Source: Flavobacteriaceae bacterium
GTDB taxonomy: Bacteria > Bacteroidota > Bacteroidia > Flavobacteriales > Flavobacteriaceae
Reading direction: 5' to 3'
DNA: 64,000 bases
Assembly: GCA_009827225.1 (NCBI GenBank)
Contig: WUAI01000007.1
Span: 1 to 64,000, forward strand
Shown: piece by piece, positions 1 through 64,000 of the stretch
Position numbering within the stretch: position 1 is the first letter of the stretch
Layout of the letters: the number at the start of each line of letters is the position of its first letter
Made by a program: the position numbers and the translations under genes
Notes under the pieces: model-generated
Database searches by the model: none
The model's input: only the letters and a program-made list of their open reading frames with translations
What the model was told of the DNA's origin: nothing

Positions 1-173
1 CCAGAATAGATCCGCGGCTGCAATTACAATCCCTATGTGCTTCGCACTGGATTACTTCATGATCCAGAATAGATCCGCGCCTGCAATTACAATCCCTATG
101 TGCTTCACACTGGATTACCTCGTGATCCAGAATAGATCCGCGGCTGCAATTACAATCCCTATGTGCTTCACAC
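1..173. repeat. Tandem repeat array A, 63-bp unit, about 2.7 copies
   Basis: Two complete units and a third that breaks off after about 46 bp lie head to tail without spacers (unit starts at 1, 64 and 127). The left end runs off the window, so the array may be longer. Each unit holds two short stems, CTGGATTAC/GTGATCCAG and GTGC-TTC-GCAC; the second is weaker in the later units. The array lies behind the trailer of tRNA-Val(GAC), and its units are related to those of the 115-bp array behind tRNA-Val(TAC). An open frame runs through it only because 63 is a multiple of three; it continues into the tRNA and is not a gene. Confidence 0.9.
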
Positions 174-229
174 ATTCGTATTTATATTTCAACACTTACG
201 AAAACGAGTTTTCTACGTGCCGAAATATA

Positions 230-256
230 AATCCCGATGCCATGGGCATCGGGATT
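230..256 (-). terminator. Trailer hairpin of tRNA-Val(GAC)
   Basis: A perfect 12-bp inverted repeat (AATCCCGATGCC, loop ATG, GGCATCGGGATT) starts 11 bp past the 3' end of the tRNA in its direction of transcription and is followed by a weak T/A-rich stretch. Position and shape suggest a tRNA terminator or trailer-processing hairpin. The same layout, with different but still paired bases, occurs behind tRNA-Val(TAC). Confidence 0.65.
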
Positions 257-267
257 GTGAGTGATGT

Positions 268-341
268 GGGTCATACTGGATTCGAACCAGTGACTTCTAC
301 CCTGTCAAGGTAACACTCTGAACCAACTGAGTTAATGACCC
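268..341 (-). tRNA. tRNA-Val (anticodon GAC)
   Basis: The minus strand folds into a full 74-nt cloverleaf: acceptor stem GGGTCAT/ATGACCC, D arm ACTC/GAGT, anticodon stem TTACC/GGTAG with loop TTGACAG (anticodon GAC, valine), 5-nt variable region and T arm ACTGG-TTCGAAT-CCAGT. CCA is not encoded. A second valine tRNA with anticodon TAC lies about 6.3 kb away on the same strand. Confidence 0.96.
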
Positions 342-492
342 GTTTCATTGCCAAAAATAGCAAAACTCTCGTTAAAATAAGGCCTGCTTGAAAAACCAAA
401 CACTCAAAATTGCGTAACTTCGATCCTAAAAGTGCGCGGTTTAAATGCAGCCGACAAAAACAAATCACGCATAACAAAATATCCAAAAGGAA

Positions 493-903
493 ATGAAACC
501 GAAAAAGAAACCCGATCTGGTCGTATTCAATGAAGAATCGGAGCAGTACGACGCCTCTTTGAAACCCTATCCAACGAATCTAGGGGCTCCCGCGATAGTG
601 ACCAATGACACTACGGCGTGGAAGAACACCAGTATCGATAAAGTAAACAAACAGGTCAAAGCGCGTTACGAAGAGCTGCGGAAAGAACTTGATGATCTGC
701 TGGAGTCCTTTGAATATAATAAGCTGGTTTACAGTGCAAAGTTCAGTTTTGAACCCCTTGTGGGGCATACTTATCATTTATACAAGGATGATTCCGAACA
801 AACTTTTTTATCCATCATTGCACCCCATGAATGCGGTTTTGACCATTTGGGAAGTTTTCGTCTCAATGCAGACCGCATATGGATGATGGTTGAAAACGAA
901 TAA
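493..903 (+). CDS. DUF2452-like hypothetical protein
   Basis: A 136-residue soluble protein without signal peptide or membrane segment. The N-terminal part (lysine-rich start, then a D-A-S-L-K-P-Y region and GAPAI around residues 31-35), a short helical stretch at 55-72 and a conserved-looking GHTYHLY segment match what I remember of the DUF2452 family, found in Bacteroidota and in eukaryotic C1orf50-like proteins; its function is unknown. The ATG follows an AAAGGA sequence. The gene stands alone, with a good terminator before the TetR operon. I am fairly sure the gene is real and moderately sure of the family. Confidence 0.75.
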   Translation: MKPKKKPDLVVFNEESEQYDASLKPYPTNLGAPAIVTNDTTAWKNTSIDKVNKQVKARYEELRKELDDLLESFEYNKLVYSAKFSFEPLVGHTYHLYKDDSEQTFLSIIAPHECGFDHLGSFRLNADRIWMMVENE

Positions 904-925
904 CTGATAACTATTCATTATAAGG

Positions 926-950
926 AATCTGCTCTAGGGCAGATTTTTTT
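926..950 (+). terminator. Rho-independent terminator after the DUF2452-like gene
   Basis: Stem AATCTGC/GCAGATT with a 6-nt loop runs directly into seven T residues. It separates the DUF2452-like gene from the TetR-ABC-HlyD-TolC operon. Confidence 0.85.
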
Positions 951-967
951 GTGTAAAAACCTTAAAA

Positions 968-1011
968 AATAGTTAAACTATTAAAATATGATAGTATTAC
1001 TATTATATTTG
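968..1011 (+). promoter_or_regulatory. Promoter with two palindromic operators for the TetR-type regulator
   Basis: Two palindromes of the same form, ATAGTnnnACTAT (at 969-981 and 991-1003), lie 22 bp apart centre to centre, about two helical turns. The first extends to the perfect 15-bp AATAGTT-A-AACTATT. They overlap or abut a TATATTTG box (1004-1011) that fits the Bacteroidota -7 consensus TAnnTTTG, 11 bp before the regulator's ATG. A dimeric TetR repressor bound here would block the promoter, so autorepression of the whole export operon is likely. No clear -33 TTG is seen. Confidence 0.65.
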
Positions 1012-1022
1012 CGCAGATTATT

Positions 1023-1694
1023 ATGAAAAGGTTACCCATTTATATCGTCATCGACTCAGAATTGTACCTGAAAGATCCCAATACTTCCGATCTCGGGAAG
1101 CGTATTGTATGTGAAGGTATCAATATGATCAACGATCTTGGTTTTGAGGCATTCACCTTCAAAAAGCTAGGTGCTCAAATCGGCTCCAACGAAAGTTCCA
1201 TTTACCGGTACTTTGAGAATAAGCACATGCTTCTCGTGTACCTGTTATGCTGGTACTGGAGCTGGGTAGAGTATCGACTAGTGTTTGCCACCCAGAATAT
1301 TTCTCAACCTCTGGATAAACTAAAAATTGCACTACAACTTCTCACCGAACGAATCGACATTGACCAGGCGGTTTCGTTCATTGACGAAAAGCAATTGGAA
1401 CGCCTGATCATCTCCGAATCTTCCAAGGCCTACCACACCAAGGAAATCGATGAGGAAAATGAAAAAGGCTATTTCAAAGTGTACAAGCGTGTTGTGCAAC
1501 GCGTAAGCGAAATGGTATTATTGGTGAATCCCAACTATCCCTATTCACACATGCTGGTGTCTACGGTAATTGAAGGAGCTCATCAACAGCGATTTTTTCA
1601 AAGACATCTACCTTCCCTAACCGATAAAGACTCCAAAGGAGATAGTATTGTAAAATTTTACACGGATATCGTGTTGAAAACGATTGGAAACTGA
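1023..1694 (+). CDS. TetR/AcrR-family transcriptional regulator
   Basis: A 223-residue protein with a typical TetR N-terminal DNA-binding region at about residues 33-75: helix, GFEAFTFKKLGAQIGSNESS turn-recognition segment, then IYRYFENKHMLLVYLL. The C-terminal part is mostly helical and would bind ligand and form the dimer; its ligand cannot be read from sequence. It is the first gene of an operon with an ABC exporter, HlyD-type adaptor and TolC-type channel (43 bp to the next gene), and two matching palindromes sit in its promoter. It therefore probably represses its own export operon and releases it when the exported or toxic compound is present. Confidence 0.88.
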   Translation: MKRLPIYIVIDSELYLKDPNTSDLGKRIVCEGINMINDLGFEAFTFKKLGAQIGSNESSIYRYFENKHMLLVYLLCWYWSWVEYRLVFATQNISQPLDKLKIALQLLTERIDIDQAVSFIDEKQLERLIISESSKAYHTKEIDEENEKGYFKVYKRVVQRVSEMVLLVNPNYPYSHMLVSTVIEGAHQQRFFQRHLPSLTDKDSKGDSIVKFYTDIVLKTIGN

Positions 1695-1737
1695 AAACAT
1701 TTATTCGTGAAAATTCATTCAAAAAAACTAATTGAAT

Positions 1738-3402
1738 ATGCAACAACAGTTGACACCTTGGAGAAGATTCATCGGGCTGCTCCAGCTTGACAGAAAAGAT
1801 ATTAAACAAATTTTTTACTATGCCGTATTTGCCGGTCTGGTGGCACTCACCCTGCCGTTGGGAATTCAGGCGATTATCAACCTCATACAGGGAGCACAGG
1901 TTTCAACTTCCTGGATCATTTTGGTAATTCTGGTGACCCTGGGAGTAGGTTTCCAGGGGGTGCTTCAGTTAATGCAATTCCGGATTCTGGAGAATATTCA
2001 ACAGAAAATTTTCACCCGTGCATCGTTTGAATTTGCCTATCGCTTTCCGAAGATAAAAATGAGCGAACTACGCAATTTTTATCCACCAGAGTTGGCCAAT
2101 AGGTTCTTCGATACTCTTGCAGTACAAAAAGGACTTTCTAAAATTTTGATAGACTTCCCGGCAGCCATCTTGCAAATTGTGCTCGGCCTGCTCTTGCTGT
2201 CGTTTTATCATCCATTCTTTATTTTCTATGGAATTCTACTTATCCTTTTGATATATGTAGTGTTTAAGTTCACTGCGGCCAAAGGCCTTCGAACCAGTTT
2301 GGAAGAGTCCAGGAATAAATATCGCGTGGCACACTGGATCCAGGAAGTGGCCAGATCCCTTATTGGCTTTAAGCTTTCCGGTAAAACACAGCTTGCCATG
2401 CAGAGGAACGACAAGTTAACTGCCGAATACCTTGAAGCAAGAGAGAACCATTTTAAGGTATTGCTTCTTCAATTCGGACAGATGATCGGATTTAAAATTC
2501 TGGTCACAGCAGGTTTACTGGTAATTGGTGGTTTACTAGTTCTAAATCAGCAGATGAATATCGGGCAGTTTGTTGCTGCGGAAATCATTATTCTTCTGAT
2601 CATCAGTTCTGTTGAAAAGCTCATCACCGGGCTCGAGACCTTCTATGACGTCCTTACATCCCTTGAAAAAATTGGACAGATCACAGACAAGGATTTGGAA
2701 GCTCAGATAGGTGATAATCCTTTTGAGAATATCAATTCCCTAAGGATCGAATTAAAAGACATTTCTTACCAGAGTCCTGAAGGCAAAAGAATACTGGAAA
2801 ATATCAATCTGGTCATTGAGAATAAAGAGAGAATTTTGCTTGATGGATCGTCAGGATCCGGAAAAACAACCCTCTTAAAAATGTTGTCGGGTCTTATCGA
2901 ACCAACGGCAGGAGCCTTCTACGTGAACGATCAATCCATGAAGGGCATCATGCCAAATCGTTACAGAGAGAATATCGGGCAGGTTTTACCCGAAAAGCTA
3001 CCATTTGAAGGTACCATCCTGGAGAACATTACTTATGGCAATGAGGAAATTTCCAATGACAAAATTCATGACGTTTTACACGCCGTAGGCCTCATGGACT
3101 TTATAAAAGAGCAGCCGAAAGGACTTAATACCATCGTCTACCCTGAAGGAAAACAAATACCCAATGGCGTCATTAAGAGACTGGTACTTGCCAGAGCGTT
3201 GATCAATGACCCAAAATTACTGTTGCTCAAAGATCCCCTCGAGTATTTTGAGGAGTTGGAGTGTGGAGAGCTTATCAATTATCTCACCTCTCCCGAGAGA
3301 CCCTGGGCCCTGGTTGTAGTAAGTAGGAACCCTATGTGGAAAGACTACCTACAGAAAAGGTATGAATTGAAAAATGGAGTATTAAAATTAATGTCGGCAT
3401 AA
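1738..3402 (+). CDS. ABC transporter, fused membrane and ATP-binding domains (degenerate NBD)
   Basis: A 554-residue half-transporter: five or six membrane segments in residues 1-290, then a nucleotide-binding domain. Walker A is intact (GSSGSGKTT, residues 370-378), but the other motifs are altered: the Q-loop region reads IGQVLPEK with no Gln in the usual place, the signature loop reads GKQIPNGVIKR instead of LSGGQ, Walker B ends LLLLKDP instead of LLLLDEP (K498, D499), and the H-loop position is SRN (R530). I recall similar changes in related Bacteroidota ABC proteins from HlyD/TolC operons, so this may be a family trait rather than decay. I chose the ATG at 1738 over an in-frame TTG two codons earlier. 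With the next two genes it should form a tripartite exporter. Confidence 0.85.
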   Translation: MQQQLTPWRRFIGLLQLDRKDIKQIFYYAVFAGLVALTLPLGIQAIINLIQGAQVSTSWIILVILVTLGVGFQGVLQLMQFRILENIQQKIFTRASFEFAYRFPKIKMSELRNFYPPELANRFFDTLAVQKGLSKILIDFPAAILQIVLGLLLLSFYHPFFIFYGILLILLIYVVFKFTAAKGLRTSLEESRNKYRVAHWIQEVARSLIGFKLSGKTQLAMQRNDKLTAEYLEARENHFKVLLLQFGQMIGFKILVTAGLLVIGGLLVLNQQMNIGQFVAAEIIILLIISSVEKLITGLETFYDVLTSLEKIGQITDKDLEAQIGDNPFENINSLRIELKDISYQSPEGKRILENINLVIENKERILLDGSSGSGKTTLLKMLSGLIEPTAGAFYVNDQSMKGIMPNRYRENIGQVLPEKLPFEGTILENITYGNEEISNDKIHDVLHAVGLMDFIKEQPKGLNTIVYPEGKQIPNGVIKRLVLARALINDPKLLLLKDPLEYFEELECGELINYLTSPERPWALVVVSRNPMWKDYLQKRYELKNGVLKLMSA

Positions 3403-3403
3403 C

Positions 3404-4756
3404 ATGTTAAATATTTCGAAAACCAACGTAAATAAGCTAATCGACCTGGGCGTCTATAATTCGTTCCAGCGTGTTTATCATGTGCGTCATCATCGCTTTC
3501 TAAGTCGATTCTTAGGAATATTCGCCATAATGGGCATCATTATTTTATTCCTGCCCTGGACACAAAACGTATCCGGGAACGGTTATGTGACTACCCTTAC
3601 ACCCGATCAAAGACCCCAGAGCATACAGTCTCCTATTCCCGGTAAAATAGAGAAATGGTATGTGAAGGAAGGAGATTTTGTTAAAAAGGGGGACACCATA
3701 TTATTCATTTCTGAAATTAAGAATGAATATCAGGACCCTAAATTATTGGAACGAACACTTCAGCAGAGAGATGCCAAAAGCCGATCTGCAGATTCATACA
3801 AAAGTAAAGTGCGTGCTTTGGAAGGACAATTGGGTGCCCTTCAGAGAGAACGCAGCTTAAAACTGAATCAGGCCAAAAACTATTTGACCCAATCGAAATT
3901 ACAGGTGAAGAGCGACAGCATCGACCTGGAGGCGGCAAAGACTAACTATAAAATCGCGGAACTACAATTCAATCGATTCGAAACCCTATTAAACGAAGGG
4001 CTAAAGTCAAAAACCGAAGTCGAGCAAAAGCGTTTGAAATTGCAGGAGACCCAGGCAAAGCTTATTTCAGCAGAGAACAAATTACTCACCTCTCAAAACA
4101 AGGTGATCAATGCGGACATTGAGATCAGCCGAATTTCTGCCGAATATGCCGACAAGATCGCAAAGGCGGAGAGTGACAAATTCACCGCGGCATCCAACCA
4201 GTTCGAAGCGGAAGTACAGGTCTCCAAATTGGAGAACCAGTCGGCGAATTATGAGATCCGTAATAGACTGTATTATATAACTGCTCCTCAAAATGGTTTC
4301 ATCAATAAGGCATTGCGGTCCGGAATTGGGGAAACCATAAAAGAGGGAGAAGAGTTGGTAGGCATTATGCCATCCGACTATGATCTTGCGGTAGAAACCT
4401 ATATAGATCCTTTGGACCTGCCTTTAATTCATTTGAATGAGGAAGTGAGGATTCAGTTTGAAGGTTGGCCAGTGATCTTTTTTAGCGGATGGCCGAATGC
4501 TTCCTATGGAACGTTTGGAGGACGAGTGGTTGCTATTGAAACCTTCATTAGTGATAATGGCAAATTTCGGGTTTTAATCGCTCCTGATGCTGCAGACAAC
4601 TCCTGGCCGCAGAACATCCGGGTAGGGTCTGGTGCTTATACAATTGCTCTACTGGACGATGTCCCCATGTGGTATGAACTCTGGCGAAGACTTAATGGGT
4701 TCCCCCCAAATTACTATCAGCCGGAAAACGGTGAAAAATCTAAGGATTCCAAGTAA
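3404..4756 (+). CDS. HlyD-family periplasmic adaptor protein
   Basis: 450 residues. A short cytosolic N-terminus leads into one membrane segment (about residues 36-54), then a biotinyl-lipoyl half-motif (IPGKIEKWYVKEGDFVKKGD), a long coiled-coil hairpin (about 105-285), the second lipoyl half (ITAPQNGFINKALRSGIGETIKEGE) and a beta-barrel domain. This order is that of HlyD/membrane-fusion adaptors that join an inner-membrane exporter to a TolC channel. It starts one base after the ABC gene's stop codon and overlaps the TolC gene by one base, so the three are surely co-translated. The substrate is unknown. Confidence 0.92.
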   Translation: MLNISKTNVNKLIDLGVYNSFQRVYHVRHHRFLSRFLGIFAIMGIIILFLPWTQNVSGNGYVTTLTPDQRPQSIQSPIPGKIEKWYVKEGDFVKKGDTILFISEIKNEYQDPKLLERTLQQRDAKSRSADSYKSKVRALEGQLGALQRERSLKLNQAKNYLTQSKLQVKSDSIDLEAAKTNYKIAELQFNRFETLLNEGLKSKTEVEQKRLKLQETQAKLISAENKLLTSQNKVINADIEISRISAEYADKIAKAESDKFTAASNQFEAEVQVSKLENQSANYEIRNRLYYITAPQNGFINKALRSGIGETIKEGEELVGIMPSDYDLAVETYIDPLDLPLIHLNEEVRIQFEGWPVIFFSGWPNASYGTFGGRVVAIETFISDNGKFRVLIAPDAADNSWPQNIRVGSGAYTIALLDDVPMWYELWRRLNGFPPNYYQPENGEKSKDSK

Positions 4757-6189
4757 TGAAGAAACTGATTTTTTACATCGCAATTATGCTCACTTTCGGT
4801 TACAGCATTGAGTTCTATGCGCAGGACTCAAGTCCCCTCCTCGAAAGCTCCATGAGCCTGGAAGAGTTCCTGGCGCAAGTGAAAATGCATCATCCCCTGG
4901 CGAAGCAGGCGAATTTAAAGATTAGCGAGGGAGAAGCCAATCTATTGAAAGCAAGGGGTGCTTTCGATCCAAAAATAGACATCGATGCACAAAGAAAGGA
5001 GTTCAAGGACACCGAATATTATGATATTCTAAACTCCACCTTTAAGATTCCGACCTGGTTTGGTATTGATCTCAAAGCGAATTATGAAAACAACTCTGGT
5101 CAGTTTTTGAATCCGCAATTGAATGTACCGGACGACGGATTACTCAGTGCCGGTGTTTCGGTCTCGGTATTGGATGGTTTATTGATGAATGACCGTATGG
5201 CGAGCCTGAAACAAGCGAAGATCTACAGAAATCAGACGAAAGCTGAGCGTGATTTCCTGGTTAACGAACTCATCTTTAAGGCCAGTAATGCTTACTTTGA
5301 GTGGACCAAGGCCTTTCAGAATGCTGAAATTTATGGTCAGTATGTGACGAACGCCAGGGAACGTTTTGAGGGAGTAATACAGAGTGTTGAAGCCGGGGAC
5401 AAAGCGGCAATCGACTCGGTGGAGGCAAAAATTAACTGGCAGAACCGGGTAATAGAATTAGAAAATGCACGAATTAAACTGAATGAAAGGCGACTGATGC
5501 TCAGCAATTATTTATGGCTTGAGAATGTACCTGTGGAACTGCAGGACAATATCGTCCCTCTACCGCCGATGAAAACCATTTTGGATACCGTATTTGAACT
5601 TCAGGCTGTCCGTGAGGAAAGCCAGTGGATCACCAGTCATCCAAAACTCCGGATCATGAATTTTAAGGTCGAAAATCAAATTGTGGATCGCCAGCTTAAA
5701 CGAAACAGGTTGCTTCCTACATTGGAATTGGAATATAATTTTCTGACGGAAGATTTTGATCAATTAAGCACTTTCAATCAGAATAATTATAAAGCCGGTT
5801 TGCGATTTAAGATGCCTTTATTTCTTCGGAAGGAAAGAGGTGCGTTGAAACTTTCAAATTATAAGCTACAGAACGCCGAATGGGACCGTGACCTCATGGA
5901 ACAATCGCTAAAGAATACCGCTGAAGCTTCTTTCTTCACCCTGGAAACTATGGAGGTTCAGGCCAATAATATTGTGGACGTGGTGACCAACACTCAACAG
6001 TTGCTAAACGCAGAACAACGAAAATTTGATTTGGGAGACAGTTCGCTGTTCTTATTGATCAGCCGTGAAAGGTCTTTGCTAACAGCCCAAATCAAGGAAG
6101 TTTCGGTGAGAACCGACTGGTATAAGGCTTATGCAAAATTATTCAAGGCTTTGGGTATAACTCCCGCTAGTGACGACGACCAGCTATAA
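4756..6189 (+). CDS. TolC-family outer membrane channel
   Basis: 477 residues with an N-terminal signal peptide (cleavage near YAQ-DS), followed by the two repeated helical/beta halves of outer membrane efflux proteins. The start SLEEFLAQVKMHHPLAKQANLKISEGEANLLKARGAFDP is typical of Bacteroidota TolC homologues (conserved HP..A and A+GAFDP elements). Its ATG overlaps the HlyD gene's stop codon (TAATG). It would form the outer-membrane exit duct of the exporter; being last in the operon, it is followed only by the repeat array. Confidence 0.92.
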   Translation: MKKLIFYIAIMLTFGYSIEFYAQDSSPLLESSMSLEEFLAQVKMHHPLAKQANLKISEGEANLLKARGAFDPKIDIDAQRKEFKDTEYYDILNSTFKIPTWFGIDLKANYENNSGQFLNPQLNVPDDGLLSAGVSVSVLDGLLMNDRMASLKQAKIYRNQTKAERDFLVNELIFKASNAYFEWTKAFQNAEIYGQYVTNARERFEGVIQSVEAGDKAAIDSVEAKINWQNRVIELENARIKLNERRLMLSNYLWLENVPVELQDNIVPLPPMKTILDTVFELQAVREESQWITSHPKLRIMNFKVENQIVDRQLKRNRLLPTLELEYNFLTEDFDQLSTFNQNNYKAGLRFKMPLFLRKERGALKLSNYKLQNAEWDRDLMEQSLKNTAEASFFTLETMEVQANNIVDVVTNTQQLLNAEQRKFDLGDSSLFLLISRERSLLTAQIKEVSVRTDWYKAYAKLFKALGITPASDDDQL

Positions 6190-6228
6190 TCGTTGAAACC
6201 GCAATTCAATTATTACAGATTCTAAAAT

Positions 6229-6555
6229 GCACCCGTGAAAACAAAAAAGGGATTACCCCGTGATCCCTAACCGAAACCACTACTGCAAATAGAATCCCGA
6301 TACCGCTTGGCGGCATCTGTACTCTTTTTTCTTGACTCGAAAAAGCACCCGTGAAATCAAAAAAGGGATTACTCCGTGATCCCTAACCGAAACCACTACT
6401 GCAAATAGAATCCCGATACCGCTTGGCGGTATCTGTATTTATTTCTTGACTCGAATAAGCACCCGTGAAATCAAAAAAGGGATTACTCCGTGATCCCCAA
6501 CCGAAACCACTACTGCAAATAGAATCCCGATACCGCTTCGCGGCATTCGTATTTT
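6229..6555. repeat. Tandem repeat array B, about 115-bp unit, three copies
   Basis: Three units start at 6229, 6345 and 6459 (periods 116 and 114 bp) and are nearly identical for about 95 bp; the third diverges after its CGCTTCGCGG stem. Each unit carries two hairpins: GATACCGC-TTG-GCGGTATC (variants in units 1 and 3) and GGGATTAC-nnC-GTGATCCC. On the minus strand the second hairpin is followed by TTTTTT, so every unit contains an intrinsic-terminator-like element in the direction of tRNA-Val(TAC) transcription. Together with array A this fills the long gaps beside the valine tRNA genes; I see no protein gene in it. Confidence 0.9.
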
Positions 6556-6596
6556 TTATTTCCTCCGCTTACAAAAACAAGTTTTGACGCTGCAGA

Positions 6597-6631
6597 AATA
6601 AAAAATTCCGATGCATTTCTGCATCGGAATT
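6597..6631 (-). terminator. Trailer hairpin/terminator of tRNA-Val(TAC)
   Basis: Stem AATTCCGATGC/GCATCGGAATT with a 6-nt loop begins 12 bp past the tRNA 3' end in its direction of transcription and is followed on the minus strand by a T-rich run (TTTTTTATTT). The flanking bases align with those behind tRNA-Val(GAC), including paired changes in the stem. Confidence 0.75.
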
Positions 6632-6642
6632 CTGCTTGATGT

Positions 6643-6716
6643 GGGCGCGAAGGGATTCGAACCCCTGACCCCTTGGGTGTAAACCAAGTGCTCTGAACCA
6701 ACTGAGCTACGCGCCC
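6643..6716 (-). tRNA. tRNA-Val (anticodon TAC)
   Basis: The minus strand gives a full 74-nt cloverleaf: acceptor GGGCGCG/CGCGCCC, D arm GCTC/GAGC, anticodon stem CTTGG/CCAAG with loop TTTACAC (anticodon TAC, valine), T arm AGGGG-TTCGAAT-CCCTT. CCA is not encoded. It lies downstream of folC on the same strand. Confidence 0.96.
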
Positions 6717-6779
6717 CAAACGTTGCGGGTGCAAATATAAGTTAGTTTTTAATTACCGCAAATAATTAATTCAAAAAAA

Positions 6780-7952
6780 TCATAAAACTTCGGACACCAC
6801 AAACGTACTGCCTCCCACATAGATCAGGTCCTCTTTTTCGGCCCTTTTAAGGCTTTGTTTATAGGCTTTTTGTACAGATTCATACGTCTTCCCTTTAAGT
6901 CCTACTTTCTTCGCAATTTTACTGAGTTCATTTACCGCTAATGCACGTGGAATTTTCGGACTGCAGAAATAGTACTCTGCATTTTTAGGAAAGAGGGTCA
7001 ATAGATGTCCCACTTCCTTATCGGCTACCATCCCAAGTACTATATGCAAGGAATCATACGGTTCGCTTTTGAGCTGTTTCATCACCTCGATCAGGCCTTC
7101 CCGATTATGAGCGGTGTCACAAATCACTAGCGGTTGTTCTCGTATTATCTGCCATCTTCCCTGTAACCCAGTATTATTGACCACCTTCTTTAAACCTTTT
7201 TCAATATGTTCTTCCATTATAGCCCAACCCAAGTCCTGCATGACTTGAATGGTGCTAAGAACCGTCTTTTTATTCTTCTCCTGGTATGCCCCTTTTAGAC
7301 CAATATCGTGCTCGGAATCAGGAACGGCTTCGGCATAAATGAGAGCTGATTTGTTTTGATCGGCAACCTCCTCAAAAACGGTACGTGTTTCTTCCAAAGA
7401 TTCTCCAATTACCGTCGGAATTCCGTGCTTAATGATGCCTGCTTTTTCCCTGGCGATGTCGGACAGGGTATTTCCCAAAAACCGCATATGATCCATTCCT
7501 ATATTGGTGATCACGGAGACTTCAGGAATTACAATATTCGTGCTATCGAGTCTGCCACCCAGACCCACTTCAACGACTGCAATATCTACTTCCTTCCTTG
7601 CAAAATAATCGAAAGCCATACCCACTGTCATTTCAAAAAAAGACAGCTGATTGTCTTCAAAATACTGCTTATGTTTTTTTACGAAGTTTGAGACAGCACG
7701 TTTAGAAATCATCTCACCATTAATCTTTATTCGTTCTCTGAAGTCCTTGAGGTGAGGAGACGTATACAAGCCTACTTTGAAACCTGCCTCCTGCAAAATA
7801 GAAGCCAGCATATGACTGGAGGAACCTTTTCCATTGGTTCCGGCAACATGAATACTTTTAAATTTTCTTTCCGGATTTCCAAGGTATTCTACCAAACGAA
7901 CAGTATTGGAAAGGTCGGCTTTATAAGCCGCCTTTCCTATTCGCTGGTACAT
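6780..7952 (-). CDS. folC: Folylpolyglutamate synthase / dihydrofolate synthase FolC
   Basis: 390 residues from the first ATG. The Mur-ligase-type P-loop is clear (HVAGTNGKGSSS, about residues 36-47), followed by SPHLKDFRERI, the EVGLGGRLDSTN motif and the C-terminal CDTAHNREG segment, all diagnostic of FolC, which adds glutamate to folates in the cytosol. The homologous frame continues upstream through TYSETLDWLFKQLP, the usual FolC beginning, but has no ATG, GTG or TTG before a stop; where relatives begin with Met the codon here is ATC. The annotated ATG may thus be internal to the true product, or the protein is shortened by about 16 residues. It is the last gene of the exbB-exbD-tonB strand. 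Confidence 0.92.
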   Translation of the reverse strand: MYQRIGKAAYKADLSNTVRLVEYLGNPERKFKSIHVAGTNGKGSSSHMLASILQEAGFKVGLYTSPHLKDFRERIKINGEMISKRAVSNFVKKHKQYFEDNQLSFFEMTVGMAFDYFARKEVDIAVVEVGLGGRLDSTNIVIPEVSVITNIGMDHMRFLGNTLSDIAREKAGIIKHGIPTVIGESLEETRTVFEEVADQNKSALIYAEAVPDSEHDIGLKGAYQEKNKKTVLSTIQVMQDLGWAIMEEHIEKGLKKVVNNTGLQGRWQIIREQPLVICDTAHNREGLIEVMKQLKSEPYDSLHIVLGMVADKEVGHLLTLFPKNAEYYFCSPKIPRALAVNELSKIAKKVGLKGKTYESVQKAYKQSLKRAEKEDLIYVGGSTFVVSEVL

Positions 7953-8008
7953 CGGTAGCTGTTTAAAAAGCCAATCTAATGTTTCCGAATACGTGATATG
8001 TGAATTGC

Positions 8009-10498
8009 TTATTTTATAATTAACTTCTTGGTGGTGGCGTTGTTCCCTGCGGAAACTTTAGCGTAATAGATTCCGGCAGTTATTCCCGAAACATCTAATT
8101 GAATGTTTCGTGCATTTTGAGCTTCGCTTTCCAGAACCCATCGACCCATCGAATCGTAAATCACCACAACCCATTTTGAATGAATATCCCCTAATTCTAT
8201 GGTAACGAATTCGCTCGCAGGATTAGGATAAAGGGCTATTTTGGCTTCAAAATCTGCATCTGCTGTTCCTAATACAACTCCCGAAATGTCCATCTTATAT
8301 GCCGACCTTCCGTACGTTCCGGCATAAAGCGTTTGATCCGCTTCGTGAATGTGCATATCGGTTACCACTACTGAGGGCAAATTACTTCCCAGAACTTCCC
8401 AACTTCCTCCTTGCGTTCCACTGGCAAACACACCAATATCTGTCGCTAGATAAAGATTACCATTGGCATCCTGCACGATATCATTAATAGGTATATCCGG
8501 TAAGTCGGTTCCTACGAGATCCCAGTTCACCCCTTTGTTCGTACTTCTATATACATGACCGTTGTCTTCACCATAACGATAACCGGAGTAGGTTACATAG
8601 ACCGTATTAGGATCGTTCCGATCCGCCAATACTTTGGTTACCCAACGATCGGGAAGTGTGGATGAGATATTGTTCCAGGTGGTTCCTCCATCTTCGGTTA
8701 TCCAAACATTTCCATCGTCGGTTCCAACGTAGATTATATTACTGTCTAATAATGAAATATCGATGGAATAAATAGTACCGAAAGTTAAATTTCCACCTCC
8801 CGAACCATTAGTTAGATCACCGCTAATGGCATTCCAGTTGGCCCCTCCGTTGGTGCTTCGGTACAATTGATTAGCACCAAAATAAATAGTTTCAGAATCG
8901 ACCGGATCAAGGATAATCGGTGAATTCCAGTTCTTTCGGGCTCCCGGAGCATTCAGGTTGTTAAAACTTTGTCCGTCGTCGATCGATTTACCAAGGTTGC
9001 CGTTTTGTGACAATGCATAAATAACATTGGTATTTGTTGGGTCCACCCACGGTTGAAAGCCATCTCCCCCAAAAATAGGATCCCAGTCGTTCAAACTACC
9101 GGTAGTAGTTCGAATGGTATTGTTATCCTGCGTACCTCCATAAATCTTATTCCCGTTTTGTGCATCTACATGGAAACGGTAGAACTGTGTGATGGGCAAC
9201 GTAAGGTCCTTAGTATAGGTAGCCCCGTCGTCCGGGCTTTTATAAAAACCTCCATCATTACCGAGAAGCACTTCACCGCCGGTCATCATATTAAAGGCAA
9301 GTGCGTGCTGATCCACATGAACATTTGGGAATGCCGTGAACCAGTTATTTCCACCATCGGTAGATTTCTCCACCACAAAATCCACGTTGTAAATTGTGTT
9401 TTCGTCGTTTGGATCCACAAATATTCCTCGGAACCACCAGTGGAATCCTACATTCGTCAACTGACTCGAATTCACTTCCACCCAGGTATCTCCACCATCC
9501 GCGGTTCTAAAAACACCTTCTATGCTTCCCACGGCATCTGCATATCTCGCGTAAAGCACATTTGGATTAGACTGTGAAATATCGATACTTATTCTTCCTT
9601 TATCTGCAGGATTGCTTGGCAATCCATTTGTTAATTCCGCCCATGTATCTCCACCATCCAAAGAACGATAGATTCTTGAAGTCTCCCCTCCATAGTCCCT
9701 GAATTGAGGTCGGCGCACGCGCTCCCAACTAGTCGCATATACTATATCACCATTGGAAGGATGTATTGCCATATCAATAACTCCAGTGATATCACTAACA
9801 AATAAAACCTGCTCCCAAGTATCACCACCATCCGTAGTTCTATACACTCCACGGTTGGTATCATCACGGAATAAAGGACCCATAGCTCCTACAAAAACAG
9901 TGTTTTCATCATTGGGATCGATCAATATCTTTCCAATACTTCCCACATCGGGTAATCCTTTTATCTCCCAGGTTAGTCCGCCATCATCACTGCGATAGAT
10001 ACCATCGCCATCATAAGCAAGGGACCCACCACCGGCGTTCACTTCACCAGTTCCTACCCAGATAATATCCGTGTTGTTCTTTGATATTTCCATATCTCCA
10101 ATAGACAACGCTGCCTGATCGTCAAAAATTGGGGTCCAGTTGGCTCCCGCATCGGTAGTTTTGAATATTCCCCCTGAGGCAGCGCCAACATAATAGGTTT
10201 GAGCCTGATCCACAGGAATTTCGATATCTGTAATCCTTCCCCCGGTATTGATCGGACCGGCAAACTCCCAAATCAAGCCTGTAGAACGTGTACTTGGTTG
10301 ATTTCGCTTCCACGCCATAGCTTCCGCATAGGCATCGGTTCGTATTTCACCTGTGGGATAGGCACGCTGCATGAACATAAAATCGTGAGGAGATTTTCCT
10401 TTTTCATATTCTGAAGTAGTAATGTTTTCCCCGGTTTGAGACTGATTGCAAGCCGCCGCCAGCAAACCTAAAAGCAGTAAAGTAATGTATCGCTTCAT
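8009..10498 (-). CDS. BNR/Asp-box (VPS10-like) beta-propeller protein with T9SS type A sorting tail
   Basis: 829 residues. The N-terminus is a signal peptide ending LLAAAC-NQ, possibly a lipoprotein signal although the -3 residue is Ala. The body carries about ten Asp-box repeats of the form S/T-x-D-x-G-x-x-W (TTDAGANW, SDDGGLTW, TTDGGDTW, SLDGGDTW, TADGGDTW, STDGGNNW, STNGGANW, TEDGGTTW), so it should fold as one or two beta-propellers of the sortilin/VPS10 or xyloglucanase-like type. The last 80 residues (ALYPNPASEFVTIEL ... GITAGIYYAKV ... KKLIIK) are a type A sorting domain for the type IX system, which would put it on the cell surface or outside. It lies between tonB and folC; its ligand is unknown. 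Confidence 0.88.
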   Translation of the reverse strand: MKRYITLLLLGLLAAACNQSQTGENITTSEYEKGKSPHDFMFMQRAYPTGEIRTDAYAEAMAWKRNQPSTRSTGLIWEFAGPINTGGRITDIEIPVDQAQTYYVGAASGGIFKTTDAGANWTPIFDDQAALSIGDMEISKNNTDIIWVGTGEVNAGGGSLAYDGDGIYRSDDGGLTWEIKGLPDVGSIGKILIDPNDENTVFVGAMGPLFRDDTNRGVYRTTDGGDTWEQVLFVSDITGVIDMAIHPSNGDIVYATSWERVRRPQFRDYGGETSRIYRSLDGGDTWAELTNGLPSNPADKGRISIDISQSNPNVLYARYADAVGSIEGVFRTADGGDTWVEVNSSQLTNVGFHWWFRGIFVDPNDENTIYNVDFVVEKSTDGGNNWFTAFPNVHVDQHALAFNMMTGGEVLLGNDGGFYKSPDDGATYTKDLTLPITQFYRFHVDAQNGNKIYGGTQDNNTIRTTTGSLNDWDPIFGGDGFQPWVDPTNTNVIYALSQNGNLGKSIDDGQSFNNLNAPGARKNWNSPIILDPVDSETIYFGANQLYRSTNGGANWNAISGDLTNGSGGGNLTFGTIYSIDISLLDSNIIYVGTDDGNVWITEDGGTTWNNISSTLPDRWVTKVLADRNDPNTVYVTYSGYRYGEDNGHVYRSTNKGVNWDLVGTDLPDIPINDIVQDANGNLYLATDIGVFASGTQGGSWEVLGSNLPSVVVTDMHIHEADQTLYAGTYGRSAYKMDISGVVLGTADADFEAKIALYPNPASEFVTIELGDIHSKWVVVIYDSMGRWVLESEAQNARNIQLDVSGITAGIYYAKVSAGNNATTKKLIIK

Positions 10499-10546
10499 AG
10501 CATAAAAATTTATGCTAAAGATACTTAAAAATAGATTCTGAAAGTG

Positions 10547-11365
10547 TTAATCTGAAAGGGTAAAATTATAGATGATCTTACCGATTTGTTTACTCGGTGC
10601 GTTTTGGTCCGCATTGAATCTTGTGGCCAATGCGGCTTTCTTTGCAGGTTCCAGCAAGCATCGGGAATTATTAGTAGTACCGCGAACCCCAGGCGTTGCA
10701 CTTATTACCCTTCCACTGCGGTCTACTTCGATGCTCACCACCACTTTCCCGGCTTCATTGCATTTTTGAGTTTCCTTGGCTTTATTTAAGGCGGAACGAC
10801 CCCCTAAACGGTAATTTCCGTCACCATCTAAACCAATCCCATTACCGTAATAACTTTTAGCGTTAGGATCGCCATTAGGATCTCCTTTGTCTCCCGATTT
10901 GTTATCATCTCCTTCTCCACCCTCTGCCGTACCGTCATTTTTGGGGCCATTAATCAAACTGGACAAGGCATCGGTAGTAGATTTATCAGGTTTGGGATCT
11001 ATTTTTTTGGGTACTTCCTTTTTAGGTGGAACCTTGGTCGTTTCCTTCACCTCTTCTTTTCTTTCCTCTTTCTTGATTACCGGTGCTTCCTCATTATCCT
11101 GAGTTACGACCTCTTCCTTTATCTCGGTTTTGGTTTGTGGGACAGGTTCAGGGGTGGTTTGTTTGGGTGCTGATTTAACCTGCTCCAATGGCTGCACATT
11201 TCCCTTTCCGTAATTGGTGGTTCCAAAATTTACCGCAATGCCATTCTCGGGAGGAGGATCCAGGTAGGTGAAACCGAAGAAAATAAGCAACAACAGAATT
11301 ATTAGGTGAAGTATGACCGTAATGGTCATGCTTTTTCGTTTATGTTTGGTATCTACCAGGCTCAT
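10547..11365 (-). CDS. tonB: TonB-family energy transducer
   Basis: 272 residues: a short cytosolic N-terminus, one membrane anchor (about residues 13-33), a long Pro/Lys/Glu-rich periplasmic spacer with many PK/PV/KKE elements, a Gly/Asp-rich stretch, and a C-terminal domain (about 190-272) with GKVVVSIEVDRSGRVISATPG, the usual beta-alpha-beta pattern of TonB-type C-terminal domains. It follows exbB and exbD, which supply proton-motive force; the complex energises TonB-dependent outer membrane receptors. A 115-bp gap with a hairpin separates it from exbD. Confidence 0.88.
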   Translation of the reverse strand: MSLVDTKHKRKSMTITVILHLIILLLLIFFGFTYLDPPPENGIAVNFGTTNYGKGNVQPLEQVKSAPKQTTPEPVPQTKTEIKEEVVTQDNEEAPVIKKEERKEEVKETTKVPPKKEVPKKIDPKPDKSTTDALSSLINGPKNDGTAEGGEGDDNKSGDKGDPNGDPNAKSYYGNGIGLDGDGNYRLGGRSALNKAKETQKCNEAGKVVVSIEVDRSGRVISATPGVRGTTNNSRCLLEPAKKAALATRFNADQNAPSKQIGKIIYNFTLSD

Positions 11366-11445
11366 TGAGAAAACTTATTTTTTGATTTCGGCCTTATGTC
11401 TGCGTTAGGGATTGAGGCAGTTACCGTGTAACACCGAAAGCCCGA

Positions 11446-11471
11446 CCCTCCAAAGCTTCAGCGAAGGAGGG
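11446..11471. repeat. Intergenic hairpin CCCTCC/GGAGGG between exbD and tonB
   Basis: Inverted repeat CCCTCC...GGAGGG encloses a smaller nested stem CTTC-AGC-GAAG. There is no T-run on either strand, so it is unlikely to be a simple terminator. It may set different mRNA levels for tonB and exbBD, or be a dispersed palindromic repeat. Confidence 0.5.
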
Positions 11472-11480
11472 AACGCCCAA

Positions 11481-11873
11481 TTAATTAGGTCGTACAGCTA
11501 GAACGACTTTAAAATCATTTTTATTGGCTATGTCCATCACGAAAACGGCATCTTCGATAGGCACCCCTTCTTCTGCTCTCAGAATAATGGTGGGTTCATC
11601 CTGTCCTGCCAATGCAGCTCGAAGTTCCTTCTCAACACTATACTCGCTCACCCTTTCTTTGTTTACATAATATGCTCCATCCTTGGTAATACTTACGGAA
11701 GCTTTTTGCTGATTGGTGGATTTCCCCTTGGCCTTAGGTAAAATAAGGTCTAGGGCGTCCGGAGTGATCGCCGGCGAGGTGAGCAGGAAAAAGACCAACA
11801 ACAGGAAAACAATGTCGGTCATAGAACTCATACTGAATTCGGCTTTTACTTTATTTCGGCCTCTTAAATTCAT
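11481..11873 (-). CDS. exbD: ExbD/TolR-family biopolymer transport protein
   Basis: 130 residues with the family layout: charged N-terminus, one membrane helix (about residues 16-36) that starts with the proton-relay Asp in MSSMTDIVFLLLVFFLLTS, then a small periplasmic domain ending VVLAVRPN. Its ATG follows directly after the exbB stop codon (TAAATG). It forms the proton channel with ExbB and drives TonB. Confidence 0.92.
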   Translation of the reverse strand: MNLRGRNKVKAEFSMSSMTDIVFLLLVFFLLTSPAITPDALDLILPKAKGKSTNQQKASVSITKDGAYYVNKERVSEYSVEKELRAALAGQDEPTIILRAEEGVPIEDAVFVMDIANKNDFKVVLAVRPN

Positions 11874-12575
11874 TTAGGCGGGTTCGTTTAACAAGTCCAG
11901 AAAGTCGACCGCCATGGCCTCCATTTGATGCACCACTTTATCGGTTTTCACGACCAGGTGGTTATAGCCCATATAGGCAATAATTCCCACAATCAAACCG
12001 GCGACTGTGGTGGTCATCGCAGTATAGATTCCTTCCGCCAGACTTCCCATTTCTGCTTGTCCGCTGCTTGTTGCCAACTGATGAAAAGCCAGTACCATTC
12101 CAATCACAGTACCCAGGAAACCGATCATAGGGGCTGCCCCGGCAATGGTAGCCAGTATGCTCACATTCTTTTCAAGTTTATATACTTCCAACCGGCCCGC
12201 ATTTTCAATTGCAGTGTTAATATCATCCAGAGGACTACCGATTCTCGAGATCCCCTTTTCGGTGAGCCGCGACACGGGACTGTTCTGCTGTACACACAGG
12301 ACTTTGGCCCCCTGAATGTTCCCATTGGAAACATGGTCTTTGATCTGATTCATGAAATTGGCATCCATTTTGGAAGCCGATTTTACGGCGAAAAGGCGTT
12401 CAAAATAAATATAAACAGCCATGAACAGTAGCACAAACAGGACCGCAATGATCACTTGTCCGGCAACACCACCGTTCAACAAAAGTTCCATGATAGAAAG
12501 GGTTTTTTCAGTGACTTCGGGCTCGAGTTCACCCAAGGCTTCCTCAGTCCTATCCTGAATAAAGAAATTGAGCAT
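11874..12575 (-). CDS. exbB: MotA/TolQ/ExbB-family proton channel protein
   Basis: 233 residues. Three membrane helices are visible: about 36-58 (AGQVIIAVLFVLLFMAVYIYF), 138-162 and 188-208, with the conserved GTVIGMVLAF and TAMTTTVAGLIVGI motifs of ExbB/TolQ. A cytosolic helical loop lies between the first two. It heads the compact exbB-exbD pair and sits just downstream of nhaD (54 bp), so the whole strand may be one transcript. Confidence 0.92.
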   Translation of the reverse strand: MLNFFIQDRTEEALGELEPEVTEKTLSIMELLLNGGVAGQVIIAVLFVLLFMAVYIYFERLFAVKSASKMDANFMNQIKDHVSNGNIQGAKVLCVQQNSPVSRLTEKGISRIGSPLDDINTAIENAGRLEVYKLEKNVSILATIAGAAPMIGFLGTVIGMVLAFHQLATSSGQAEMGSLAEGIYTAMTTTVAGLIVGIIAYMGYNHLVVKTDKVVHQMEAMAVDFLDLLNEPA

Positions 12576-12629
12576 AAGTAATTATGATTTTAATGAATAA
12601 CGATATAGGGCTACGGAAATTGCCGTCTC

Positions 12630-14003
12630 TTAGAAAAAGACCGATTTGAAAGCCAGGAATACTGCTGCACCTCCAAGGAAACCAACAAAGGCTAACCAGG
12701 CAATCTTACGCAGATACCAAATGAAATCGATTCTCTCCATTCCCATGGCTGCTACACCCGCAGCAGAACCAATGATAAGCATACTTCCACCGGTACCGGC
12801 AGCATAGGCAATAAAGTGCCATAGGGCCGAATCCATAGGTGAATCGTACATCCCGATAGAGGCCGCAACGAGCGGTACATTATCGATGATCGCAGAGAAT
12901 ACACCCAGTAGCATTACCACTATATCCTGGTTTGGAATGGCTGCCTGAAGCACTTCCGCCAGATAACGCAAGGTACCTACCGGATCACCATTTTCGGCCA
13001 CTCCATACACAAGACTTTCCAGTCCGGCAACAGCCATAAGAATTCCCAGGAAGAAAAGTATACTGGAAATCTCAATTCGTGAAAGGGCTTTATGTGCAGA
13101 ATACAGATGACGCCGTTCCTTACTGAAATCTTCTTCCGGATGAATGTACTCGGACACCAGCCATACAACCCCTAAGGCCAACATCATCCCCATGTAGGGA
13201 GGAAGGTGTGTGAGGGTTTTAAAGACCGGTACAGAAACGATCATCCCTAATCCAAGGAACAACATGGTACGGCTGCTGAGCAGCTTTTCGGCTACAATAT
13301 CTTCGGTGGTATCCACTTCGATGTCACCACGGAAAGGTTTTAGGTAAGTCGCGATGAAGAACGGAATAACAAAACATACGATAGAAGGTAAGATTACATA
13401 CTTTACTAATCCGGCCGCCGAAACTTTACCGGCAATCCAGAGCATCGTTGTGGTAACGTCCCCAATAGGTGACCAGGCACCTCCGGCATTCGCAGCGATT
13501 ACCACCATGGCAGCAAACCATAATCTTTCATTCTTATTTTGAATCAGCTTACGCAATAGGGTCACCAGAACGATGGTCGCCGTTAGGTTGTCGATGATTG
13601 CAGACAGAATAAAAGCAAGAACTCCAATAATCCACAATAGTTTCTTTTTGCTTTTCGTTCGAACAGCTCCTTTCAGTACCTCAAAACCCCTGTGAAGGTC
13701 TATGATCTCTACGATAGTCATCGCTCCGATCAGGAATATCAATATCTCAGAAGTCTTCCCCAAGTGATGAAGCAAGGTGTTCTCAAACCCGTGCATCGCA
13801 TCTTCTCCACCCGTGAGGAAACTGTAAACATGTTCATGCGTATCGATCACATCAAACCATCCGGAGCCAAAACCGATGGCCAATACAGCCCAAATAAGTG
13901 CGGCCATAATTAAGGCAGGCACAGTTTTATCCAGTCGTAATGGATGTTCCAGCGTAATTGATAAATATCCTATTACGAAAATTAAGATGATTATAGACTC
14001 CAT
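12630..14003 (-). CDS. nhaD: Na+/H+ antiporter NhaD
   Basis: 457 residues with about 11-13 membrane helices of the ion transporter superfamily. Typical NhaD segments are visible: ENTLLHHLGKTSEILIFLIGAMTIVEIID, SAIIDNLTATIV, ANAGGAWSPIGDVTTTMLW, SAIIDNVPLVAA and GTGGSMLIIGSAAGVAAMGM. It expels Na+ in exchange for protons, a usual trait of marine Bacteroidota. The ATG is the first in frame; it lies upstream of exbB. Confidence 0.93.
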   Translation of the reverse strand: MESIIILIFVIGYLSITLEHPLRLDKTVPALIMAALIWAVLAIGFGSGWFDVIDTHEHVYSFLTGGEDAMHGFENTLLHHLGKTSEILIFLIGAMTIVEIIDLHRGFEVLKGAVRTKSKKKLLWIIGVLAFILSAIIDNLTATIVLVTLLRKLIQNKNERLWFAAMVVIAANAGGAWSPIGDVTTTMLWIAGKVSAAGLVKYVILPSIVCFVIPFFIATYLKPFRGDIEVDTTEDIVAEKLLSSRTMLFLGLGMIVSVPVFKTLTHLPPYMGMMLALGVVWLVSEYIHPEEDFSKERRHLYSAHKALSRIEISSILFFLGILMAVAGLESLVYGVAENGDPVGTLRYLAEVLQAAIPNQDIVVMLLGVFSAIIDNVPLVAASIGMYDSPMDSALWHFIAYAAGTGGSMLIIGSAAGVAAMGMERIDFIWYLRKIAWLAFVGFLGGAAVFLAFKSVFF

Positions 14004-14071
14004 AAATTAGATGGGATTTGTTGGTAGTTTTTTCAAAGAACTAAAAATAGGATAATTAGATTAAATAACAT

Positions 14072-14098
14072 AAAAAAATCCTGCCGATGAGCAGGATT
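14072..14098 (-). terminator. Terminator after the glutamate dehydrogenase-family gene
   Basis: Stem AATCCTGC/GCAGGATT with a 6-nt loop is followed on the minus strand by seven T residues. It lies just after the dehydrogenase gene in its direction of transcription and separates it from nhaD. Confidence 0.88.
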
Positions 14099-14123
14099 CT
14101 TTGTTCAGTGTTGTAATTTGCAG

Positions 14124-15350
14124 TTACATGATCTTTTTCAGTGCGATCTCGAAAGCCGTCTTACTGATATTTTTTTTGGAGGAATTCTGTTTGAAGGTAT
14201 TTTCGATAGCATCTCTTATGGTATTGGAAGTGTCCCAGAAGATAGCGTCATCGGTCATTTGAACTTTACGCTCCATGAAATAGGCAAAAACCCTCGCCAT
14301 TCCACAGTTCGAAATAAAATCAGGTATCAGGCTTACGCGCTCATCGGTGAATTCCATAATAGGTCCAAAGAATATTTCAGTATCAGCAAAAGGAACGTTA
14401 GCCCCACAACTAATCACTTCAAGGCCAGAATCTATCATGGCCGTAATCTGTTCTTTGGTAATTAGCCTGGATGCGGCACAAGGTGCAAAGATCTCTGTTT
14501 GCAGGTTCCAAATTCGTTGGTTTATTTCATCGAATGGGATCAGGTTTTCTACTTTGAGCGAATTTCCGTTCTTCATGAGGAACATTTCCCGAATCTCCTC
14601 GAAACTAAATCCATCTTCGTTGATAACGCCTCCAACCCGATCGATAATCCCAACGATTTTTGCTCCCATCTGGGCCAAATAATAGGCGGCAGCGGCTCCC
14701 ACATTTCCAAACCCCTGAACCACCGCTCTTTTACCTTCTACATCACCTCCATAAATCTTGTAGTAATGATGCACTGCTTCCGCCACACCATAGCCCGTAA
14801 TCATGTCGGCAACGGTATATTTTCGAGTTACATCCGGTGAAAATTTCGGGTTTTCGATCACTTTGATCACACCCTGTCTGAGTTGTCCTATCCGATTGAT
14901 CTTGTCTGCATCGGTTGGGGTAAAGTGTCCTGTGAAAACCCCTTCCTGTGGATGCCAAACCCCGCTGGCCTCTGTCATTGGGATCACCTCATGGATTTCA
15001 TCCACATTGAGGTCTCCCCCGGTACCGTAATATGCCTTCAATAAAGGAGATACCGCTTTATACCATCGCTCCAGCACTCCCTTTTTACGAGGATCTGCAG
15101 GATCGAAATTGATCCCCGATTTGGCGCCTCCTATATTGGGTCCCGATATCGTAAACTTGACTTCCATCGTTTTGGCGAGAGAGAGTACCTCGTTTTGGTC
15201 CAGCCCCGGACGCATGCGCGTCCCTCCTCCCGCGGCACCTCCACGGAGGGAGTTAATGACGGTCCAACCCTCGGCTTCCGTTTCCGGATCGTTCCAGTGA
15301 AACACAATTTCCGGTGCTTTTTCTTCGTATTTTTTGAGTAGTTCTTTCAT
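14124..15350 (-). CDS. Glu/Leu/Phe/Val dehydrogenase
   Basis: 408 residues from the chosen ATG (MKELLKKYEEKAPEIVFHW). The catalytic GGAKSGI motif, the preceding GGTRMRPG region, the GTGGDLNVDEIHEVIPMTE segment and a Rossmann motif (VVQGFGNVGAAAAYYLAQ) identify an amino-acid dehydrogenase of the glutamate/leucine family, which deaminates an amino acid with NAD(P)+; glutamate or leucine cannot be decided by eye. The frame is open 17 codons further up, but a TATCTTTG promoter box lies inside that extension, so the downstream ATG is the likely start. Confidence 0.9.
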   Translation of the reverse strand: MKELLKKYEEKAPEIVFHWNDPETEAEGWTVINSLRGGAAGGGTRMRPGLDQNEVLSLAKTMEVKFTISGPNIGGAKSGINFDPADPRKKGVLERWYKAVSPLLKAYYGTGGDLNVDEIHEVIPMTEASGVWHPQEGVFTGHFTPTDADKINRIGQLRQGVIKVIENPKFSPDVTRKYTVADMITGYGVAEAVHHYYKIYGGDVEGKRAVVQGFGNVGAAAAYYLAQMGAKIVGIIDRVGGVINEDGFSFEEIREMFLMKNGNSLKVENLIPFDEINQRIWNLQTEIFAPCAASRLITKEQITAMIDSGLEVISCGANVPFADTEIFFGPIMEFTDERVSLIPDFISNCGMARVFAYFMERKVQMTDDAIFWDTSNTIRDAIENTFKQNSSKKNISKTAFEIALKKIM

Positions 15351-15368
15351 TTCTGGAGTAATGGTGGG

Positions 15369-15376
15369 CAAAGATA
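15369..15376 (-). promoter_or_regulatory. -7 promoter element of the Glu/Leu dehydrogenase gene
   Basis: TATCTTTG on the minus strand fits the Bacteroidota -7 consensus TAnnTTTG exactly and lies 18 bp upstream of the chosen ATG. It decides the start codon, because the longer open frame would begin upstream of the transcript. No convincing -33 TTG is visible. Confidence 0.65.
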
Positions 15377-15451
15377 AAAAAGTTGCTACGTAATAAGCCA
15401 TGTTACACGGAAAGAAATAAACAACCTAATTCCCGTTTTTGAGAAGTTATT

Positions 15452-15480
15452 TTTGTAATTTAACAGGTGTAATATCTTTG
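15452..15480 (+). promoter_or_regulatory. Promoter of the FG-GAP-like T9SS protein gene
   Basis: TTTG (15452-15455) and TATCTTTG (15473-15480) are spaced 17 bp apart, close to the Bacteroidota -33/-7 pattern. A 5' leader of about 55 nt would follow. Confidence 0.5.
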
Positions 15481-15543
15481 TTTTCAGTTTTTTAAGTCAA
15501 TTTTTATACTGAAACAACTGTAGAACAATCAATCATTTTTCTG

Positions 15544-16689
15544 ATGAAATCAATAGTGACCCTCTGGTTTATTTTACCTCTTTCTATCATTTCTGTTTAT
15601 TCCCAACCATTTCAAGAAGCAGCCATTAATCCCTATGGTCTGATAACGGAAGGAGCACGCTCCAGTCCTGCCCTTATAGATATTGACAATGATGAGGATT
15701 TGGATCTTTTTACAGGATACCAAAACGGAAACTTCGGATTTTATGAGAATATTGGTGATCCAGGACTGCCTAATTTCGGAGTATTGCAAATAAACTTCTT
15801 TGGACTAACTTCCCTCGCAGATAACACTACGCCCTTCCCGGTGGACCTCGATAACGATGGCGATTATGATATGTTCGCAGGAAGTAGCAGCGGTGTCCGA
15901 TATTTCGAAAACACTGGAAATACAAATGTCGCTTCTTATGATTTACAACCCGTGAACCCCTTCGGAATTATAAGTCCGACGGGAATTAGTAAACCTGCCC
16001 TGGTCGATATTGATAGTGATAACGACATGGATTTGTTTATCGGCGCCTCGGATGGGAACACCTATTATTACGAAAATACCGGCACTGCGAACAATCCGTC
16101 GTTCGCGGCTCAATTTGAAAATCCCTTTGGGATTACAGACATTGGAGAACGGGCAGCACCCGCTTTTGTGGATATTGATGAGGATCTGGACATGGATCTT
16201 TTCATCGGTTCACAATCCCCGGGAGAATTTTTCTTTTTTGAGAATATTGGAACAGTAAACGCTCCATCTTTTGACACCGCAGTTATAAACCCGTTTAATC
16301 TTGATAACGTAGGGCAAGATGCGAAACCTTTCTTTGCAGACTTGGACAACGATACTGATTCCGATTTAATCTCAGGAAACGCACTCGGAGAGTTTTATTA
16401 TTTCCAAAATTTGTTCACCATCCTGGGAAGCACCTCCGTTGAAACAAAGTTGGCCACCATATATCCAAATCCGTTTGTGGAATCAGTCACCATAAAACTT
16501 CACAGGTCTTTAGAAGAAAGTTCAAAATTGACCATTCGGTCGATTGATGGAAGGCTGATCCGCAGCGTTGATTTCCCTATAGGTTCCGATGAATTGGTTA
16601 TTGACCGGGGAGCTATCGCCAATGGAATATATTTTATCTTTTTAGAAGACAGTGACTCGAGGTTCCTGGGTAAAGTGGTAGCTCATTAA
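15544..16689 (+). CDS. Secreted FG-GAP/VCBS-like repeat protein with T9SS sorting tail
   Basis: 381 residues. A signal peptide (cleavage near VYSQ-PF) is followed by five repeats of about 55-60 residues, each with an NPFG-type element and an acidic calcium-loop-like core (DIDNDEDLDLF, DLDNDGDYDMF, DIDSDNDMDLF, DIDEDLDMDLF, DLDNDTDSDL), as in FG-GAP/VCBS propeller blades. The final 80 residues (LATIYPNPFVESVTIKL ... GAIANGIYFIFLED) form a type A sorting domain. Likely a surface or secreted calcium-binding protein of unknown ligand. It converges with anmK, and the two genes overlap by 4 bp at their ends. Confidence 0.88.
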   Translation: MKSIVTLWFILPLSIISVYSQPFQEAAINPYGLITEGARSSPALIDIDNDEDLDLFTGYQNGNFGFYENIGDPGLPNFGVLQINFFGLTSLADNTTPFPVDLDNDGDYDMFAGSSSGVRYFENTGNTNVASYDLQPVNPFGIISPTGISKPALVDIDSDNDMDLFIGASDGNTYYYENTGTANNPSFAAQFENPFGITDIGERAAPAFVDIDEDLDMDLFIGSQSPGEFFFFENIGTVNAPSFDTAVINPFNLDNVGQDAKPFFADLDNDTDSDLISGNALGEFYYFQNLFTILGSTSVETKLATIYPNPFVESVTIKLHRSLEESSKLTIRSIDGRLIRSVDFPIGSDELVIDRGAIANGIYFIFLEDSDSRFLGKVVAH

Positions 16690-17753
16690 TCTTTCCGAAA
16701 TACTTTACCACTGGAATGATCCCTGGAAGCGCCTGTAACACTCGCCAGACAGTTGGTTTCATTCCGAAGCCTTAATACCCCCAGCAAACCAAAAATCAGG
16801 GCTTCTTTATACTCTATAATATCAGATGTTGGATGGATTATTTCTATCGCCTTGCTTTTCCGAATTTTTGAAATGAGAAACTTGTTGAAAGCACCACCTC
16901 CGGTGATCAATATTGATGTTCCTGATTTAAAGTTTCCAGCTATTTGCATAGCAGCATGTTCGGTAAATGTCGCAATTTTGTTTTCTACTGAACTTTCCGA
17001 AGCATTCAAAACCGGCCAAATTTTTTCATTTACCCATTCCAAACCTAAGGATTTAGGAGGTTTGGATTGATAATAAGGCAGTCGGTTCAATTCATTCAGT
17101 AATTCAATATCCATTATTCCGGTAGCTGCAATCCTGCCATCTTCATCAAAAGGCTTGCCTAATTTTTCTGATAACGCATTCAGTACAATATTAACCGGAC
17201 AGATATCATAGGCAATTCGTTCCTCTCCTCTCTCGAAAGAAACATTCGCAAACCCACCCAAATTCAAACAGGCATCGTAATCTCCGAAAAGTAGTCGGTC
17301 TCCAATAGGAACCAATGGTGCCCCCTGGCCGCCTAATTCAACATCCTGAACGCGAAAATCACAAACCACCTTCAAACCAATTGCTCGGGCAATTTCCGGA
17401 AGATTCCCCACCTGAAGTGTCAATCCCTTCTCCGGCTGATGCAAAATGGTATGGCCGTGGCTGCAAACCGCATCAATATCTTTAAGCTGATGTCTTTGAA
17501 TGAAATCGGATATCATCCCTCCCAGCAATTGGGTATACTCTTTATCCAGGGTGGTCAACCTACCCTCAGAAAAGAATACCGCCTCGCGCAATTTCCGCAT
17601 CCACTCCTCGGAGTAGGGAACCGTTTCCGTAACACCAATATTGAACTCCCAACCATTCCCCTCGGAATAATACAGGTTACATTCCGCCAGATCCACCCCA
17701 TCCAGAGACGTTCCGCTCATCACTCCAATAACCCGATATTCGTTTTGCATCAT
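16686..17753 (-). CDS. anmK: Anhydro-N-acetylmuramic acid kinase AnmK
   Basis: 355 residues. Diagnostic elements are VIGVMSGTSLDGVDLA at the N-terminus (ATP-binding phosphate loop), SHGHTILHQPE, the GQGAPLVPIGDRLLF motif, LNLGGFANVS and the C-terminal ILITGGGAFN. AnmK phosphorylates anhydroMurNAc while opening its 1,6-anhydro ring to give MurNAc-6-phosphate, a cytosolic step of peptidoglycan recycling. It is divergent from the acyl-CoA dehydrogenase gene. Confidence 0.93.
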   Translation of the reverse strand: MMQNEYRVIGVMSGTSLDGVDLAECNLYYSEGNGWEFNIGVTETVPYSEEWMRKLREAVFFSEGRLTTLDKEYTQLLGGMISDFIQRHQLKDIDAVCSHGHTILHQPEKGLTLQVGNLPEIARAIGLKVVCDFRVQDVELGGQGAPLVPIGDRLLFGDYDACLNLGGFANVSFERGEERIAYDICPVNIVLNALSEKLGKPFDEDGRIAATGIMDIELLNELNRLPYYQSKPPKSLGLEWVNEKIWPVLNASESSVENKIATFTEHAAMQIAGNFKSGTSILITGGGAFNKFLISKIRKSKAIEIIHPTSDIIEYKEALIFGLLGVLRLRNETNCLASVTGASRDHSSGKVFRKD

Positions 17754-17776
17754 TTCAGTAAAATTAACACCATTTA

Positions 17777-17807
17777 TTGAATAACTGCAGCTAAAAAATT
17801 ATCTTTG
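17777..17807 (+). promoter_or_regulatory. Promoter of the acyl-CoA dehydrogenase gene
   Basis: TTG (17777-17779) and TATCTTTG (17800-17807) are 20 bp apart, an exact Bacteroidota -33/-7 arrangement in the divergent space with anmK. Confidence 0.75.
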
Positions 17808-17848
17808 CACCTCATTTCGAAAACGATTTAGATAAAAGGATTTTTACT

Positions 17849-18991
17849 ATGGATTTTAGCCTTTCCGAAGAACATTTAATGATACGTGATGCCGCCCGTG
17901 ATTTTGCAAAGACAGAATTGCTTCCCGGGGTTATTGAAAGAGATAACAAACAGGAATTCCCAACCGAACAGGTCAAAAAAATGGGAGAACTTGGTTTCCT
18001 GGGAATGATGGTCGACCCCAAATACGGAGGTGGCGGTATGGATACTGTTTCGTATGTGCTGGCTATGGAGGAATTGAGCAAAGTGGATGCCTCTTCATCG
18101 GTGATCGTTTCGGTAAATAACTCATTGGTGTGCTGGGGACTCGAAACCTACGGCACTGAAGCGCAAAAGGAAAAATATCTTACTAAACTCGCCACCGGTG
18201 AATCCATCGGGGCATTTTGTTTAAGTGAACCTGAGGCAGGAAGTGATGCCACTTCACAAAGAACCACCGCGATTGACAAAGGAGATCACTACATCCTCAA
18301 CGGTACCAAAAACTGGATCACCAATGGAGGAAGTGCTGATTACTACCTGGTGATCGCACAAACCGATCGGGACAAAGGACACCGGGGCATTAATGCCTTT
18401 ATCGTAGAAAAATCCTGGGAAGGATTCGAGGTTGGGCCTAAGGAAGACAAGCTCGGTATCCGTGGAAGTGATACGCACACCTTAAACTTCAACGACGTAA
18501 AAGTTCCAAAAGAATATAGAATAGGTGAAGATGGTTTCGGCTTTAAGTTTGCCATGAAAACCTTAAGCGGAGGAAGAATCGGGATTGCAGCTCAGGCCCT
18601 TGGGATTGCTTCCGGAGCCTACGAACTTGCCAAAGAATATTCCAAGATCCGTAAAGCCTTTGGCACTGAAATTTGCAACCACCAGGCGATTGCTTTTAAA
18701 CTTGCCGACATGCATACCGAAATTGAGGCTGCCAGGCACCTGGTGATCAAAGCAGCCTGGGATAAGGACAACGGGAATAACTACGATCTCAGCGGAGCAA
18801 TGGCCAAACTATATGCAAGTAGAGTGGCCATGGAAACTACGGTGGAGGCTGTTCAGATCCATGGAGGAAATGGCTTCGTAAAAGAATACCATGTGGAACG
18901 CTTGATGCGTGATGCCAAGATCACCCAGATCTATGAGGGTACTTCCGAAATCCAAAAAATGGTCATCTCCAGAGGTATACTGAAAGACTAA
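17849..18991 (+). CDS. Acyl-CoA dehydrogenase
   Basis: 380 residues, the usual length for the short/medium-chain family. FAD- and substrate-binding signatures are present: GAFCLSEPEAGSDATSQRT, NGTKNWITNGG, and the C-terminal QIHGGNGFVKEYHVERLMRD followed by KITQIYEGTSEIQ, where the Glu of YEGT is the catalytic base in short-chain and butyryl-type enzymes. It introduces the alpha-beta double bond in fatty-acyl-CoA or branched acyl-CoA and passes electrons to ETF. Chain-length preference cannot be read. Single-gene unit with its own promoter and terminator. Confidence 0.93.
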   Translation: MDFSLSEEHLMIRDAARDFAKTELLPGVIERDNKQEFPTEQVKKMGELGFLGMMVDPKYGGGGMDTVSYVLAMEELSKVDASSSVIVSVNNSLVCWGLETYGTEAQKEKYLTKLATGESIGAFCLSEPEAGSDATSQRTTAIDKGDHYILNGTKNWITNGGSADYYLVIAQTDRDKGHRGINAFIVEKSWEGFEVGPKEDKLGIRGSDTHTLNFNDVKVPKEYRIGEDGFGFKFAMKTLSGGRIGIAAQALGIASGAYELAKEYSKIRKAFGTEICNHQAIAFKLADMHTEIEAARHLVIKAAWDKDNGNNYDLSGAMAKLYASRVAMETTVEAVQIHGGNGFVKEYHVERLMRDAKITQIYEGTSEIQKMVISRGILKD

Positions 18992-19010
18992 AACTTATAG
19001 AACAATCAGT

Positions 19011-19034
19011 ACCCGGTCTAGGCCGGGTTTTTTT
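19011..19034 (+). terminator. Terminator after the acyl-CoA dehydrogenase gene
   Basis: Stem ACCCGG/CCGGGT with a 6-nt loop leads into a run of seven T residues. Confidence 0.88.
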
Positions 19035-19044
19035 ATGGCGATCC

Positions 19045-19070
19045 GTGAACCTTGTTTTATACAGGTTCAC
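19045..19070. repeat. Inverted repeat in a geneless stretch
   Basis: GTGAACCT and AGGTTCAC form a perfect 8-bp stem with a 10-nt loop and no T-run. It is followed by GC-richer, repeat-like sequence (CCGGTAGGGG and a doubled CTATCG) and then AT-rich DNA up to the next gene. The whole 19035-19279 stretch shows no coding frame that looks real; it may be a dispersed repeat or a decayed insertion. Confidence 0.5.
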
Positions 19071-19279
19071 GACCGCGCTATTCGCTCCTACTCCGGTAGG
19101 GGTATCCGCTGCTATCGCTATCGCAGTGTAACATTTCGATGGCACGTCAGACTAATACTACACACTTTTAGAGCAGCGCCAACTAAATTTCAGAAATTGA
19201 GTTTCCCAACTCGATTTTTTTACCGAAATTGATACTCCAAAATTTCAAAAAAATAATAACCATTTAAATAGCCATACCT

Positions 19280-20629
19280 ATGTCTGATGATTTTGATTTA
19301 CTAGAAACCGATTCTTCTTCTGAACAAACAGAAAAAGTAGAAGTTAATTGGGGAAAAGCTGTGGACCAGATGAAGTCCAAACTGGCGCAGGAAGACGATC
19401 CTGAAATGCGCCAGAAAATATTAAATGCCACTCTGGACGATGTGGTAGGCATGGCTGAGAAAGATAGAAAGTCCTTATTGGAGGCAATCAAAGACCTCAC
19501 CGATTACCAGGACGAAGTAGGAATTATATTCGAGAAGTTTTCTACCCTTAACGCCGACGAGCAAAAGGTGATCGATAATGCCCAAAAAGCTTTGGACAAA
19601 GCACGACTCGAACTTGAGGAGGCCGAAAATGTTAAAGACAACTGGTGGAACAATCTGTGGGGACGTAAATCCCGCATTAAAAAGCGTCAGGCGGAACTCG
19701 AAGCAGCACAGAAGGCCCGCGAGGGTGCAGACCTGAAAGCGAAGCAAATGTTCCAGGAGCGTATTGAAAATGCAGATGTACAAACTTTACTTGCGGAACT
19801 TTCTTATAAGAGCCAGGCGGCAGTAACCCGTCTTAAAAATCGGGAAGTGGAGATCAAAGAAGTGGAAGACAAGCTTCAGGTTGCCATAGTGGAAGCCAGT
19901 AAGAATCATACCAAGGCTCTGGAGAAAAAGAAAGAAACCGAAGATAAACTGGAAGAGCAATATTCCTTGCTGAAACAAGCAAGACAGGCCCTCGAAGAAA
20001 TTGCCGATAAGCAATCCACCGAATACAGTGAAGCCATTGGTAAGATCACGGAGATCGAACAAAAAGTAGAGGAACTGGAAGGATTGAAGAATGCCTACAC
20101 CACTTTGGCGGCAAGTAAAGACAGCTTTGTTCACAAGCATAACCTTACGATCAAGGTATTGACATCCTTGCGAAGTAATTTGCAGACACATCGTGCGAAA
20201 CTTAAGAGTGACACCGACGAGCGATTGAAGTACTACGACGGTTATGTAGTGGCATTAAAGGCCAGAACCGATCAGGAGTTTGCGGCTATCCTCGAGCATC
20301 TTGGTGTAAAAACCGACGAGCATATCGGTCAAACCCTGGCTTCCATGCATTCGGCCAGCGCAAGAGCACGTCAGGAAATGATGGACAATATCCCGGTTCA
20401 CGAGAAAGTGATGCAAGGGGTGTACAGCAGCTATGCCGAGTCGCTTCAGGAAATTCGTGAGAAAGACGCCGAAATCCAAAAAGACTTCGCCAATCGGTAT
20501 GGGATCGATATGAAAGAAATTTTTGAAGAATTCTATGCGACCGACGGTAATGCACCATCCGGAGATGGAGAACCCTCGGAAGCACCTGAAAGTCCGGAAC
20601 CACCTGCCGAAGACGACTTGTTAGGATAA
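19280..20629 (+). CDS. Long coiled-coil protein, first gene of the AAA+ operon
   Basis: 449 residues, soluble, strongly acidic at both ends (start MSDDFDLLETDSSSEQ; end with many Pro/Glu/Asp and EDDLLG). Nearly all of residues 60-420 is helical heptad-like sequence rich in Ala, Lys, Glu and Leu, with one odd Trp-rich segment, DNWWNNLWGRKSR (about 118-130). I do not recognise a named family; the build resembles scaffold or substrate proteins that work with AAA+ ATPases and, in outline only, TelA-type stress proteins. Direction and spacing suggest it leads the following operon, from which it is separated only by the small GIY-YIG insert. Confidence 0.8.
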   Translation: MSDDFDLLETDSSSEQTEKVEVNWGKAVDQMKSKLAQEDDPEMRQKILNATLDDVVGMAEKDRKSLLEAIKDLTDYQDEVGIIFEKFSTLNADEQKVIDNAQKALDKARLELEEAENVKDNWWNNLWGRKSRIKKRQAELEAAQKAREGADLKAKQMFQERIENADVQTLLAELSYKSQAAVTRLKNREVEIKEVEDKLQVAIVEASKNHTKALEKKKETEDKLEEQYSLLKQARQALEEIADKQSTEYSEAIGKITEIEQKVEELEGLKNAYTTLAASKDSFVHKHNLTIKVLTSLRSNLQTHRAKLKSDTDERLKYYDGYVVALKARTDQEFAAILEHLGVKTDEHIGQTLASMHSASARARQEMMDNIPVHEKVMQGVYSSYAESLQEIREKDAEIQKDFANRYGIDMKEIFEEFYATDGNAPSGDGEPSEAPESPEPPAEDDLLG

Positions 20630-20651
20630 TTTATTTAGAAACAAATGTGGC

Positions 20652-21039
20652 TGTCAGGTCGAGCGCAGTCGAGACCTATTTGGACGAAATCATTATGAAG
20701 AACTATTTCATCTATATTCTTGAATGTTCTGATGGTTTACTCTACACAGGTATTACTAACGACTTAACTCGTAGGATTGAAGAACACGAACTTGGCAGAA
20801 ACACAAACTGCTTTACTTTTAAGCGAAGGCCTATAAAGTTAATTTTTCACCAAACCTTTAATCAAGTCGAACAGGCAATTTACTTTGAAAAGAAAATAAA
20901 GAAATGGAGCGCTGCAAAGAAAAGAGCTTTGTATGAGGGACAAATCAATATGCTGAAAATTTTAGCCGAATGCCGAAATTTTACGCACCACAAATATTGT
21001 CCAACAAAAGAGGAGGTCTCGACTGCGCTCGACCAGACA
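20652..21039. mobile_element. GIY-YIG nuclease gene enclosed by 26-bp inverted repeats
   Basis: The left end (20652-20677) and right end (21014-21039) are inverted copies identical at 25 of 26 positions; the core is GGTCGAGCGCAGTCGAGACC. Each copy is itself imperfectly self-complementary (GGTC/GACC). The right copy encodes the last residues of the nuclease. The unit lies between the first gene and the otherwise gapless remainder of an operon. This looks like a small inserted element, with the nuclease a natural candidate for spreading its palindromic ends. No target duplication is evident by eye. Confidence 0.6.
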
Positions 21040-21051
21040 ATTAAAACTTAA
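20695..21051 (+). CDS. GIY-YIG nuclease-family protein
   Basis: 118 residues from the ATG at MKNYFIYILEC. The family signatures are visible: YIYIL-type first strand (FIYILECSDGLLYTGIT), catalytic Arg in NDLTRRIEEH, and the metal-binding Glu in QAIYFEKKIKKW. Small single-domain members of this type (UPF0213/URI-like) are very common in Bacteroidota and uncharacterised. A GTG 16 codons earlier would start inside the left inverted repeat and is unlikely. The C-terminal residues STALDQ are encoded by the right inverted repeat. The gene interrupts an operon to which it seems unrelated. Confidence 0.88.
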   Translation: MKNYFIYILECSDGLLYTGITNDLTRRIEEHELGRNTNCFTFKRRPIKLIFHQTFNQVEQAIYFEKKIKKWSAAKKRALYEGQINMLKILAECRNFTHHKYCPTKEEVSTALDQTIKT

Positions 21052-21060
21052 TTAAAACTC

Positions 21061-22113
21061 ATGTCCATCAACCAAATTGTGACACCGCTCGACAGTGCCG
21101 TTCTCGACAACAAGGAACAGTACGAGGTGTACTTTAAAATAGTGAACCATGCCTTTGAGCATCTGGTGAGCACCATGGTGGAGCATGAGATCTGCAATTC
21201 GCTGGAATTGTCATTTTTCAAACAATATTGTGAGCTTCTTACCTATTCCCTGGAAGCATTCCGCGTAAAATACCTGTACGATGAAGAGGAAAAGATGAAG
21301 ATCGATCTTACCGAGTCCGGTTTCCCGAATTATCTCGAATTTCGATACCTCATCAACGACCTGGCGCTGAAGCAAGAGCACATTGCTAAACTTCCCGATC
21401 CTGAAAAGTTGAAAGAAGAATTCCTGGAAAGTCTGATGAAATACAAAGAACCTGTTTCTAAAAGAACACTCGAACAGGCAGCATCCATCGTGTATTACAC
21501 CTCGGTAGAGAAAAATTTCATTTTTAGAAAGTTTGTCCAGGGCAAGATCATTAAAATTGAGAATAATAAAGAGGCTCCCTACCTCGTAAGCTGGTCCTTT
21601 TATGATGTTACCTATAACCGCCCGTTTATTTGTTTTATGTATTTCGACCTGCACAAGACCAGCCTGGCCGAATATACCAAGGATATCTATGAAGTTCTCG
21701 AGCGCGTAGCCGATAGAGACATGAGCATGGACATGATGGCTTATGCCATCGATAAAAAGTTACCCAAGCTTTTGCCGAAAAGCCTCAGAAAGATCGACCT
21801 GGGGCCGCTGCATAATGTATTCGCGAAAGATGCACTGGAAATTACCCATATTATCCTCGAGGGCATTATCAACAAGAATTTAAAACTATCCGAGTTCGCT
21901 ACTTCTCTTTCGATTGAAGAAATACGATCCAAAGATCAATTCACCGAAGGAAGTTTTTTCAACAAACAGATATTACAGGTCTGGGAGGTTGAAAAACCGG
22001 AAACATATTTATTCACCTCTCACAGGGTGATTCAGGTTCTTTACGATAAGATTCCTGAAAGCATCAATAGATTGACAAAAGCACCCATTGAAATACCTGC
22101 ATTAAAACTCTAA
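21061..22113 (+). CDS. Uncharacterised cytosolic protein of the AAA+ operon
   Basis: 350 residues, no signal peptide or membrane segment, mixed helix/strand composition, acidic and leucine-rich. I do not recognise a domain. The stop codon lies one base before the AAA+ ATPase ATG, so the two are translationally coupled. It may be an adaptor or regulator of the ATPase; this is inferred only from the coupling. Confidence 0.78.
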   Translation: MSINQIVTPLDSAVLDNKEQYEVYFKIVNHAFEHLVSTMVEHEICNSLELSFFKQYCELLTYSLEAFRVKYLYDEEEKMKIDLTESGFPNYLEFRYLINDLALKQEHIAKLPDPEKLKEEFLESLMKYKEPVSKRTLEQAASIVYYTSVEKNFIFRKFVQGKIIKIENNKEAPYLVSWSFYDVTYNRPFICFMYFDLHKTSLAEYTKDIYEVLERVADRDMSMDMMAYAIDKKLPKLLPKSLRKIDLGPLHNVFAKDALEITHIILEGIINKNLKLSEFATSLSIEEIRSKDQFTEGSFFNKQILQVWEVEKPETYLFTSHRVIQVLYDKIPESINRLTKAPIEIPALKL

Positions 22114-22114
22114 T

Positions 22115-24079
22115 ATGGAGCATAACACTACATTTCCAATAAAACTATCTGAACTAGCCACCCTTCGTGACGAAGCAACTTCCTATTTAAAGGGAGTACA
22201 ATGGGAACAGGGGTACAAGGCTAAAAACAGGGACAAAAATGCCAAGGACGATTCTATTCTATTATATCTCTCCAAGGCGACGGGGAATTCGACTTCGGAA
22301 GTAACGTCGGTCTCACGTTCTGTATTGGCTCTTAAAAAAAGACTACTGCCGGATTCTGTTGCTATACCGCTTCATCTCAATGAAGCATTATATGCGATAC
22401 AGGAAGGACTCACCATTGGTATATGGCTGAAAGACAGCTATTACAATGCCTCCGGATTGACCAGTTTGAATGAGCGGAAATCTGATTTGGATAATGCGCA
22501 ACGACGGGAATTCGATTCCAAGCAGCACACGGCAACAGCTTTTATGTTGTATGGTACTGCCTACAGAATATTGTACGATCTGAAACCTAAGGCCTCGGAT
22601 GACCTAAGTGTCCTCAAGAACAAATTTGCAGGAATACCTGAGCTTTCTTTTATGTCGCCTATTAAAGGGATTTCCTGCATGCTATTTTACTACGATAAGT
22701 ATCTGAATCACCCCGAAATTATTAAGAGTGACAAGGACGTCGTGGATTTTACCGTGGTTTATTTTGAAGCGATCATCGCTGAAATACAGCTGCGATTAGG
22801 TTCGCTCGAATACACTGAAACTATTACAGACCGCACCTACAAACTGGAAAACAGCGAATTCGCCGTTTCGGGTTGGGAGAACGTTTTTGAAGGTACGGCA
22901 GTTAGTGTCGAATTCAACAAAATAGAATTTGAGGAAATTGTGGGTAACAGAGATGCGAAGCATTTTGCTCGCCGACTCACAGAGCGACTCATGAGCTATG
23001 ATTTTACTGAAAAGAAAAATCCATTCCAGGAATTGGGTGGTTTCATGCCGGTTTTTATGGGGTACGGTATTCCGGGGACAGGTAAGAGTATGCTCATCGC
23101 AGCCATCGCCACTCGTTTGAAGGAACACTGTGATAATTTGGACATTCCTTTCCTATTTCACCCCATGCCAGATACGCTGATCTCAACTTTCCAGGGTGGA
23201 TCAGCAGAAAAAATGGTGCAGTGGATGAAGCCTTTGCAGGACCCAACCCGACTCATCTTCGCTCCTATCGATGATGCCGAGAACAACTTACAGGAACGTA
23301 CCGCCCAGGGCGTTTCCGCAGGTGTAAAGGAAGTCATTGGCGTATTCTTAAGATATACGGAAGGAGCGTATGCGGTAAACTATGGAAATAGCTCCATCGG
23401 TTTATTCACCAATTTACCGGAAATGCTGGATAAGGCAGTAATCTCCAGAGTGCAGGGACGATTTAAGATCGATGGCGCGCGTACTATTCCCGATTTTGTG
23501 GACCAGGATTATCTCTGGTGGCGGAAACTGGACAAGACCATGCCCGGATTTGTGAACATGAAAAATCCGAAAGACTACGAATTCCTAAGTGAACAAGGGC
23601 TGGCAAAGAATTTAGGGGAGATATTAAAACATGCTGAAGATCCCACCGAAGAGCGGGTTCATGAAATCTTTGACAAAGTAGAGTCCAAATTTGAGGATGA
23701 AGAACATCTTTTTTATGCGGAATTGTACAAAAGTATACAGAAAGAATTTCCTTTCTTTTCTTCTAGAGACATCCGTAATATCCAAAGTGCAATATCGCTT
23801 CGGCTTACTGATTTTGATCTGCCCGAAGACTGGTTTGAGAATCCCGAAGCCTATTTCAGAAAGGATTATGAAACCAAATATGGCATGCTCCAGGAATTGA
23901 TGAAGCAAAATATGAAAGGGTTGAATTTCTCGGATATCAGAAGACAGGAAGTGGTACGCTATCTGGATAATGTGGCCACCATTGCCGATACCGATTTCAA
24001 ACGCAAAGTGGATCAGCGAGTGCATGATATGAACATCCAGATGGAAGCACGCAAACAATTTGATGAAGAGCTCGATTAA
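22115..24079 (+). CDS. AAA+ ATPase, core of an uncharacterised operon
   Basis: 654 residues. A helical N-terminal region (1-270) precedes a classical AAA module: Walker A GIPGTGKS (residues 318-325), Walker B RLIFAPIDDAE (Asp386-Asp387, so DD instead of the usual DE), a sensor-1-like region SIGLFTNLPE and an SRVQGRF segment at the position of the arginine fingers in Cdc48/FtsH-type AAA proteins. A further helical C-terminal region (about 500-654) follows. Such proteins form hexamers that remodel or unfold partners. Its ATG follows the previous gene by one base and its stop overlaps the next start (TAATG). I know no characterised close relative. Confidence 0.88.
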   Translation: MEHNTTFPIKLSELATLRDEATSYLKGVQWEQGYKAKNRDKNAKDDSILLYLSKATGNSTSEVTSVSRSVLALKKRLLPDSVAIPLHLNEALYAIQEGLTIGIWLKDSYYNASGLTSLNERKSDLDNAQRREFDSKQHTATAFMLYGTAYRILYDLKPKASDDLSVLKNKFAGIPELSFMSPIKGISCMLFYYDKYLNHPEIIKSDKDVVDFTVVYFEAIIAEIQLRLGSLEYTETITDRTYKLENSEFAVSGWENVFEGTAVSVEFNKIEFEEIVGNRDAKHFARRLTERLMSYDFTEKKNPFQELGGFMPVFMGYGIPGTGKSMLIAAIATRLKEHCDNLDIPFLFHPMPDTLISTFQGGSAEKMVQWMKPLQDPTRLIFAPIDDAENNLQERTAQGVSAGVKEVIGVFLRYTEGAYAVNYGNSSIGLFTNLPEMLDKAVISRVQGRFKIDGARTIPDFVDQDYLWWRKLDKTMPGFVNMKNPKDYEFLSEQGLAKNLGEILKHAEDPTEERVHEIFDKVESKFEDEEHLFYAELYKSIQKEFPFFSSRDIRNIQSAISLRLTDFDLPEDWFENPEAYFRKDYETKYGMLQELMKQNMKGLNFSDIRRQEVVRYLDNVATIADTDFKRKVDQRVHDMNIQMEARKQFDEELD

Positions 24080-25329
24080 TGGAAAAACTGAAGGAAGCAG
24101 GTTTATTTGGTGGTGAATTGGTACCCGTTTCAGGTTCCCTGGTGGAACGCTATAACGGCTGTCTGAAAATGCTGGGACTGAAACCTACAGAACTCAAACA
24201 ATTTTCGGTAGATGGTATGGGTTGGAGTCCGGAAGTTTCCGAAGAAAAAGACAGTAATTACTATTTGAATATTGGCGAAGCTAATTCCAATGCCATTATC
24301 ATTTCGCCCAACCAAAAAGACAAGCCCGTTCATATGCCGTTTCATAGTTTCGATCGGGACATCATGACGGCAATATTTGCAGCCTATGAACGTGAGATTC
24401 GGGATATCACCAAAGATTCAGCTATTTGCGTTCATTTGGATCAGGACATCGATGCCTACTATGAGCCGTTCGATTTGCTGAGATATAAAAGTCTTTCGGT
24501 AAGCTTTAAATTGTTGAACTCGTTGGAGGTGAAACAAAAAGAGCAGCGGGAATTGGTTGCCTTATTTGAGTCAGGAAACAACTTCATCGATCGCAAGGTT
24601 CATAACCAACTATTGGATTCTGCAAAAAAATATGGAGATCTCAGAAGCAGAAAGCTAGAACTGGAAGCAATCTCCCTGGATATTGGATCGTTTTATACAA
24701 AGGCATTTGGTGGAATCTTTGTGCTAAGGGATTTTGTGACGGATATTATCGTGTTTGAAGACATGGAAACCTTCAACAATTCAATCAAAGATACAGTGCA
24801 TGATGTTTCTTTGTTTCACATTAGTCATAACGAACTCACTTCCACCCTCGTAAATTATCGCATTACAGATTTCGATATTAAGAAAGCTGCAAAAACAGAT
24901 CGCTATGAGCGAATTAAAAGACAATTGTTTGTAGAGGTTTTGGGTGAGATCGATCATCCTTTAAAGGAAATACTGAACAGCCCTTTTCTATTCAAAAAAT
25001 ATCTCAATAGTCTCGACATTGAAACTCGTAAAAGAATCATGAGTGTGGAACGCTACAACCAGCGCAAGATTGTTGAACGGGAATTGAAAATGGAAGAGGT
25101 GGTCGATCTTCAATACATCAAAGCCTTACTGGAGCCACATTCTTCCCTGGAAGAGGAGCAGAAAGAGCTCATTTGGAAACTGCTGATAAAGATCGTGCCC
25201 AAGGACCCCTTGCATTTGTATTGGTATGATAAGGAAACCTTTTATAGGACCTATAAAACCTGGAAACCCTCTTATTGTGAGTGGGTTATAGATTGTATCT
25301 TAGAAGAAAATAAAAAACACCAGCCATGA
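24079..25329 (+). CDS. Uncharacterised cytosolic protein, DUF6638-like
   Basis: 416 residues without signal peptide or membrane segment. The beginning (MEKLKEAGLFGGELVPVSGSLVERYNGCLKMLG) recalls proteins annotated as DUF6638 in Flavobacteriia, but I hold this loosely. The second half is helical and charged. The start overlaps the AAA+ gene by one base and the end overlaps the next gene by four (ATGA), which places it firmly in the same operon and suggests a stoichiometric partner of the ATPase. No catalytic motif seen. Confidence 0.8.
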   Translation: MEKLKEAGLFGGELVPVSGSLVERYNGCLKMLGLKPTELKQFSVDGMGWSPEVSEEKDSNYYLNIGEANSNAIIISPNQKDKPVHMPFHSFDRDIMTAIFAAYEREIRDITKDSAICVHLDQDIDAYYEPFDLLRYKSLSVSFKLLNSLEVKQKEQRELVALFESGNNFIDRKVHNQLLDSAKKYGDLRSRKLELEAISLDIGSFYTKAFGGIFVLRDFVTDIIVFEDMETFNNSIKDTVHDVSLFHISHNELTSTLVNYRITDFDIKKAAKTDRYERIKRQLFVEVLGEIDHPLKEILNSPFLFKKYLNSLDIETRKRIMSVERYNQRKIVERELKMEEVVDLQYIKALLEPHSSLEEEQKELIWKLLIKIVPKDPLHLYWYDKETFYRTYKTWKPSYCEWVIDCILEENKKHQP

Positions 25330-25850
25330 CCATAGAAATAGTTGTATTCATATCTGCCATCCTTTTTGGGATCGTAATTTATGTTCGGGAATCGAAAAAC
25401 AATCGACTGTATCGGTTTTTTAATAAACTAATGCATGCGAAGGATCTGCAAATGAAACCTGACAATCCAAAAGGATTTGTGTATGTCCAACCCTTTTTAA
25501 TGAGACTGGTATGGGTCACCTTATTGTTTGTGATCGCAGCGACCGTTGTAGGGTTTGTAACCCCTTTTAACCAGTTTTACGTTCAGTATTTTGCCTCTGC
25601 CATTGTAGGAACCTTAGCCGGAACCTATATCGCTTCCTTCTTCTTTATGGGGAAAAAGAGCCTTACCAAAGAGAACATCGTTGAGACCTTTGAAAAGGGA
25701 AAAGAATTCATTGAAGATCTTGCGGAAGGAGATGATAAAACGGACGAAACAGCGGACGAGAAAACTTCCGATGAGGTTGTTGAAGAGAAACCGGAAGAGC
25801 CTAAGAAAAGTGCACGTGACCGGTTTAAGGACCGTGGAATGATCAACTAA
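25326..25850 (+). CDS. Small three-helix membrane protein of the AAA+ operon
   Basis: 174 residues. Membrane helices at about 3-19, 57-78 and 84-107; the positively charged loop between helices 1 and 2 should be cytosolic, as should the long acidic tail (residues 110-174, many Glu/Asp, ending RDRFKDRGMIN). It overlaps the previous gene by four bases. The tail could be a docking site for the soluble AAA+ components. I do not recognise a family. Confidence 0.8.
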   Translation: MTIEIVVFISAILFGIVIYVRESKNNRLYRFFNKLMHAKDLQMKPDNPKGFVYVQPFLMRLVWVTLLFVIAATVVGFVTPFNQFYVQYFASAIVGTLAGTYIASFFFMGKKSLTKENIVETFEKGKEFIEDLAEGDDKTDETADEKTSDEVVEEKPEEPKKSARDRFKDRGMIN

Positions 25851-25864
25851 TTTAAACCTATATT

Positions 25865-27529
25865 ATGATCCGGAGATATTGGAAAAAAGGCAGAAAACAA
25901 AAAGTGCTCTCCATCCTGGGATGGCTGGTGGTTTTGATCGCATTATTTGTGCTAAGAGACGACTATCAACCGGCACTTTTATTTCTTCGGAAATTCATAT
26001 TCATTATTCTCATTGTGCTGTTGTTCCTGTTTTTGACTATTTCAAAATTCAGGAAAGCACCCAGTGCAGGTAGGCGCATCCTCATTTTCGTTGGAATCCT
26101 GGGTTTCTTTGTTACCGGTTGGTTCTTCGGATGGAAGCTTAACTTGTATCAATTCATGCAGAGCTACAACATTTTCAATGACCTGAATAAGGTCGAAATT
26201 CATGAATTGCCACTCACTCAAAACGAAAGAATACAACCCTTCAACAATATTGTGACCATGGCCTACGAGTCGATTGGAGAAACTCAAGAAGTTTCATTGC
26301 CTCACCTCGTTCGCGTGGATTCCTCCAACCAATGGACCATGGCGGTGCAACCTTCCAAGGAATACATATGGCAACGAATGAACGATAATACCGAAGAGAT
26401 TTTCATTGTGGAAAGTACCTCTCCGTTTCCCAGGTTTTCTGGCGAGAACCGAATTCCGGTAACATTCTCGATCGGAGAATCGTTGGCTTTTAGTCGCAAT
26501 ACTTACAATGCCGTGGTACAGCGATTTGATTTCTTCAAACTGTTCACCCATGAACCCAGTGATGTTTTTTATATGAAGAATGACTCCGGGAAATGGGTAC
26601 AGGTCGTCAATCTTATTCGTTGGAAAGGATTCTTCTTCCCGTATCCAACATATGGAGGGGTTATGATTATCGAACCCGGGGAGCATGACACCAAAGATTA
26701 TTTCGAACGAATCCTCATCGGGAAAGGAACCTATATTTCGGCTGAGGAAACTCAAAACTATCCATTCCTACAGAGACAGAATACCGTCGCAGAAGAAGTT
26801 TCACGACTCCAGGCACAATCCCTACAATTCTTAGGCGGATTTACCGATCCCCTTCCCTGGAACATGCAAACCGCCGTGAAAATTCCGGATCTGGAAGACG
26901 ATGAAAACCAACAACCCTTTGTAACCGATTTTAATTTCGACACCATGCCGGTGGATGCTTACAGCGGACTCTACCATTGGTTTGGACTAGAGCCCATTGG
27001 AGAGGAGCGCACCAGTTTATCATTCAGTGTGATGATCCCTGCCGATGGGACCGACAAACTTTTCTACTACAACCACGCTGCCAAGAAAGAAGGAATGGCA
27101 GGTGTTTCTGCAATGCCTTTGAAAGTGGTCGAATCCAGGAAGGAATACGACTGGAGTGTTAACAAACCCGTGGAATTCAGACCTTTTGTTAAGGAAATTG
27201 CAGGAAAAAAGCGACTGTTCGTATTGAGTACCATCGCGGCCAAACGTGATGATAGCAAAAAGTTTGATGGGGCTGCCACCCCAGACCTCGCCTTGATCGA
27301 TTGTGAATACCGCGATGTGGTTTGGATCGACGCCAAACACCCATCGACATGGGAGGAATCGATTATGAGTCAGTTAGGTGAAACCTGGAAGGCCGAAGAA
27401 GGGCTAACCGATGAAGATATTATGCCTAAAAATGAACGTGACATTCTTCCTATTATAGAAGTGGACTCTATCTCAATTGATACCATTTCCGAAGAAATAA
27501 TAGAACGAACCAGGGATAGTATTGAGTAG
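25865..27529 (+). CDS. Membrane-anchored protein with large periplasmic domain, last gene of the AAA+ operon
   Basis: 554 residues. A basic N-terminus (MIRRYWKKGRKQK) and three membrane helices (about 15-33, 39-58 and 68-88) leave, by the positive-inside rule, a periplasmic domain of some 460 residues that is rich in strands and aromatic residues (for example DSGKWVQVVNLIRWKGFFFPYPTYGG). The end is very acidic with many Ile/Ser. I do not recognise a family. It lies 14 bp after the previous gene and would connect the cytosolic ATPase machine to the periplasm. Confidence 0.82.
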   Translation: MIRRYWKKGRKQKVLSILGWLVVLIALFVLRDDYQPALLFLRKFIFIILIVLLFLFLTISKFRKAPSAGRRILIFVGILGFFVTGWFFGWKLNLYQFMQSYNIFNDLNKVEIHELPLTQNERIQPFNNIVTMAYESIGETQEVSLPHLVRVDSSNQWTMAVQPSKEYIWQRMNDNTEEIFIVESTSPFPRFSGENRIPVTFSIGESLAFSRNTYNAVVQRFDFFKLFTHEPSDVFYMKNDSGKWVQVVNLIRWKGFFFPYPTYGGVMIIEPGEHDTKDYFERILIGKGTYISAEETQNYPFLQRQNTVAEEVSRLQAQSLQFLGGFTDPLPWNMQTAVKIPDLEDDENQQPFVTDFNFDTMPVDAYSGLYHWFGLEPIGEERTSLSFSVMIPADGTDKLFYYNHAAKKEGMAGVSAMPLKVVESRKEYDWSVNKPVEFRPFVKEIAGKKRLFVLSTIAAKRDDSKKFDGAATPDLALIDCEYRDVVWIDAKHPSTWEESIMSQLGETWKAEEGLTDEDIMPKNERDILPIIEVDSISIDTISEEIIERTRDSIE

Positions 27530-27541
27530 TGAATGGAGTGC

Positions 27542-29449
27542 TTATAAAAAGAAATTCCAAACAAATCCAAAGCGGATCGCCGCATCCCGATAAGGATAAC
27601 CCGGGGCAGAAAAATGCTTATTCGTAGTGTTGAAGAGCTGATTTACGTGTTCGAACTTCACATAAATTCTCGTTTGCCGAATCTTGGTATTAAAGAAAAT
27701 ATCGACTAAAGGGAAGCCCCCAATTTGCTCGTTGTTCTGAACGAAAAATTCAGCGAGAACAGGATCATAGCCGTTGGCATTGTACTCGGTAAAGTACTTA
27801 AAACCAATCCCTGTTTGCACGAACATTGCTTTTTTGAACCATTCGTCTTCAAAATAAAGTGCTTGCCGCGTGACAATTTCAGGAACATTAAACACCTCTT
27901 CGCCACTCAAAACTTGCTGGAACATCACTGTATTCATCAAAGCAAAACTTCCCCATCGAAATTCTCTTTCAGCCTTCACCTTTAAATAATCCACTCGATC
28001 ACCAAATTGCATGGCGGTTGGTGTGATATCACCGTCGGCGATAGCAAAATACGCATAGTCATCGATCCCGGTATAACTTACCGAAGCATCCAGCAACTTA
28101 TTGGATTCCAGTTCAAATTTTAGCTCCTGGGTCTTGACATTATTAAAATTGTTCTGCCAGTTGTAATTCACATAGTCACTTTGATACAGCAGGAAGTTAA
28201 AATGCGGTGCTACGCTGTGAAGTTTTACCGACGCACTTACTGCATTGTCCTCATTAAACTGAAAAGCGGCACCTCCTAAAAGATAATTTCCGTCAAAATC
28301 ACCGGAGATATTAATAGCACCCTTTCCAAACAGTTCAAAGCCTCGATAGATCTTTTGATAAGAAGCCCCGGCCTGGATCAAATTTCCTTTTAGCCTGTTT
28401 CCAATTCGGCCATCATCTAATTCCAAAACCGAATCATAACCGTAATTATAGTCGGTATACCCAATCCATGCTCCGATGGATCCTAATACTGAATTGTCCA
28501 ATCGAGCGCTTCCTTTGATCTGAAAATCTTCCAATTTGGTGGTCTTTCTCAAATCGGAAGTGAGATAGGAATCTCCAAAGCCCTCAAACGGACTAGTCTG
28601 TCGATATTCATAGAATTTATCTTCATAACTTATGGTGTTCCCCAGGGTAAGGACATTGTAACCAACGCTATCTCTCTGGCTGATCAATTCATATTCCTGA
28701 ACTCCAAAGAATCGAAGACCTTCCAGCTTGTTTTCCCCATCCTCAAAATTCACATCGAGTCGGCCGCGATCGTCAAATTCGGGATCATTGGCTTTGAACA
28801 ACGCAATAGAATTCTCGGTAAGTCCTCCGTTCTCCTGATTGAGAACATCCTGGGCGGTCATGTGTACGCGAATGTTATAACGGTTGTCCTTTGTATGGTA
28901 ATTGGAACTAAACCTGAAATTACCCTTACTCACCAGGATATGTTGATACTGCCCCAAAGAGCGCAATCCTTTGTAGGCCACGGAAAAATTAAATTGCTCG
29001 TTCGTATTCACCGTAAAAAAGGCATCGAGTTGTTGGCCTTGTTCAAAGGCAGTTTTGAAATATAGTTCCGTTAGTGGCGTAGGGACATTATAGTATTGAA
29101 TATCTTCAGCATCATAATAGTTGATCTGATGGGACTGCGCAGCAAACAAAGGCTTTAGATTAAGTTTGTCGAATGTGTATCCCAATGAATTGTACACCTG
29201 CCCTACATTGGAAAAAGGAAGCAGTTCAAAATTATCCCTTCTGAGATAATTGTACTGAAATGCCTTTTTTATGGTCAAGCTGGTATCTACAAAGGTGGTA
29301 TCCCGATCCAGAGTAACCATTTTATATAATTCTATGGGCGGTTTATCCTTTTTGGTTGCATCATTTCCCTGAAAGTTTGCGGGAAAATTTTGTGAAAACA
29401 CCATGGCCGGGTAGCAACATAAAAATAATAGCAACAGTGTTTTGTTCAT
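27542..29449 (-). CDS. Putative porin (Bacteroidota outer membrane beta-barrel)
   Basis: 635 residues with a signal peptide (cleavage near VFSQ-NF) and, from about residue 150 on, alternating amphipathic strands with many Tyr/Phe and Asn, ending in FVWNFFL with a C-terminal aromatic strand typical of outer membrane barrels. The early part (VTLDRDTTFVDTSLTIKKAFQYNYLRRDNFELLPFSNVGQVYNSLGY) matches the family named putative porin in Bacteroidota as I remember it. Substrate unknown. It converges with the last gene of the AAA+ operon and has its own promoter facing rnhB. Confidence 0.85.
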   Translation of the reverse strand: MNKTLLLLFLCCYPAMVFSQNFPANFQGNDATKKDKPPIELYKMVTLDRDTTFVDTSLTIKKAFQYNYLRRDNFELLPFSNVGQVYNSLGYTFDKLNLKPLFAAQSHQINYYDAEDIQYYNVPTPLTELYFKTAFEQGQQLDAFFTVNTNEQFNFSVAYKGLRSLGQYQHILVSKGNFRFSSNYHTKDNRYNIRVHMTAQDVLNQENGGLTENSIALFKANDPEFDDRGRLDVNFEDGENKLEGLRFFGVQEYELISQRDSVGYNVLTLGNTISYEDKFYEYRQTSPFEGFGDSYLTSDLRKTTKLEDFQIKGSARLDNSVLGSIGAWIGYTDYNYGYDSVLELDDGRIGNRLKGNLIQAGASYQKIYRGFELFGKGAINISGDFDGNYLLGGAAFQFNEDNAVSASVKLHSVAPHFNFLLYQSDYVNYNWQNNFNNVKTQELKFELESNKLLDASVSYTGIDDYAYFAIADGDITPTAMQFGDRVDYLKVKAEREFRWGSFALMNTVMFQQVLSGEEVFNVPEIVTRQALYFEDEWFKKAMFVQTGIGFKYFTEYNANGYDPVLAEFFVQNNEQIGGFPLVDIFFNTKIRQTRIYVKFEHVNQLFNTTNKHFSAPGYPYRDAAIRFGFVWNFFL

Positions 29450-29468
29450 CCCTGTGAATCTTTAGCGA

Positions 29469-29476
29469 CAAAGGTA
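29469..29476 (-). promoter_or_regulatory. -7 promoter element of the porin gene
   Basis: TACCTTTG on the minus strand fits TAnnTTTG and lies 19 bp before the porin ATG. No clear -33 TTG at the right distance. Confidence 0.5.
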
Positions 29477-29510
29477 AATTTTTAAACGGAATTGCGTATT
29501 TTTAATTTCA

Positions 29511-30110
29511 ATGCTGAAGTTAAAAATTCACAAAGATTTACTGGAATGTGGCACCGATGAGGCCGGACGGGGATGTCTTGCCGGCCCGGTGACGGCAGCC
29601 GCAGTTATTCTTCCTGACGACTTCCATCATCCCTGGCTCACGGATTCTAAACAACTCTCTGAAAAAAAGCGCAACGAACTGCGCCCTATCATTGAAAGCG
29701 AAGCAATTTCCTTTGCAGTAGCTCATGTAATGATGGAAGAGATAGATCAGGTTAATATTCTCAATGCTTCCATTCTTGGGATGCATAGAGCGATAGAATC
29801 TTTAACTATGACCCCAGAGTTTATCGCCATAGATGGTAACAGATTCAAACCTTTTCAGAAAATACCCTACGAATGTGTGGTAAAAGGTGATGGCAAGTTT
29901 CTTCACATCGCAGCGGCTTCAATTCTTGCGAAAACCTACCGAGACGAATTTATGACTAGCCTAGATAATGAGTATCCCGATTATCACTGGAAAAAGAACA
30001 AAGGGTATCCCACCCAGGAACACCGGGCAGCAATTAAACGTATAGGGCCCTCCCCTTATCATCGCAAAAGTTTCAGATTAATTCCCGAGCAATTGAAATT
30101 GGAATTTTAA
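29511..30110 (+). CDS. rnhB: Ribonuclease HII
   Basis: 199 residues. The catalytic motif [14 protein letters not shown] (Asp-Glu pair, residues 16-17), the third acidic site in FIAIDGNRF and the [14 protein letters not shown] segment identify RNase HII, which removes RNA primers and single ribonucleotides from DNA. Length is normal. It is divergent from the porin and followed at 48-80 bp by a large lipoprotein gene. Confidence 0.96.
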
Positions 30111-30191
30111 GTCGTCACCGTTGTTAAAAACACGTCAATAAAGTCTGCTAGAAAGACAATGAAACCCCCTCAATCCTTGTTATTTTTGTAT

Positions 30192-32612
30192 ATGCTTCCA
30201 ATCAGATTCATACCTGTGCTTCTCCTAGTTATCACCCTTTTTGCAGGGTGTAAGGACAATGAACGACGTAGCAATGCTTTGGAAGAATACCTTCCCGAAG
30301 GAGCTCAACACATCGTTAAAATCAATAGTTTACAGGCATTGCGATCTGATTTGGAAACCAATCCTTTTTATTCTGGATCTGAATTAAAAGGATCATTGTC
30401 ATTTGTAAAGGACCAAAAGGGTTTCCTATCATATCTTGATTCGGGGAATGAGGGAATTCTTTTTTCTAAAAAAATAGATTCTCTAAAGGAATTCACCTTT
30501 CTCACGGCTTACGATTCAGACCTTTTTAATTCGGATTCAATTCCTTCCGCCGTCTTATCGAAAATACCCTACAAAAAAGTAGAAATACATCGCGTAGATA
30601 TTGACAGTACTGCTAGCTTCAGTGCAAAAATCGATAGTGTTCTGGTCATTTCTACTTCCGAAAAAATTGTCGAACAAATCATTGACGGATCCAGGATCAC
30701 CAACGATTACTGGGAAAAGAGCCTGAAATTAAATACCGACGACGAGATTGTAAGCGTTTCCAGCCTGCAGGGTGTTCGATTTAACGATAGTGTTGATGCG
30801 TCCATTGGCGATCTGGCTTCATTGAGGATCAAAATGCTTCCCGAAGGGATCTCTGCTTCCGGTGTTGCCATGGTAAATGACAGCGTTCCGCAACTGTTAT
30901 CGTTATTTCAAGGATTGATTCCGCAAAAAAATAACCTTCCATTGGTGATTCCAATAAGTGCTGAAAGAGCAATTTCGATTACCTTCAACGATACTGAGAT
31001 TTTCAACAGAAATCTACAGCTTTGGCAAAAAGATTCGCTTGAATTGTCTCCTGTTTTTGATGCCGCTAACGAAATTGGTTGGATCGACATGGAGTCTGGC
31101 AGCACCTTTGTACTTCCTTCTATCAACCCGGAAGCAACCTGGGATGAAATTTCGACGCAGGTGGAATTGACGAATCCCTATAAAGAAGTGAACGTGTACC
31201 TGCTTGAAGAAGAAAGTGCAATTTTTGCACCCTTCCGACTACTATTTCCGGCATCTAAACCCTCGTTTGTGTATCGGTTAGGAGATTTTTTCCTTTTCAG
31301 CACTAATGAAAAAACCACCCAGGACATGATTACCGCTTATAAAAATGGGGCGGTACTTTCCAACGCTTCTTATTTTGAGAACGCTTCCACTGAATTAAGC
31401 GCAGCGTCGTCATTCACTTCTTATCAAATGGATGGAAATGTGGATACGTTGCTATCGACTTTACTTAAAACATCAGGGGGAAATTTAACGGAGTTTCCGC
31501 TGTCCGCAGTCCAATTCAGTCGTGATAGGGATTTTGCTCACGTAAATGTGGTGAGCCGGGAAATGGGCACAGCATCCGCAAGCAGCGGAGTTATTTCCGA
31601 ATTGTTCACCCTTTCCCTGGACCAGACCACACTGAATGAACCTCAATTCTTTAGCAACCATAGGTCACGAGGCAAGGATATAATTATTCAGGACATCAAC
31701 AACCAACTATATCTGGTTTCTTCTTCCGGAAAAGTACTCTGGAAAAAACAGCTTGACGGACCAGTATTGGGAGAAATCAAGGAAGTGGATCTTTTGAGAA
31801 ATGGCAAAAAGCAATTGGCTTTTTGTACGCCTAAGACCTTTCATATTCTGGATCGAAATGGTAAAAATGTGCGGCCATTCCCCTTGAAATATAAAGATGA
31901 GATCACCCAGCCGCTTGCGGTGTTCGACTACGATAAAAAACGTAACTACAGGTTCGTGGTCACTCAAGGTAAGGAAGTCTTTATGTACGATAGCAAGGCT
32001 AAGATTGTGCAGGGTTTCAAATTTAAAGGAACTTCTTCGGATATTGTTCTCCCGCCCAAACACATTCGAATGAGCAATAAAGATTATATTGTGATCGCTG
32101 AAGAAAATGGCAAATTGAACATACTGAGCAGGGTGGGAAAAGAACGGGTCAAAGTATCCAAGTCATATGATTTTTCTGAAACTCCTATATTTTCTGAAGG
32201 AAACAAATTCATCATCATCACGGCACAAAACGCCAAGGAATCCATAACTCAAGGCGGAAAGACTGAATCGCAGGCATTAAACGTTTCAGAAAACTACTAT
32301 TTCAACATCCAGGGTGGAGTTAAAGCAACCCTGGATGATAATTTACTTCGCATTAATGGTAGGTTGGTTGAATTGCCATTTGGGCTCTATAGTCCGCCTA
32401 TGATTTACACTACTAATAGAAAAACATTCGTAACTGTGACCGAGTTGCAGGAGAAGAAAGTCTACCTTTTCGACAAGAACGGGACAATGGTTCAGGGATT
32501 CCCTGTCTACGGAAGTTCCGTTGCCGACATGGGAGACGCCAACAACAATGGTAAACCAGACCTGGTGGTGAAAGGAGGAGCTAAGGAGATCCTCTGCTAC
32601 GAGGTTCGATAG
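30192..32612 (+). CDS. Large lipoprotein of unknown function
   Basis: 806 residues from the ATG at MLPIRFIPVLLLVITLFAGC, a compact lipoprotein signal with lipobox FAGC; an ATG 11 codons earlier is also in frame but gives a less usual signal peptide. Residues 30-430 have mixed alpha/beta character with repeated asparagine/serine-rich segments. The C-terminal 300 residues hold repeated strands with propeller-like phrases (DIIIQDINNQLYLVSSSGKVLWKKQL, and near the end DMGDANNNGKPDLVVKGG, an FG-GAP-like loop). I do not recognise a named family; it resembles Bacteroidota DUF3352-like lipoproteins only in general build. Confidence 0.78.
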   Translation: MLPIRFIPVLLLVITLFAGCKDNERRSNALEEYLPEGAQHIVKINSLQALRSDLETNPFYSGSELKGSLSFVKDQKGFLSYLDSGNEGILFSKKIDSLKEFTFLTAYDSDLFNSDSIPSAVLSKIPYKKVEIHRVDIDSTASFSAKIDSVLVISTSEKIVEQIIDGSRITNDYWEKSLKLNTDDEIVSVSSLQGVRFNDSVDASIGDLASLRIKMLPEGISASGVAMVNDSVPQLLSLFQGLIPQKNNLPLVIPISAERAISITFNDTEIFNRNLQLWQKDSLELSPVFDAANEIGWIDMESGSTFVLPSINPEATWDEISTQVELTNPYKEVNVYLLEEESAIFAPFRLLFPASKPSFVYRLGDFFLFSTNEKTTQDMITAYKNGAVLSNASYFENASTELSAASSFTSYQMDGNVDTLLSTLLKTSGGNLTEFPLSAVQFSRDRDFAHVNVVSREMGTASASSGVISELFTLSLDQTTLNEPQFFSNHRSRGKDIIIQDINNQLYLVSSSGKVLWKKQLDGPVLGEIKEVDLLRNGKKQLAFCTPKTFHILDRNGKNVRPFPLKYKDEITQPLAVFDYDKKRNYRFVVTQGKEVFMYDSKAKIVQGFKFKGTSSDIVLPPKHIRMSNKDYIVIAEENGKLNILSRVGKERVKVSKSYDFSETPIFSEGNKFIIITAQNAKESITQGGKTESQALNVSENYYFNIQGGVKATLDDNLLRINGRLVELPFGLYSPPMIYTTNRKTFVTVTELQEKKVYLFDKNGTMVQGFPVYGSSVADMGDANNNGKPDLVVKGGAKEILCYEVR

Positions 32613-32658
32613 TTTCTGAAAAGTACTATCTTTAAGTACATCAACCTGTTAAATGTTC

Positions 32659-35598
32659 ATGAAGCAATTCTTCCTATTTGGATGTATTCTTGCGTTCTCT
32701 GCGGTATTTTCCCAAAATAGTGCGGAAAATGACTTCAAAATCCCAAAGGAAGATTCGACCGTCATTTATGGTTATAAAGTAAAGGTTTCCCAGCTTATTA
32801 ATCCGAAACCCGATAGCGCACTATACTACATCCGGGAAATAGAAAACATCAGTCGGGACAAGGATTATGTGGTTGGAAAGGCCGAATCTTTATATCTCTA
32901 CGCTTCATACTTTCGTCGAATTCAACAACCGGATTCGTCGATCGCCTATTTCAATAAATTACTGGATCTTTCTGTTGAATCGGGATACACCAAGGGAAAA
33001 AGCCTGGCGCTAAACGGGCTTTGCCGGATCAACTATCTGCAGGGAAATCTCGAAATAGCGATAAAAGCTTGTGAGGACTGCCTGCGGATGAAAGACAGCA
33101 TTACCGACGGGTATTATAATATCGTTCCGGATACGCACATTGCCCTGGCAAGTGCTTACATTCGAAAGAATGAATTACAACCTGCCATAACCAATTTACT
33201 GGTGGTAGACTCCATTCATGCAAAGACTGCACTGCGCCCCGATATAATTGCAGCTGCATTTCAAAGCTTGGGCAATATTTACACCGACTTAGAAGATTAT
33301 GACACCGCGGAGGAGTACTATTTGAAGGCCAATGAGGAATTCAAAAAACTCCCCGAAGCGGCTGCCAATTTTTATATGCAGACCACCAACCGGCATTTGG
33401 GAGCAGTCTATTATCATAAATCGCGCTTTGAAGAAGCCGATAGCCTATTGGTTTCAAGTCGGGAATTTTTTAAGGCCATCAAGGATGAACGTACCCTTGC
33501 TGAGATCAATACCTATCTGGGATTGCTACATCGGGAAACCGGTGAGAAAGCTCTTGCTGAAGATTATTTCCGAGAGGCCCTGGATCTCAACAAAAAGAAT
33601 TTCTTCGATTACGAAGCCTCGCAAAGCGGAATTGAGCTGGCACAACTCTACCTGGAAAGCAATAATGCAACCAATGCTATCTCGACCCTTAATGAGGTCC
33701 TTGATTTGAATAGAGGAAACAAAAACAGCGCTATCGATCAGCAGGTTCTGGAATTGATGTCTTCGGCCTATGCTCAGCAAAATAACTATACGAGGGCATA
33801 CGAATCATTGCAAAGGGCGACGCGCATTAAGGATTCGCTCAATGAAATTCAAAGTGCCGAACGAATCAAGGAAATTGAAGGTATCTATCAAACCGAGAGC
33901 AGGGATCGCGAGATCGCATTGCTCACTTCTCAGAATGAACTGGCCGAAGAACAGAAAAGAAATCAAAGAAACCTATTGCTGGGTGGACTCATACTGACGT
34001 CATTGGTAGGGGTATTTTTCTTTTTCCAGTATCGGAATCGTCAAAAAACCAACAGAAAGCTAAAAGAACTGGACACCGCCAAGTCTACCTTCTTTGCTAA
34101 TATCTCGCATGAGTTCAGGACTCCGTTAACATTGATCAAAGGACCGATAGAAGATCAGTTGGTATCGGATCAACTTACCTCTTCACAACGCAAGAATCTC
34201 AGAACAGCAAAATCCAATGCCTTCCGTCTTGAGTCCTTAGTGGACCAGTTATTAGCCCTTTCCAAGCTTGAAAGCGGAAATTTGAAGCTCAATGTTCAGC
34301 CCGGTTGTTTAGCTAACTTTATTAAAGCCCAGGCCGAAGCATTTAGTTTTGCTGTAGGAGAGAAAAATATCGAACTGGATATTTCAGTAAAAGAAAGTGG
34401 TGATGAGAATTGGTTCGATCGAGATGCATTGAGTAAGATACTTTTCAATCTATTGGGGAACGCAGTAAAGTATACTCCGGAGGATGGAAGCATTCACCTC
34501 TCGGGCAAAAACCTTGGTGATGGATATCAATTGACGCTTCAAAATTCGGGCGTCTTCTTGAACCTGGAACAGCAGAAGAGTATTTTCTCAAGATTCTATC
34601 AGACCGATCCTCAAAATCCGGGCACCGGTATAGGGCTGGCCCTCACCAAAGAGCTGGTTGAATTGCACAAAGGCACTATAAGTGTAGATAGCCAGGCCGA
34701 TGATCCGTTCACCCGATTCACCATTCAATTACCAGTATCCAGATCAACTTATTCTGAAAATGAGATAATGTCCGAGTTATTGCAGTCTTCAGAAATGACT
34801 ATTGAAAGTACGGTTCCAGAGGTGTTTGAAACGGAAACCATCGCTCCTGAAAATGCCCCCATACTTCTGGTCATAGATGATAACGAGGATATACGAGACT
34901 ACATCAGGTCTGTTTTTGAGAACAGCTTCACCGTATTGGATGCTGAAAATGGAAGTTCGGGATTTGATACATGCGTACAACAGGTCCCCGATCTCGTAAT
35001 CAGTGATGTGATGATGCCGGACACAGATGGATTTGAATTAACAACCCAAATAAAGGAGCACCAGGTTACTTCTCATATTCCGGTGATTCTGGTAACTGCC
35101 AAAACCGAAGACGAGTCCAAACTTCAAGGATTGGAAACCGGAGCAGATGCCTATATTACCAAACCGTTCAGTACTTCTTATTTGAGAGCCACAGTGGACA
35201 ACCTATTGGAAAATCGAAGAAAACTCCAGGAACGATTTTCACAGGAGGTGATTTTAACTCCCAAAGAGATCGCCGTGTCTTCTGCCGATGAACTTTTCCT
35301 CGAGCGACTACAAAAAGTGATGGATGAATTTATCACCGACCCTCAGTTTTCTGCGGAAAAGTTCAGCACCGAAATGGGGGTAAGTCGGATGCAACTCCAT
35401 AGAAAATTAAAAGCACTAACCGGGCAGTCTACTACGGAATTTCTTCGATCCCAACGCTTAAAACTTGCCGCCAATTTACTTCGGGAAGGAAAGATTTCAG
35501 TGTCTGAAGTTGGATACACGGTAGGCTTTAACGATCCCTCCTATTTTGGCAAATGCTTTAAGAAAGAATACGGCTGCACCCCTTCCGAATTTGCCTGA
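32659..35598 (+). CDS. Hybrid two-component system protein: TPR sensor, histidine kinase, receiver, AraC regulator
   Basis: About 979 residues. Order: signal peptide (cleavage near VFSQ-NS); periplasmic TPR repeats (about 40-420); membrane helix (about 440-460); HisKA dimerisation helix with the phospho-acceptor in NISHEFRTPLTL (about H484); HATPase with N box LLGNAVKYTPEDG and G box GTGIGLALTKEL; receiver domain with VIDDNED, phospho-acceptor Asp in VISDVMMPDTDGF (about D783) and the KPF lysine; C-terminal AraC helix-turn-helix pair (VSRMQLHRKLKALTGQ and VGFNDPSYFGKCFKKEYG). It thus senses outside the cytosol and binds DNA itself. An ATG two codons earlier is also possible. It lies upstream of an envelope operon on the same strand, its likely target. 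Confidence 0.92.
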   Translation: MKQFFLFGCILAFSAVFSQNSAENDFKIPKEDSTVIYGYKVKVSQLINPKPDSALYYIREIENISRDKDYVVGKAESLYLYASYFRRIQQPDSSIAYFNKLLDLSVESGYTKGKSLALNGLCRINYLQGNLEIAIKACEDCLRMKDSITDGYYNIVPDTHIALASAYIRKNELQPAITNLLVVDSIHAKTALRPDIIAAAFQSLGNIYTDLEDYDTAEEYYLKANEEFKKLPEAAANFYMQTTNRHLGAVYYHKSRFEEADSLLVSSREFFKAIKDERTLAEINTYLGLLHRETGEKALAEDYFREALDLNKKNFFDYEASQSGIELAQLYLESNNATNAISTLNEVLDLNRGNKNSAIDQQVLELMSSAYAQQNNYTRAYESLQRATRIKDSLNEIQSAERIKEIEGIYQTESRDREIALLTSQNELAEEQKRNQRNLLLGGLILTSLVGVFFFFQYRNRQKTNRKLKELDTAKSTFFANISHEFRTPLTLIKGPIEDQLVSDQLTSSQRKNLRTAKSNAFRLESLVDQLLALSKLESGNLKLNVQPGCLANFIKAQAEAFSFAVGEKNIELDISVKESGDENWFDRDALSKILFNLLGNAVKYTPEDGSIHLSGKNLGDGYQLTLQNSGVFLNLEQQKSIFSRFYQTDPQNPGTGIGLALTKELVELHKGTISVDSQADDPFTRFTIQLPVSRSTYSENEIMSELLQSSEMTIESTVPEVFETETIAPENAPILLVIDDNEDIRDYIRSVFENSFTVLDAENGSSGFDTCVQQVPDLVISDVMMPDTDGFELTTQIKEHQVTSHIPVILVTAKTEDESKLQGLETGADAYITKPFSTSYLRATVDNLLENRRKLQERFSQEVILTPKEIAVSSADELFLERLQKVMDEFITDPQFSAEKFSTEMGVSRMQLHRKLKALTGQSTTEFLRSQRLKLAANLLREGKISVSEVGYTVGFNDPSYFGKCFKKEYGCTPSEFA

Positions 35599-35718
35599 TT
35601 CAAGGCAATTCCCCCTAATATTCACTCTTGTTACATATGTCTGCCTTTTAGATACATAGGTCATTAAGTCCCTTATCTGCTATCGCTAGGTTTGTGATGT
35701 AGTTCCAATCAATTCGGT

Positions 35719-35868
35719 ATGAAAAAACGAAAAGTGTATTACGGTACGCTGGATAATGTCCCCAATAAACAGGTACTTATAAATATCAATCGACTAGCCG
35801 ATGGGATCTACACTTTAAAAATTATGTATAAGAACAAGGTGATTAAGAAAACAACCTTTAAAAAGTAA
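35719..35868 (+). CDS. Small 49-residue protein resembling the end of a T9SS sorting domain
   Basis: MKKRKVYYGTLDNV, then NKQVLININRLADGIYTLKI and a lysine-rich end (NKVIKKTTFKK). The segment from NKQVLINI to the end follows the pattern of the last strands of type A sorting domains (hydrophobic-Asn-Ile, L-x-x-G-I-Y-x-L-K, ending KK..F+K), but there is no signal peptide and no cargo. It stops 4 bp before the next ATG, so it is in the operon. It may be a real small protein or the remnant of a lost cargo gene. Confidence 0.6.
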   Translation: MKKRKVYYGTLDNVPNKQVLININRLADGIYTLKIMYKNKVIKKTTFKK

Positions 35869-35872
35869 ACAG

Positions 35873-36139
35873 ATGAGAACATTCAAACTAATGATGTTTA
35901 CCCTATTTCTGCTTTTAGGAACTCAAATGGAGGCTCAGATCTTCAAGAAGTTGGGGAAACGAATTGAAAAATCCGCCGAACGAACCGTGGAAAGACGTGT
36001 GGAAAGAGAAACCCGAAAATCAACGGATCGTGTTTTGGATAGTGTAATCGATGCCCCAAAAAAGAACAAACGAAAAAAAGATAAACGTAACGACGAGGCC
36101 ATCAAAGAAACCGAAAACGACAGCCTCACTAAAAACTAA
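35873..36139 (+). CDS. Small secreted, highly charged protein
   Basis: 88 residues: a signal peptide (cleavage near MEAQ-IF) followed by an Arg/Lys/Glu-rich helical stretch (KRIEKSAERTVERRVERE) and a lysine-rich tail. No known domain. It lies 4 bp after the 49-residue gene and 5 bp before the next one, so it belongs to the envelope operon. Confidence 0.72.
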   Translation: MRTFKLMMFTLFLLLGTQMEAQIFKKLGKRIEKSAERTVERRVERETRKSTDRVLDSVIDAPKKNKRKKDKRNDEAIKETENDSLTKN

Positions 36140-36144
36140 AACTA

Positions 36145-37476
36145 ATGGGAACAATAAAATTCATTATCGCGGGAGTATTATCCTTTTGTTCATTATTGAC
36201 AATGGCGCAACCCTATACACTGGATGAAAACGTCAAACCTCATCAACTTGTACTTACGGAAGACAAGGAAAGAGAAGGTGCACAATCCGTAGTCGCGAAT
36301 GTAACTATCGAAAGTGATGTTCAGTATTTTTTCGTCAACGGGCTTAACATGTTTCAGTTTGTTGATGTGTATATTTTCAGCAACTTCGGAAAACCCAACT
36401 TCAAGGCAGAATTGGTGCGAAACACCTGGAATGAAATAGAAGATTCGGCCAGTACCGGAAGTTCGAAAAACGGTATTATCAATTTCAAACTCAGAACCGA
36501 AGGCGATTTCGGTTTTAAAGTGATGCCTACCGGAAATAAAATCAACTATACGATTATAGTATATGCGAGTGGGCCTATTCAGGATTACCTGGGATCGGCG
36601 TTTAAGAAAGCGGACAAGGACCAAATAGAAGAAGGTGGAGGATCCGGTTCAGGCAATAGTGATTCCGGATCAGGTGGCTCTTCGAACATGGTTCTTTACA
36701 TAATCCTTGGTGTTGCTTTATTGGTAATAGGATTCCTGGGAGCAAAGTTGATGAACAAGAATAAGGCATCTGTCATACTTATTCTACTCAGCTTCGGCCT
36801 GTGCAGTACTTCTTTCGCACAAGGAGAACTCGACCTTACTGTCGAGACTTTTGACGCGGATGATATAAGAGATTTGCGTTACGAAGAGTGGCTCCGTGAA
36901 GAAGCCGGTGAATTGATCGAAGACGGTGTCGAGGCACTGGACGAAGGATTGGAACGACTGGGTGAGGTAGGAGATATCATCGAAGATGATGAGCGATACC
37001 GAAGAGTTAGGGATTTGTACGATTCTTATGTGGGACTGGGTGATTGTATCAATTCCGCACCACCTCCGGGAATGCCAAGAATTCCGAGTTTTTGTGAAAC
37101 TGCGGACTGCGGTTCTTGCTTTACCGATGCAAGAAGGGAATTGAACCACAGTCGGTATACTTTCGAACGACTGAAGACCATCTATAAGTGCACCAAGACT
37201 TTTACAGACCGTGCCATTGCTTTCGGAGATAATGTTTCAGGAGTACATGGGGTATCTGGTTTGGCCTGGCAGTCGGAACGGGTGAAGATACAGAAGTCGG
37301 TAAAGGATCTCCAAAAGACTTATGACGACAAATATCGAGAACTACTGGAAGCGCAGAAGAGAGCATTGATGGCATTGAACGAATGTGAAGCTCAATATGG
37401 CATTCAGGACTGGTACGACCGTTTCGGATATATGTATTACGAATTTACTGCGATGAACTATAAAAGAAATGACTAA
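36145..37476 (+). CDS. Secreted/membrane protein with an internal second signal-peptide-like segment
   Basis: 443 residues in one frame that look like two proteins. Residues 1-21 are a signal peptide (MAQ-PY); residues 22-165 a beta-rich domain; a Gly/Ser linker (165-182) leads to a membrane helix (about 183-200). Directly after it, Met203 starts a second perfect signal-peptide pattern: NKNK, hydrophobic core, then STSFAQ-GE. The rest (228-443) is acidic, helical and cysteine-containing (CINS..., SFCETADCGSCF, YKCTK, NECEAQ). The codon for Met203 (ATG at 36751) is preceded by GGGAGC. Either two secreted proteins became fused or the second is also made from an internal start. No known family; next gene overlaps by one base. 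Confidence 0.75.
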   Translation: MGTIKFIIAGVLSFCSLLTMAQPYTLDENVKPHQLVLTEDKEREGAQSVVANVTIESDVQYFFVNGLNMFQFVDVYIFSNFGKPNFKAELVRNTWNEIEDSASTGSSKNGIINFKLRTEGDFGFKVMPTGNKINYTIIVYASGPIQDYLGSAFKKADKDQIEEGGGSGSGNSDSGSGGSSNMVLYIILGVALLVIGFLGAKLMNKNKASVILILLSFGLCSTSFAQGELDLTVETFDADDIRDLRYEEWLREEAGELIEDGVEALDEGLERLGEVGDIIEDDERYRRVRDLYDSYVGLGDCINSAPPPGMPRIPSFCETADCGSCFTDARRELNHSRYTFERLKTIYKCTKTFTDRAIAFGDNVSGVHGVSGLAWQSERVKIQKSVKDLQKTYDDKYRELLEAQKRALMALNECEAQYGIQDWYDRFGYMYYEFTAMNYKRND

Positions 37477-39047
37477 TGAAAAGGGGATTATGCTTAATTC
37501 TGGTGGCTCTGATTTGGTTTGGATGTAAGGACAAACCGGAAAATGAAGTGGATGTAGATATTTCCGAAGAAATCGGAACTATCGAATTACCGGACGAAGA
37601 AATTCCGGACGTCATGGAATTGCTGAAAGATGCCACCCAACAGATCGAAGGAGAGTATTCCGAAGAAGAAACGGATATCCTTACCAAAGAGCAAAAATAC
37701 CTGAAAAAGTCTATCGAAGATGGAAACCTCACTATCGACAGCGAGTACAGGGATATCCCCGGTAATTTTGAACCGGTTGGAATCGTCAAACTGAAAAAGC
37801 ACCTGGGCAGACAGGATGCCAGTTTTATTGAAGCCACTCTGGAGGAGTATTGGCTAGGTGATAGAGAAGCTCGAAAGGGAGCTATGCGTAGACTGGGACT
37901 CGCCAAAGGGGCACAGATTGACACGGTATTGATGCGGTATCTTGAAATCCCTATGGAAGAGTTGGAACTGCTGAAAGTCCTTCCCGGGACTGAACGCATC
38001 TATCGGGAATCATTTGCAAGAATGCTTCAGAAATATGAACTGCCTCCAGAAATAACAGGATATTTAGCCACGGGAAAAGCTTCAGAAAATTTCAAACTTC
38101 GAATCGATCAGTTTGAAAAAGCAAAGCTGAAAAGTTCCAGGAATTTTATCAATAAGTCCAAAAAAGCGAGGGATGCATTTTACGAATTAAACCCAAGTTG
38201 GTATGGCGATTCCGGTGAAAGTGGAGACACTTATATCGATGCACGGAAACAACATATCTATTTACCTTTTGGAGACCTGTCGTTCGCAGACCGGGTTGTT
38301 TCACATGATATCGGACATGAAGGAGGCAATAAACAAGGTGCGATTGGTCGGCCCGACTTGTCTATGGAAGAATTTAAACTGTCGGACCCAAGAATATGCA
38401 ATTTGGGACTCAAAGGAGTCCTTACCCTGGAATTTAGTGACAACGCACTTACTAATGTGAACGGACCCGACCTTTATATCTTCGAAATGGGTGCCATTGA
38501 ACCCACCAAACTTGAGATTTCTAAAGACGGTATCGAATGGATTGACATTGGCCAGGTGGAAGGCGGAACCGCCATGGTAGACCTGGAGGGGTTTGTGAAA
38601 CCTAATGAGACTTTTAACTATATCCGGCTTACCGATCTCATGACCTTTAGTGAACTTCCTGGCGCCGATGTAGATGCCGTAGGAGCTATTGGAGGGGCAC
38701 TTCGAATGAATCTTGATAGTGCCGTCCTGTTCGATACCGGAAAGTATGAGCTAAAAGAAAGCGCAACCTCCGAATTGGAAAAACTGGTAGCATCCATCCA
38801 TGAAATACCTAAAGGAACCATAATAGTGGAAGGACATACGGACAATGTTGGAAATCCGCAGAGCAATCAAACCTTATCCTTGAATCGTGCCAAGGAGGTA
38901 CTCACCTATCTGGAAGCGAATCTTAAAGGGCAGTATCAATTTCAAAAGAAAGGATTGGGTGAATCCAACCCGATTGCCACTAATGATACCAAAGAGGGAA
39001 GACAAACAAATCGAAGAGTAGAAATACTGGTAATACCTACGAATTAA
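37476..39047 (+). CDS. OmpA-family lipoprotein
   Basis: 523 residues. Lipoprotein signal with lipobox WFGC (Cys17). An acidic helical region (25-120), an uncharacterised middle part and a strand-rich, discoidin-like section (about 290-400: LTLEFSDNALTNVNGPDLYIFEMG, TKLEISKDGIEWIDIG) precede a C-terminal OmpA domain (about 410-523) with VEGHTDNVGNPQSNQTLSLNRA and ESNPIATNDTKEGRQTNRRVEI, which binds peptidoglycan. It would tether an outer-membrane complex to the cell wall. Coupled to the gene before it (TAATG). Confidence 0.88.
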   Translation: MKRGLCLILVALIWFGCKDKPENEVDVDISEEIGTIELPDEEIPDVMELLKDATQQIEGEYSEEETDILTKEQKYLKKSIEDGNLTIDSEYRDIPGNFEPVGIVKLKKHLGRQDASFIEATLEEYWLGDREARKGAMRRLGLAKGAQIDTVLMRYLEIPMEELELLKVLPGTERIYRESFARMLQKYELPPEITGYLATGKASENFKLRIDQFEKAKLKSSRNFINKSKKARDAFYELNPSWYGDSGESGDTYIDARKQHIYLPFGDLSFADRVVSHDIGHEGGNKQGAIGRPDLSMEEFKLSDPRICNLGLKGVLTLEFSDNALTNVNGPDLYIFEMGAIEPTKLEISKDGIEWIDIGQVEGGTAMVDLEGFVKPNETFNYIRLTDLMTFSELPGADVDAVGAIGGALRMNLDSAVLFDTGKYELKESATSELEKLVASIHEIPKGTIIVEGHTDNVGNPQSNQTLSLNRAKEVLTYLEANLKGQYQFQKKGLGESNPIATNDTKEGRQTNRRVEILVIPTN

Positions 39048-39074
39048 TAAATAAGAACCGTTAAAACATATCAA

Positions 39075-39761
39075 ATGAAAAAAATAGCAATCTTTTTAAC
39101 ATTGGGGATCATTTCCTTAGGAATCAATGCCCAATCATGTAGTAAATACTATCCTTTTTCAGAAGGGGCCATTTCACAGTTAACACTGTATGATAAGAAA
39201 GGAAAAATGGCGGGGATGGTTGAATATTCCATTTCGGATGTTGGCAACAATGAAATGGGAGAAACCGCAAAAATGAATCAAAAATTAATTGATGAAAAAG
39301 GTAACCTGGTATACACCTCTTCTTACGATGTGTACTGTAAGGACGGAATTATGTCCATGGATTACAGATCCTTATCACGACCAGAATTGATGCAACAATT
39401 TGGCGACGAAGTGGACATGACCGTAACCGGAACCAATATCGACTTCCCCAACGATTTATCGGTTGGGCAAGAACTTCCTGACGGTGGAATCAATGTTCAA
39501 ATAAATTTCTCCGGTATGAACATGAACATGAAAACCTTGATCACAAATCGTAAAGTAGTAGGTAAGGAAAGTGTCACAACCCCGGCCGGTACGTTCGAAT
39601 GTTATGTGATCACGTCCACCATGGAATTGAAAATGACCACTAATATGAAACACAACCAGAAGCAATGGATTGCAGAAGGTGTGGGAGTTGTAAAAACAGA
39701 GGATTATAATAAATCAGGGAAAGTTAGAAATACGGGATTGCTAACTTCATTTACCCGGTAG
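39075..39761 (+). CDS. Secreted DUF3108/TapB-like protein
   Basis: 228 residues with a signal peptide (cleavage near INAQ-SC) and a strand-rich domain: CSKYYPFSEGAISQLTLYDKKGK at the start, KESVTTPAGTFECYVI and a WIAEGVGVVKTEDYN segment near the end. The last features are those of the DUF3108 or TapB-like periplasmic beta proteins of Bacteroidota; function unknown. It is the last gene of the envelope operon and is followed by a terminator. Confidence 0.8.
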   Translation: MKKIAIFLTLGIISLGINAQSCSKYYPFSEGAISQLTLYDKKGKMAGMVEYSISDVGNNEMGETAKMNQKLIDEKGNLVYTSSYDVYCKDGIMSMDYRSLSRPELMQQFGDEVDMTVTGTNIDFPNDLSVGQELPDGGINVQINFSGMNMNMKTLITNRKVVGKESVTTPAGTFECYVITSTMELKMTTNMKHNQKQWIAEGVGVVKTEDYNKSGKVRNTGLLTSFTR

Positions 39762-39780
39762 GTCCTTTTTCATAATAGAT

Positions 39781-39811
39781 AAAAACCGAAGCTAAATACC
39801 TCGGTTTTTTT
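39781..39811. terminator. Bidirectional terminator between the envelope operon and lipB
   Basis: Stem AAAAACCGA/TCGGTTTTT with an 11-nt loop has A- and T-runs on both sides, so it can stop transcription from both convergent units. The lipB stop codon lies at its edge. Confidence 0.85.
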
Positions 39812-40523
39812 ATGTGGTTACTTTCTCGGTAAGTTCAGCCTCGAATAATGTGGCAAAATGTTTCAGAAGTTTGGATTTAACTTCGTCCATAGAAATTTCG
39901 GGTTTACCCAATTCGACATTCAATGAAGTGACGGCTTTCCCTTTGATTCCGCAGGGGATCATATGATCAAAATACCCAAGATCCGAGTTTACATTAAGTG
40001 CGAATCCATGCATGGTCACCCAACGGCTTGCTCTCACGCCCATTGCGCAGATCTTACGCGCAAAAGGAGTTCCCACGTCCAACCAGACACCGGTCTCTCC
40101 CTTGGAACGTTCGGCTTTGAGGCCATATTCGGCCAGGGTGAGAATGATCATTTCCTCTAAAAAACGTAGGTATTTATGGATATCGGTAAAGAAGTTTTCC
40201 AAATCGAGAATAGGGTAACCCACAATCTGACCGGGCCCGTGATAGGTGATGTCCCCTCCCCTGTTGATCTTGTAGAAAGTAGCATCGATCTCTTTGAGTT
40301 TTTCTTCGGAAACCAATAAATTTTCAATGTCACCGCTTTTCCCTAAAGTATATACGTGCGGATGTTCCACAAATAAAAAGTAGTTGGGGGTTTCCAACGA
40401 AAGTTCTTCCCTCCTGTTCCTGATTTTAACATCAAGAATTCCCTTGAACAACTCCTCCTGGTAATCCCAGGTTTCCTTAAAGTCCTTTAGACCGAGGTCA
40501 CGTATTTCTATTTTCTTATTCAA
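39810..40523 (-). CDS. lipB: Octanoyltransferase LipB
   Basis: 237 residues. The signatures RGGDITYHGPGQ, the catalytic Lys in ARKICAMGVRASRWVTMHG and the acyl-accepting Cys in MIPCGIKGKAVTSL identify LipB, which transfers octanoyl groups from acyl carrier protein to lipoyl domains in the first step of lipoate synthesis. It lies 3 bp downstream of a lipoprotein gene in a three-gene operon with a Pmp3-like peptide. Confidence 0.96.
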   Translation of the reverse strand: MNKKIEIRDLGLKDFKETWDYQEELFKGILDVKIRNRREELSLETPNYFLFVEHPHVYTLGKSGDIENLLVSEEKLKEIDATFYKINRGGDITYHGPGQIVGYPILDLENFFTDIHKYLRFLEEMIILTLAEYGLKAERSKGETGVWLDVGTPFARKICAMGVRASRWVTMHGFALNVNSDLGYFDHMIPCGIKGKAVTSLNVELGKPEISMDEVKSKLLKHFATLFEAELTEKVTT

Positions 40524-40526
40524 TAC

Positions 40527-41267
40527 CTAATTCTCTAATTCTATTTCAAGATCCAGCACATCAGGGTCCTTCATATATTCAACAAAAGATCGGTCTACTT
40601 CGATGGTTTTTCCATCCAAAGAAAACTTAGCATCTTCAACCGACGATGATTTGATTCGCTTCGGAAATGTATAGACCAACGTATATCGCATCCCACTCAT
40701 AAACGCCTCTGCTTCTTTAATGCTGTCCATTTGAACCTTATGTTTCGCCACATCTTTTATAAAGGCATTACGCACAAACTTTCCTTTATCAAAGGAAAAT
40801 TCGACGCCAATGATATTTCCGGAATCAGGATCATCTTCGATTTCCACATCGGTCCCCATCCCTTGCATAAAGGTGCCACTTTCCTGGAAGGCATCCATGA
40901 TGCTATTTGCTTCGGAAACATTCTTAAAATCAGTATAGACATCCATCAGCATTTCTTTAGTATCATAATTCACCAAAGACCGGAATTTATAATTCTCCAG
41001 ACTCTTTAAAAGATCCTGTTGAGATTTGTCCAGTGTCGCGATACTGTCTTTTTTCTCGACAAGAACGTCCTTCATACGAATGATGGTGTCAATATTGATC
41101 TTCAAGGAATCTTCTTCCATTTCGCTGCCAAAGGCCATCATTTCGTTCATGTCCATGGAAATTGAAATGGTTCCACTCCCATCCTCGTTCAGGACCAAAG
41201 TTTCTTTCATCTGACAACTAATTGCCGTAAAGACAACCAATCCGGTTAGTGCTAATTTTTTAAACAT
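40527..41267 (-). CDS. Lipoprotein of unknown function
   Basis: 246 residues. Lipoprotein signal with Cys19 (TAISC-QM), then a domain starting KETLVLNEDGSGTISISMDMNEMM, a pattern seen in a family of small Bacteroidota lipoproteins with unknown role; the C-terminal part ends SLDGKTIEVDRSFVEYMKDP. Its ATG lies 2 bp after the upstream Pmp3-like gene and its stop 3 bp before lipB, so the three genes form one operon. Confidence 0.8.
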   Translation of the reverse strand: MFKKLALTGLVVFTAISCQMKETLVLNEDGSGTISISMDMNEMMAFGSEMEEDSLKINIDTIIRMKDVLVEKKDSIATLDKSQQDLLKSLENYKFRSLVNYDTKEMLMDVYTDFKNVSEANSIMDAFQESGTFMQGMGTDVEIEDDPDSGNIIGVEFSFDKGKFVRNAFIKDVAKHKVQMDSIKEAEAFMSGMRYTLVYTFPKRIKSSSVEDAKFSLDGKTIEVDRSFVEYMKDPDVLDLEIELEN

Positions 41268-41269
41268 AT

Positions 41270-41428
41270 TTATCTTTCAGGGTTATTCAAAATAATCAAA
41301 GCCGCGATAACTCCGGGAATCCATCCACATATTGTCAAAATCAAAACGATTACAATCGATCCACATCCTTTATCTAAAACTGCCAGCGGCGGAAATAAAA
41401 TAGAAAGCAATACTCTCCAAATGCTCAT
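41270..41428 (-). CDS. YqaE/Pmp3-family small membrane protein
   Basis: 52 residues: MSIWRVLLSILFPPLAVLDKG, a second helix (SIVIVLILTICGWIPGVIAALIIL) and the end NNPER. Two membrane helices with the FPPLAV and GWIPGVIAAL motifs are diagnostic of the Pmp3/UPF0057 family, hydrophobic peptides linked to membrane potential and salt stress. It opens the operon with the lipoprotein gene and lipB. Confidence 0.92.
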   Translation of the reverse strand: MSIWRVLLSILFPPLAVLDKGCGSIVIVLILTICGWIPGVIAALIILNNPER

Positions 41429-41515
41429 AGTACAAATTTACGATTAATATTCAAGCTATCTGTACCCTGGATACCGGTTTTGTTACACCCATCCATTTTG
41501 CATATCTTCGTTTTC

Positions 41516-42577
41516 ATGCGATGGAAACTCCAAATACTTATTCCTGCTTTTTTGTTGATTTCACTAGGCTGTCTCAGCCAATATAAATTTTCGGGAAACG
41601 TAAATCCGGATATATGGGAAGGAGATGTATATCTTTCGGTGGTGGAGGATTATCGCAAGATCTCCGGGATCTACCCTGAACAGATCTTGGCTCAAACTTC
41701 TCCCGATAGTACCGGCTATTTTGAGTTCAACGGAAATAATTTACCCCAATCCAACAGGATCTACAGGATTCATATCGACAATTGCGAACCCGATGAACAA
41801 CTTGCCAACCATTTTCTCGGACATTGCGAAAACAGCGAAGAAGTATTGTTTATTGCCAACAACAGCGACGAACTGGAATTACCTTTTAGTTTCGACCAGG
41901 AGATGTTTTGTAAAGTGGTTTCCAATAACGAGAAAGCCAATACTTTACTAAAAATCGACTCCATAAAGAACGATATGAAGTTTGCTTTTGGCACCTATCG
42001 CAGTGAAGCCAATCGAAAGATCAATTCCAAAAAGTGGTTCAAAACCCTCCAGAACTATGGCGAATTATTGAATGAACCCCTGGCCGAATTGTACATCTTC
42101 AATTTTTTAAGCGATCCCAGAAGTGAATTACATGCCTACTACCTGAAGGACCTTTCCAGTAATTCCTACTACGACGACTTGAACAGCCGACTCGAATCCA
42201 ACTATCCGGGCACTTCCTATGCTCAGCAGTTTTCTGCTAATCTAAGAAGTGATAAAGTTTTGATCGGTTCGGACGAATCGGGTCCCCTTCCCTGGTGGAT
42301 CTACTTGCTGGGGATTATTTCCTTTCTGTCGCTGGTATTTAATTTTTATTTCTTCGGAAAGATCAAAAACCTCAAAAGAGGAAATTCTTCGAACAGGGAT
42401 TCGCTTTCCAAACAAGAACAAAAAGTATTGGACCTCATCCTTCAGGATAAAACCAACAAGGAGATCGCACAGGAGATGTTCGTGAGCCTGAGCACTGTGA
42501 AAACCCACATTAATAATCTTTACAAAAAGCTAAACGTAAGCTCCAGGGACGAGGTGAAATCATCCTATTCCAATTGA
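41516..42577 (+). CDS. Membrane-anchored LuxR-type regulator with extracytoplasmic domain
   Basis: 353 residues from the ATG at MRWKLQILIPAFLLISL (an upstream ATG at 41480 gives an unlikely N-terminus). Signal peptide (cleavage near LSQ-YK), an extracytoplasmic domain (about 25-245), a membrane helix (about 252-275: LPWWIYLLGIISFLSLVFNF) and a cytosolic LuxR/GerE helix-turn-helix (about 295-350: SKQEQKVLDLILQDKTNKEI, SLSTVKTHINNLYKKL). No receiver domain is present, so it probably links an envelope signal directly to DNA binding. No obvious target nearby other than the thioredoxin-like gene 105 bp downstream. Confidence 0.87.
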   Translation: MRWKLQILIPAFLLISLGCLSQYKFSGNVNPDIWEGDVYLSVVEDYRKISGIYPEQILAQTSPDSTGYFEFNGNNLPQSNRIYRIHIDNCEPDEQLANHFLGHCENSEEVLFIANNSDELELPFSFDQEMFCKVVSNNEKANTLLKIDSIKNDMKFAFGTYRSEANRKINSKKWFKTLQNYGELLNEPLAELYIFNFLSDPRSELHAYYLKDLSSNSYYDDLNSRLESNYPGTSYAQQFSANLRSDKVLIGSDESGPLPWWIYLLGIISFLSLVFNFYFFGKIKNLKRGNSSNRDSLSKQEQKVLDLILQDKTNKEIAQEMFVSLSTVKTHINNLYKKLNVSSRDEVKSSYSN

Positions 42578-42681
42578 TTTTGCAATTTCAAACCCGGTTC
42601 TAGTCCTCATTTCCACCTCGATTTTCTGCAAACCAGGCCGCAACTTTCACAATTTCGTGACCGTAACCAAAATATACTGTC

Positions 42682-43563
42682 ATGAAAAATTCACTCGCCA
42701 TTTTACTTTGCTGGATCACTTTCCAGGCAATGAGTCAAAACTTCAATGTTGAAATCAACAGCGGAAATGAAAACGCTACGCTATTGGGAAAAATTAATAA
42801 AGAAGCGCTTACCCGGGAACCTTATGCGGAATGGTTCCAAAAAAATTACGATGAGTATACTTCCGACAAGGAAGTGATTGCACTGCTCAAAAAACAACTC
42901 GAAGACTATACAATTACAGCCTTTATGGGCACGTGGTGCGGCGACAGCAAAAGGGAAGTTCCAAGATTTTACAAGGTTCTCGATGATGCTGAATTCCCTT
43001 TGGACCGGCTCACCTTCGTAGCCGTAGACCGCGTTCGTGAAGCGTATAAAAAAAGCCCGGGAGGCGAACAGGAAGAACTTAACATTCATCGGGTGCCCAC
43101 CTTCATCGTTTACAAAGACGGTAAGGAAATAAATAGAATCGTTGAATCGCCGGTAAAGACCCTGGAAGAAGATTTGCTGCAATTATTGCGGAAGGAATAT
43201 CAACCTAATTATCATGGTGTAAGCCTTGCTCATGATCTCCTTACTGAAATGGGAGTGCAGAAATTTCAGTCTAAAAACAAAAAGATCGCTAAAAAACTGA
43301 AAGGAGAGGTCCAGGCTTTTAAAGAATTGAACACCTATTCCAGCGTTCTATTCTACAACGATCAACAGGAAGCGGCAGTCGCCATTGGCCGACTCAACCT
43401 ACTCCTCTTCCCTGAGGAAGCTAATGCCTACATCCGATTGGGTGTGAAACTAAGGGAGATGGGGCAACGATCGGAAGCACTGGAATTATTTGAAAAGGCT
43501 TTGGAGTTAAATCCGGAAAACGAAAAATTGAAATCGGCTATTTCAGAATTAAACACAAAATGA
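42682..43563 (+). CDS. Secreted thioredoxin-fold protein with TPR-like C-terminus
   Basis: 293 residues. A signal peptide (cleavage near AMSQ-NF) is followed by a thioredoxin-like domain (about 60-175) with FMGTWCGDSKREVPRF and the cis-Pro region HRVPTFIVYKDGKE. The active site is CGDS rather than CxxC, so only one redox cysteine remains. Residues 230-293 form a TPR-like helical pair (AYIRLGVKLREMGQRSEALELFEKALELNPEN). Likely periplasmic; a thiol-transfer or binding role is possible. Own promoter not clear. Confidence 0.83.
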   Translation: MKNSLAILLCWITFQAMSQNFNVEINSGNENATLLGKINKEALTREPYAEWFQKNYDEYTSDKEVIALLKKQLEDYTITAFMGTWCGDSKREVPRFYKVLDDAEFPLDRLTFVAVDRVREAYKKSPGGEQEELNIHRVPTFIVYKDGKEINRIVESPVKTLEEDLLQLLRKEYQPNYHGVSLAHDLLTEMGVQKFQSKNKKIAKKLKGEVQAFKELNTYSSVLFYNDQQEAAVAIGRLNLLLFPEEANAYIRLGVKLREMGQRSEALELFEKALELNPENEKLKSAISELNTK

Positions 43564-43624
43564 ACCCGGACTGTCCATTGATGACAATTTGAAAGTCTAT
43601 CGATGATTAAGAAAAACAATCATC

Positions 43625-45028
43625 ATGAGACTCAACTTTATTCTTTCAGTATGTGCTGCTCTAGCAGTAATTTCACTCAATGCACAAACCCAAATCGGGC
43701 AAACGCTCACTCAATTTGCACTGGGCGATGGCTTCGGAGCGAGCCTTTCCATTAGCGATGACGGCAACCGGTTGTTAACCAGCGCTCCAAGGTTTGACAA
43801 CAATGGTGTCACTTTTTCAGGACGTGCGGATGTTTATGAATTCGATGGCAGCAACTGGGTACAATTAGGTGAAACTATCGATGGGGGTACCCCAGTCGAG
43901 TTTGGGTTATTTGGATTAGGCCTTCAAATGAGCAGGAGCGGCAATCGTATAGCACTGGGGAATACTAATACGGAATCCCAAATTTATCAATGGAACTCAG
44001 GAAGCCAGGAATGGGAACAAATGGGGGACGATCTTGAGTTTCCCGGAAGTCCGGACTGCAGTTTGCAGAGATTCAGGTTTAGCGCCGACGAGAACACCCT
44101 GGTCGTTGGAGGTGCCAATGCAGGTAACGACTCGGTGTATGTATTTGAATGGGACGGAACTAATTGGATTGCAGTAGGTAACCCATTAGAATTACCCGCA
44201 CGCAGTGAAATCGCCATTTCTCATAATGCTCAAACCATCGCCAACCAATATTTCGTTAGCAATGCGGAAAGTGGCATCAATATCTACAACTTCAACGGCA
44301 CTGACTGGACCGAAGAATTCAACCGTGAATTCCTTCCAGATGTTTACGTATCGGATGGCTTTGACTTTTCCGCCGATGGAAATAGGTTCGTCATGTCATA
44401 CTGGGACGAAAATGCCGGTACATGTACCTTCGAAACCTATGATAAAGTTGGCGGAAGCTGGCAAGCCAGTGTGGCCTCTTTTACCATCCCCGGCGATTCG
44501 TTTAATAACGCCTTGAGACTTTCGGATAATGGAAGAATATTTATTTATGGTAGTGGAACCGAAAACGCAGCTGGCAACGCCGCAGACGGCACAAGAGTGT
44601 ACCAGCAGGTAGGTAACGATTGGGAATTGGTGAACTTTTTCGACTATCCCAATTACGACGAATCCATAAAGGGAAACGTATCCATCACGGGAAATGGCCA
44701 AAAAGTCGCTTTTGGACAAGCCATTCCGGCCGATGTTGGCTTTATCCAGGTATTCGATATTTCTGATATTTTATCAATTGACGAAACTATACTTGATACT
44801 TTGAGGCTCTATCCCAATCCGACCTCCGGAACCTTGAATATAGATTTATCCAATTCCGAAGGAATCCAAAAAATAACGGTACTCGATGTACAAGGCAGAA
44901 TAGTCCAGACGCTGGACTTTGATTCAAATTTTGAGGGTTCAATTCAATTGGAAGGTCCTACAGGAATTTATCTTGTCAACGTGGTAACCGAAAACTCACA
45001 AAAAACGTACAAAGTGATCAAACAATAG
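43625..45028 (+). CDS. Secreted WD40-like propeller protein with T9SS sorting tail
   Basis: 467 residues with a signal peptide (cleavage near LNAQ-TQ). The body holds repeated blades with SxDGNR-type elements (SISDDGNRLLTSAP, SRSGNRIALGN, SADENTLVVGG, SADGNRFVMSYW, SGNGQKVAFG) and W-type phrases (DGSNWVQLG, DGTNWIAVG, NGTDWTEEF), suggesting a propeller of about seven blades. The final 75 residues (LRLYPNPTSGTLNIDLSN ... GPTGIYLVNVVTE ... KTYKVIKQ) are a type A sorting domain. A cell-surface or secreted protein of unknown ligand. Confidence 0.87.
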   Translation: MRLNFILSVCAALAVISLNAQTQIGQTLTQFALGDGFGASLSISDDGNRLLTSAPRFDNNGVTFSGRADVYEFDGSNWVQLGETIDGGTPVEFGLFGLGLQMSRSGNRIALGNTNTESQIYQWNSGSQEWEQMGDDLEFPGSPDCSLQRFRFSADENTLVVGGANAGNDSVYVFEWDGTNWIAVGNPLELPARSEIAISHNAQTIANQYFVSNAESGINIYNFNGTDWTEEFNREFLPDVYVSDGFDFSADGNRFVMSYWDENAGTCTFETYDKVGGSWQASVASFTIPGDSFNNALRLSDNGRIFIYGSGTENAAGNAADGTRVYQQVGNDWELVNFFDYPNYDESIKGNVSITGNGQKVAFGQAIPADVGFIQVFDISDILSIDETILDTLRLYPNPTSGTLNIDLSNSEGIQKITVLDVQGRIVQTLDFDSNFEGSIQLEGPTGIYLVNVVTENSQKTYKVIKQ

Positions 45029-45101
45029 TGTGGTTTTTTGACAAGTTGAATGGAATTACTGTCTTCCGAATCAATAACATTTGTAAAAAGATTCGGGCTA
45101 A

Positions 45102-45132
45102 TTGAAAAAACGGTGGATTGTATCTATCTTTG
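45102..45132 (+). promoter_or_regulatory. Promoter of lysS
   Basis: TTG (45102-45104), 20 bp, then TATCTTTG (45125-45132): a complete Bacteroidota -33/-7 promoter. It lies inside the extension that an upstream TTG start would add, so it fixes the lysS start at the ATG at 45156. Confidence 0.82.
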
Positions 45133-45155
45133 CAGCTGATTTTTACAGCGACACT

Positions 45156-46844
45156 ATGCAACTTTCTGAACAGGAAATCGTACGAAGAGAAAAACTGGCA
45201 CAACTGCGCAGTTTAGGTATCGACCCGTATCCACCGGAATTGTTCCTGGTAGATCATACCTCTGCACAAATTAAACAGGACTTTTCAGAAGGTAAAAAGG
45301 TGAAGATCGCAGGAAGGCTGATGTCGAGAAGAATCCAGGGGAAAGCATCTTTCGCCGAGCTGCAGGATAGTGAAGGGCGCATACAAGTATATTTCAATCG
45401 AGATGAAATTTGCCCGGGTGAAGACAAGACATTGTACAACGATGTGTACAAGAAGTTACTGGACATAGGGGATTTTGTAGGTGTGGAAGGAGAATTGTTT
45501 ACCACCCAGGTGGGCGAAAAGACCGTCATGGTAAAGGACTTCAAATTGTTGTCCAAAGCATTGCGTCCTTTGCCTTTGCCTAAGACCGATAGTGAGGGAA
45601 ATACCTTTGACGAATTCAATGATCCTGAATTGCGTTATCGACAACGTTACGCGGATTTGGTGGTAAACCCGAAGGTGAAAGACACCTTTGTAAAGCGTAC
45701 AAAAATTACGAATACCATTCGTGAATTTTATAACGAGATGGGGTTCCTGGAAGTGGAAACTCCCATTTTACAACCTATTCCCGGAGGAGCGGCGGCACGT
45801 CCGTTTGTGACGCATCATAATGCCCTAAACATTCCCTTATATCTCCGTATTGCCAACGAATTGTATCTGAAAAGACTCATCGTTGGAGGATTTGACGGGG
45901 TGTATGAGTTCGCGAAAGACTTCAGAAATGAAGGAATGGACCGTACCCACAACCCGGAATTTACAGTGATGGAAATGTATGCCGCTTACAAGGACTACCA
46001 TTGGATGATGGACACCACAGAACAATTACTGGAAAAAGTGGCAGTGGCCCTGCATGGTACCTCTGAAGTGCCTTTTGGGGAACATGTGATCGATTATAAA
46101 GCGCCTTATGAGCGAATTGGAATCCTCGATGCGATCAAAGAGCACACGGGGATCGACCTCTACGGAAAAGATGAGGACGAGGTAAGAAGCGCTTGTAAAG
46201 AATTGGGCGTTGAAGTGGATGAAACCTTCGGAATTGGAAAGATGATCGACGAGATCTTTGGAGAAAAATGCGAGCACCATTATATCCAGCCTACCTTTAT
46301 CATGGACCACCCGGTGGAGATGAGTCCGCTCACCAAAAAACACCGTACCAAAGAAGGACTCACCGAGCGTTTCGAACTGTTGGTAAACGGAAAAGAATTG
46401 GCGAATGCTTATACCGAGTTGAACGATCCTATCGATCAGCGGGAGCGGTTTGAGGATCAATTAAAATTATCCGAAAAAGGAGACGACGAGGCCATGTTCA
46501 TCGACCAGGATTTCCTGCGAGCATTGGAATATGGGATGCCTCCTACTTCAGGGATCGGGATTGGAATCGACCGTTTGACCATGTTTATGACCAACAACGA
46601 GTCGATCCAGGAAGTGTTGTTTTTTCCGCAGATGAAACCGGAACGCGAGCAGGTAGCATTGAACGACGAAGAGAAAGCCGTGTTCAATTTGCTAAAGGCC
46701 AACTCTCCCATGGACCTCAACGACTTGAAATCCCAAAGCGGATTGTCCAACAAAAAATGGGACAAGACCATTAAGCACTTGACCAAGAACAATCTGGCGA
46801 AGGTGCATAAAACAGACGAAGGCCTGACGGTAGAAGTGGTTTAA
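45156..46844 (+). CDS. lysS: Lysine--tRNA ligase (class II)
   Basis: 562 residues from MQLSEQEIVRREKLAQLRSLGIDPYPPE. An OB-fold anticodon-binding domain (about 55-150) precedes the class II catalytic core with motif 2 (FRNEGMDRTHNPEFTVMEMY) and motif 3 (GIGIGIDRLTMFMTNN). A C-terminal extension of about 65 residues beyond motif 3 (EEKAVFNLLKANSPMDLNDLKSQSG...) is predicted to be a small helical, winged-helix-like appendix, which I recall as common in Bacteroidota LysS. Confidence 0.95.
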   Translation: MQLSEQEIVRREKLAQLRSLGIDPYPPELFLVDHTSAQIKQDFSEGKKVKIAGRLMSRRIQGKASFAELQDSEGRIQVYFNRDEICPGEDKTLYNDVYKKLLDIGDFVGVEGELFTTQVGEKTVMVKDFKLLSKALRPLPLPKTDSEGNTFDEFNDPELRYRQRYADLVVNPKVKDTFVKRTKITNTIREFYNEMGFLEVETPILQPIPGGAAARPFVTHHNALNIPLYLRIANELYLKRLIVGGFDGVYEFAKDFRNEGMDRTHNPEFTVMEMYAAYKDYHWMMDTTEQLLEKVAVALHGTSEVPFGEHVIDYKAPYERIGILDAIKEHTGIDLYGKDEDEVRSACKELGVEVDETFGIGKMIDEIFGEKCEHHYIQPTFIMDHPVEMSPLTKKHRTKEGLTERFELLVNGKELANAYTELNDPIDQRERFEDQLKLSEKGDDEAMFIDQDFLRALEYGMPPTSGIGIGIDRLTMFMTNNESIQEVLFFPQMKPEREQVALNDEEKAVFNLLKANSPMDLNDLKSQSGLSNKKWDKTIKHLTKNNLAKVHKTDEGLTVEVV

Positions 46845-46849
46845 CCCAA

Positions 46850-46907
46850 TGTCACTCAGAGCACAGCGCAGCGTCTCTTGTCACTCAGAGCAACGCGATG
46901 AGTCTCT
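46850..46907. repeat. Two tandem 29-bp repeats downstream of lysS
   Basis: Copies at 46850-46878 and 46879-46907 share TGTCACTCAGAGCA...GTCTCT, with an altered middle (CAGCGCAGC against ACGCGATGA). The motif resembles dispersed repeats I recall from many Bacteroidota intergenic regions. It lies between the lysS stop codon and terminator. Confidence 0.7.
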
Positions 46908-46915
46908 AAAAAACC

Positions 46916-46947
46916 AAGGAACCACGTCAATGTGGTTCCTTTTTTTG
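46916..46947 (+). terminator. Terminator of lysS
   Basis: Stem AGGAACCAC/GTGGTTCCT with a 6-nt loop followed by seven T residues. Confidence 0.9.
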
Positions 46948-47036
46948 TTTTATATCATTGTAATTGTGTTAATAAGTCCTCGTACTTTTTTGAAAGTATG
47001 GATGGGATAACGACTATTTTTATAGGGATATAACGA

Positions 47037-47045
47037 GTTATGTGC
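47037..47045 (+). other. Cassette 1 start box (GTTATGTGC)
   Basis: GTTATGTGC is the exact reverse complement of the box GCACATAAC at the end of the same cassette. It is followed by AATTTAAAA, nearly as in cassette 2. The preceding ATAACGAG recalls the ATACGAG before the cassette 2 box, so a partial recombination site or the primary insertion site probably lies to the left. The bases between the lysS terminator and this box otherwise show nothing recognisable. Confidence 0.6.
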
Positions 47046-47067
47046 AATTTAAAAGAATACTCCTATA

Positions 47068-47787
47068 ATGCTCGAAGAATTAATTAAAGACGAAGCAAAT
47101 AAATTCTATAACTATTCGGAATGGCAACAATATGATAATACACCATCTGGATTTAAAGATGCCTTAGAACTTCAATTGTATAATCACAATAGTTCTACTA
47201 GTAAACTCTTCTACATATATGAGATTCTTCGATTAATAAGAGAAGAATACAATGATCATCTAAAGTCTTGTCGATACAAGGACGAACCTATTAAATGTGA
47301 TCAGAATAAGACATGGTTAAAAATGATTTACTATACTGAACAAATTATTGAAGATTTAAATCCGCAATTTGATTTTCAGATTTTACGTCCTGAATTAAAC
47401 ACTGACTTAATACACGAAAATTTAAAGAAACTATCTGACTATCCTGAGTCGGCTAAATTATACCAATCTGCATTGGACAAATTAAACGAGGGAATTAATG
47501 AACGGAACGTACTCGACGACGCAAGATTGTCTTATGAATTGCTTCTAAAGTCTGTGCTATCAAACAATAAATCCTTAGAAAATCAAAGCTCCGAATTAGG
47601 TAAGTATCTAAAACAACAAAACGTCTCTGCTGAATGCAGGAATATGTTCCAAACCCTAAACAATTATTTTCAGAATTATCAAAATACATATGTAAAGCAT
47701 AATGACAAAGTACTAACTAAAGAAGTCGACTTGATTGTAAATTTGACTTCATCATTAATAAATTTTATAATAAACAACAGCACATAA
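47068..47787 (+). CDS. Cassette gene 1: HEPN-like helical protein, possible abortive-infection type
   Basis: 239 residues, soluble, helical, AT-rich in codon use. The C-terminal 85 residues (LDDARLSYELLLKSVLSNNKS ... LGKYLKQQN ... LNNYFQNYQNTYVKHND ... VNLTSSLINFIIN) follow the pattern of the helical Abi C-terminal/HEPN-like domain, but where active HEPN RNases have Arg-x4-6-His, here the sequence is Q-N-T-Y-V-K-H, lacking the Arg. I name the family only tentatively. The stop codon lies inside the cassette's end box. The neighbour is a SEFIR/TIR-like gene, so a defence role is plausible. Confidence 0.7.
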   Translation: MLEELIKDEANKFYNYSEWQQYDNTPSGFKDALELQLYNHNSSTSKLFYIYEILRLIREEYNDHLKSCRYKDEPIKCDQNKTWLKMIYYTEQIIEDLNPQFDFQILRPELNTDLIHENLKKLSDYPESAKLYQSALDKLNEGINERNVLDDARLSYELLLKSVLSNNKSLENQSSELGKYLKQQNVSAECRNMFQTLNNYFQNYQNTYVKHNDKVLTKEVDLIVNLTSSLINFIINNST

Positions 47788-47916
47788 CAACGCATAACGC
47801 CCATCGCTTCGGATTTTCCTATCTGAAAATCCTAGCTAGGCACAACTCTCCAGGATAAATTCTATAACTTAGTAAAGATATATCGCAACGATGCGTTATA
47901 CGAGACCGTTGTGTGC
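47780..47916 (+). other. attC-like recombination site between the two cassettes
   Basis: 137-bp imperfect palindrome. Outer boxes ACAACG/CGTTGT, inner boxes ATAACG/CGTTAT and CATCG/CGATG pair across a central region, with 1 nt unpaired on the left and 7 nt (ACGAGAC) on the right, which resembles the extrahelical bases and asymmetry of integron attC sites. The centre holds its own hairpin GGATTTTC-(6 nt)-GAAAATCC. Length is similar to chromosomal integron repeats. Not proven to recombine. Confidence 0.6.
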
Positions 47917-47935
47917 AATTTTAAAATACAATAAT

Positions 47936-48673
47936 ATGAGTATCCCAAAAGTTTTTATTTCTTATTCTCATGATTCAATTACTCATAAAAAGTGGGTGCT
48001 TGATCTAGCAACAAGGATGCGAAATAATGGAATTGATGCAATAATTGACCAATGGGAACTTCAATTAGGTGATGATTTACCACATTTTATGGAAACTCAT
48101 CTCGCTAATTCAGATAAGATCATTATGGTCTGTACAGAGAATTATGTAGAAAAAGCAAATAATGGAACAGGTGGTGTCGGATACGAAAAAATGATTATAA
48201 CTTCCAATCTACTTAAAAAGATAGATGAGAATAAAATCATTCCAATCATCAGGCAGGTATCTACTACAGATTTGCCAACATTTTTAAAAACTAAGCTCTA
48301 TATCAATTTTTCAAAGGTTAGTGAATTTGAGTTTAATTTTGATGAACTAATTAGAACTATTCATGGAAGTCCAATTTATAAAAAACCACCTGTCGGAAAT
48401 AACCCTTTTGCCAAAATAATGGATGATTCGAATTTAAAAGTCCATGATTCTCTGTTAGATTATATGACTGCTGTAGTACAAATATATAATTCAAGTTCAG
48501 GGATCTATATTTCCAAAGTAGCAATTAAAAACAAATTAAAACTCTCAAGAATAATGCTAGAACACTTAGAGGAAAAAGCCTTGGAAGCCAATTATATTAA
48601 GGCGGATGGAATAACCGATGTCACGCTAACTAAAGCCGGTAAAACTTATGCAATTAATAACAATATAGAATAA
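47936..48673 (+). CDS. Cassette gene 2: SEFIR/TIR-like protein with C-terminal winged helix
   Basis: 245 residues from MSIPKVFISYSHDS. Residues 5-140 form a SEFIR/TIR-like domain: FISYSHDSITHKKWVLDLATRM, DQWELQLGDDLPHFME, IIMVCTENYVEKA and GGVGYEKMII, where the Glu sits at the position of the NADase Glu of active TIR domains. Residues 165-245 look like a winged helix (SGIYISKVAIKNKLKLSRIMLEHLEEKALEANYI...VTLTKAGKTYA). Proteins with such domains often act in anti-phage defence by consuming NAD+. An ATG 15 codons earlier lies within the recombination site and is unlikely to be used. Confidence 0.87.
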   Translation: MSIPKVFISYSHDSITHKKWVLDLATRMRNNGIDAIIDQWELQLGDDLPHFMETHLANSDKIIMVCTENYVEKANNGTGGVGYEKMIITSNLLKKIDENKIIPIIRQVSTTDLPTFLKTKLYINFSKVSEFEFNFDELIRTIHGSPIYKKPPVGNNPFAKIMDDSNLKVHDSLLDYMTAVVQIYNSSSGIYISKVAIKNKLKLSRIMLEHLEEKALEANYIKADGITDVTLTKAGKTYAINNNIE

Positions 48674-48677
48674 AACA

Positions 48678-48703
48678 GCACACAACAACGCATAACGCCC
48701 ATC
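48678..48703 (+). other. Truncated attC-like site at the array end
   Basis: GCACACAAC followed by AACGCATAACGCCCATC, identical for 18-20 bases to the left half of the inter-cassette site; the matching right half is absent and chromosome-type sequence (sulfotransferase gene) begins within 30 bp. The array end therefore appears cut or the last half-site was lost. Confidence 0.6.
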
Positions 48704-48731
48704 TATTCGAAATTTTCAACTATCAAAGTTC

Positions 48732-49478
48732 ATGCCCGCAAAACTAGTCCGAAAGATCAATCGAAAGCTTAAGTCCATTTTAAGCAATAGCTCCACAAGC
48801 TCACCCGCCGGGAAGTTTGTGGTCATCACCCGATCCCGGACCGGTTCCAATTTATTGATCTCCCTCCTGGACTCCCATGACGACATTGTGGCCTTTGGTG
48901 AGAAATTCAATCGGCTGGAGGGAAGAAGTTGCCAATCGGTGTATGATGAGATATTTCGAAATAAACCCAACAAACAAGTAGGGTTTAAAATATTCTATTA
49001 CCATCCGCTGGACTCTGAAGACAAATCTATTTGGGACTTGATACAAAACGATCCCCACATTAAGATCATTCACCTTATTCGTGAAAATCTTTTGCGGGTT
49101 CATATTTCCAGGCTCATCGCGGGTAAGACCGACGTCTGGTCTTCCAAGAATAAAAAAGACATCAACCCAGACAGCAAGAAAGTAGAAATCAACCCCACCG
49201 AACTTCTCAATGACATCCGGGTGACACACAATCATATCAAAGCTGCACGCGAGACTTTTAACCAGCATTCAATATTGGAGGTGACTTATGAAGATCTCAT
49301 AGACCCGAGTCGGGAGGTTTTGAATGACATTCAGAAATTCCTGGATGTTGCGCCTAAAAACCTTGCCAGTGAATTAAGGCGTCAAAATCCGGAAGCCCTT
49401 TCCCAACTCATCTCAAATTATCAGGAAATTCATGATCTCCTGGCCGGCACCGATTACGAATTTATGCTGGAGGATTGA
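48732..49478 (+). CDS. Sulfotransferase-family protein
   Basis: 248 residues, no signal peptide. The PAPS 5'-phosphosulfate loop is visible (VVITRSRTGSNLLISLLDSH, about 30-49) as is the 3'-phosphate motif (IIHLIRENLLRVHISRL, about 112-128). It should transfer sulfate from PAPS to a carbohydrate or lipid; similar enzymes are often found in exopolysaccharide or lipid-modification loci. The MBOAT and SGNH-like genes downstream support a polysaccharide role. Its 5' end abuts the cassette array. Confidence 0.87.
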   Translation: MPAKLVRKINRKLKSILSNSSTSSPAGKFVVITRSRTGSNLLISLLDSHDDIVAFGEKFNRLEGRSCQSVYDEIFRNKPNKQVGFKIFYYHPLDSEDKSIWDLIQNDPHIKIIHLIRENLLRVHISRLIAGKTDVWSSKNKKDINPDSKKVEINPTELLNDIRVTHNHIKAARETFNQHSILEVTYEDLIDPSREVLNDIQKFLDVAPKNLASELRRQNPEALSQLISNYQEIHDLLAGTDYEFMLED

Positions 49479-49618
49479 TCTTTAAGCGCCTTTCATAGAA
49501 CTACTCTACACCACATTTTTTTACCATTTTATCGAGGTTCTAAATTATTATTAGCTTTAGAACGTCAAACTAAATGAATCTCGCAACTACAATTTTGTAC
49601 AGGCACTAGAATCGAATT

Positions 49619-51091
49619 ATGCTATTTAATTCCATAGATTTTGCATTTTTTTTCCCTTTGATCTTCTTTCTGTATTGGTTGGTGGCTCAAAAACTCACGC
49701 TCCGCAATGCATTGATCCTCGTCGCGAGCTATGTTTTTTACGGCTGGTGGGACTGGAGATTTCTTTTTCTCATCATCATTAGTTCAGCAGTAGATTTTGC
49801 AGTGGGAAGGGCACTCGATAAGACCCACAACACCTCAAGGCGCAAAGGATTGTTATTAATGAGCCTGTTGGTGAACCTGGGATTCCTGATGTATTTCAAG
49901 TATACCAATTTCTTTATTGAATCCTTTGTAGAGTCGTTCCGTCTGTTCGGCCAGGAAATCGAGGCTTCCACCCTGCACATCATTCTCCCTGTTGGGATTA
50001 GTTTTTATACTTTTCAAACACTCAGTTATACGATTGATATCTATCGGAAGAAAATTAGGCACACCAACGATGCCCTATCATTCTTTGCCTTCGTCGCATT
50101 CTTTCCGCAACTGGTTGCCGGTCCTATTGAACGTGCCTCTCGCTTACTACCTCAATTTCACAAGACATACCGGTTCGATTATACCCAAGTGAAGAGTGGG
50201 TTGTTATTGATGGCCTTCGGACTCTTTAAAAAGATGGTAATTGCCGATCGTGCCGCGCTATATGTGAATGAGGTTTATGGAAACGTGGGCGATTATGACG
50301 GTGTAGCTTATACGATCGCCACACTTTTGTTTGCGTTTCAGATCTATTGTGATTTTTCGGGTTACAGTGATATTGCTATTGGCGCCGCTCGCACGATGGG
50401 CTTCAAACTCATGAAGAATTTCAACTCGCCCTATTTCTCAAAATCGCTCACCGAATTTTGGCATCGATGGCATATTTCCCTGTCCACCTGGTTCCGGGAT
50501 TACGTTTATATTCCGCTGGGCGGAAGTAAAAAAGGAAACCTGAGAACCTATTCCAATTTGTTCATTGTATTTGTAGTGAGTGGACTCTGGCACGGTGCCG
50601 CCTGGACATTTGTGATTTGGGGAGCCGTTCATGGATTGGGGCTCATCATTGAAAAGGTCCTGAAAGAACCCAAGTGGGATTTTCTGTCAAAACTGGGAAT
50701 GAGAACACCTTCATTTTCCAATAAACTTTTCTTCGGAAGTATCACCTTCGTGGTTGTAAATCTTGCATGGATCTTTTTTCGGGCGACTTCTTTTGAGGAT
50801 GCATTTACGCTTTTCGAAGGAATTTTTTATGACTTTTCCTGGAACAGTCTCTTTTCCGAAGCAACCTTCAATATCGGATTTACCCCAACAGCATTTCGTG
50901 CGTTAATGCTGATGATCGCTTTGCTGTTAATTGCTGAAATGGTCCATAGTCGTAAAAGTCTGTTCCGAAGAATTAATAAACAAAGCCTCATCATGCGTTG
51001 GTCTTTCTACTTTATCATTGTATTTACACTGATCATTTTTGGTGTTTATAGTGCCGATAGTGCGCAGCAATTCATCTATTTCCAATTCTAA
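49619..51091 (+). CDS. MBOAT-family O-acyltransferase (AlgI/DltB-like)
   Basis: 490 residues with about 11 membrane helices. The MBOAT catalytic site is clear: EFWHRWHISLSTWFRDYVYIPLGG and, further on, VSGLWHGAAWTFVIWG with the invariant His. It should carry acyl groups, probably acetyl, across the inner membrane for transfer to a polymer or glycan. The next gene, 5 bp away, has an SGNH-like start and would be its periplasmic partner, as in AlgI with AlgX/AlgJ or DltB with DltD. Confidence 0.92.
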   Translation: MLFNSIDFAFFFPLIFFLYWLVAQKLTLRNALILVASYVFYGWWDWRFLFLIIISSAVDFAVGRALDKTHNTSRRKGLLLMSLLVNLGFLMYFKYTNFFIESFVESFRLFGQEIEASTLHIILPVGISFYTFQTLSYTIDIYRKKIRHTNDALSFFAFVAFFPQLVAGPIERASRLLPQFHKTYRFDYTQVKSGLLLMAFGLFKKMVIADRAALYVNEVYGNVGDYDGVAYTIATLLFAFQIYCDFSGYSDIAIGAARTMGFKLMKNFNSPYFSKSLTEFWHRWHISLSTWFRDYVYIPLGGSKKGNLRTYSNLFIVFVVSGLWHGAAWTFVIWGAVHGLGLIIEKVLKEPKWDFLSKLGMRTPSFSNKLFFGSITFVVVNLAWIFFRATSFEDAFTLFEGIFYDFSWNSLFSEATFNIGFTPTAFRALMLMIALLLIAEMVHSRKSLFRRINKQSLIMRWSFYFIIVFTLIIFGVYSADSAQQFIYFQF

Positions 51092-51096
51092 CCACT

Positions 51097-52545
51097 ATGA
51101 AGCAACTAATCCTTAAATCCATAATATTTCTTGTTCTGCTAACAGGAATGTTATCCTTTATGGACGATCTCTTCATTCAGAAAAAGCATGGCCCCGTAGC
51201 CCTGGTAAATTCGTTTTTCGAGGCCGGGAATAATGAGATTGATATCCTTTGTATGGGAAATTCGCATATGAATCGTGGGATCGACCCCATAATGCTTGAG
51301 GCACAAACCGGTTTGCGGACTGAAATGCTTGTGGGAGGTGGATTGGAAATTGCGCATATCTATTACAATCTCAGAAAAGCTTTGGAGACTCAGCAGCCCA
51401 AGATAGTGATCATTGAGACTTATCCCTTGTCCATGCGAAATTCGATCAATAACAAGGCCAATAACAATATTGCCCAAACCATCTTCGGGTATAAAACCAT
51501 GATGAAGTACGGGGCGTTCACGTATCGCGGAATGGCGGTCGGAAAACGGGGAGGCGATATTTTTGATCGTTTTAGTATTTTCCCATTTCACGAAGACTGG
51601 ACCGAACCTGAAAAATTTTATCGCTACCTCGAATCTAGGAAGCAATACACCTCCGGAAAGGAATTTCAGCAAATACAACGTAAAAGTCCGTTCATCCCGC
51701 AAGCGCAGGTCGATGTATTTAAAACTAAACAATTCGACGGTGAAGACATTAGCCTGATCGCTCAGGAAGAGCGATATCTTAAAAAAATTCTTGAGCTTTC
51801 CGCAGAAAGAAACTTTCAGATCATCTTTTTAACGGTACCTGTCTATGAAGCCTATTATATGCAGGTGAAAGATGGTGTAGATCGTTTGAAGACACAACTC
51901 ACTCAACTCGCCGAAGGCTATAAAAACGTGCGGTTTTTTGATTACAACGAAGCACTGGGTGGAGTGGATATATCGTACCTCATCAATGAAAGAACCATAG
52001 GGAAAAGCCAGCATCTCAATTATAAGGGAATTCTGAATACCACGAATGCCATGGCTTCTTATATTACAGACAACTATGAGTTCGATAAAAATTTGGAAAG
52101 GTCTTCAAGAAATTCACCTGAATCTTTTTTCTATTCCGGGGATTTCCCTTCGGAAATATCCGTTGACGGCGCTATTCTTTCCATCAACAATCGTGCTGCA
52201 CATGGCGAGGCATCTTCCGATACTATAAACTTAAAAAAAGGAGTGAAAAAAGTTATGATTAAGGGATGGATGGCATCACCGAAAAGCAGCGATACCATTT
52301 CGATGAGAAGGTTGGTATTGTACAAGGATGATGGTTTCACTTTCATTTCTGAAGGAGAAGTACTACCATGGAAGAATCCAAAAATAGCCGCTGCCTTTGG
52401 CAATAACAAACAGGCAAATGGTTATACATTTAATCTGGATCGTCGTTTGTTAGAGCCCGGGATGTATCAGATTTTTCATCTTATCGAGACTGCTGAAGGA
52501 AAATTCGGAATCCAAAAGATGTCTGCAACACTACGCATAGACTGA
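51097..52545 (+). CDS. SGNH-like membrane-anchored protein, partner of the MBOAT
   Basis: 482 residues. An N-terminal membrane anchor (about 5-22) is followed by a predicted SGNH-hydrolase-like core (about 45-320) with the nucleophile-type block IDILCMGNSHMNRGIDP (GNSH, Ser about 51), then a beta-rich domain (about 360-482). The DltD/AlgX-like layout and position 5 bp behind the MBOAT gene suggest it completes O-acylation of a periplasmic glycan. I cannot see the full catalytic triad by eye. Confidence 0.78.
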   Translation: MKQLILKSIIFLVLLTGMLSFMDDLFIQKKHGPVALVNSFFEAGNNEIDILCMGNSHMNRGIDPIMLEAQTGLRTEMLVGGGLEIAHIYYNLRKALETQQPKIVIIETYPLSMRNSINNKANNNIAQTIFGYKTMMKYGAFTYRGMAVGKRGGDIFDRFSIFPFHEDWTEPEKFYRYLESRKQYTSGKEFQQIQRKSPFIPQAQVDVFKTKQFDGEDISLIAQEERYLKKILELSAERNFQIIFLTVPVYEAYYMQVKDGVDRLKTQLTQLAEGYKNVRFFDYNEALGGVDISYLINERTIGKSQHLNYKGILNTTNAMASYITDNYEFDKNLERSSRNSPESFFYSGDFPSEISVDGAILSINNRAAHGEASSDTINLKKGVKKVMIKGWMASPKSSDTISMRRLVLYKDDGFTFISEGEVLPWKNPKIAAAFGNNKQANGYTFNLDRRLLEPGMYQIFHLIETAEGKFGIQKMSATLRID

Positions 52546-52620
52546 AGAAGATAAACTTTCGATCTAAATTCGTATCTTTTTCATAATTAATGACTTACTA
52601 ACCCATTAACTCCTTTAATT

Positions 52621-53202
52621 ATGAAAAAACTTCTATTAAGTATGATCGTTCTTGCCCTGATTTTATTTGTATCCTGCAAGGAATCGGCAGGCACCGAAGC
52701 CGAGGCCGAAACTACCGAGACCGCCGAAACTGAAATGGCAGGTCCCGATTACGCCGACTTCGATGCGAAAGTAAGTACCATACGCGCTTTTTTTACGGCT
52801 CATGAGAACGAAGATCTCGAGGCCCAGGCAAGTATGCTTGCCGACACCATCACTTGGAGTCCGCCGGTTTTCAATGATTATGCTTTTTTAGGCAAAGATG
52901 AATTACTGGCTACCTTGAAGAATTACCACGATACCTATGATGATATCAAATACACTGAAGGTGTGGTGACTCAGGATTCGGTAGTAGGAGGCTTTTATTC
53001 CGGTTCGCACTATCCGCAAGCAACAGCAACCAATGTTGCGGACGTACTTCGTATTTATGGAACCTGGACCGCCAAACATTCGGAAAGTGGTGAAGAGATA
53101 GGCGTCAAGTTCTTTAGCCTTGCTTCTTTTGATGCCGATGGCAAAATAGCCACCTATTCCAGTTATTTTGATACCAGCAATCTGGCTAGATCTGAAGAGT
53201 AA
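52621..53202 (+). CDS. Lipoprotein with SnoaL-like (NTF2-fold) domain
   Basis: 193 residues. Lipoprotein signal with Cys20 (FVSC-KE), an Ala/Glu/Thr-rich linker, then a cystatin-like alpha+beta domain (about 45-185: VSTIRAFFTAHENEDLEAQASMLADTITWSPP, LGKDELLATLKNYHD, YGTWTAKHSESGEEIGVKFFSLASFDADGKI) typical of SnoaL-like proteins. Binds or converts an unknown small molecule. A terminator follows. Confidence 0.85.
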   Translation: MKKLLLSMIVLALILFVSCKESAGTEAEAETTETAETEMAGPDYADFDAKVSTIRAFFTAHENEDLEAQASMLADTITWSPPVFNDYAFLGKDELLATLKNYHDTYDDIKYTEGVVTQDSVVGGFYSGSHYPQATATNVADVLRIYGTWTAKHSESGEEIGVKFFSLASFDADGKIATYSSYFDTSNLARSEE

Positions 53203-53223
53203 TAAAATCCGTTTCAAAAACAA

Positions 53224-53248
53224 AAGGCCCGTTATCCGGGCCTTTTTT
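53224..53248 (+). terminator. Terminator after the SnoaL-like lipoprotein gene
   Basis: Stem AAGGCCCG/CGGGCCTT with a 5-nt loop and T-run. Confidence 0.88.
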
Positions 53249-53269
53249 ATGAATAGACTCTTACAATTA

Positions 53270-53277
53270 TAATTTTG
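53270..53277 (+). promoter_or_regulatory. -7 promoter element of the 100-residue membrane protein gene
   Basis: TAATTTTG fits TAnnTTTG and lies 29 bp before the ATG. No -33 TTG seen. Confidence 0.45.
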
Positions 53278-53306
53278 TAACTTAATCCTTCAGTAAACAT
53301 TCATCC

Positions 53307-53609
53307 ATGCACGACCCGGATAAAGAAATGATGGATTATATCGATAAGTACATTGTGCGAGGTCGACATAGTGATGCTGCGGACGATAGTGCAGGAGCTG
53401 CATGGGCGGCTTATCAACGAGGTGATTTTTCGGTCCCCGATTGGTTTGCTGAAGAGTACCGGACAGGAAAATCCAGTGCTCCGGTTTCACAATTTAACCG
53501 TTCAGAAAGAGTGTCCCCTATACTCACTCTCGATTCTTTTCTAAAGAGCATGGGCATCCTTTTCATAGCGCTCATTATCATTTTCCTGCTGTATTGGATC
53601 TTTAGCTGA
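53307..53609 (+). CDS. Small membrane protein of unknown function
   Basis: 100 residues: an acidic/aromatic cytosolic part (MHDPDKEMMDYIDKYIVRGR ... AYQRGDFSVPDWFAEEYRTGK) and one C-terminal membrane helix (about 77-99: LKSMGILFIALIIIFLLYWIF). No family recognised. It has its own promoter and a terminator-like structure behind it. Confidence 0.72.
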   Translation: MHDPDKEMMDYIDKYIVRGRHSDAADDSAGAAWAAYQRGDFSVPDWFAEEYRTGKSSAPVSQFNRSERVSPILTLDSFLKSMGILFIALIIIFLLYWIFS

Positions 53610-53636
53610 TCCGTCTTGTGCTATTTATCATAACAA

Positions 53637-53708
53637 AAACACCACCTCGGCTCTCCTCCTTTTGGCATAGGGGTCCAGTATCCCTACCGGCGGCTCGAGG
53701 TGGTGTTT
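53637..53708. terminator. Long-loop hairpin between convergent genes
   Basis: AAACACCACCTCG and CGAGGTGGTGTTT form a perfect 13-bp stem around a 46-nt loop that itself can pair (AGGG/CCCT). A- and T-runs on the outer sides suit termination in both directions. The large loop is unusual. Confidence 0.6.
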
Positions 53709-53807
53709 AAACCAACCTAAACTATTTGTAATCTAAAAGTAACAGCGAATTTTTGATTATCAAAAGGTTGTTACTCGGCTTTTATAAATTAAGATTCAAC
53801 CGTAGGG

Positions 53808-55109
53808 TTACTCTCCTACTTTACTTAAAAATTCGATGTCATTCTCCACAGTAAGCAATAACAAACTGGTGGCCGTACAAAACACCGGACTTGTAATACA
53901 GTGGTGTCCATTCCAACTTCCATCAGGATTTTGGATCTTCAAAATTCTTCCGCTCATATCGTCGTACCAATTGTTCCAATCCTTGTCTTGGTTAACAACC
54001 AACGACTCTCCCGTTTGCAGGAAACTCAGGAACTCTTCTCCACCGTTGTTTCCAAATCCGTTGAGCACATCCTCTCGCTGTGCTGTCTTCTTACCGGACT
54101 GATACACTTCATAGGCTGTGGTATATTCCATAGCCTCAGTTTCACCGTAGCCAATCTTCACAAGGTTATCCACAGTTACTTCCTCATTTTTGTCCAGTTT
54201 CCCTTCTTTCTTGGCTTTGTTAAGAGCTTCCTCCGCTTCTCGCGCTTCCTTGGCACTGGCACGTACACTGTTACTCACCGCGTACAACATAATTCCTGCT
54301 CCATCTTCGGTTCTCACATTTCCGCTCTTCGCATCGTAATTATCTTTTTGATACTTCTTGGATCTTTCGATAACTTTTTTGTCCACATCGGCTCCGACGG
54401 CATCGGCACTTTCCAGTGCACTCATTGCAAGTCCGCTTTGAAGGACTCCGGCCCATCCTGCTCCTTTTTGTCTACCCGAGGCATCCGTCCCCTGCTGAAT
54501 CTTCGATACACAAATATCCAGGCAACGAGCTACTCTTTTTTTGTCTACACCTTTCAGCTTGCGATCCATCAAGTTGGATAACACCTGGGCGGTGAGCACC
54601 GCATCAATATTCTGGCCTAATTTTGATTGAATTTGGGTCCCTCTTACATCTGTAATATAGGGATCACTTTTAGGAGCGTTTTCAACGGTTTCCAGCAGGT
54701 AATTGATGGCATCTTTCAAACTCTTTGAATATTGCCCCGACTGTAAGGTAGTCCCGCTCCTTAAGAAAGCCTGCACCACCATTGCAGTGGTAGCCGGATC
54801 GGCCTTCACCGCATGAGGATCGCGAACGTGCTGAGCCGAATGACTGCCGGCTCCATAGCCTCCATTTGGAAGTTGAGCATCCCTTAGCCAGGCCAGGCCA
54901 TCTCTTACTGATAGGTTCAAATTCTCATTGGTCTTAAAGACTTCAAAGTTCTTCGAAGATTGTTCTCCCATTACTGTCATAAATACGCATCCTTCAATGG
55001 GTTCAAGGACACGTTTGGTTTCGGCATAGCGTTCTTCGGAATCACCCGAGAATATCCAAAACCCTGTCATAAATACCGGCAATACCAGTAGTAGCAATTT
55101 AGTTTTCAT
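53808..55109 (-). CDS. Secreted alpha/alpha-toroid protein (prenyltransferase/squalene-cyclase-like repeats)
   Basis: 433 residues from MKTKLLLLVLPVFMTGFWIF, a signal peptide or anchor; an ATG two codons upstream is possible. Repeats of the squalene cyclase/prenyltransferase type are visible: LSVRDGLAWLRDAQLPNGGYGAGS, a middle AGVLQSGLAMSALESA element, and the end ILKIQNPDGSWNGHHCIT...FCTATSLLLLTVEN. The pattern, with G/S-W endings, predicts an alpha/alpha toroid. No cyclase DxDD motif is seen, so a binding or structural role outside the cell is more likely. A charged coiled section (about 275-310) interrupts the repeats. Confidence 0.82.
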   Translation of the reverse strand: MKTKLLLLVLPVFMTGFWIFSGDSEERYAETKRVLEPIEGCVFMTVMGEQSSKNFEVFKTNENLNLSVRDGLAWLRDAQLPNGGYGAGSHSAQHVRDPHAVKADPATTAMVVQAFLRSGTTLQSGQYSKSLKDAINYLLETVENAPKSDPYITDVRGTQIQSKLGQNIDAVLTAQVLSNLMDRKLKGVDKKRVARCLDICVSKIQQGTDASGRQKGAGWAGVLQSGLAMSALESADAVGADVDKKVIERSKKYQKDNYDAKSGNVRTEDGAGIMLYAVSNSVRASAKEAREAEEALNKAKKEGKLDKNEEVTVDNLVKIGYGETEAMEYTTAYEVYQSGKKTAQREDVLNGFGNNGGEEFLSFLQTGESLVVNQDKDWNNWYDDMSGRILKIQNPDGSWNGHHCITSPVFCTATSLLLLTVENDIEFLSKVGE

Positions 55110-55267
55110 AATCATTCAATTAATTGTTCGAATCGAAAGTATGGCTCCTTTTTACTTCGGAAAAACGATTTTGAGGCAACGATTTATTTCATATAGTGAA
55201 CGGACATTTCCACCTAGGGAATTCAAAACCAAATCAATTCATTTCGGTCTTAACAAATATTTAGTGA

Positions 55268-55297
55268 TTGGCTTTTAAACCCTTGCCGGTACTTTAG
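55268..55297 (+). promoter_or_regulatory. Promoter of the first Spy-like gene
   Basis: TTG (55268-55270), 19 bp, TACTTTAG (55290-55297; one mismatch to TAnnTTTG). Leader of about 28 nt to the ATG. The rest of the 55116-55331 stretch shows nothing else. Confidence 0.5.
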
Positions 55298-55331
55298 GTC
55301 ATACAGTCGTTAACCTTTAAAATTATGTACG

Positions 55332-55769
55332 ATGAAAAAATTATTTGTTTTGAGCTTTTTGATGCTGGCCATATCCATGCATGCTCAACGACCCGAACAT
55401 TCCCCCCGAGGAGAAAAAGGACCTATGATGGAGAAAATCAAAGAATGGACTCCCGAACAAAGGGCTGAACTTAAAACCAAGTCATTGGTTTTACACTTGG
55501 ACCTTAATAAAAAGCAAGAAGTGGAAGTCCAGAAAATTCATCTGGACCTTGAAAAGCAAAAGGAGCAACGCAAAGCGAACCGAAAAGATCCTAAGACTCT
55601 TACAGCCGACGAACTTTTCGAATTAAAAGTGGCTCAATTGGACGAAAAAATAGCCGTTAAAAGGCAATTTGAAGCCATTTTTAACAAAGAACAAATGGAA
55701 AAGTTTGAGAAGCTAAGCGTGCAGAAACAAAGGCGTCGCAAGGGGCAGGCTAAAAAGAAAAGACGTTAA
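55332..55769 (+). CDS. Spy/CpxP-like periplasmic protein
   Basis: 145 residues: signal peptide (cleavage near MHAQ-RP), then a helical, strongly basic protein with WTPEQRAELKTKSLVLHLDLNKKQEVEVQKI and a Lys/Arg-rich end (RRRKGQAKKKRR). The LTxxQ-like repeats place it near the Spy/CpxP family of periplasmic stress or metal-binding chaperones; the name is tentative. The following gene is of the same type. Confidence 0.75.
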   Translation: MKKLFVLSFLMLAISMHAQRPEHSPRGEKGPMMEKIKEWTPEQRAELKTKSLVLHLDLNKKQEVEVQKIHLDLEKQKEQRKANRKDPKTLTADELFELKVAQLDEKIAVKRQFEAIFNKEQMEKFEKLSVQKQRRRKGQAKKKRR

Positions 55770-55844
55770 GGATATTTTTGGCTTAGTTCTTGGTTAATTG
55801 GATGTAAAATAGTTACTTTAGTAACCTTAAATAATCTAATTACC

Positions 55845-56195
55845 ATGAAAAAAATCATTAAAGTTGTAGCTTTTTCTTTTGTTATGTTATTGGGAATGAG
55901 CACTATGTCTGCTCAGGAATTATCCCAAAATCAGGACCGCCCGGAGGTAGTTGCAAAACAACAAGTGGCTGCTTTGAACCAGGTTTTAGGTTTGAATGGA
56001 GACCAGCAACGAGCGGTATTCCGTGCGTTGGTTAGCAAAGAATCCAACTACAGAAAAAATGTGAGCGGTAAAGACCTCAATAATGCCACAGTTCTTGCGA
56101 ATAAAAAGAAATATGATGCCGATTTAGATGCGGCAATGAAAAAAGCCTTAACGAAAGACCAGTATTCCAAATGGCTCTCTCTTAAGGAACAATAA
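55845..56195 (+). CDS. Small secreted helical protein, Spy/CpxP-like
   Basis: 116 residues: signal peptide (cleavage near MSAQ-EL), then helices with VAALNQVLGLNGDQQRAVFRALVSKES and a conserved-looking MKKALTKDQYSKWLSLKEQ end, similar in kind to the LTxxQ segments of its upstream neighbour. Probably a periplasmic stress-related protein; the substrate is unknown. A terminator follows. Confidence 0.75.
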   Translation: MKKIIKVVAFSFVMLLGMSTMSAQELSQNQDRPEVVAKQQVAALNQVLGLNGDQQRAVFRALVSKESNYRKNVSGKDLNNATVLANKKKYDADLDAAMKKALTKDQYSKWLSLKEQ

Positions 56196-56212
56196 GTAGT
56201 AGAAAAAGGAAA

Positions 56213-56238
56213 AAGGCGCTCTGAGAGCGCCTTTTTTT
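56213..56238. terminator. Bidirectional terminator between the Spy-like gene and hemL
   Basis: Stem AAGGCGCTC/GAGCGCCTT with a 3-nt loop, T-run on the plus strand and A-run before it, so it serves both convergent genes. Confidence 0.9.
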
Positions 56239-57529
56239 ATGCCAATTTTTTTGCTGCCTTCTCACAGGCATTTATAGTGAAATCGAGGTCGTCGTAGGTC
56301 AATGCGTCGGTGAGAAACCAGGTTTCGAATGCACTCGGGGCAATGTAAACGCCGGCTTCCAGCATGGCGTGGAAAAATATCTTGAACTGGTCTCCACCTG
56401 CGGCAATCGCAGCCGTATCGAAATCTGTGACTGGCGTTTCTCCAAAATGCACAGAGATCATAGACCCCATCCTGTTAATAGTATGTGATATTTTGTACTG
56501 ATCGAGGATTTCTGCAATCCCATTATGCAGATATTCAGTTTTCTTGTCGAGAGATACAAATATTTCCGGACGGCTGTTTAATTCATTTAGCATAGCATAA
56601 CCCGCAGCCATGGCCAACGGATTTCCGCTCAGTGTTCCAGCCTGGTAAACAGGCCCTTCTGGAGCCAGAAAACTCATGATTTCAGATCGGGCTGCAAATG
56701 CGCCTACCGGTAGTCCACCGCCGATCACCTTTCCGAAGGTAACAATATCCGCATCGATTCCCAGTCGCTCCTGCACGCCTCCTTTTGCTAAGCGGAATCC
56801 CGTCATCACTTCGTCAAATATGAGCAAGATCTCATGCTCATCGCACAAAGACCTTAAACCTTCTAAAAATCCCTCTTGTGGCGGAATGCATCCCATATTT
56901 CCTGCCACCGGTTCAATGATCACACAGGCTATTTCATCTTTGTTTTCTGAAATGATCTCTGAAACATGTTCAAGATCATTGTATCTCGCAAGCAAGGTAT
57001 CACGGGCAGTCCCCTTTGTAACCCCCGGACTATTTGGTGTCCCGAATGTTACGGCACCACTTCCTGCCTGTATTAAAAAAGAATCACTATGCCCGTGGTA
57101 ACAACCTGCAAATTTTATGATCTTATCCTTACCGGTGTATCCGCGAGCCAGCCGAACTGCACTCATGCAGGCTTCCGTACCACTATTCACAAAACGTATT
57201 TTATCGATGTTGGGCACCATTGATACAGCCAGCTGGGCAATCTCCGTTTCCAATGCTGTAGGCATTCCAAAGGAGGTTCCTTTCTTAGACCTTTCGATCA
57301 CGGCATTTACAACGGGTTCATGGGCATGCCCCAGGATCATGGGTCCCCAGGAATTGATATAGTCGATCAGGCGGTTACCATCGGCATCATACAGGTAAGC
57401 TCCTTTAGCACTTTCAACAAAAATTGGGTCACCACCCACAGCCTTAAAGGCACGAACCGGAGAGTTCACGCCTCCGGGAATCACTTGTTGTGCCTTTTGA
57501 AAAAGGGCACTACTTCGTTTATAAATCAT
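56237..57529 (-). CDS. hemL: Glutamate-1-semialdehyde 2,1-aminomutase
   Basis: 430 residues, normal length. Class III aminotransferase features: [13 protein letters not shown] at the start, [18 protein letters not shown], the CYHGHSD motif, [11 protein letters not shown] with the PLP-binding Asp, and the Schiff-base Lys in [16 protein letters not shown]. It converts glutamate-1-semialdehyde to 5-aminolevulinate, the first committed precursor of haem. It is followed upstream (in the same direction) by the glucosaminidase-LysM gene. Confidence 0.96.
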
Positions 57530-57537
57530 ATGGAATT

Positions 57538-58368
57538 TTAACGTCCTTTTACCGAGTGCAAATATAACACTTGACCGACGGAAATGGAATTGGAACGCAA
57601 ACCATTATATTCTTTTAACGTTTCGACCGTCATATTAAATCTTCGGGCGATACTGTATAAAGTATCGCCTTTAACAACAGTATAAGTCTTTATTTTCGTT
57701 TCATCCAGTTTGGCCATTCCGGCCTTGCCTCCCAATACTTCATCATCATATTGTGTAAGATCATAGCGATGAATGATATCAATTAATTTGTTGGGATAAT
57801 TAGGATCGGTGGCGTAGCCCGCTTTTTTCAGCCCGCGGGCCCAACCTTTGTAATCGGTCTTTTTCAATTTGAAAAGATCCTGGTATCTGGATCTTCCGGT
57901 AAGAAAGAGGGAATGATCACGAAACGAGTACTTAGGATCTTTGTATTTTCTGAAACATTCTCCTTTTTCATCATCGTCATGATACACCCGCTCTCCGGTC
58001 CAGGAAGTATGACATTTTATACCGAAGTGATTGTTCGCCTTTTTAGTGAGCTCACCTCTACCGGCACCACTTTCCAGAATTCCCTGGGCTAGGGTGATAC
58101 TCGCCGGAATGCCGTATTGAAGCATTTCATCCTTAGCAATTCCCTTGTAATTATCTATATACACCGCAACGATCTCTGCATAAGAAGCATTTTTGGCGGG
58201 TTTCTTAATTACTGTTCTTGCTGTGGTCTTATTATCACTTTTAGTAGAATTCCCGATTACCACCTTCTCGGTTTTGGAAGTTTTAGAGGAAACGACTTTT
58301 TTCTTCGACTTACAAGAGCCGAGTGTAACCATTGTCACGATTAATAATGCAATAAAGCGAATGTTCAT
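57538..58368 (-). CDS. Lipoprotein glucosaminidase with LysM domain
   Basis: 276 residues. Lipoprotein signal with Cys19 (LGSC-KS), a Lys/Ser/Thr-rich linker, a FlgJ/AtlA-type glucosaminidase domain (about 60-200: [23 protein letters not shown], with the likely catalytic Glu in [26 protein letters not shown]) and a C-terminal LysM repeat (about 228-272: [30 protein letters not shown]). It should cleave peptidoglycan in the periplasm or at the outer membrane. Two bases separate it from the ACC deaminase-like gene. Confidence 0.92.
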
Positions 58369-58369
58369 G

Positions 58370-59290
58370 TTAGGCGATTTGAGGTAAATTTTTCTTCTTT
58401 AATTTTTGATTCATCCCGTCGATTCCTTGAAGGCCACCGGTATGAATAGCTAAAATACGTGTATTTTCTTTGAAACGTTGATTTTTGATATCCTTAAAAA
58501 TACCGTACATCATTTTACCTGTGTAGACAGGATCAAGCGGCACTTTGGTTTGTGATTTGAAATCATTCATAAAACGAACGAGTTCAGAATCTATTTTAGC
58601 GTAACCACCGAAACAATAACGATCTGTAAGCTCAAAGTTATGTTTGGAGACGTATTTTTTTACTTCTGAAAGTTGAAAGGTACCCTTAAGCGCTGAATAA
58701 CCTATTACCGTCTGATGATCTTTGGCTCCCACAATTAAACCCGCCATGGTGCTTCCCGTACCAACGGGTACAGTGATATAATCAAATTCTGAATGGGAAA
58801 CATTCAACAATTCGGAAACGCCCTGAACTGCCAATGGATTAGTACCGCCTTCCGGAATTACATAACAATCACCGTACATTTCTTTCAGTGATGATAAGGT
58901 AGTCTCGGAATCTTTTAGACGATAGGTCTCGCGATCCACGAAATGCAAATGCATTCCCTGGGATCTTGCGAATTGTAAGGTGGGATTCAAATCCTTGCTT
59001 TTCTCAAGCTCTTCTCCACGTATCACTCCCACCGTTGGGATATTGCACATCCTGCCAGCTGCAGCCACTGCAGCGATATGATTAGAATAGGCACCTCCGA
59101 AGGTGAGCACTTTCTTAGTTTGGGTGTTTAAGGCTTCCAGAAAATTGTATTTCAGTTTTCTGAATTTATTCCCTGAAACAAAGGGATGCACCTTGTCCTC
59201 TCGGGCAATACTGAGCTGAACCGTTGTGTCCAACCAATGTGTAAGATCAATATGCTGAATTTCAGCAATAAAGTCTTCAGAAAACAACAT
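58370..59290 (-). CDS. ACC deaminase / D-cysteine desulfhydrase-like PLP enzyme
   Basis: 306 residues. The fold type II PLP signature is present: KVHPFVSGNKFRKLKYNF with the Schiff-base Lys in SGNKFRK, the GGAYSNHIAAVAAAG phosphate-binding stretch, IPEGGTNPLAVQGV and VPVGTGSTMAGL. Members open 1-aminocyclopropane-1-carboxylate or remove sulfur from D-cysteine; which one cannot be read. Co-directional with the LysM lipoprotein and hemL, perhaps one transcript. Confidence 0.87.
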   Translation of the reverse strand: MLFSEDFIAEIQHIDLTHWLDTTVQLSIAREDKVHPFVSGNKFRKLKYNFLEALNTQTKKVLTFGGAYSNHIAAVAAAGRMCNIPTVGVIRGEELEKSKDLNPTLQFARSQGMHLHFVDRETYRLKDSETTLSSLKEMYGDCYVIPEGGTNPLAVQGVSELLNVSHSEFDYITVPVGTGSTMAGLIVGAKDHQTVIGYSALKGTFQLSEVKKYVSKHNFELTDRYCFGGYAKIDSELVRFMNDFKSQTKVPLDPVYTGKMMYGIFKDIKNQRFKENTRILAIHTGGLQGIDGMNQKLKKKNLPQIA

Positions 59291-59506
59291 TTTGAATCAA
59301 GTTTTAGGTACAAATTTTATGAATTATCAAAATTACAGAAAATGAAAAAAAAGGACAGTTCGGACAATGAAAATTGAAGATAATGCATCGTTCTGAAAAT
59401 CTAACCCAATATTTTTCAATATTCCTGCTGAATTTAACAGATTTCAACGAAGGAAAATTTAATATATTATTTAGGCATTTGTTAAAATTTTATGCTTTTA
59501 ATCGAT

Positions 59507-59514
59507 TATATTTG
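59507..59514 (+). promoter_or_regulatory. -7 promoter element of the first fibre-type protein gene
   Basis: TATATTTG fits TAnnTTTG exactly, 57 bp before the ATG. A TTTG at 59478-59481 lies 25 bp upstream, further than usual. The stretch 59291-59506 is AT-rich and shows no other recognisable element. Confidence 0.6.
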
Positions 59515-59570
59515 TCATTCATCGATTTTATTACATAATATTGTAGGAATATTCTTAAAAACTAAAGCGT

Positions 59571-62042
59571 ATGAAATCAAAATTACTCACCCTAATATAT
59601 GCTTTTTCTTTCGTTGCCTTCATCGCAACAGAAAATTCTAACGCCCAGGTTGGGATCAACACTTTGAGCCCACAGGCTGGATCTATCCTTGATATTGAAA
59701 GTAACGACAAAGGAATGTTGGTACCACGTGTCAATATCTCCGATTTAAGCACTATTGCTCCCATTACAGGAGGAGCTACTGAAAGTTTACTTGTGTATAA
59801 TACCAACACCACCACCGGTAAAGGTTTCCACTACTGGAATGGAACGGTTTGGATTCCTATTGAAAGTGACGACTGGAAAGCTTCCGGTAACACGGGGACA
59901 TCACCTGCGACCCACTTCATTGGAACTATAGACAATGCTGCATTTAGTGTACGAACGAATAATATTGAAAGATATCGAATTACCAGCAACGGTTACTTCA
60001 GGTCATTCTATGACGGAACCGAAGCGGCGCCAACTTTCCAATGGAATGGTGACAATGATACCGGTATCTTCCACTCTGGTGCAGACGAAATTGCCTTTAC
60101 TACAGGCGGTACTGAAAGACTATCTATTTTGGCCGATGGACGAATTCGAGCCAATACTTCGGGTACAGCAGCAAATCCTCTATTTGGATGGACGACTGAT
60201 ACCGATAAAGGATTCTATAGCCCTGGATCCAATCAGTTTGGATTGGTAACTAATGGTACGGAGCGCTTCAGAATTCCAAATGCAGACCAGGTTCATGCCA
60301 TGAATGGCGGAACAAATAATCTGCCTTTCTATTCCTTTGATGGAGATACCAATACGGGACTTTGGAGAAGCAATACCGACCGATTGAACCTAACTGCAGG
60401 AGGCCTTGAGTTCCTCGAGTGTTTTGAAGGTGGTACAGACGAATTGATTATCAACGACAGTGCTGCTGTCATTAACACACGAATCGAATCCAGTGGAAAC
60501 GCAAACGCCCTATTTGTTGACGGAGCTAACAATAATATTGGTTTCGGTACTAATTCACCGAATACAAGTGCCCAGCTGGAAATGGCTTCCACATCTAAAG
60601 GTATTTTGATCAACAGAGTTGCGCTTACCTCTACAGCCAGCGCAAGTCCGGTTACATCTCCTGCTACAGGTTTGCTGGTTTATAATACGGCTAACTCCAG
60701 TAGCGGAAGTACAGAAGTATTACCAGGATTCTATTACTGGGATGGAAGTAGATGGATCGCCATGGGAGGAACCGGAGGAAAAGACTGGGGACTTCAAGGG
60801 AATGCAGGAACAACATTGACCAGTAATTTTATTGGAACGACAGACAATACTACCGTGGCGTTCCGCACCGATAATAGCGAGCGCATGCGAATCGTTAATG
60901 ACGGACGTGTGGCTATTAATGAAACAAACCCATTTGTGGGAGATCGATTCACAGTAACAGGTGCCAGTGGTGAATATGCTATCAACGCATATGCTTCAGG
61001 GACAGGAACAGGAATGTTTGCTTCCAATTCAGGATCTGGAGATGCTGTTGTGGGAATTACCAATGGCGGATTTGGAACCTGGGGACAATCTGCCGCCAGT
61101 AGTGCCGTAATCGGAGGTGCCGTTGCCTTAGGAACTGCTACCAACAACTCGAATGGTATGTGGAGTCTTGCAGGTGTACGACCTACATCGGGAGCAGCAC
61201 AAAACATTGGTGTACGTGGAGTATCGGGAAGTTTTACATCTGTTTCTCCTGTGGGTTACAGAACCATAGGAATCAATGCCAATGCCATCGACCTTGGAAT
61301 GTATTCTCTTACAGAAGGTCCGATAACCACCTATGGTGATATGGAAGCCGGATTATTTAAAACTAACTATACCGGCCCGAACAACGACGCAGATTCGCGT
61401 GATCCTTCAGCCAGTTTAGCAGGATACACCACAAATAGTCTTGCCGGTGCAGGAACTATGTACTATGGAGGATACTTCTATAGTGGAAGTTCGAGTCCGA
61501 ATTATGCCTATGCAGGTGCCAACTTTAATGGTACAGCGTATAAGATCATCGGTGGTGGAACTGTGTCCACAATCGTAGACGGAGCAAATGATAATGATAG
61601 CAAGAAAGTGATGTTCGCACCCGAAGCACCTGAGGTTTTATTCGAAGACTATGGTACAGGACAATTAGTGAATGGTACTGCAAATATTCGGATAGATCCA
61701 ATATTTTCCAACAATATCACTGTGGATGCCTCACATCCTTTGAAGGTATTCATTCAATTGGAAGGAGATTGTAACGGAGTGTACGTGACTAATAAAACCG
61801 CACAAGGATTTGTAGTAAAAGAATTGCAGGGAGGTACTTCCAATGTAGATTTCTCCTGGCATATTGTTGCAAATCGTAAGGACGATTCGGGAACCAGAGG
61901 AATGGCAGGTTCCAAATACGAGAACTTAAGATTCCCGGATGCACCGGATTCGCTTAAACAAGTGGAAACAAAAAGTAATACAATTAACCCTAAAACAGTA
62001 AATGATGGCAAAGAGTCTACGCTGACTACTGCCCAAAACTAA
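59571..62042 (+). CDS. Large secreted fibre-like repeat protein
   Basis: 823 residues. Signal peptide (cleavage near SNAQ-VG) followed by an N-terminal module with VGINTLSPQAGSILDIES and LVPRVNISDLSTI that recurs in the next two proteins. The body is beta-rich with at least two long repeats of the form W..xGNxGTxxxTxFIGTxDN...RTxNxERxRI (about 103-140 and 405-440), and Gly/Ser/Asn-rich segments, as in Bacteroidota tail-fibre-like surface proteins. No type A sorting tail is seen (end TLTTAQN). A terminator follows. Confidence 0.83.
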   Translation: MKSKLLTLIYAFSFVAFIATENSNAQVGINTLSPQAGSILDIESNDKGMLVPRVNISDLSTIAPITGGATESLLVYNTNTTTGKGFHYWNGTVWIPIESDDWKASGNTGTSPATHFIGTIDNAAFSVRTNNIERYRITSNGYFRSFYDGTEAAPTFQWNGDNDTGIFHSGADEIAFTTGGTERLSILADGRIRANTSGTAANPLFGWTTDTDKGFYSPGSNQFGLVTNGTERFRIPNADQVHAMNGGTNNLPFYSFDGDTNTGLWRSNTDRLNLTAGGLEFLECFEGGTDELIINDSAAVINTRIESSGNANALFVDGANNNIGFGTNSPNTSAQLEMASTSKGILINRVALTSTASASPVTSPATGLLVYNTANSSSGSTEVLPGFYYWDGSRWIAMGGTGGKDWGLQGNAGTTLTSNFIGTTDNTTVAFRTDNSERMRIVNDGRVAINETNPFVGDRFTVTGASGEYAINAYASGTGTGMFASNSGSGDAVVGITNGGFGTWGQSAASSAVIGGAVALGTATNNSNGMWSLAGVRPTSGAAQNIGVRGVSGSFTSVSPVGYRTIGINANAIDLGMYSLTEGPITTYGDMEAGLFKTNYTGPNNDADSRDPSASLAGYTTNSLAGAGTMYYGGYFYSGSSSPNYAYAGANFNGTAYKIIGGGTVSTIVDGANDNDSKKVMFAPEAPEVLFEDYGTGQLVNGTANIRIDPIFSNNITVDASHPLKVFIQLEGDCNGVYVTNKTAQGFVVKELQGGTSNVDFSWHIVANRKDDSGTRGMAGSKYENLRFPDAPDSLKQVETKSNTINPKTVNDGKESTLTTAQN

Positions 62043-62078
62043 TGAGTAATTAATGATTGATTTTTTTTAAGATTGGAT

Positions 62079-62108
62079 AAAACCCGGAGTGTAAACTTCG
62101 GGTTTTTA
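62079..62108 (+). terminator. Terminator after the large fibre-like gene
   Basis: Stem AAAACCCG/CGGGTTTT around a 12-nt loop followed by T residues. Confidence 0.8.
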
Positions 62109-62142
62109 GCTTGTTGAAGAGTTTAACCATCTTATTTAGCAA

Positions 62143-62169
62143 CTAACTATCTGTAATCGTGATAGTTAG
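62143..62169. promoter_or_regulatory. Inverted repeat, possible operator
   Basis: CTAACTATC and GATAGTTAG, a perfect 9-bp inverted repeat with a 9-nt centre, lie about 175 bp before the next gene in a geneless stretch. No T-run. Could bind a dimeric regulator or form a hairpin; no further evidence. The remainder of 62170-62342 is AT-rich and shows nothing else. Confidence 0.35.
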
Positions 62170-62342
62170 CTCACATTTTCCCTGTTAATAGGCTGTCCCA
62201 GTGGATGAGACATTGAAAATTTTTTAAAAATTATGTAGTATTTTACTTACTTATTTGATTTTTAGTGCATTTCGTCGATATTTTTTGGTTTTTATGGATT
62301 AAAGTATGTATTTTGGTCTTCCAAATCTTAAAAACTGACATC

Positions 62343-63134
62343 ATGAAATCTACTGTTACTCCACTTAGAGTAGTGTTCTTGGTTGCTCTTATGGTCTCTG
62401 GCGCGTTTAGCTATGCGCAGGTAGGGATCAATACGACTACCCCCGATGGCATTTTAGATGTGAGCAGTTCTAACCAGGGAATAGTATTACCCAGGGTTGC
62501 GCTAACTGCTACAAACGTATTGGCTCCAGTTGTAGATCCGTCTGGTGGATCTGTAAAAATTGGAACGGTGGTTTACAACACTGCTACCACTACCACAGGT
62601 ACGAACGACGTGGTTCCCGGAATCTTTGTTTGGACAGGTAGTGAGTGGTTCGCCAAGTTTACAAAGAAGGATGCTGCCCTGTATTCACAATCAAATTATA
62701 CAAGACCCACTTCGAGTGGTGGCTTCGAGAATATCACCGGACTGGTAGGACAGTCCTTTACACCAAAATATACCGGAACCTATAAAATCGAACTTAGCGT
62801 TAACTACGGAGGTGGTTATGCGGATGATATCGATTCTGAAACCGACGTGATTGGTCAGTCGGCAACCTTCAGATTTACATTTGATGGTACCGACTATGAC
62901 ATTCCTATTCATTCATGGTGTGTTCAGGGAAGTACCACCTACTATTTGATCTGGGAGCAGGCTTCAGAAATATATTATGAGGACTTGACCGCCGGAACTC
63001 CATATAGCTTTAGTTTGACTATCGATCAATGGGATGGAACCGGAATGGTGAGCAGTGGAAACTCTGGAAACGGAAGAGGGTATACCGGTTATGATGTACC
63101 ATGCACTGTTGAATTTATCTACATAGGTGAATAA
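62343..63134 (+). CDS. Secreted protein with N-terminal VGINT module, paralogue 1
   Basis: 263 residues from MKSTVTPLRVVFLVALMVSG, a good signal peptide (SYAQ-VG); an upstream in-frame ATG gives a poor N-terminus. The N-terminal module (VGINTTTPDGILDVSSSNQG, VALTATNVLAPVVDP, NTATTTTGTNDVVPGIFVW) is shared with the next protein. The C-terminal half is a beta-sandwich-like domain (GFENITGLVGQSFTPKYTGTYKIELSVNYGGG ... GNSGNGRGYTGYDVPCTVEFIYIGE). No sorting tail seen. The C-terminal Cys is conserved in the neighbour. Function unknown. Confidence 0.85.
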   Translation: MKSTVTPLRVVFLVALMVSGAFSYAQVGINTTTPDGILDVSSSNQGIVLPRVALTATNVLAPVVDPSGGSVKIGTVVYNTATTTTGTNDVVPGIFVWTGSEWFAKFTKKDAALYSQSNYTRPTSSGGFENITGLVGQSFTPKYTGTYKIELSVNYGGGYADDIDSETDVIGQSATFRFTFDGTDYDIPIHSWCVQGSTTYYLIWEQASEIYYEDLTAGTPYSFSLTIDQWDGTGMVSSGNSGNGRGYTGYDVPCTVEFIYIGE

Positions 63135-63144
63135 AAATATAGTT

Positions 63145-63948
63145 ATGAAGAAAACTACAATACTTTTAATTTTTATCGTATCCCTGGGAACTTCTCTCTG
63201 GGGACAAGTAGGGGTAGGAACTTCCAATCCTGAAGGTATACTTGACATTAGTTCAACAACGAACGGTTTTGTATATCCGAGCGTTGCGCTAACTTCTACA
63301 ACAACAGCAGCACCGGTGGTAAATCCGCAGGGAGGAGCATTAGCAGTTGGGACTACGATATTTAATACGGCTACAACCAATACGGGGTCGAACGATGTAG
63401 AACCTGGTATATATTCCTGGAACGGTAGCCAGTGGATCACGCACTTCTTTAAAAGACAATCCGAGAAGTATGAGCAATCTTTGCTTGTAAGGACTTCCTC
63501 GAATGCGGGATATGAAGAAATAACTGGTTTAGGTCAGTCTGATAATGTAACGTTTACTGCAGACTACACTGGAAATTACAGAATTGAAGTAAAAACCAAT
63601 TACGGTGCAGGACAAATTGCTCCAGGTGGTATCAATGTAAATGTTGGGATGGTGGAAGGAACCTTCCGATTCAATTTTAACGGAACCAACTATTACTTTT
63701 CTGCTAAATCCTATTCTGCCTACAATAGCCATATTGGAGGAGGTGGAACTCATTATGTAAATCGGTGGAAAGAAACCTACATTACCGAGTATGTTTCATT
63801 GGTGGCCGGAACAACCTATTCATTTTACCTGGAATTTGATCAGGGAGATGCTACAGGATATGCCGGCACCGGGAATACAGGTAATGGAAGAGGCTATATC
63901 GGTTCCGATATTCCTTGTGTTGTCGAATTTACCTATATAGACGAATAA
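63145..63948 (+). CDS. Secreted protein with N-terminal VGINT module, paralogue 2
   Basis: 267 residues from MKKTTILLIFIVSLGTSLWGQ. It aligns with its upstream neighbour along the whole length: VGVGTSNPEGILDISSTTNG, NTATTNTGSNDVEPGIYSW, GYEEITGL, YRIEVKTNYGAG, FRFNFNGTNYYF and GNTGNGRGYIGSDIPCVVEFTYIDE. It starts 10 bp after the neighbour's stop codon, so the two form a tandem duplication within one operon. A GTG six codons upstream is less likely as start. Confidence 0.87.
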   Translation: MKKTTILLIFIVSLGTSLWGQVGVGTSNPEGILDISSTTNGFVYPSVALTSTTTAAPVVNPQGGALAVGTTIFNTATTNTGSNDVEPGIYSWNGSQWITHFFKRQSEKYEQSLLVRTSSNAGYEEITGLGQSDNVTFTADYTGNYRIEVKTNYGAGQIAPGGINVNVGMVEGTFRFNFNGTNYYFSAKSYSAYNSHIGGGGTHYVNRWKETYITEYVSLVAGTTYSFYLEFDQGDATGYAGTGNTGNGRGYIGSDIPCVVEFTYIDE

Positions 63949-63975
63949 AATTCAACATAGCTAAAAATTAAAGTA

Positions 63976-64000
63976 ATGAAATCTATACATAAAATATTCA
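63976..64000 (+). CDS. Start of a further gene, cut by the window end
   Basis: ATG followed by codons for KSIHKIF, the basic and hydrophobic beginning of a signal peptide. It is 27 bp after the second paralogue and on the same strand, so a third member of the tandem family is likely but cannot be shown. Confidence 0.5.

Follow-up and report, generated by a model that had tools for sequence, protein, structure and literature searches.

The window analyzed here, a stretch of 64,000 nucleotides from a Flavobacteriaceae genome, carries two integron-like gene cassettes in the same orientation, preceded by an attI-like site (Table 1). The boxes at the ends of cassette 1, GTTATGTGC (47037-47045) and GCACATAAC (47780-47788), are exact reverse complements at 9/9 positions, and the same is true of those of cassette 2, GTTGTGTGC (47908-47916) and GCACACAAC (48678-48686), while boxes on the two sides of the cassette junction agree at 8/9 positions. 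A preliminary description of this DNA had claimed that the four boxes are self-matched within cassettes and covary between them, and that a 137-bp imperfect palindrome between the genes (47780-47916) resembles an attC site; both claims held. The left half of this attC, GCACAYAACAACGCATAACGCC, occurs at both unit ends and at no other place in the window (up to 3 mismatches allowed; 0.00 occurrences expected). Two features went beyond that description, namely, that the second attC retains only its left half and that an attI-like site lies before cassette 1. No ACCGTT right end of the last attC could be detected within 230 nt, and the gene following the broken site, which we take to be sulfotransferase-like (read by eye, without a family search), starts at 48732. 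Rfam gave no match up to an E value of 1 in 46800-48900.

Table 1. Features of the two-cassette locus, in coordinates of the window
Feature	Position	Strand	Basis
attI-like site (GGGATA...GATATAACGAGTT), 40 bp, no integrase upstream	47000..47039	+	Position weight matrix (PWM) of 24 attI sites
Cassette 1, body and own attC	47037..47907	+	Self-matched ends
Cassette 1 start box (R' arm), GTT-N6-C-A-A	47037..47050	+	Read in sequence; rule from the cassette sets here and in Vibrio
Cassette 1 gene, 239 aa, phage defence candidate PDC-S32	47068..47787	+	PADLOC, E 4.1e-46
R'' box of cassette 1, GCACATAAC	47780..47788	+	Sequence read
attC-like site between cassettes, R''-L''...L'-R', 137-bp imperfect palindrome	47780..47916	+	Sequence, folding, covariance model
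L'' arm, with two extra bases CC	47791..47806	+	Sequence; same-type C41 site aligned
L' arm	47889..47902	+	Sequence; same-type C41 site aligned
Cassette 2 start box (R' arm)	47908..47921	+	Sequence read
Cassette 2, body and truncated attC	47908..48720 (right limit approximate)	+	Self-matched ends
Cassette 2 gene, 245 aa, TIR/SEFIR protein, bSEFIR phage defence type	47936..48673	+	PADLOC bSEFIR, E 1.7e-82; Pfam TIR_2, SEFIR
Last attC, left half only	48678..48715 (end approximate)	+	Direct repeat of 47766-47817, 83%

The genome assembly is a draft of 80 contigs with 99.3% completeness. We found the motif CAACGCATAACG at 10 exact places on contigs C35, C41, C58, C74, and C57, the last being the contig of the window, and contigs carrying this motif show, when read by eye, arrays with cassette-specific boxes. 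A list of 21 candidates with an exact 8-base self-match was reduced to 15 self-matched cassettes genome-wide (seven on C41, three on C58, two on C74, one on C35, and the two in the window); the six dropped candidates (two on C39, one on C74, and three on C41) had no attC-like sequence behind them or duplicated another candidate. A covariance model built from eight of the genome's own sites returned 17 places at E values up to 1, the eight training rows included, and scored 47780-47916, itself a training row, at 137.8 bits. Five weak matches of this model lie on C39, where no credible self-matched cassette is present, and remain unexplained. Reading C46 and C44 for arrays revealed none, scanning C65 revealed no site, and the exact attC half had no match when scanned over the genome contigs. 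According to the preliminary description, the cassette model would have been refuted had other copies of the boxes not bracketed single genes or not covaried; the copies do both, and the model survives.

The array on C41 is preceded by a tyrosine recombinase gene that ends just before it and points into it (382 aa from a GTG start of our choosing; open frame of 407). A second integrase copy, split into frames of 221 and 194 aa, likewise lies before the array on C35. Behind both integrase stops we observed GATTATATAACAAGTT, followed by the first cassette; the match of this cassette to its own end spans 10 bases on C41 and only 6 on C35. Platforms with an integrase are thus found elsewhere in this genome, with an intact frame on C41 and a split one on C35. 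This fits the earlier suggestion that the window array may have become separated from its integrase. The absence of an integrase from the window was also confirmed, and the genome search added tyrosine recombinases that lack the additional domain of IntI.

We assessed the self-match on a larger scale with a site detector that relies on L-stem pairing, on the motif AAC-A[ACT]N[AG], and on GTT, without using the variable boxes; only DNA downstream of relatives' integrases was scanned for arrays. In 38 of 48 sources (the genome's own contigs plus relatives), the detector found 275 sites, delimiting 224 cassette intervals. Start and end boxes agreed at all six of positions 4 to 9 in 179 of the 224 intervals and at 5 or more in 192, compared with 6/6 agreement across junctions in only 9 of 224; the remaining 32 intervals showed no self-match at 5/6. 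Shuffled partners agreed at a rate of ∼0.3 per position beyond position 4. The six variable positions took 94 distinct forms among the 192 cassettes matching at 5/6 or better. Site lengths peaked at 117 to 119 and 179 to 185 (allowed ranges, 112 to 125 and 160 to 212). The arrays run in one direction, with 275 sites, 224 pairs, and 192 self-matched cassettes forward and with 9 sites and no pairs on the opposite strand. The self-match itself is shown by sequence.

Several controls bear on the detector. Elsewhere in the window, with both strands scanned, it recovered no cassette pair and a single stray site, and it recovered no cassette pair in 13 unrelated loci of the same genome. In the window region it yields a single site without a pair, since the first start is located at the attI and the last attC is truncated; we therefore verified the two window cassettes directly. 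At least one self-matched cassette was present downstream in 23 of 40 integrase loci, and in 20 of the 29 where more than 8 kb was available, with no self-matched cassette in the other 9. Ten of 42 named loci, a set that includes distant ones and short contigs, contained a self-matched cassette, among them loci from Zunongwangia, Algibacter, Winogradskyella, and Rufibacter. A 9-mer test of first cassettes succeeded in 14 of 25 cases, compared with 54 of 870 random starts. The association of arrays with integrases is shown by sequence; the loci, intervals, and first cassettes that fail these tests weigh against the proposal.

As a classical control, Vibrio atypicus gave 42 sites and 32 cassettes, with 6/6 agreement within 23/32 cassettes and across 0/32 junctions, indicating that the self-match is a general integron property. 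The match in V. atypicus fades after position 9, whereas in the arrays studied here 192/192 start boxes have A at position 11, 171 of the end boxes have C there, and positions 12 to 14 pair again. The preliminary description had counted it as a misfit that the window box, GTTRTGT, departs from the classical GTTRRRY. This point does not discriminate, since GTTRRRY fits only 5/32 starts in V. atypicus and 16/192 here; a strict GTTRRRY rule recovered no arrays in loci L165 to L201.

Comparison between genomes produced 61 alignments of at least 350 bases, of which 9 were read at the base level; the 61 include integrase genes, mobile elements, two related plasmids, and the genome's own C35 and C41. 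Three pairs of loci have one whole cassette in common: L077/L132 (99.6%, 924 nt), L093/L096 (99.1%, 3,914 nt), and L090/L127 (96%, 694 nt). In all three, the flanks diverge at the GTT of the cassette start and at that of the next cassette, and the common cassette lies at the attI in L096 and L127 and behind an attC in the partner genome. A similar but less clear picture was seen for L085/L150 (80%). The alignments of L095/L109 and L102/L202 start at GTT and stop at the AAC of R'', with differing attC bodies; those of L079/L105 and L079/L129 start just before the preceding attC; and the stretch common to L074 and L102 is an element that has inverted ends and lies immediately behind the box. Exchange of whole units between genomes, and with it the movement of cassettes as units, is shown by comparison rather than by experiment.

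The clean unit boundaries sought by the preliminary description were seen in these comparisons and not at the window locus, where the proposed presence/absence check in relatives did not come out clean. The nearest relative, G399 (LysS identity, 94%), lacks the cassettes, the boxes, and the neighboring sulfotransferase. Among the genus-mates, 5/7 with a LysS match were read for an empty site behind lysS; none was found, and in G397, G156, G402, and G400 this place is occupied by other DNA. LysS found no counterpart in G398. The integron-like cassette model was supported by the self-match, the attC-like palindrome, the covarying genomic copies, and the exchange of whole units.

The attI-like site was scored with a matrix of 24 sites (22 from relatives plus those of C41 and C35), all picked for TATAAC-NN-GTT. 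Positions 47000-47039 scored 31.5 bits, with the runner-up place in the window at 8.5, and true attI sites scored 14.7 to 39.1 when left out, except for one at 1.1. The first 27 bases of the site, which lie outside the selected core, ranked third of 127,920 window positions. Judging by this score and rank, we infer from sequence alone that the window has a real attI. The gene upstream of it is lysS rather than an integrase gene, which argues for a decayed platform and against a chance target, although the loss of the integrase at this locus remains an inference. In 30/40 integrase loci from other genomes, TATAA-N(2-4)-GTT sits 12 to 143 nt past the stop codon of the integrase gene. The motif as written is absent in the other 10/40; an integrase-adjacent attI with cassettes at GTT was otherwise borne out, including on C41 and C35. 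Decay, divergence, or the limits of the detector may explain the missing attI motifs and missing cassettes.

We then considered which strand of the site is folded. In 134 cassettes, the wobble-type pairs at positions 4 to 14 of the R arm comprised 136 bottom-strand G.T pairs and no top-strand pairs (25 to 0 when position 11 is left out). This count came from a symmetric detector, which gives the two wobble types equal treatment and served only to assess strand bias; it is noisy, giving 418 sites compared with 251 in shuffled DNA and 6/6 agreement within 120/311 intervals and across 7. In the L stems of 220 sites, bottom-strand G.T pairs occurred at L7 and L12 at frequencies of 0.72 and 0.73, respectively, compared with 0.00 for the top strand at these positions and no more than 0.04 anywhere in the first 16 L-stem positions. 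The bias was not exclusive, as whole aligned L stems contained 762 bottom-strand and 175 top-strand wobble pairs, at sites picked by a score that favors bottom wobble. Computed folding of self-closed sites of 112 to 125 nt found the bottom strand steadier than the top in 126/127 and the self-closed form steadier than the junction form in 120/127. The window junction site alone folds only moderately either way (z, -2.8 bottom and -3.3 top).

The features expected of an attC (AAC/GTT ends, R''-L'' and L'-R' arms, an unpaired spacer, and, by computation, bottom-strand folding) are thus present, and the strand asymmetry is shown. Since wobble-type pairs in the box arm are exclusively bottom-strand G.T, the bottom strand is probably the folded one. 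In classical attC sites, strand choice is mainly directed by an extrahelical base (PMC2727003). In the genome's own A-type sites, L'' carries two additional bases, and other sites have either no extra base or a single one on the opposite arm; summed over aligned stems, extra bases numbered 128 on the left and 221 on the right. The conserved G.T pairs are a possible candidate for the part that the extrahelical base plays in classical sites.

The integrase family is widespread, being present in 247/397 sampled family-level genomes and 166/237 genera (E, 1e-45), and two Chryseobacterium plasmids carry such an integrase (39%). Named integrases nearest to the family alignment come from Flavobacteriaceae such as Mesonia and Zunongwangia. 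Within the genus, 3/9 genomes match, and the two besides the source genome are partial, with stops, which counts against the proposal. The residues that are invariant in an alignment of 21 integrases include R224, K249, H313, R316, H339, and Y348, whose role in such enzymes is catalytic. Upon alignment to VchIntIA of Vibrio cholerae (2a3v), chain residues 199 to 248 were unmatched, with 5 residues in their place, showing that the additional domain of IntI (the I2/patch III region) is missing. The distance from K to HxxRH is 64 aa, with 64 to 65 in three further family rows and 64 to 69 in 24 named or plasmid family rows, compared with 106 to 107 in 8 IntI rows and 71 to 72 in 11/13 XerC/D-type rows. 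Row labels were assigned by us, that of IntI with the K-HxxRH distance in view.

By family score, the integrase falls below the TIGR02249 integron-integrase cut-off (206.4 bits; cut-off, 265) and reaches 211 bits with NF040815 XerA_Arch (cut-off, 220). No gene of the genome, at 99.3% completeness, scores above the TIGR02249 cut-off. In an unrooted tree of 78 rows, the 8 IntI rows formed one clade (100/99) with no family row inside; 28 family rows formed a clade (99/98) within a wider group of 56 rows, the branch of which (91/93) is below the starred level. The FAM label does not form one clade (6 changes) and was also given to rows without checked arrays. For a model of the Zunongwangia integrase L127 (pLDDT, 81; pTM, 0.52), the best solved structures were XerA (5hxy and 4a8e), followed by IntI. 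NCBI names some proteins of the family "site-specific tyrosine recombinase/integron integrase," so that a link to integrons has already been hinted at.

The integrase also has an extra N-terminal domain of about 75 to 90 aa. Modeled alone (pLDDT, 86; pTM, 0.73), its best structural neighbors were N-terminal parts of UvsW (1rif; Z, 7.5; rmsd, 3.0 over 71) and XPB (2fwr; Z, 7.3; rmsd, 1.9 over 58), both with Z-scores under the level of trust advised for the tool. Foldseek found nothing at E 0.001 for this domain, with the HARP domain of SMARCAL1 at rank 35 (E, 2.6), and a sequence search of the PDB yielded no credible relative. Pfam matched HARP in 2/14 members (best, 0.0015) and DUF5710 in 3/14 (best, 8.9e-5). 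The domains of UvsW, XPB, and HARP are related branched-DNA-binding domains, and the three matches therefore point the same way. Each is weak, and the predicted resemblance to branched-DNA-binding domains is correspondingly weak.

Both window genes are likely to be phage defence genes, as judged by model matches without a defence assay. Neither Pfam nor NCBIfam returned a match to the cassette 1 protein at an E value of 0.001, and neither window cassette protein matched a transposase family at that level. Relatives' cassettes contained 149 open reading frames (ORFs) of at least 90 aa, of which 100 were scanned. The scanned proteins matched 71 Pfam families, three of them represented by two proteins and the others by a single one, including several restriction enzymes; one protein matched a family of transposase type (rve). 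PADLOC matched 92 families among them. The longest ORF runs with the array in 150/157 cases, and 29/186 cassettes have no ORF of 60 aa.

Taken together, we consider it very likely (probability, ∼0.87) that the locus is the decayed platform of a Bacteroidota integron-like system, comprising an attI, two defence cassettes, and a broken last attC, with its own integrase lost; no recombination assay was done, and the following mechanism is proposed. The bottom strand of attC would fold into a hairpin in which an unpaired spacer (3 by 6 nt) separates an R''/R' arm of ∼14 bp from an L''/L' arm. A XerA-like tyrosine recombinase with the extra N-terminal domain would bind both arms and exchange a strand at GTT. 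The cassette would thereby be joined to a second attC or to attI, which reads GATATAAC-NN-GTT and directly follows the integrase gene. The unit would pass through a circle closed on its own site and, because the circle closes in this way, would keep matching ends. Catalysis by this integrase, the use of a folded single strand as substrate, and the cleavage point are inferred only, and so is any contribution that the N-terminal domain or the conserved G.T pairs might make to choosing the strand.

Among alternative explanations, the one that survives best is that the integrase uses double-stranded attC, as Xer does dif, the hairpin being a relic or serving another purpose. In its favor, the enzyme is closest to XerA by family score and fold, and the region through which IntI acts on single strands is missing from it. 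Against it, the R''/R' pairing and the bottom-strand wobble bias are expected under selection for a folded bottom strand, and the R boxes of neighboring cassettes differ, which, we infer, a two-strand exchange with overlap homology would not tolerate. We regard this alternative as unlikely. Less likely still is that these are ordinary integron cassettes (CALIN) moved by a classical IntI hidden in an assembly gap. The architecture is the same as that of the classical Vibrio array, with its 6/6 self-match within 23/32 cassettes and none across, and the genome is a draft of 80 contigs. However, no gene exceeds the TIGR02249 cut-off despite the completeness of the assembly, and the integrases that abut attI and arrays lack the additional domain and do not group with IntI.

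Two further alternatives are all but excluded. Dispersed palindromic repeats of the REP/MITE type between unrelated genes would account for sites that are palindromic and repeated, but the variable boxes match across the gene and not across the palindrome (179 versus 9 of 224), and whole gene-plus-site units with breakpoints at GTT are common to different genomes. Small one-gene transposons would account for the inverted ends of 9 to 14 bp on each unit, but these ends vary by unit (94 six-mers among 192), the cargo families are varied, with one transposase-type (rve) protein among 100, the units are arranged head to tail, downstream of an integrase that is accompanied by a recurrent attI, and the hallmark of such elements, common terminal repeats plus a transposase per element, is absent.

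The favored system, a Bacteroidota integron-like platform, resembles the chromosomal integrons of the Vibrio type (IntI, attI, and attC) in its one-direction arrays of mostly single-gene cassettes, in the AAC/GTT ends, R and L arms, unpaired spacer, and self-matched ends, and in having attI at the platform and, as inferred here, using the bottom strand (PMC2727003 for integrons). It differs from them in that its integrase lacks the additional domain, lies outside the IntI clade, and is co-oriented with the array, with its 3' end at attI, as well as in the R arm that pairs again at positions 12 to 14 with A at position 11, the G.T pairs at L7 and L12, and the N-terminal domain. Reverse-orientation integrons of spirochaetes and planctomycetes have an integrase co-oriented with the array and a true IntI; co-orientation is alike in the system described here, whereas the additional domain is missing. 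XerA, XerC, and XerD share the fold, and XerA is nearest in sequence, but the enzyme here has the N-terminal domain, and in place of one dif it is associated with attI and cassette arrays. The Xer/dif hallmark of one dif per replicon with a housekeeping role is not met, given many sites per genome and an accessory distribution (247/397).

CTX phage integrates via XerC on a folded single strand; CTX has no integrase of its own, and its stem mimics double-stranded dif (PMC4792948, PMC7790495). In that system, as is proposed for the present one, a recombinase without I2 uses a single-stranded hairpin, but in the present one integrase, attI, and arrays form a platform. I2 and single-strand recombination have been found only in integron integrases, and deletion of I2 abolishes the function of IntI1 (PMC7790495). 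By sequence, the system thus behaves like an integron, yet the feature by which integron integrases are defined was looked for and is lacking.

One complete integron has been named for Bacteroidetes proper, that of Salinibacter ruber M1 (PMC9024848). Bacteroidota or the Bacteroidetes/Chlorobi group have been counted among integron lineages (PMC2426708, PMC8618304, PMC9668308), in PMC2426708 as intI carriers, and the insertion has been called "not fully conserved" in an integron-like subgroup (PMC8138268). In view of the statements in PMC8138268 and PMC2426708, parts of the system may have been noticed before. We found no description of it in the titles and abstract openings of the open-access literature searched (subscription journals and preprints were outside this coverage), which fits the earlier suggestion of an undescribed cassette family.

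A bolder reading, which we would neither favor nor discount, is that cassette capture by folded single strands arose or survives in a recombinase lineage without I2. The G.T pairs, stable in the bottom strand and A.C mismatches in the top, would then set the strand, the UvsW/XPB/HARP-type N-terminal domain would read the hairpin, and the system would represent a second, very common integron lineage of Bacteroidota and a reservoir of phage defence genes. If true, a platform that lacks I2 yet has attC-like sites and long arrays would reveal a way for the reaction to proceed, or to originate, in the absence of this domain, and searches that require IntI would miss a large cassette reservoir. The evolution of single-strand cassette recombination would become directly testable, and the findings suggest a second, widespread gene capture system in Bacteroidota.

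Matches to the covariance model built from attC-like sites of the source genome included five weak ones, all on its contig C39 (about 6942-21155), and no credible self-matched cassettes were found on that contig alongside them. The second integrase copy of this genome is split by a frame change (see the table).

In the integrase loci L074 and L102, a related element of ∼1.3 kb (84% identity) was present at three places, each time immediately 3' of a start box. It is positioned as if cassette starts or attI were its target.

Coordinates of the split integrase copy and of repeated elements
Feature	Location	Positions	Details
Second integrase copy, split	L027 (source-genome contig C35)	1144-2287	Divided by a frame change into a 221-aa and a 194-aa frame
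∼1.3-kb related element	L074 downstream source	88-1418	Inverted ends; directly behind start box
∼1.3-kb related element	L102 source	8101-9432	Inverted ends; directly behind start box
∼1.3-kb related element	L102 source	12262-13582	Inverted ends; directly behind start box
Tandem pair of 29-base repeat (TGTCACTCAGAGC...GTCTCT)	Window	46850-46907	83% identity; 3' of lysS

In four loci of a more distant integrase clade (L091, L137, L138, and L101), we observed a palindrome upstream of the first GTT, varying in sequence between genomes and followed by TATCCAATTGTT or a similar stretch. Together, these might constitute a variant attI. The family also occurs in a plasmid-borne version: on two Chryseobacterium plasmids (NZ_CP041688.1 and NZ_CP094530.1), the integrase adjoins ParA, and the genes behind it are not alike between the plasmids.

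A good number of family integrases in the genome-survey matches appeared to lie near a contig end (an impression, not a tally), as expected if assemblies break at repeated attC sites. Draft genomes probably under-represent cassette arrays.

In two pairs of loci (L079/L105 and L095/L109), related cassette bodies extend as far as the R'' box, beyond which the attC bodies differ. The attC and the cassette gene may therefore be exchangeable independently of each other.
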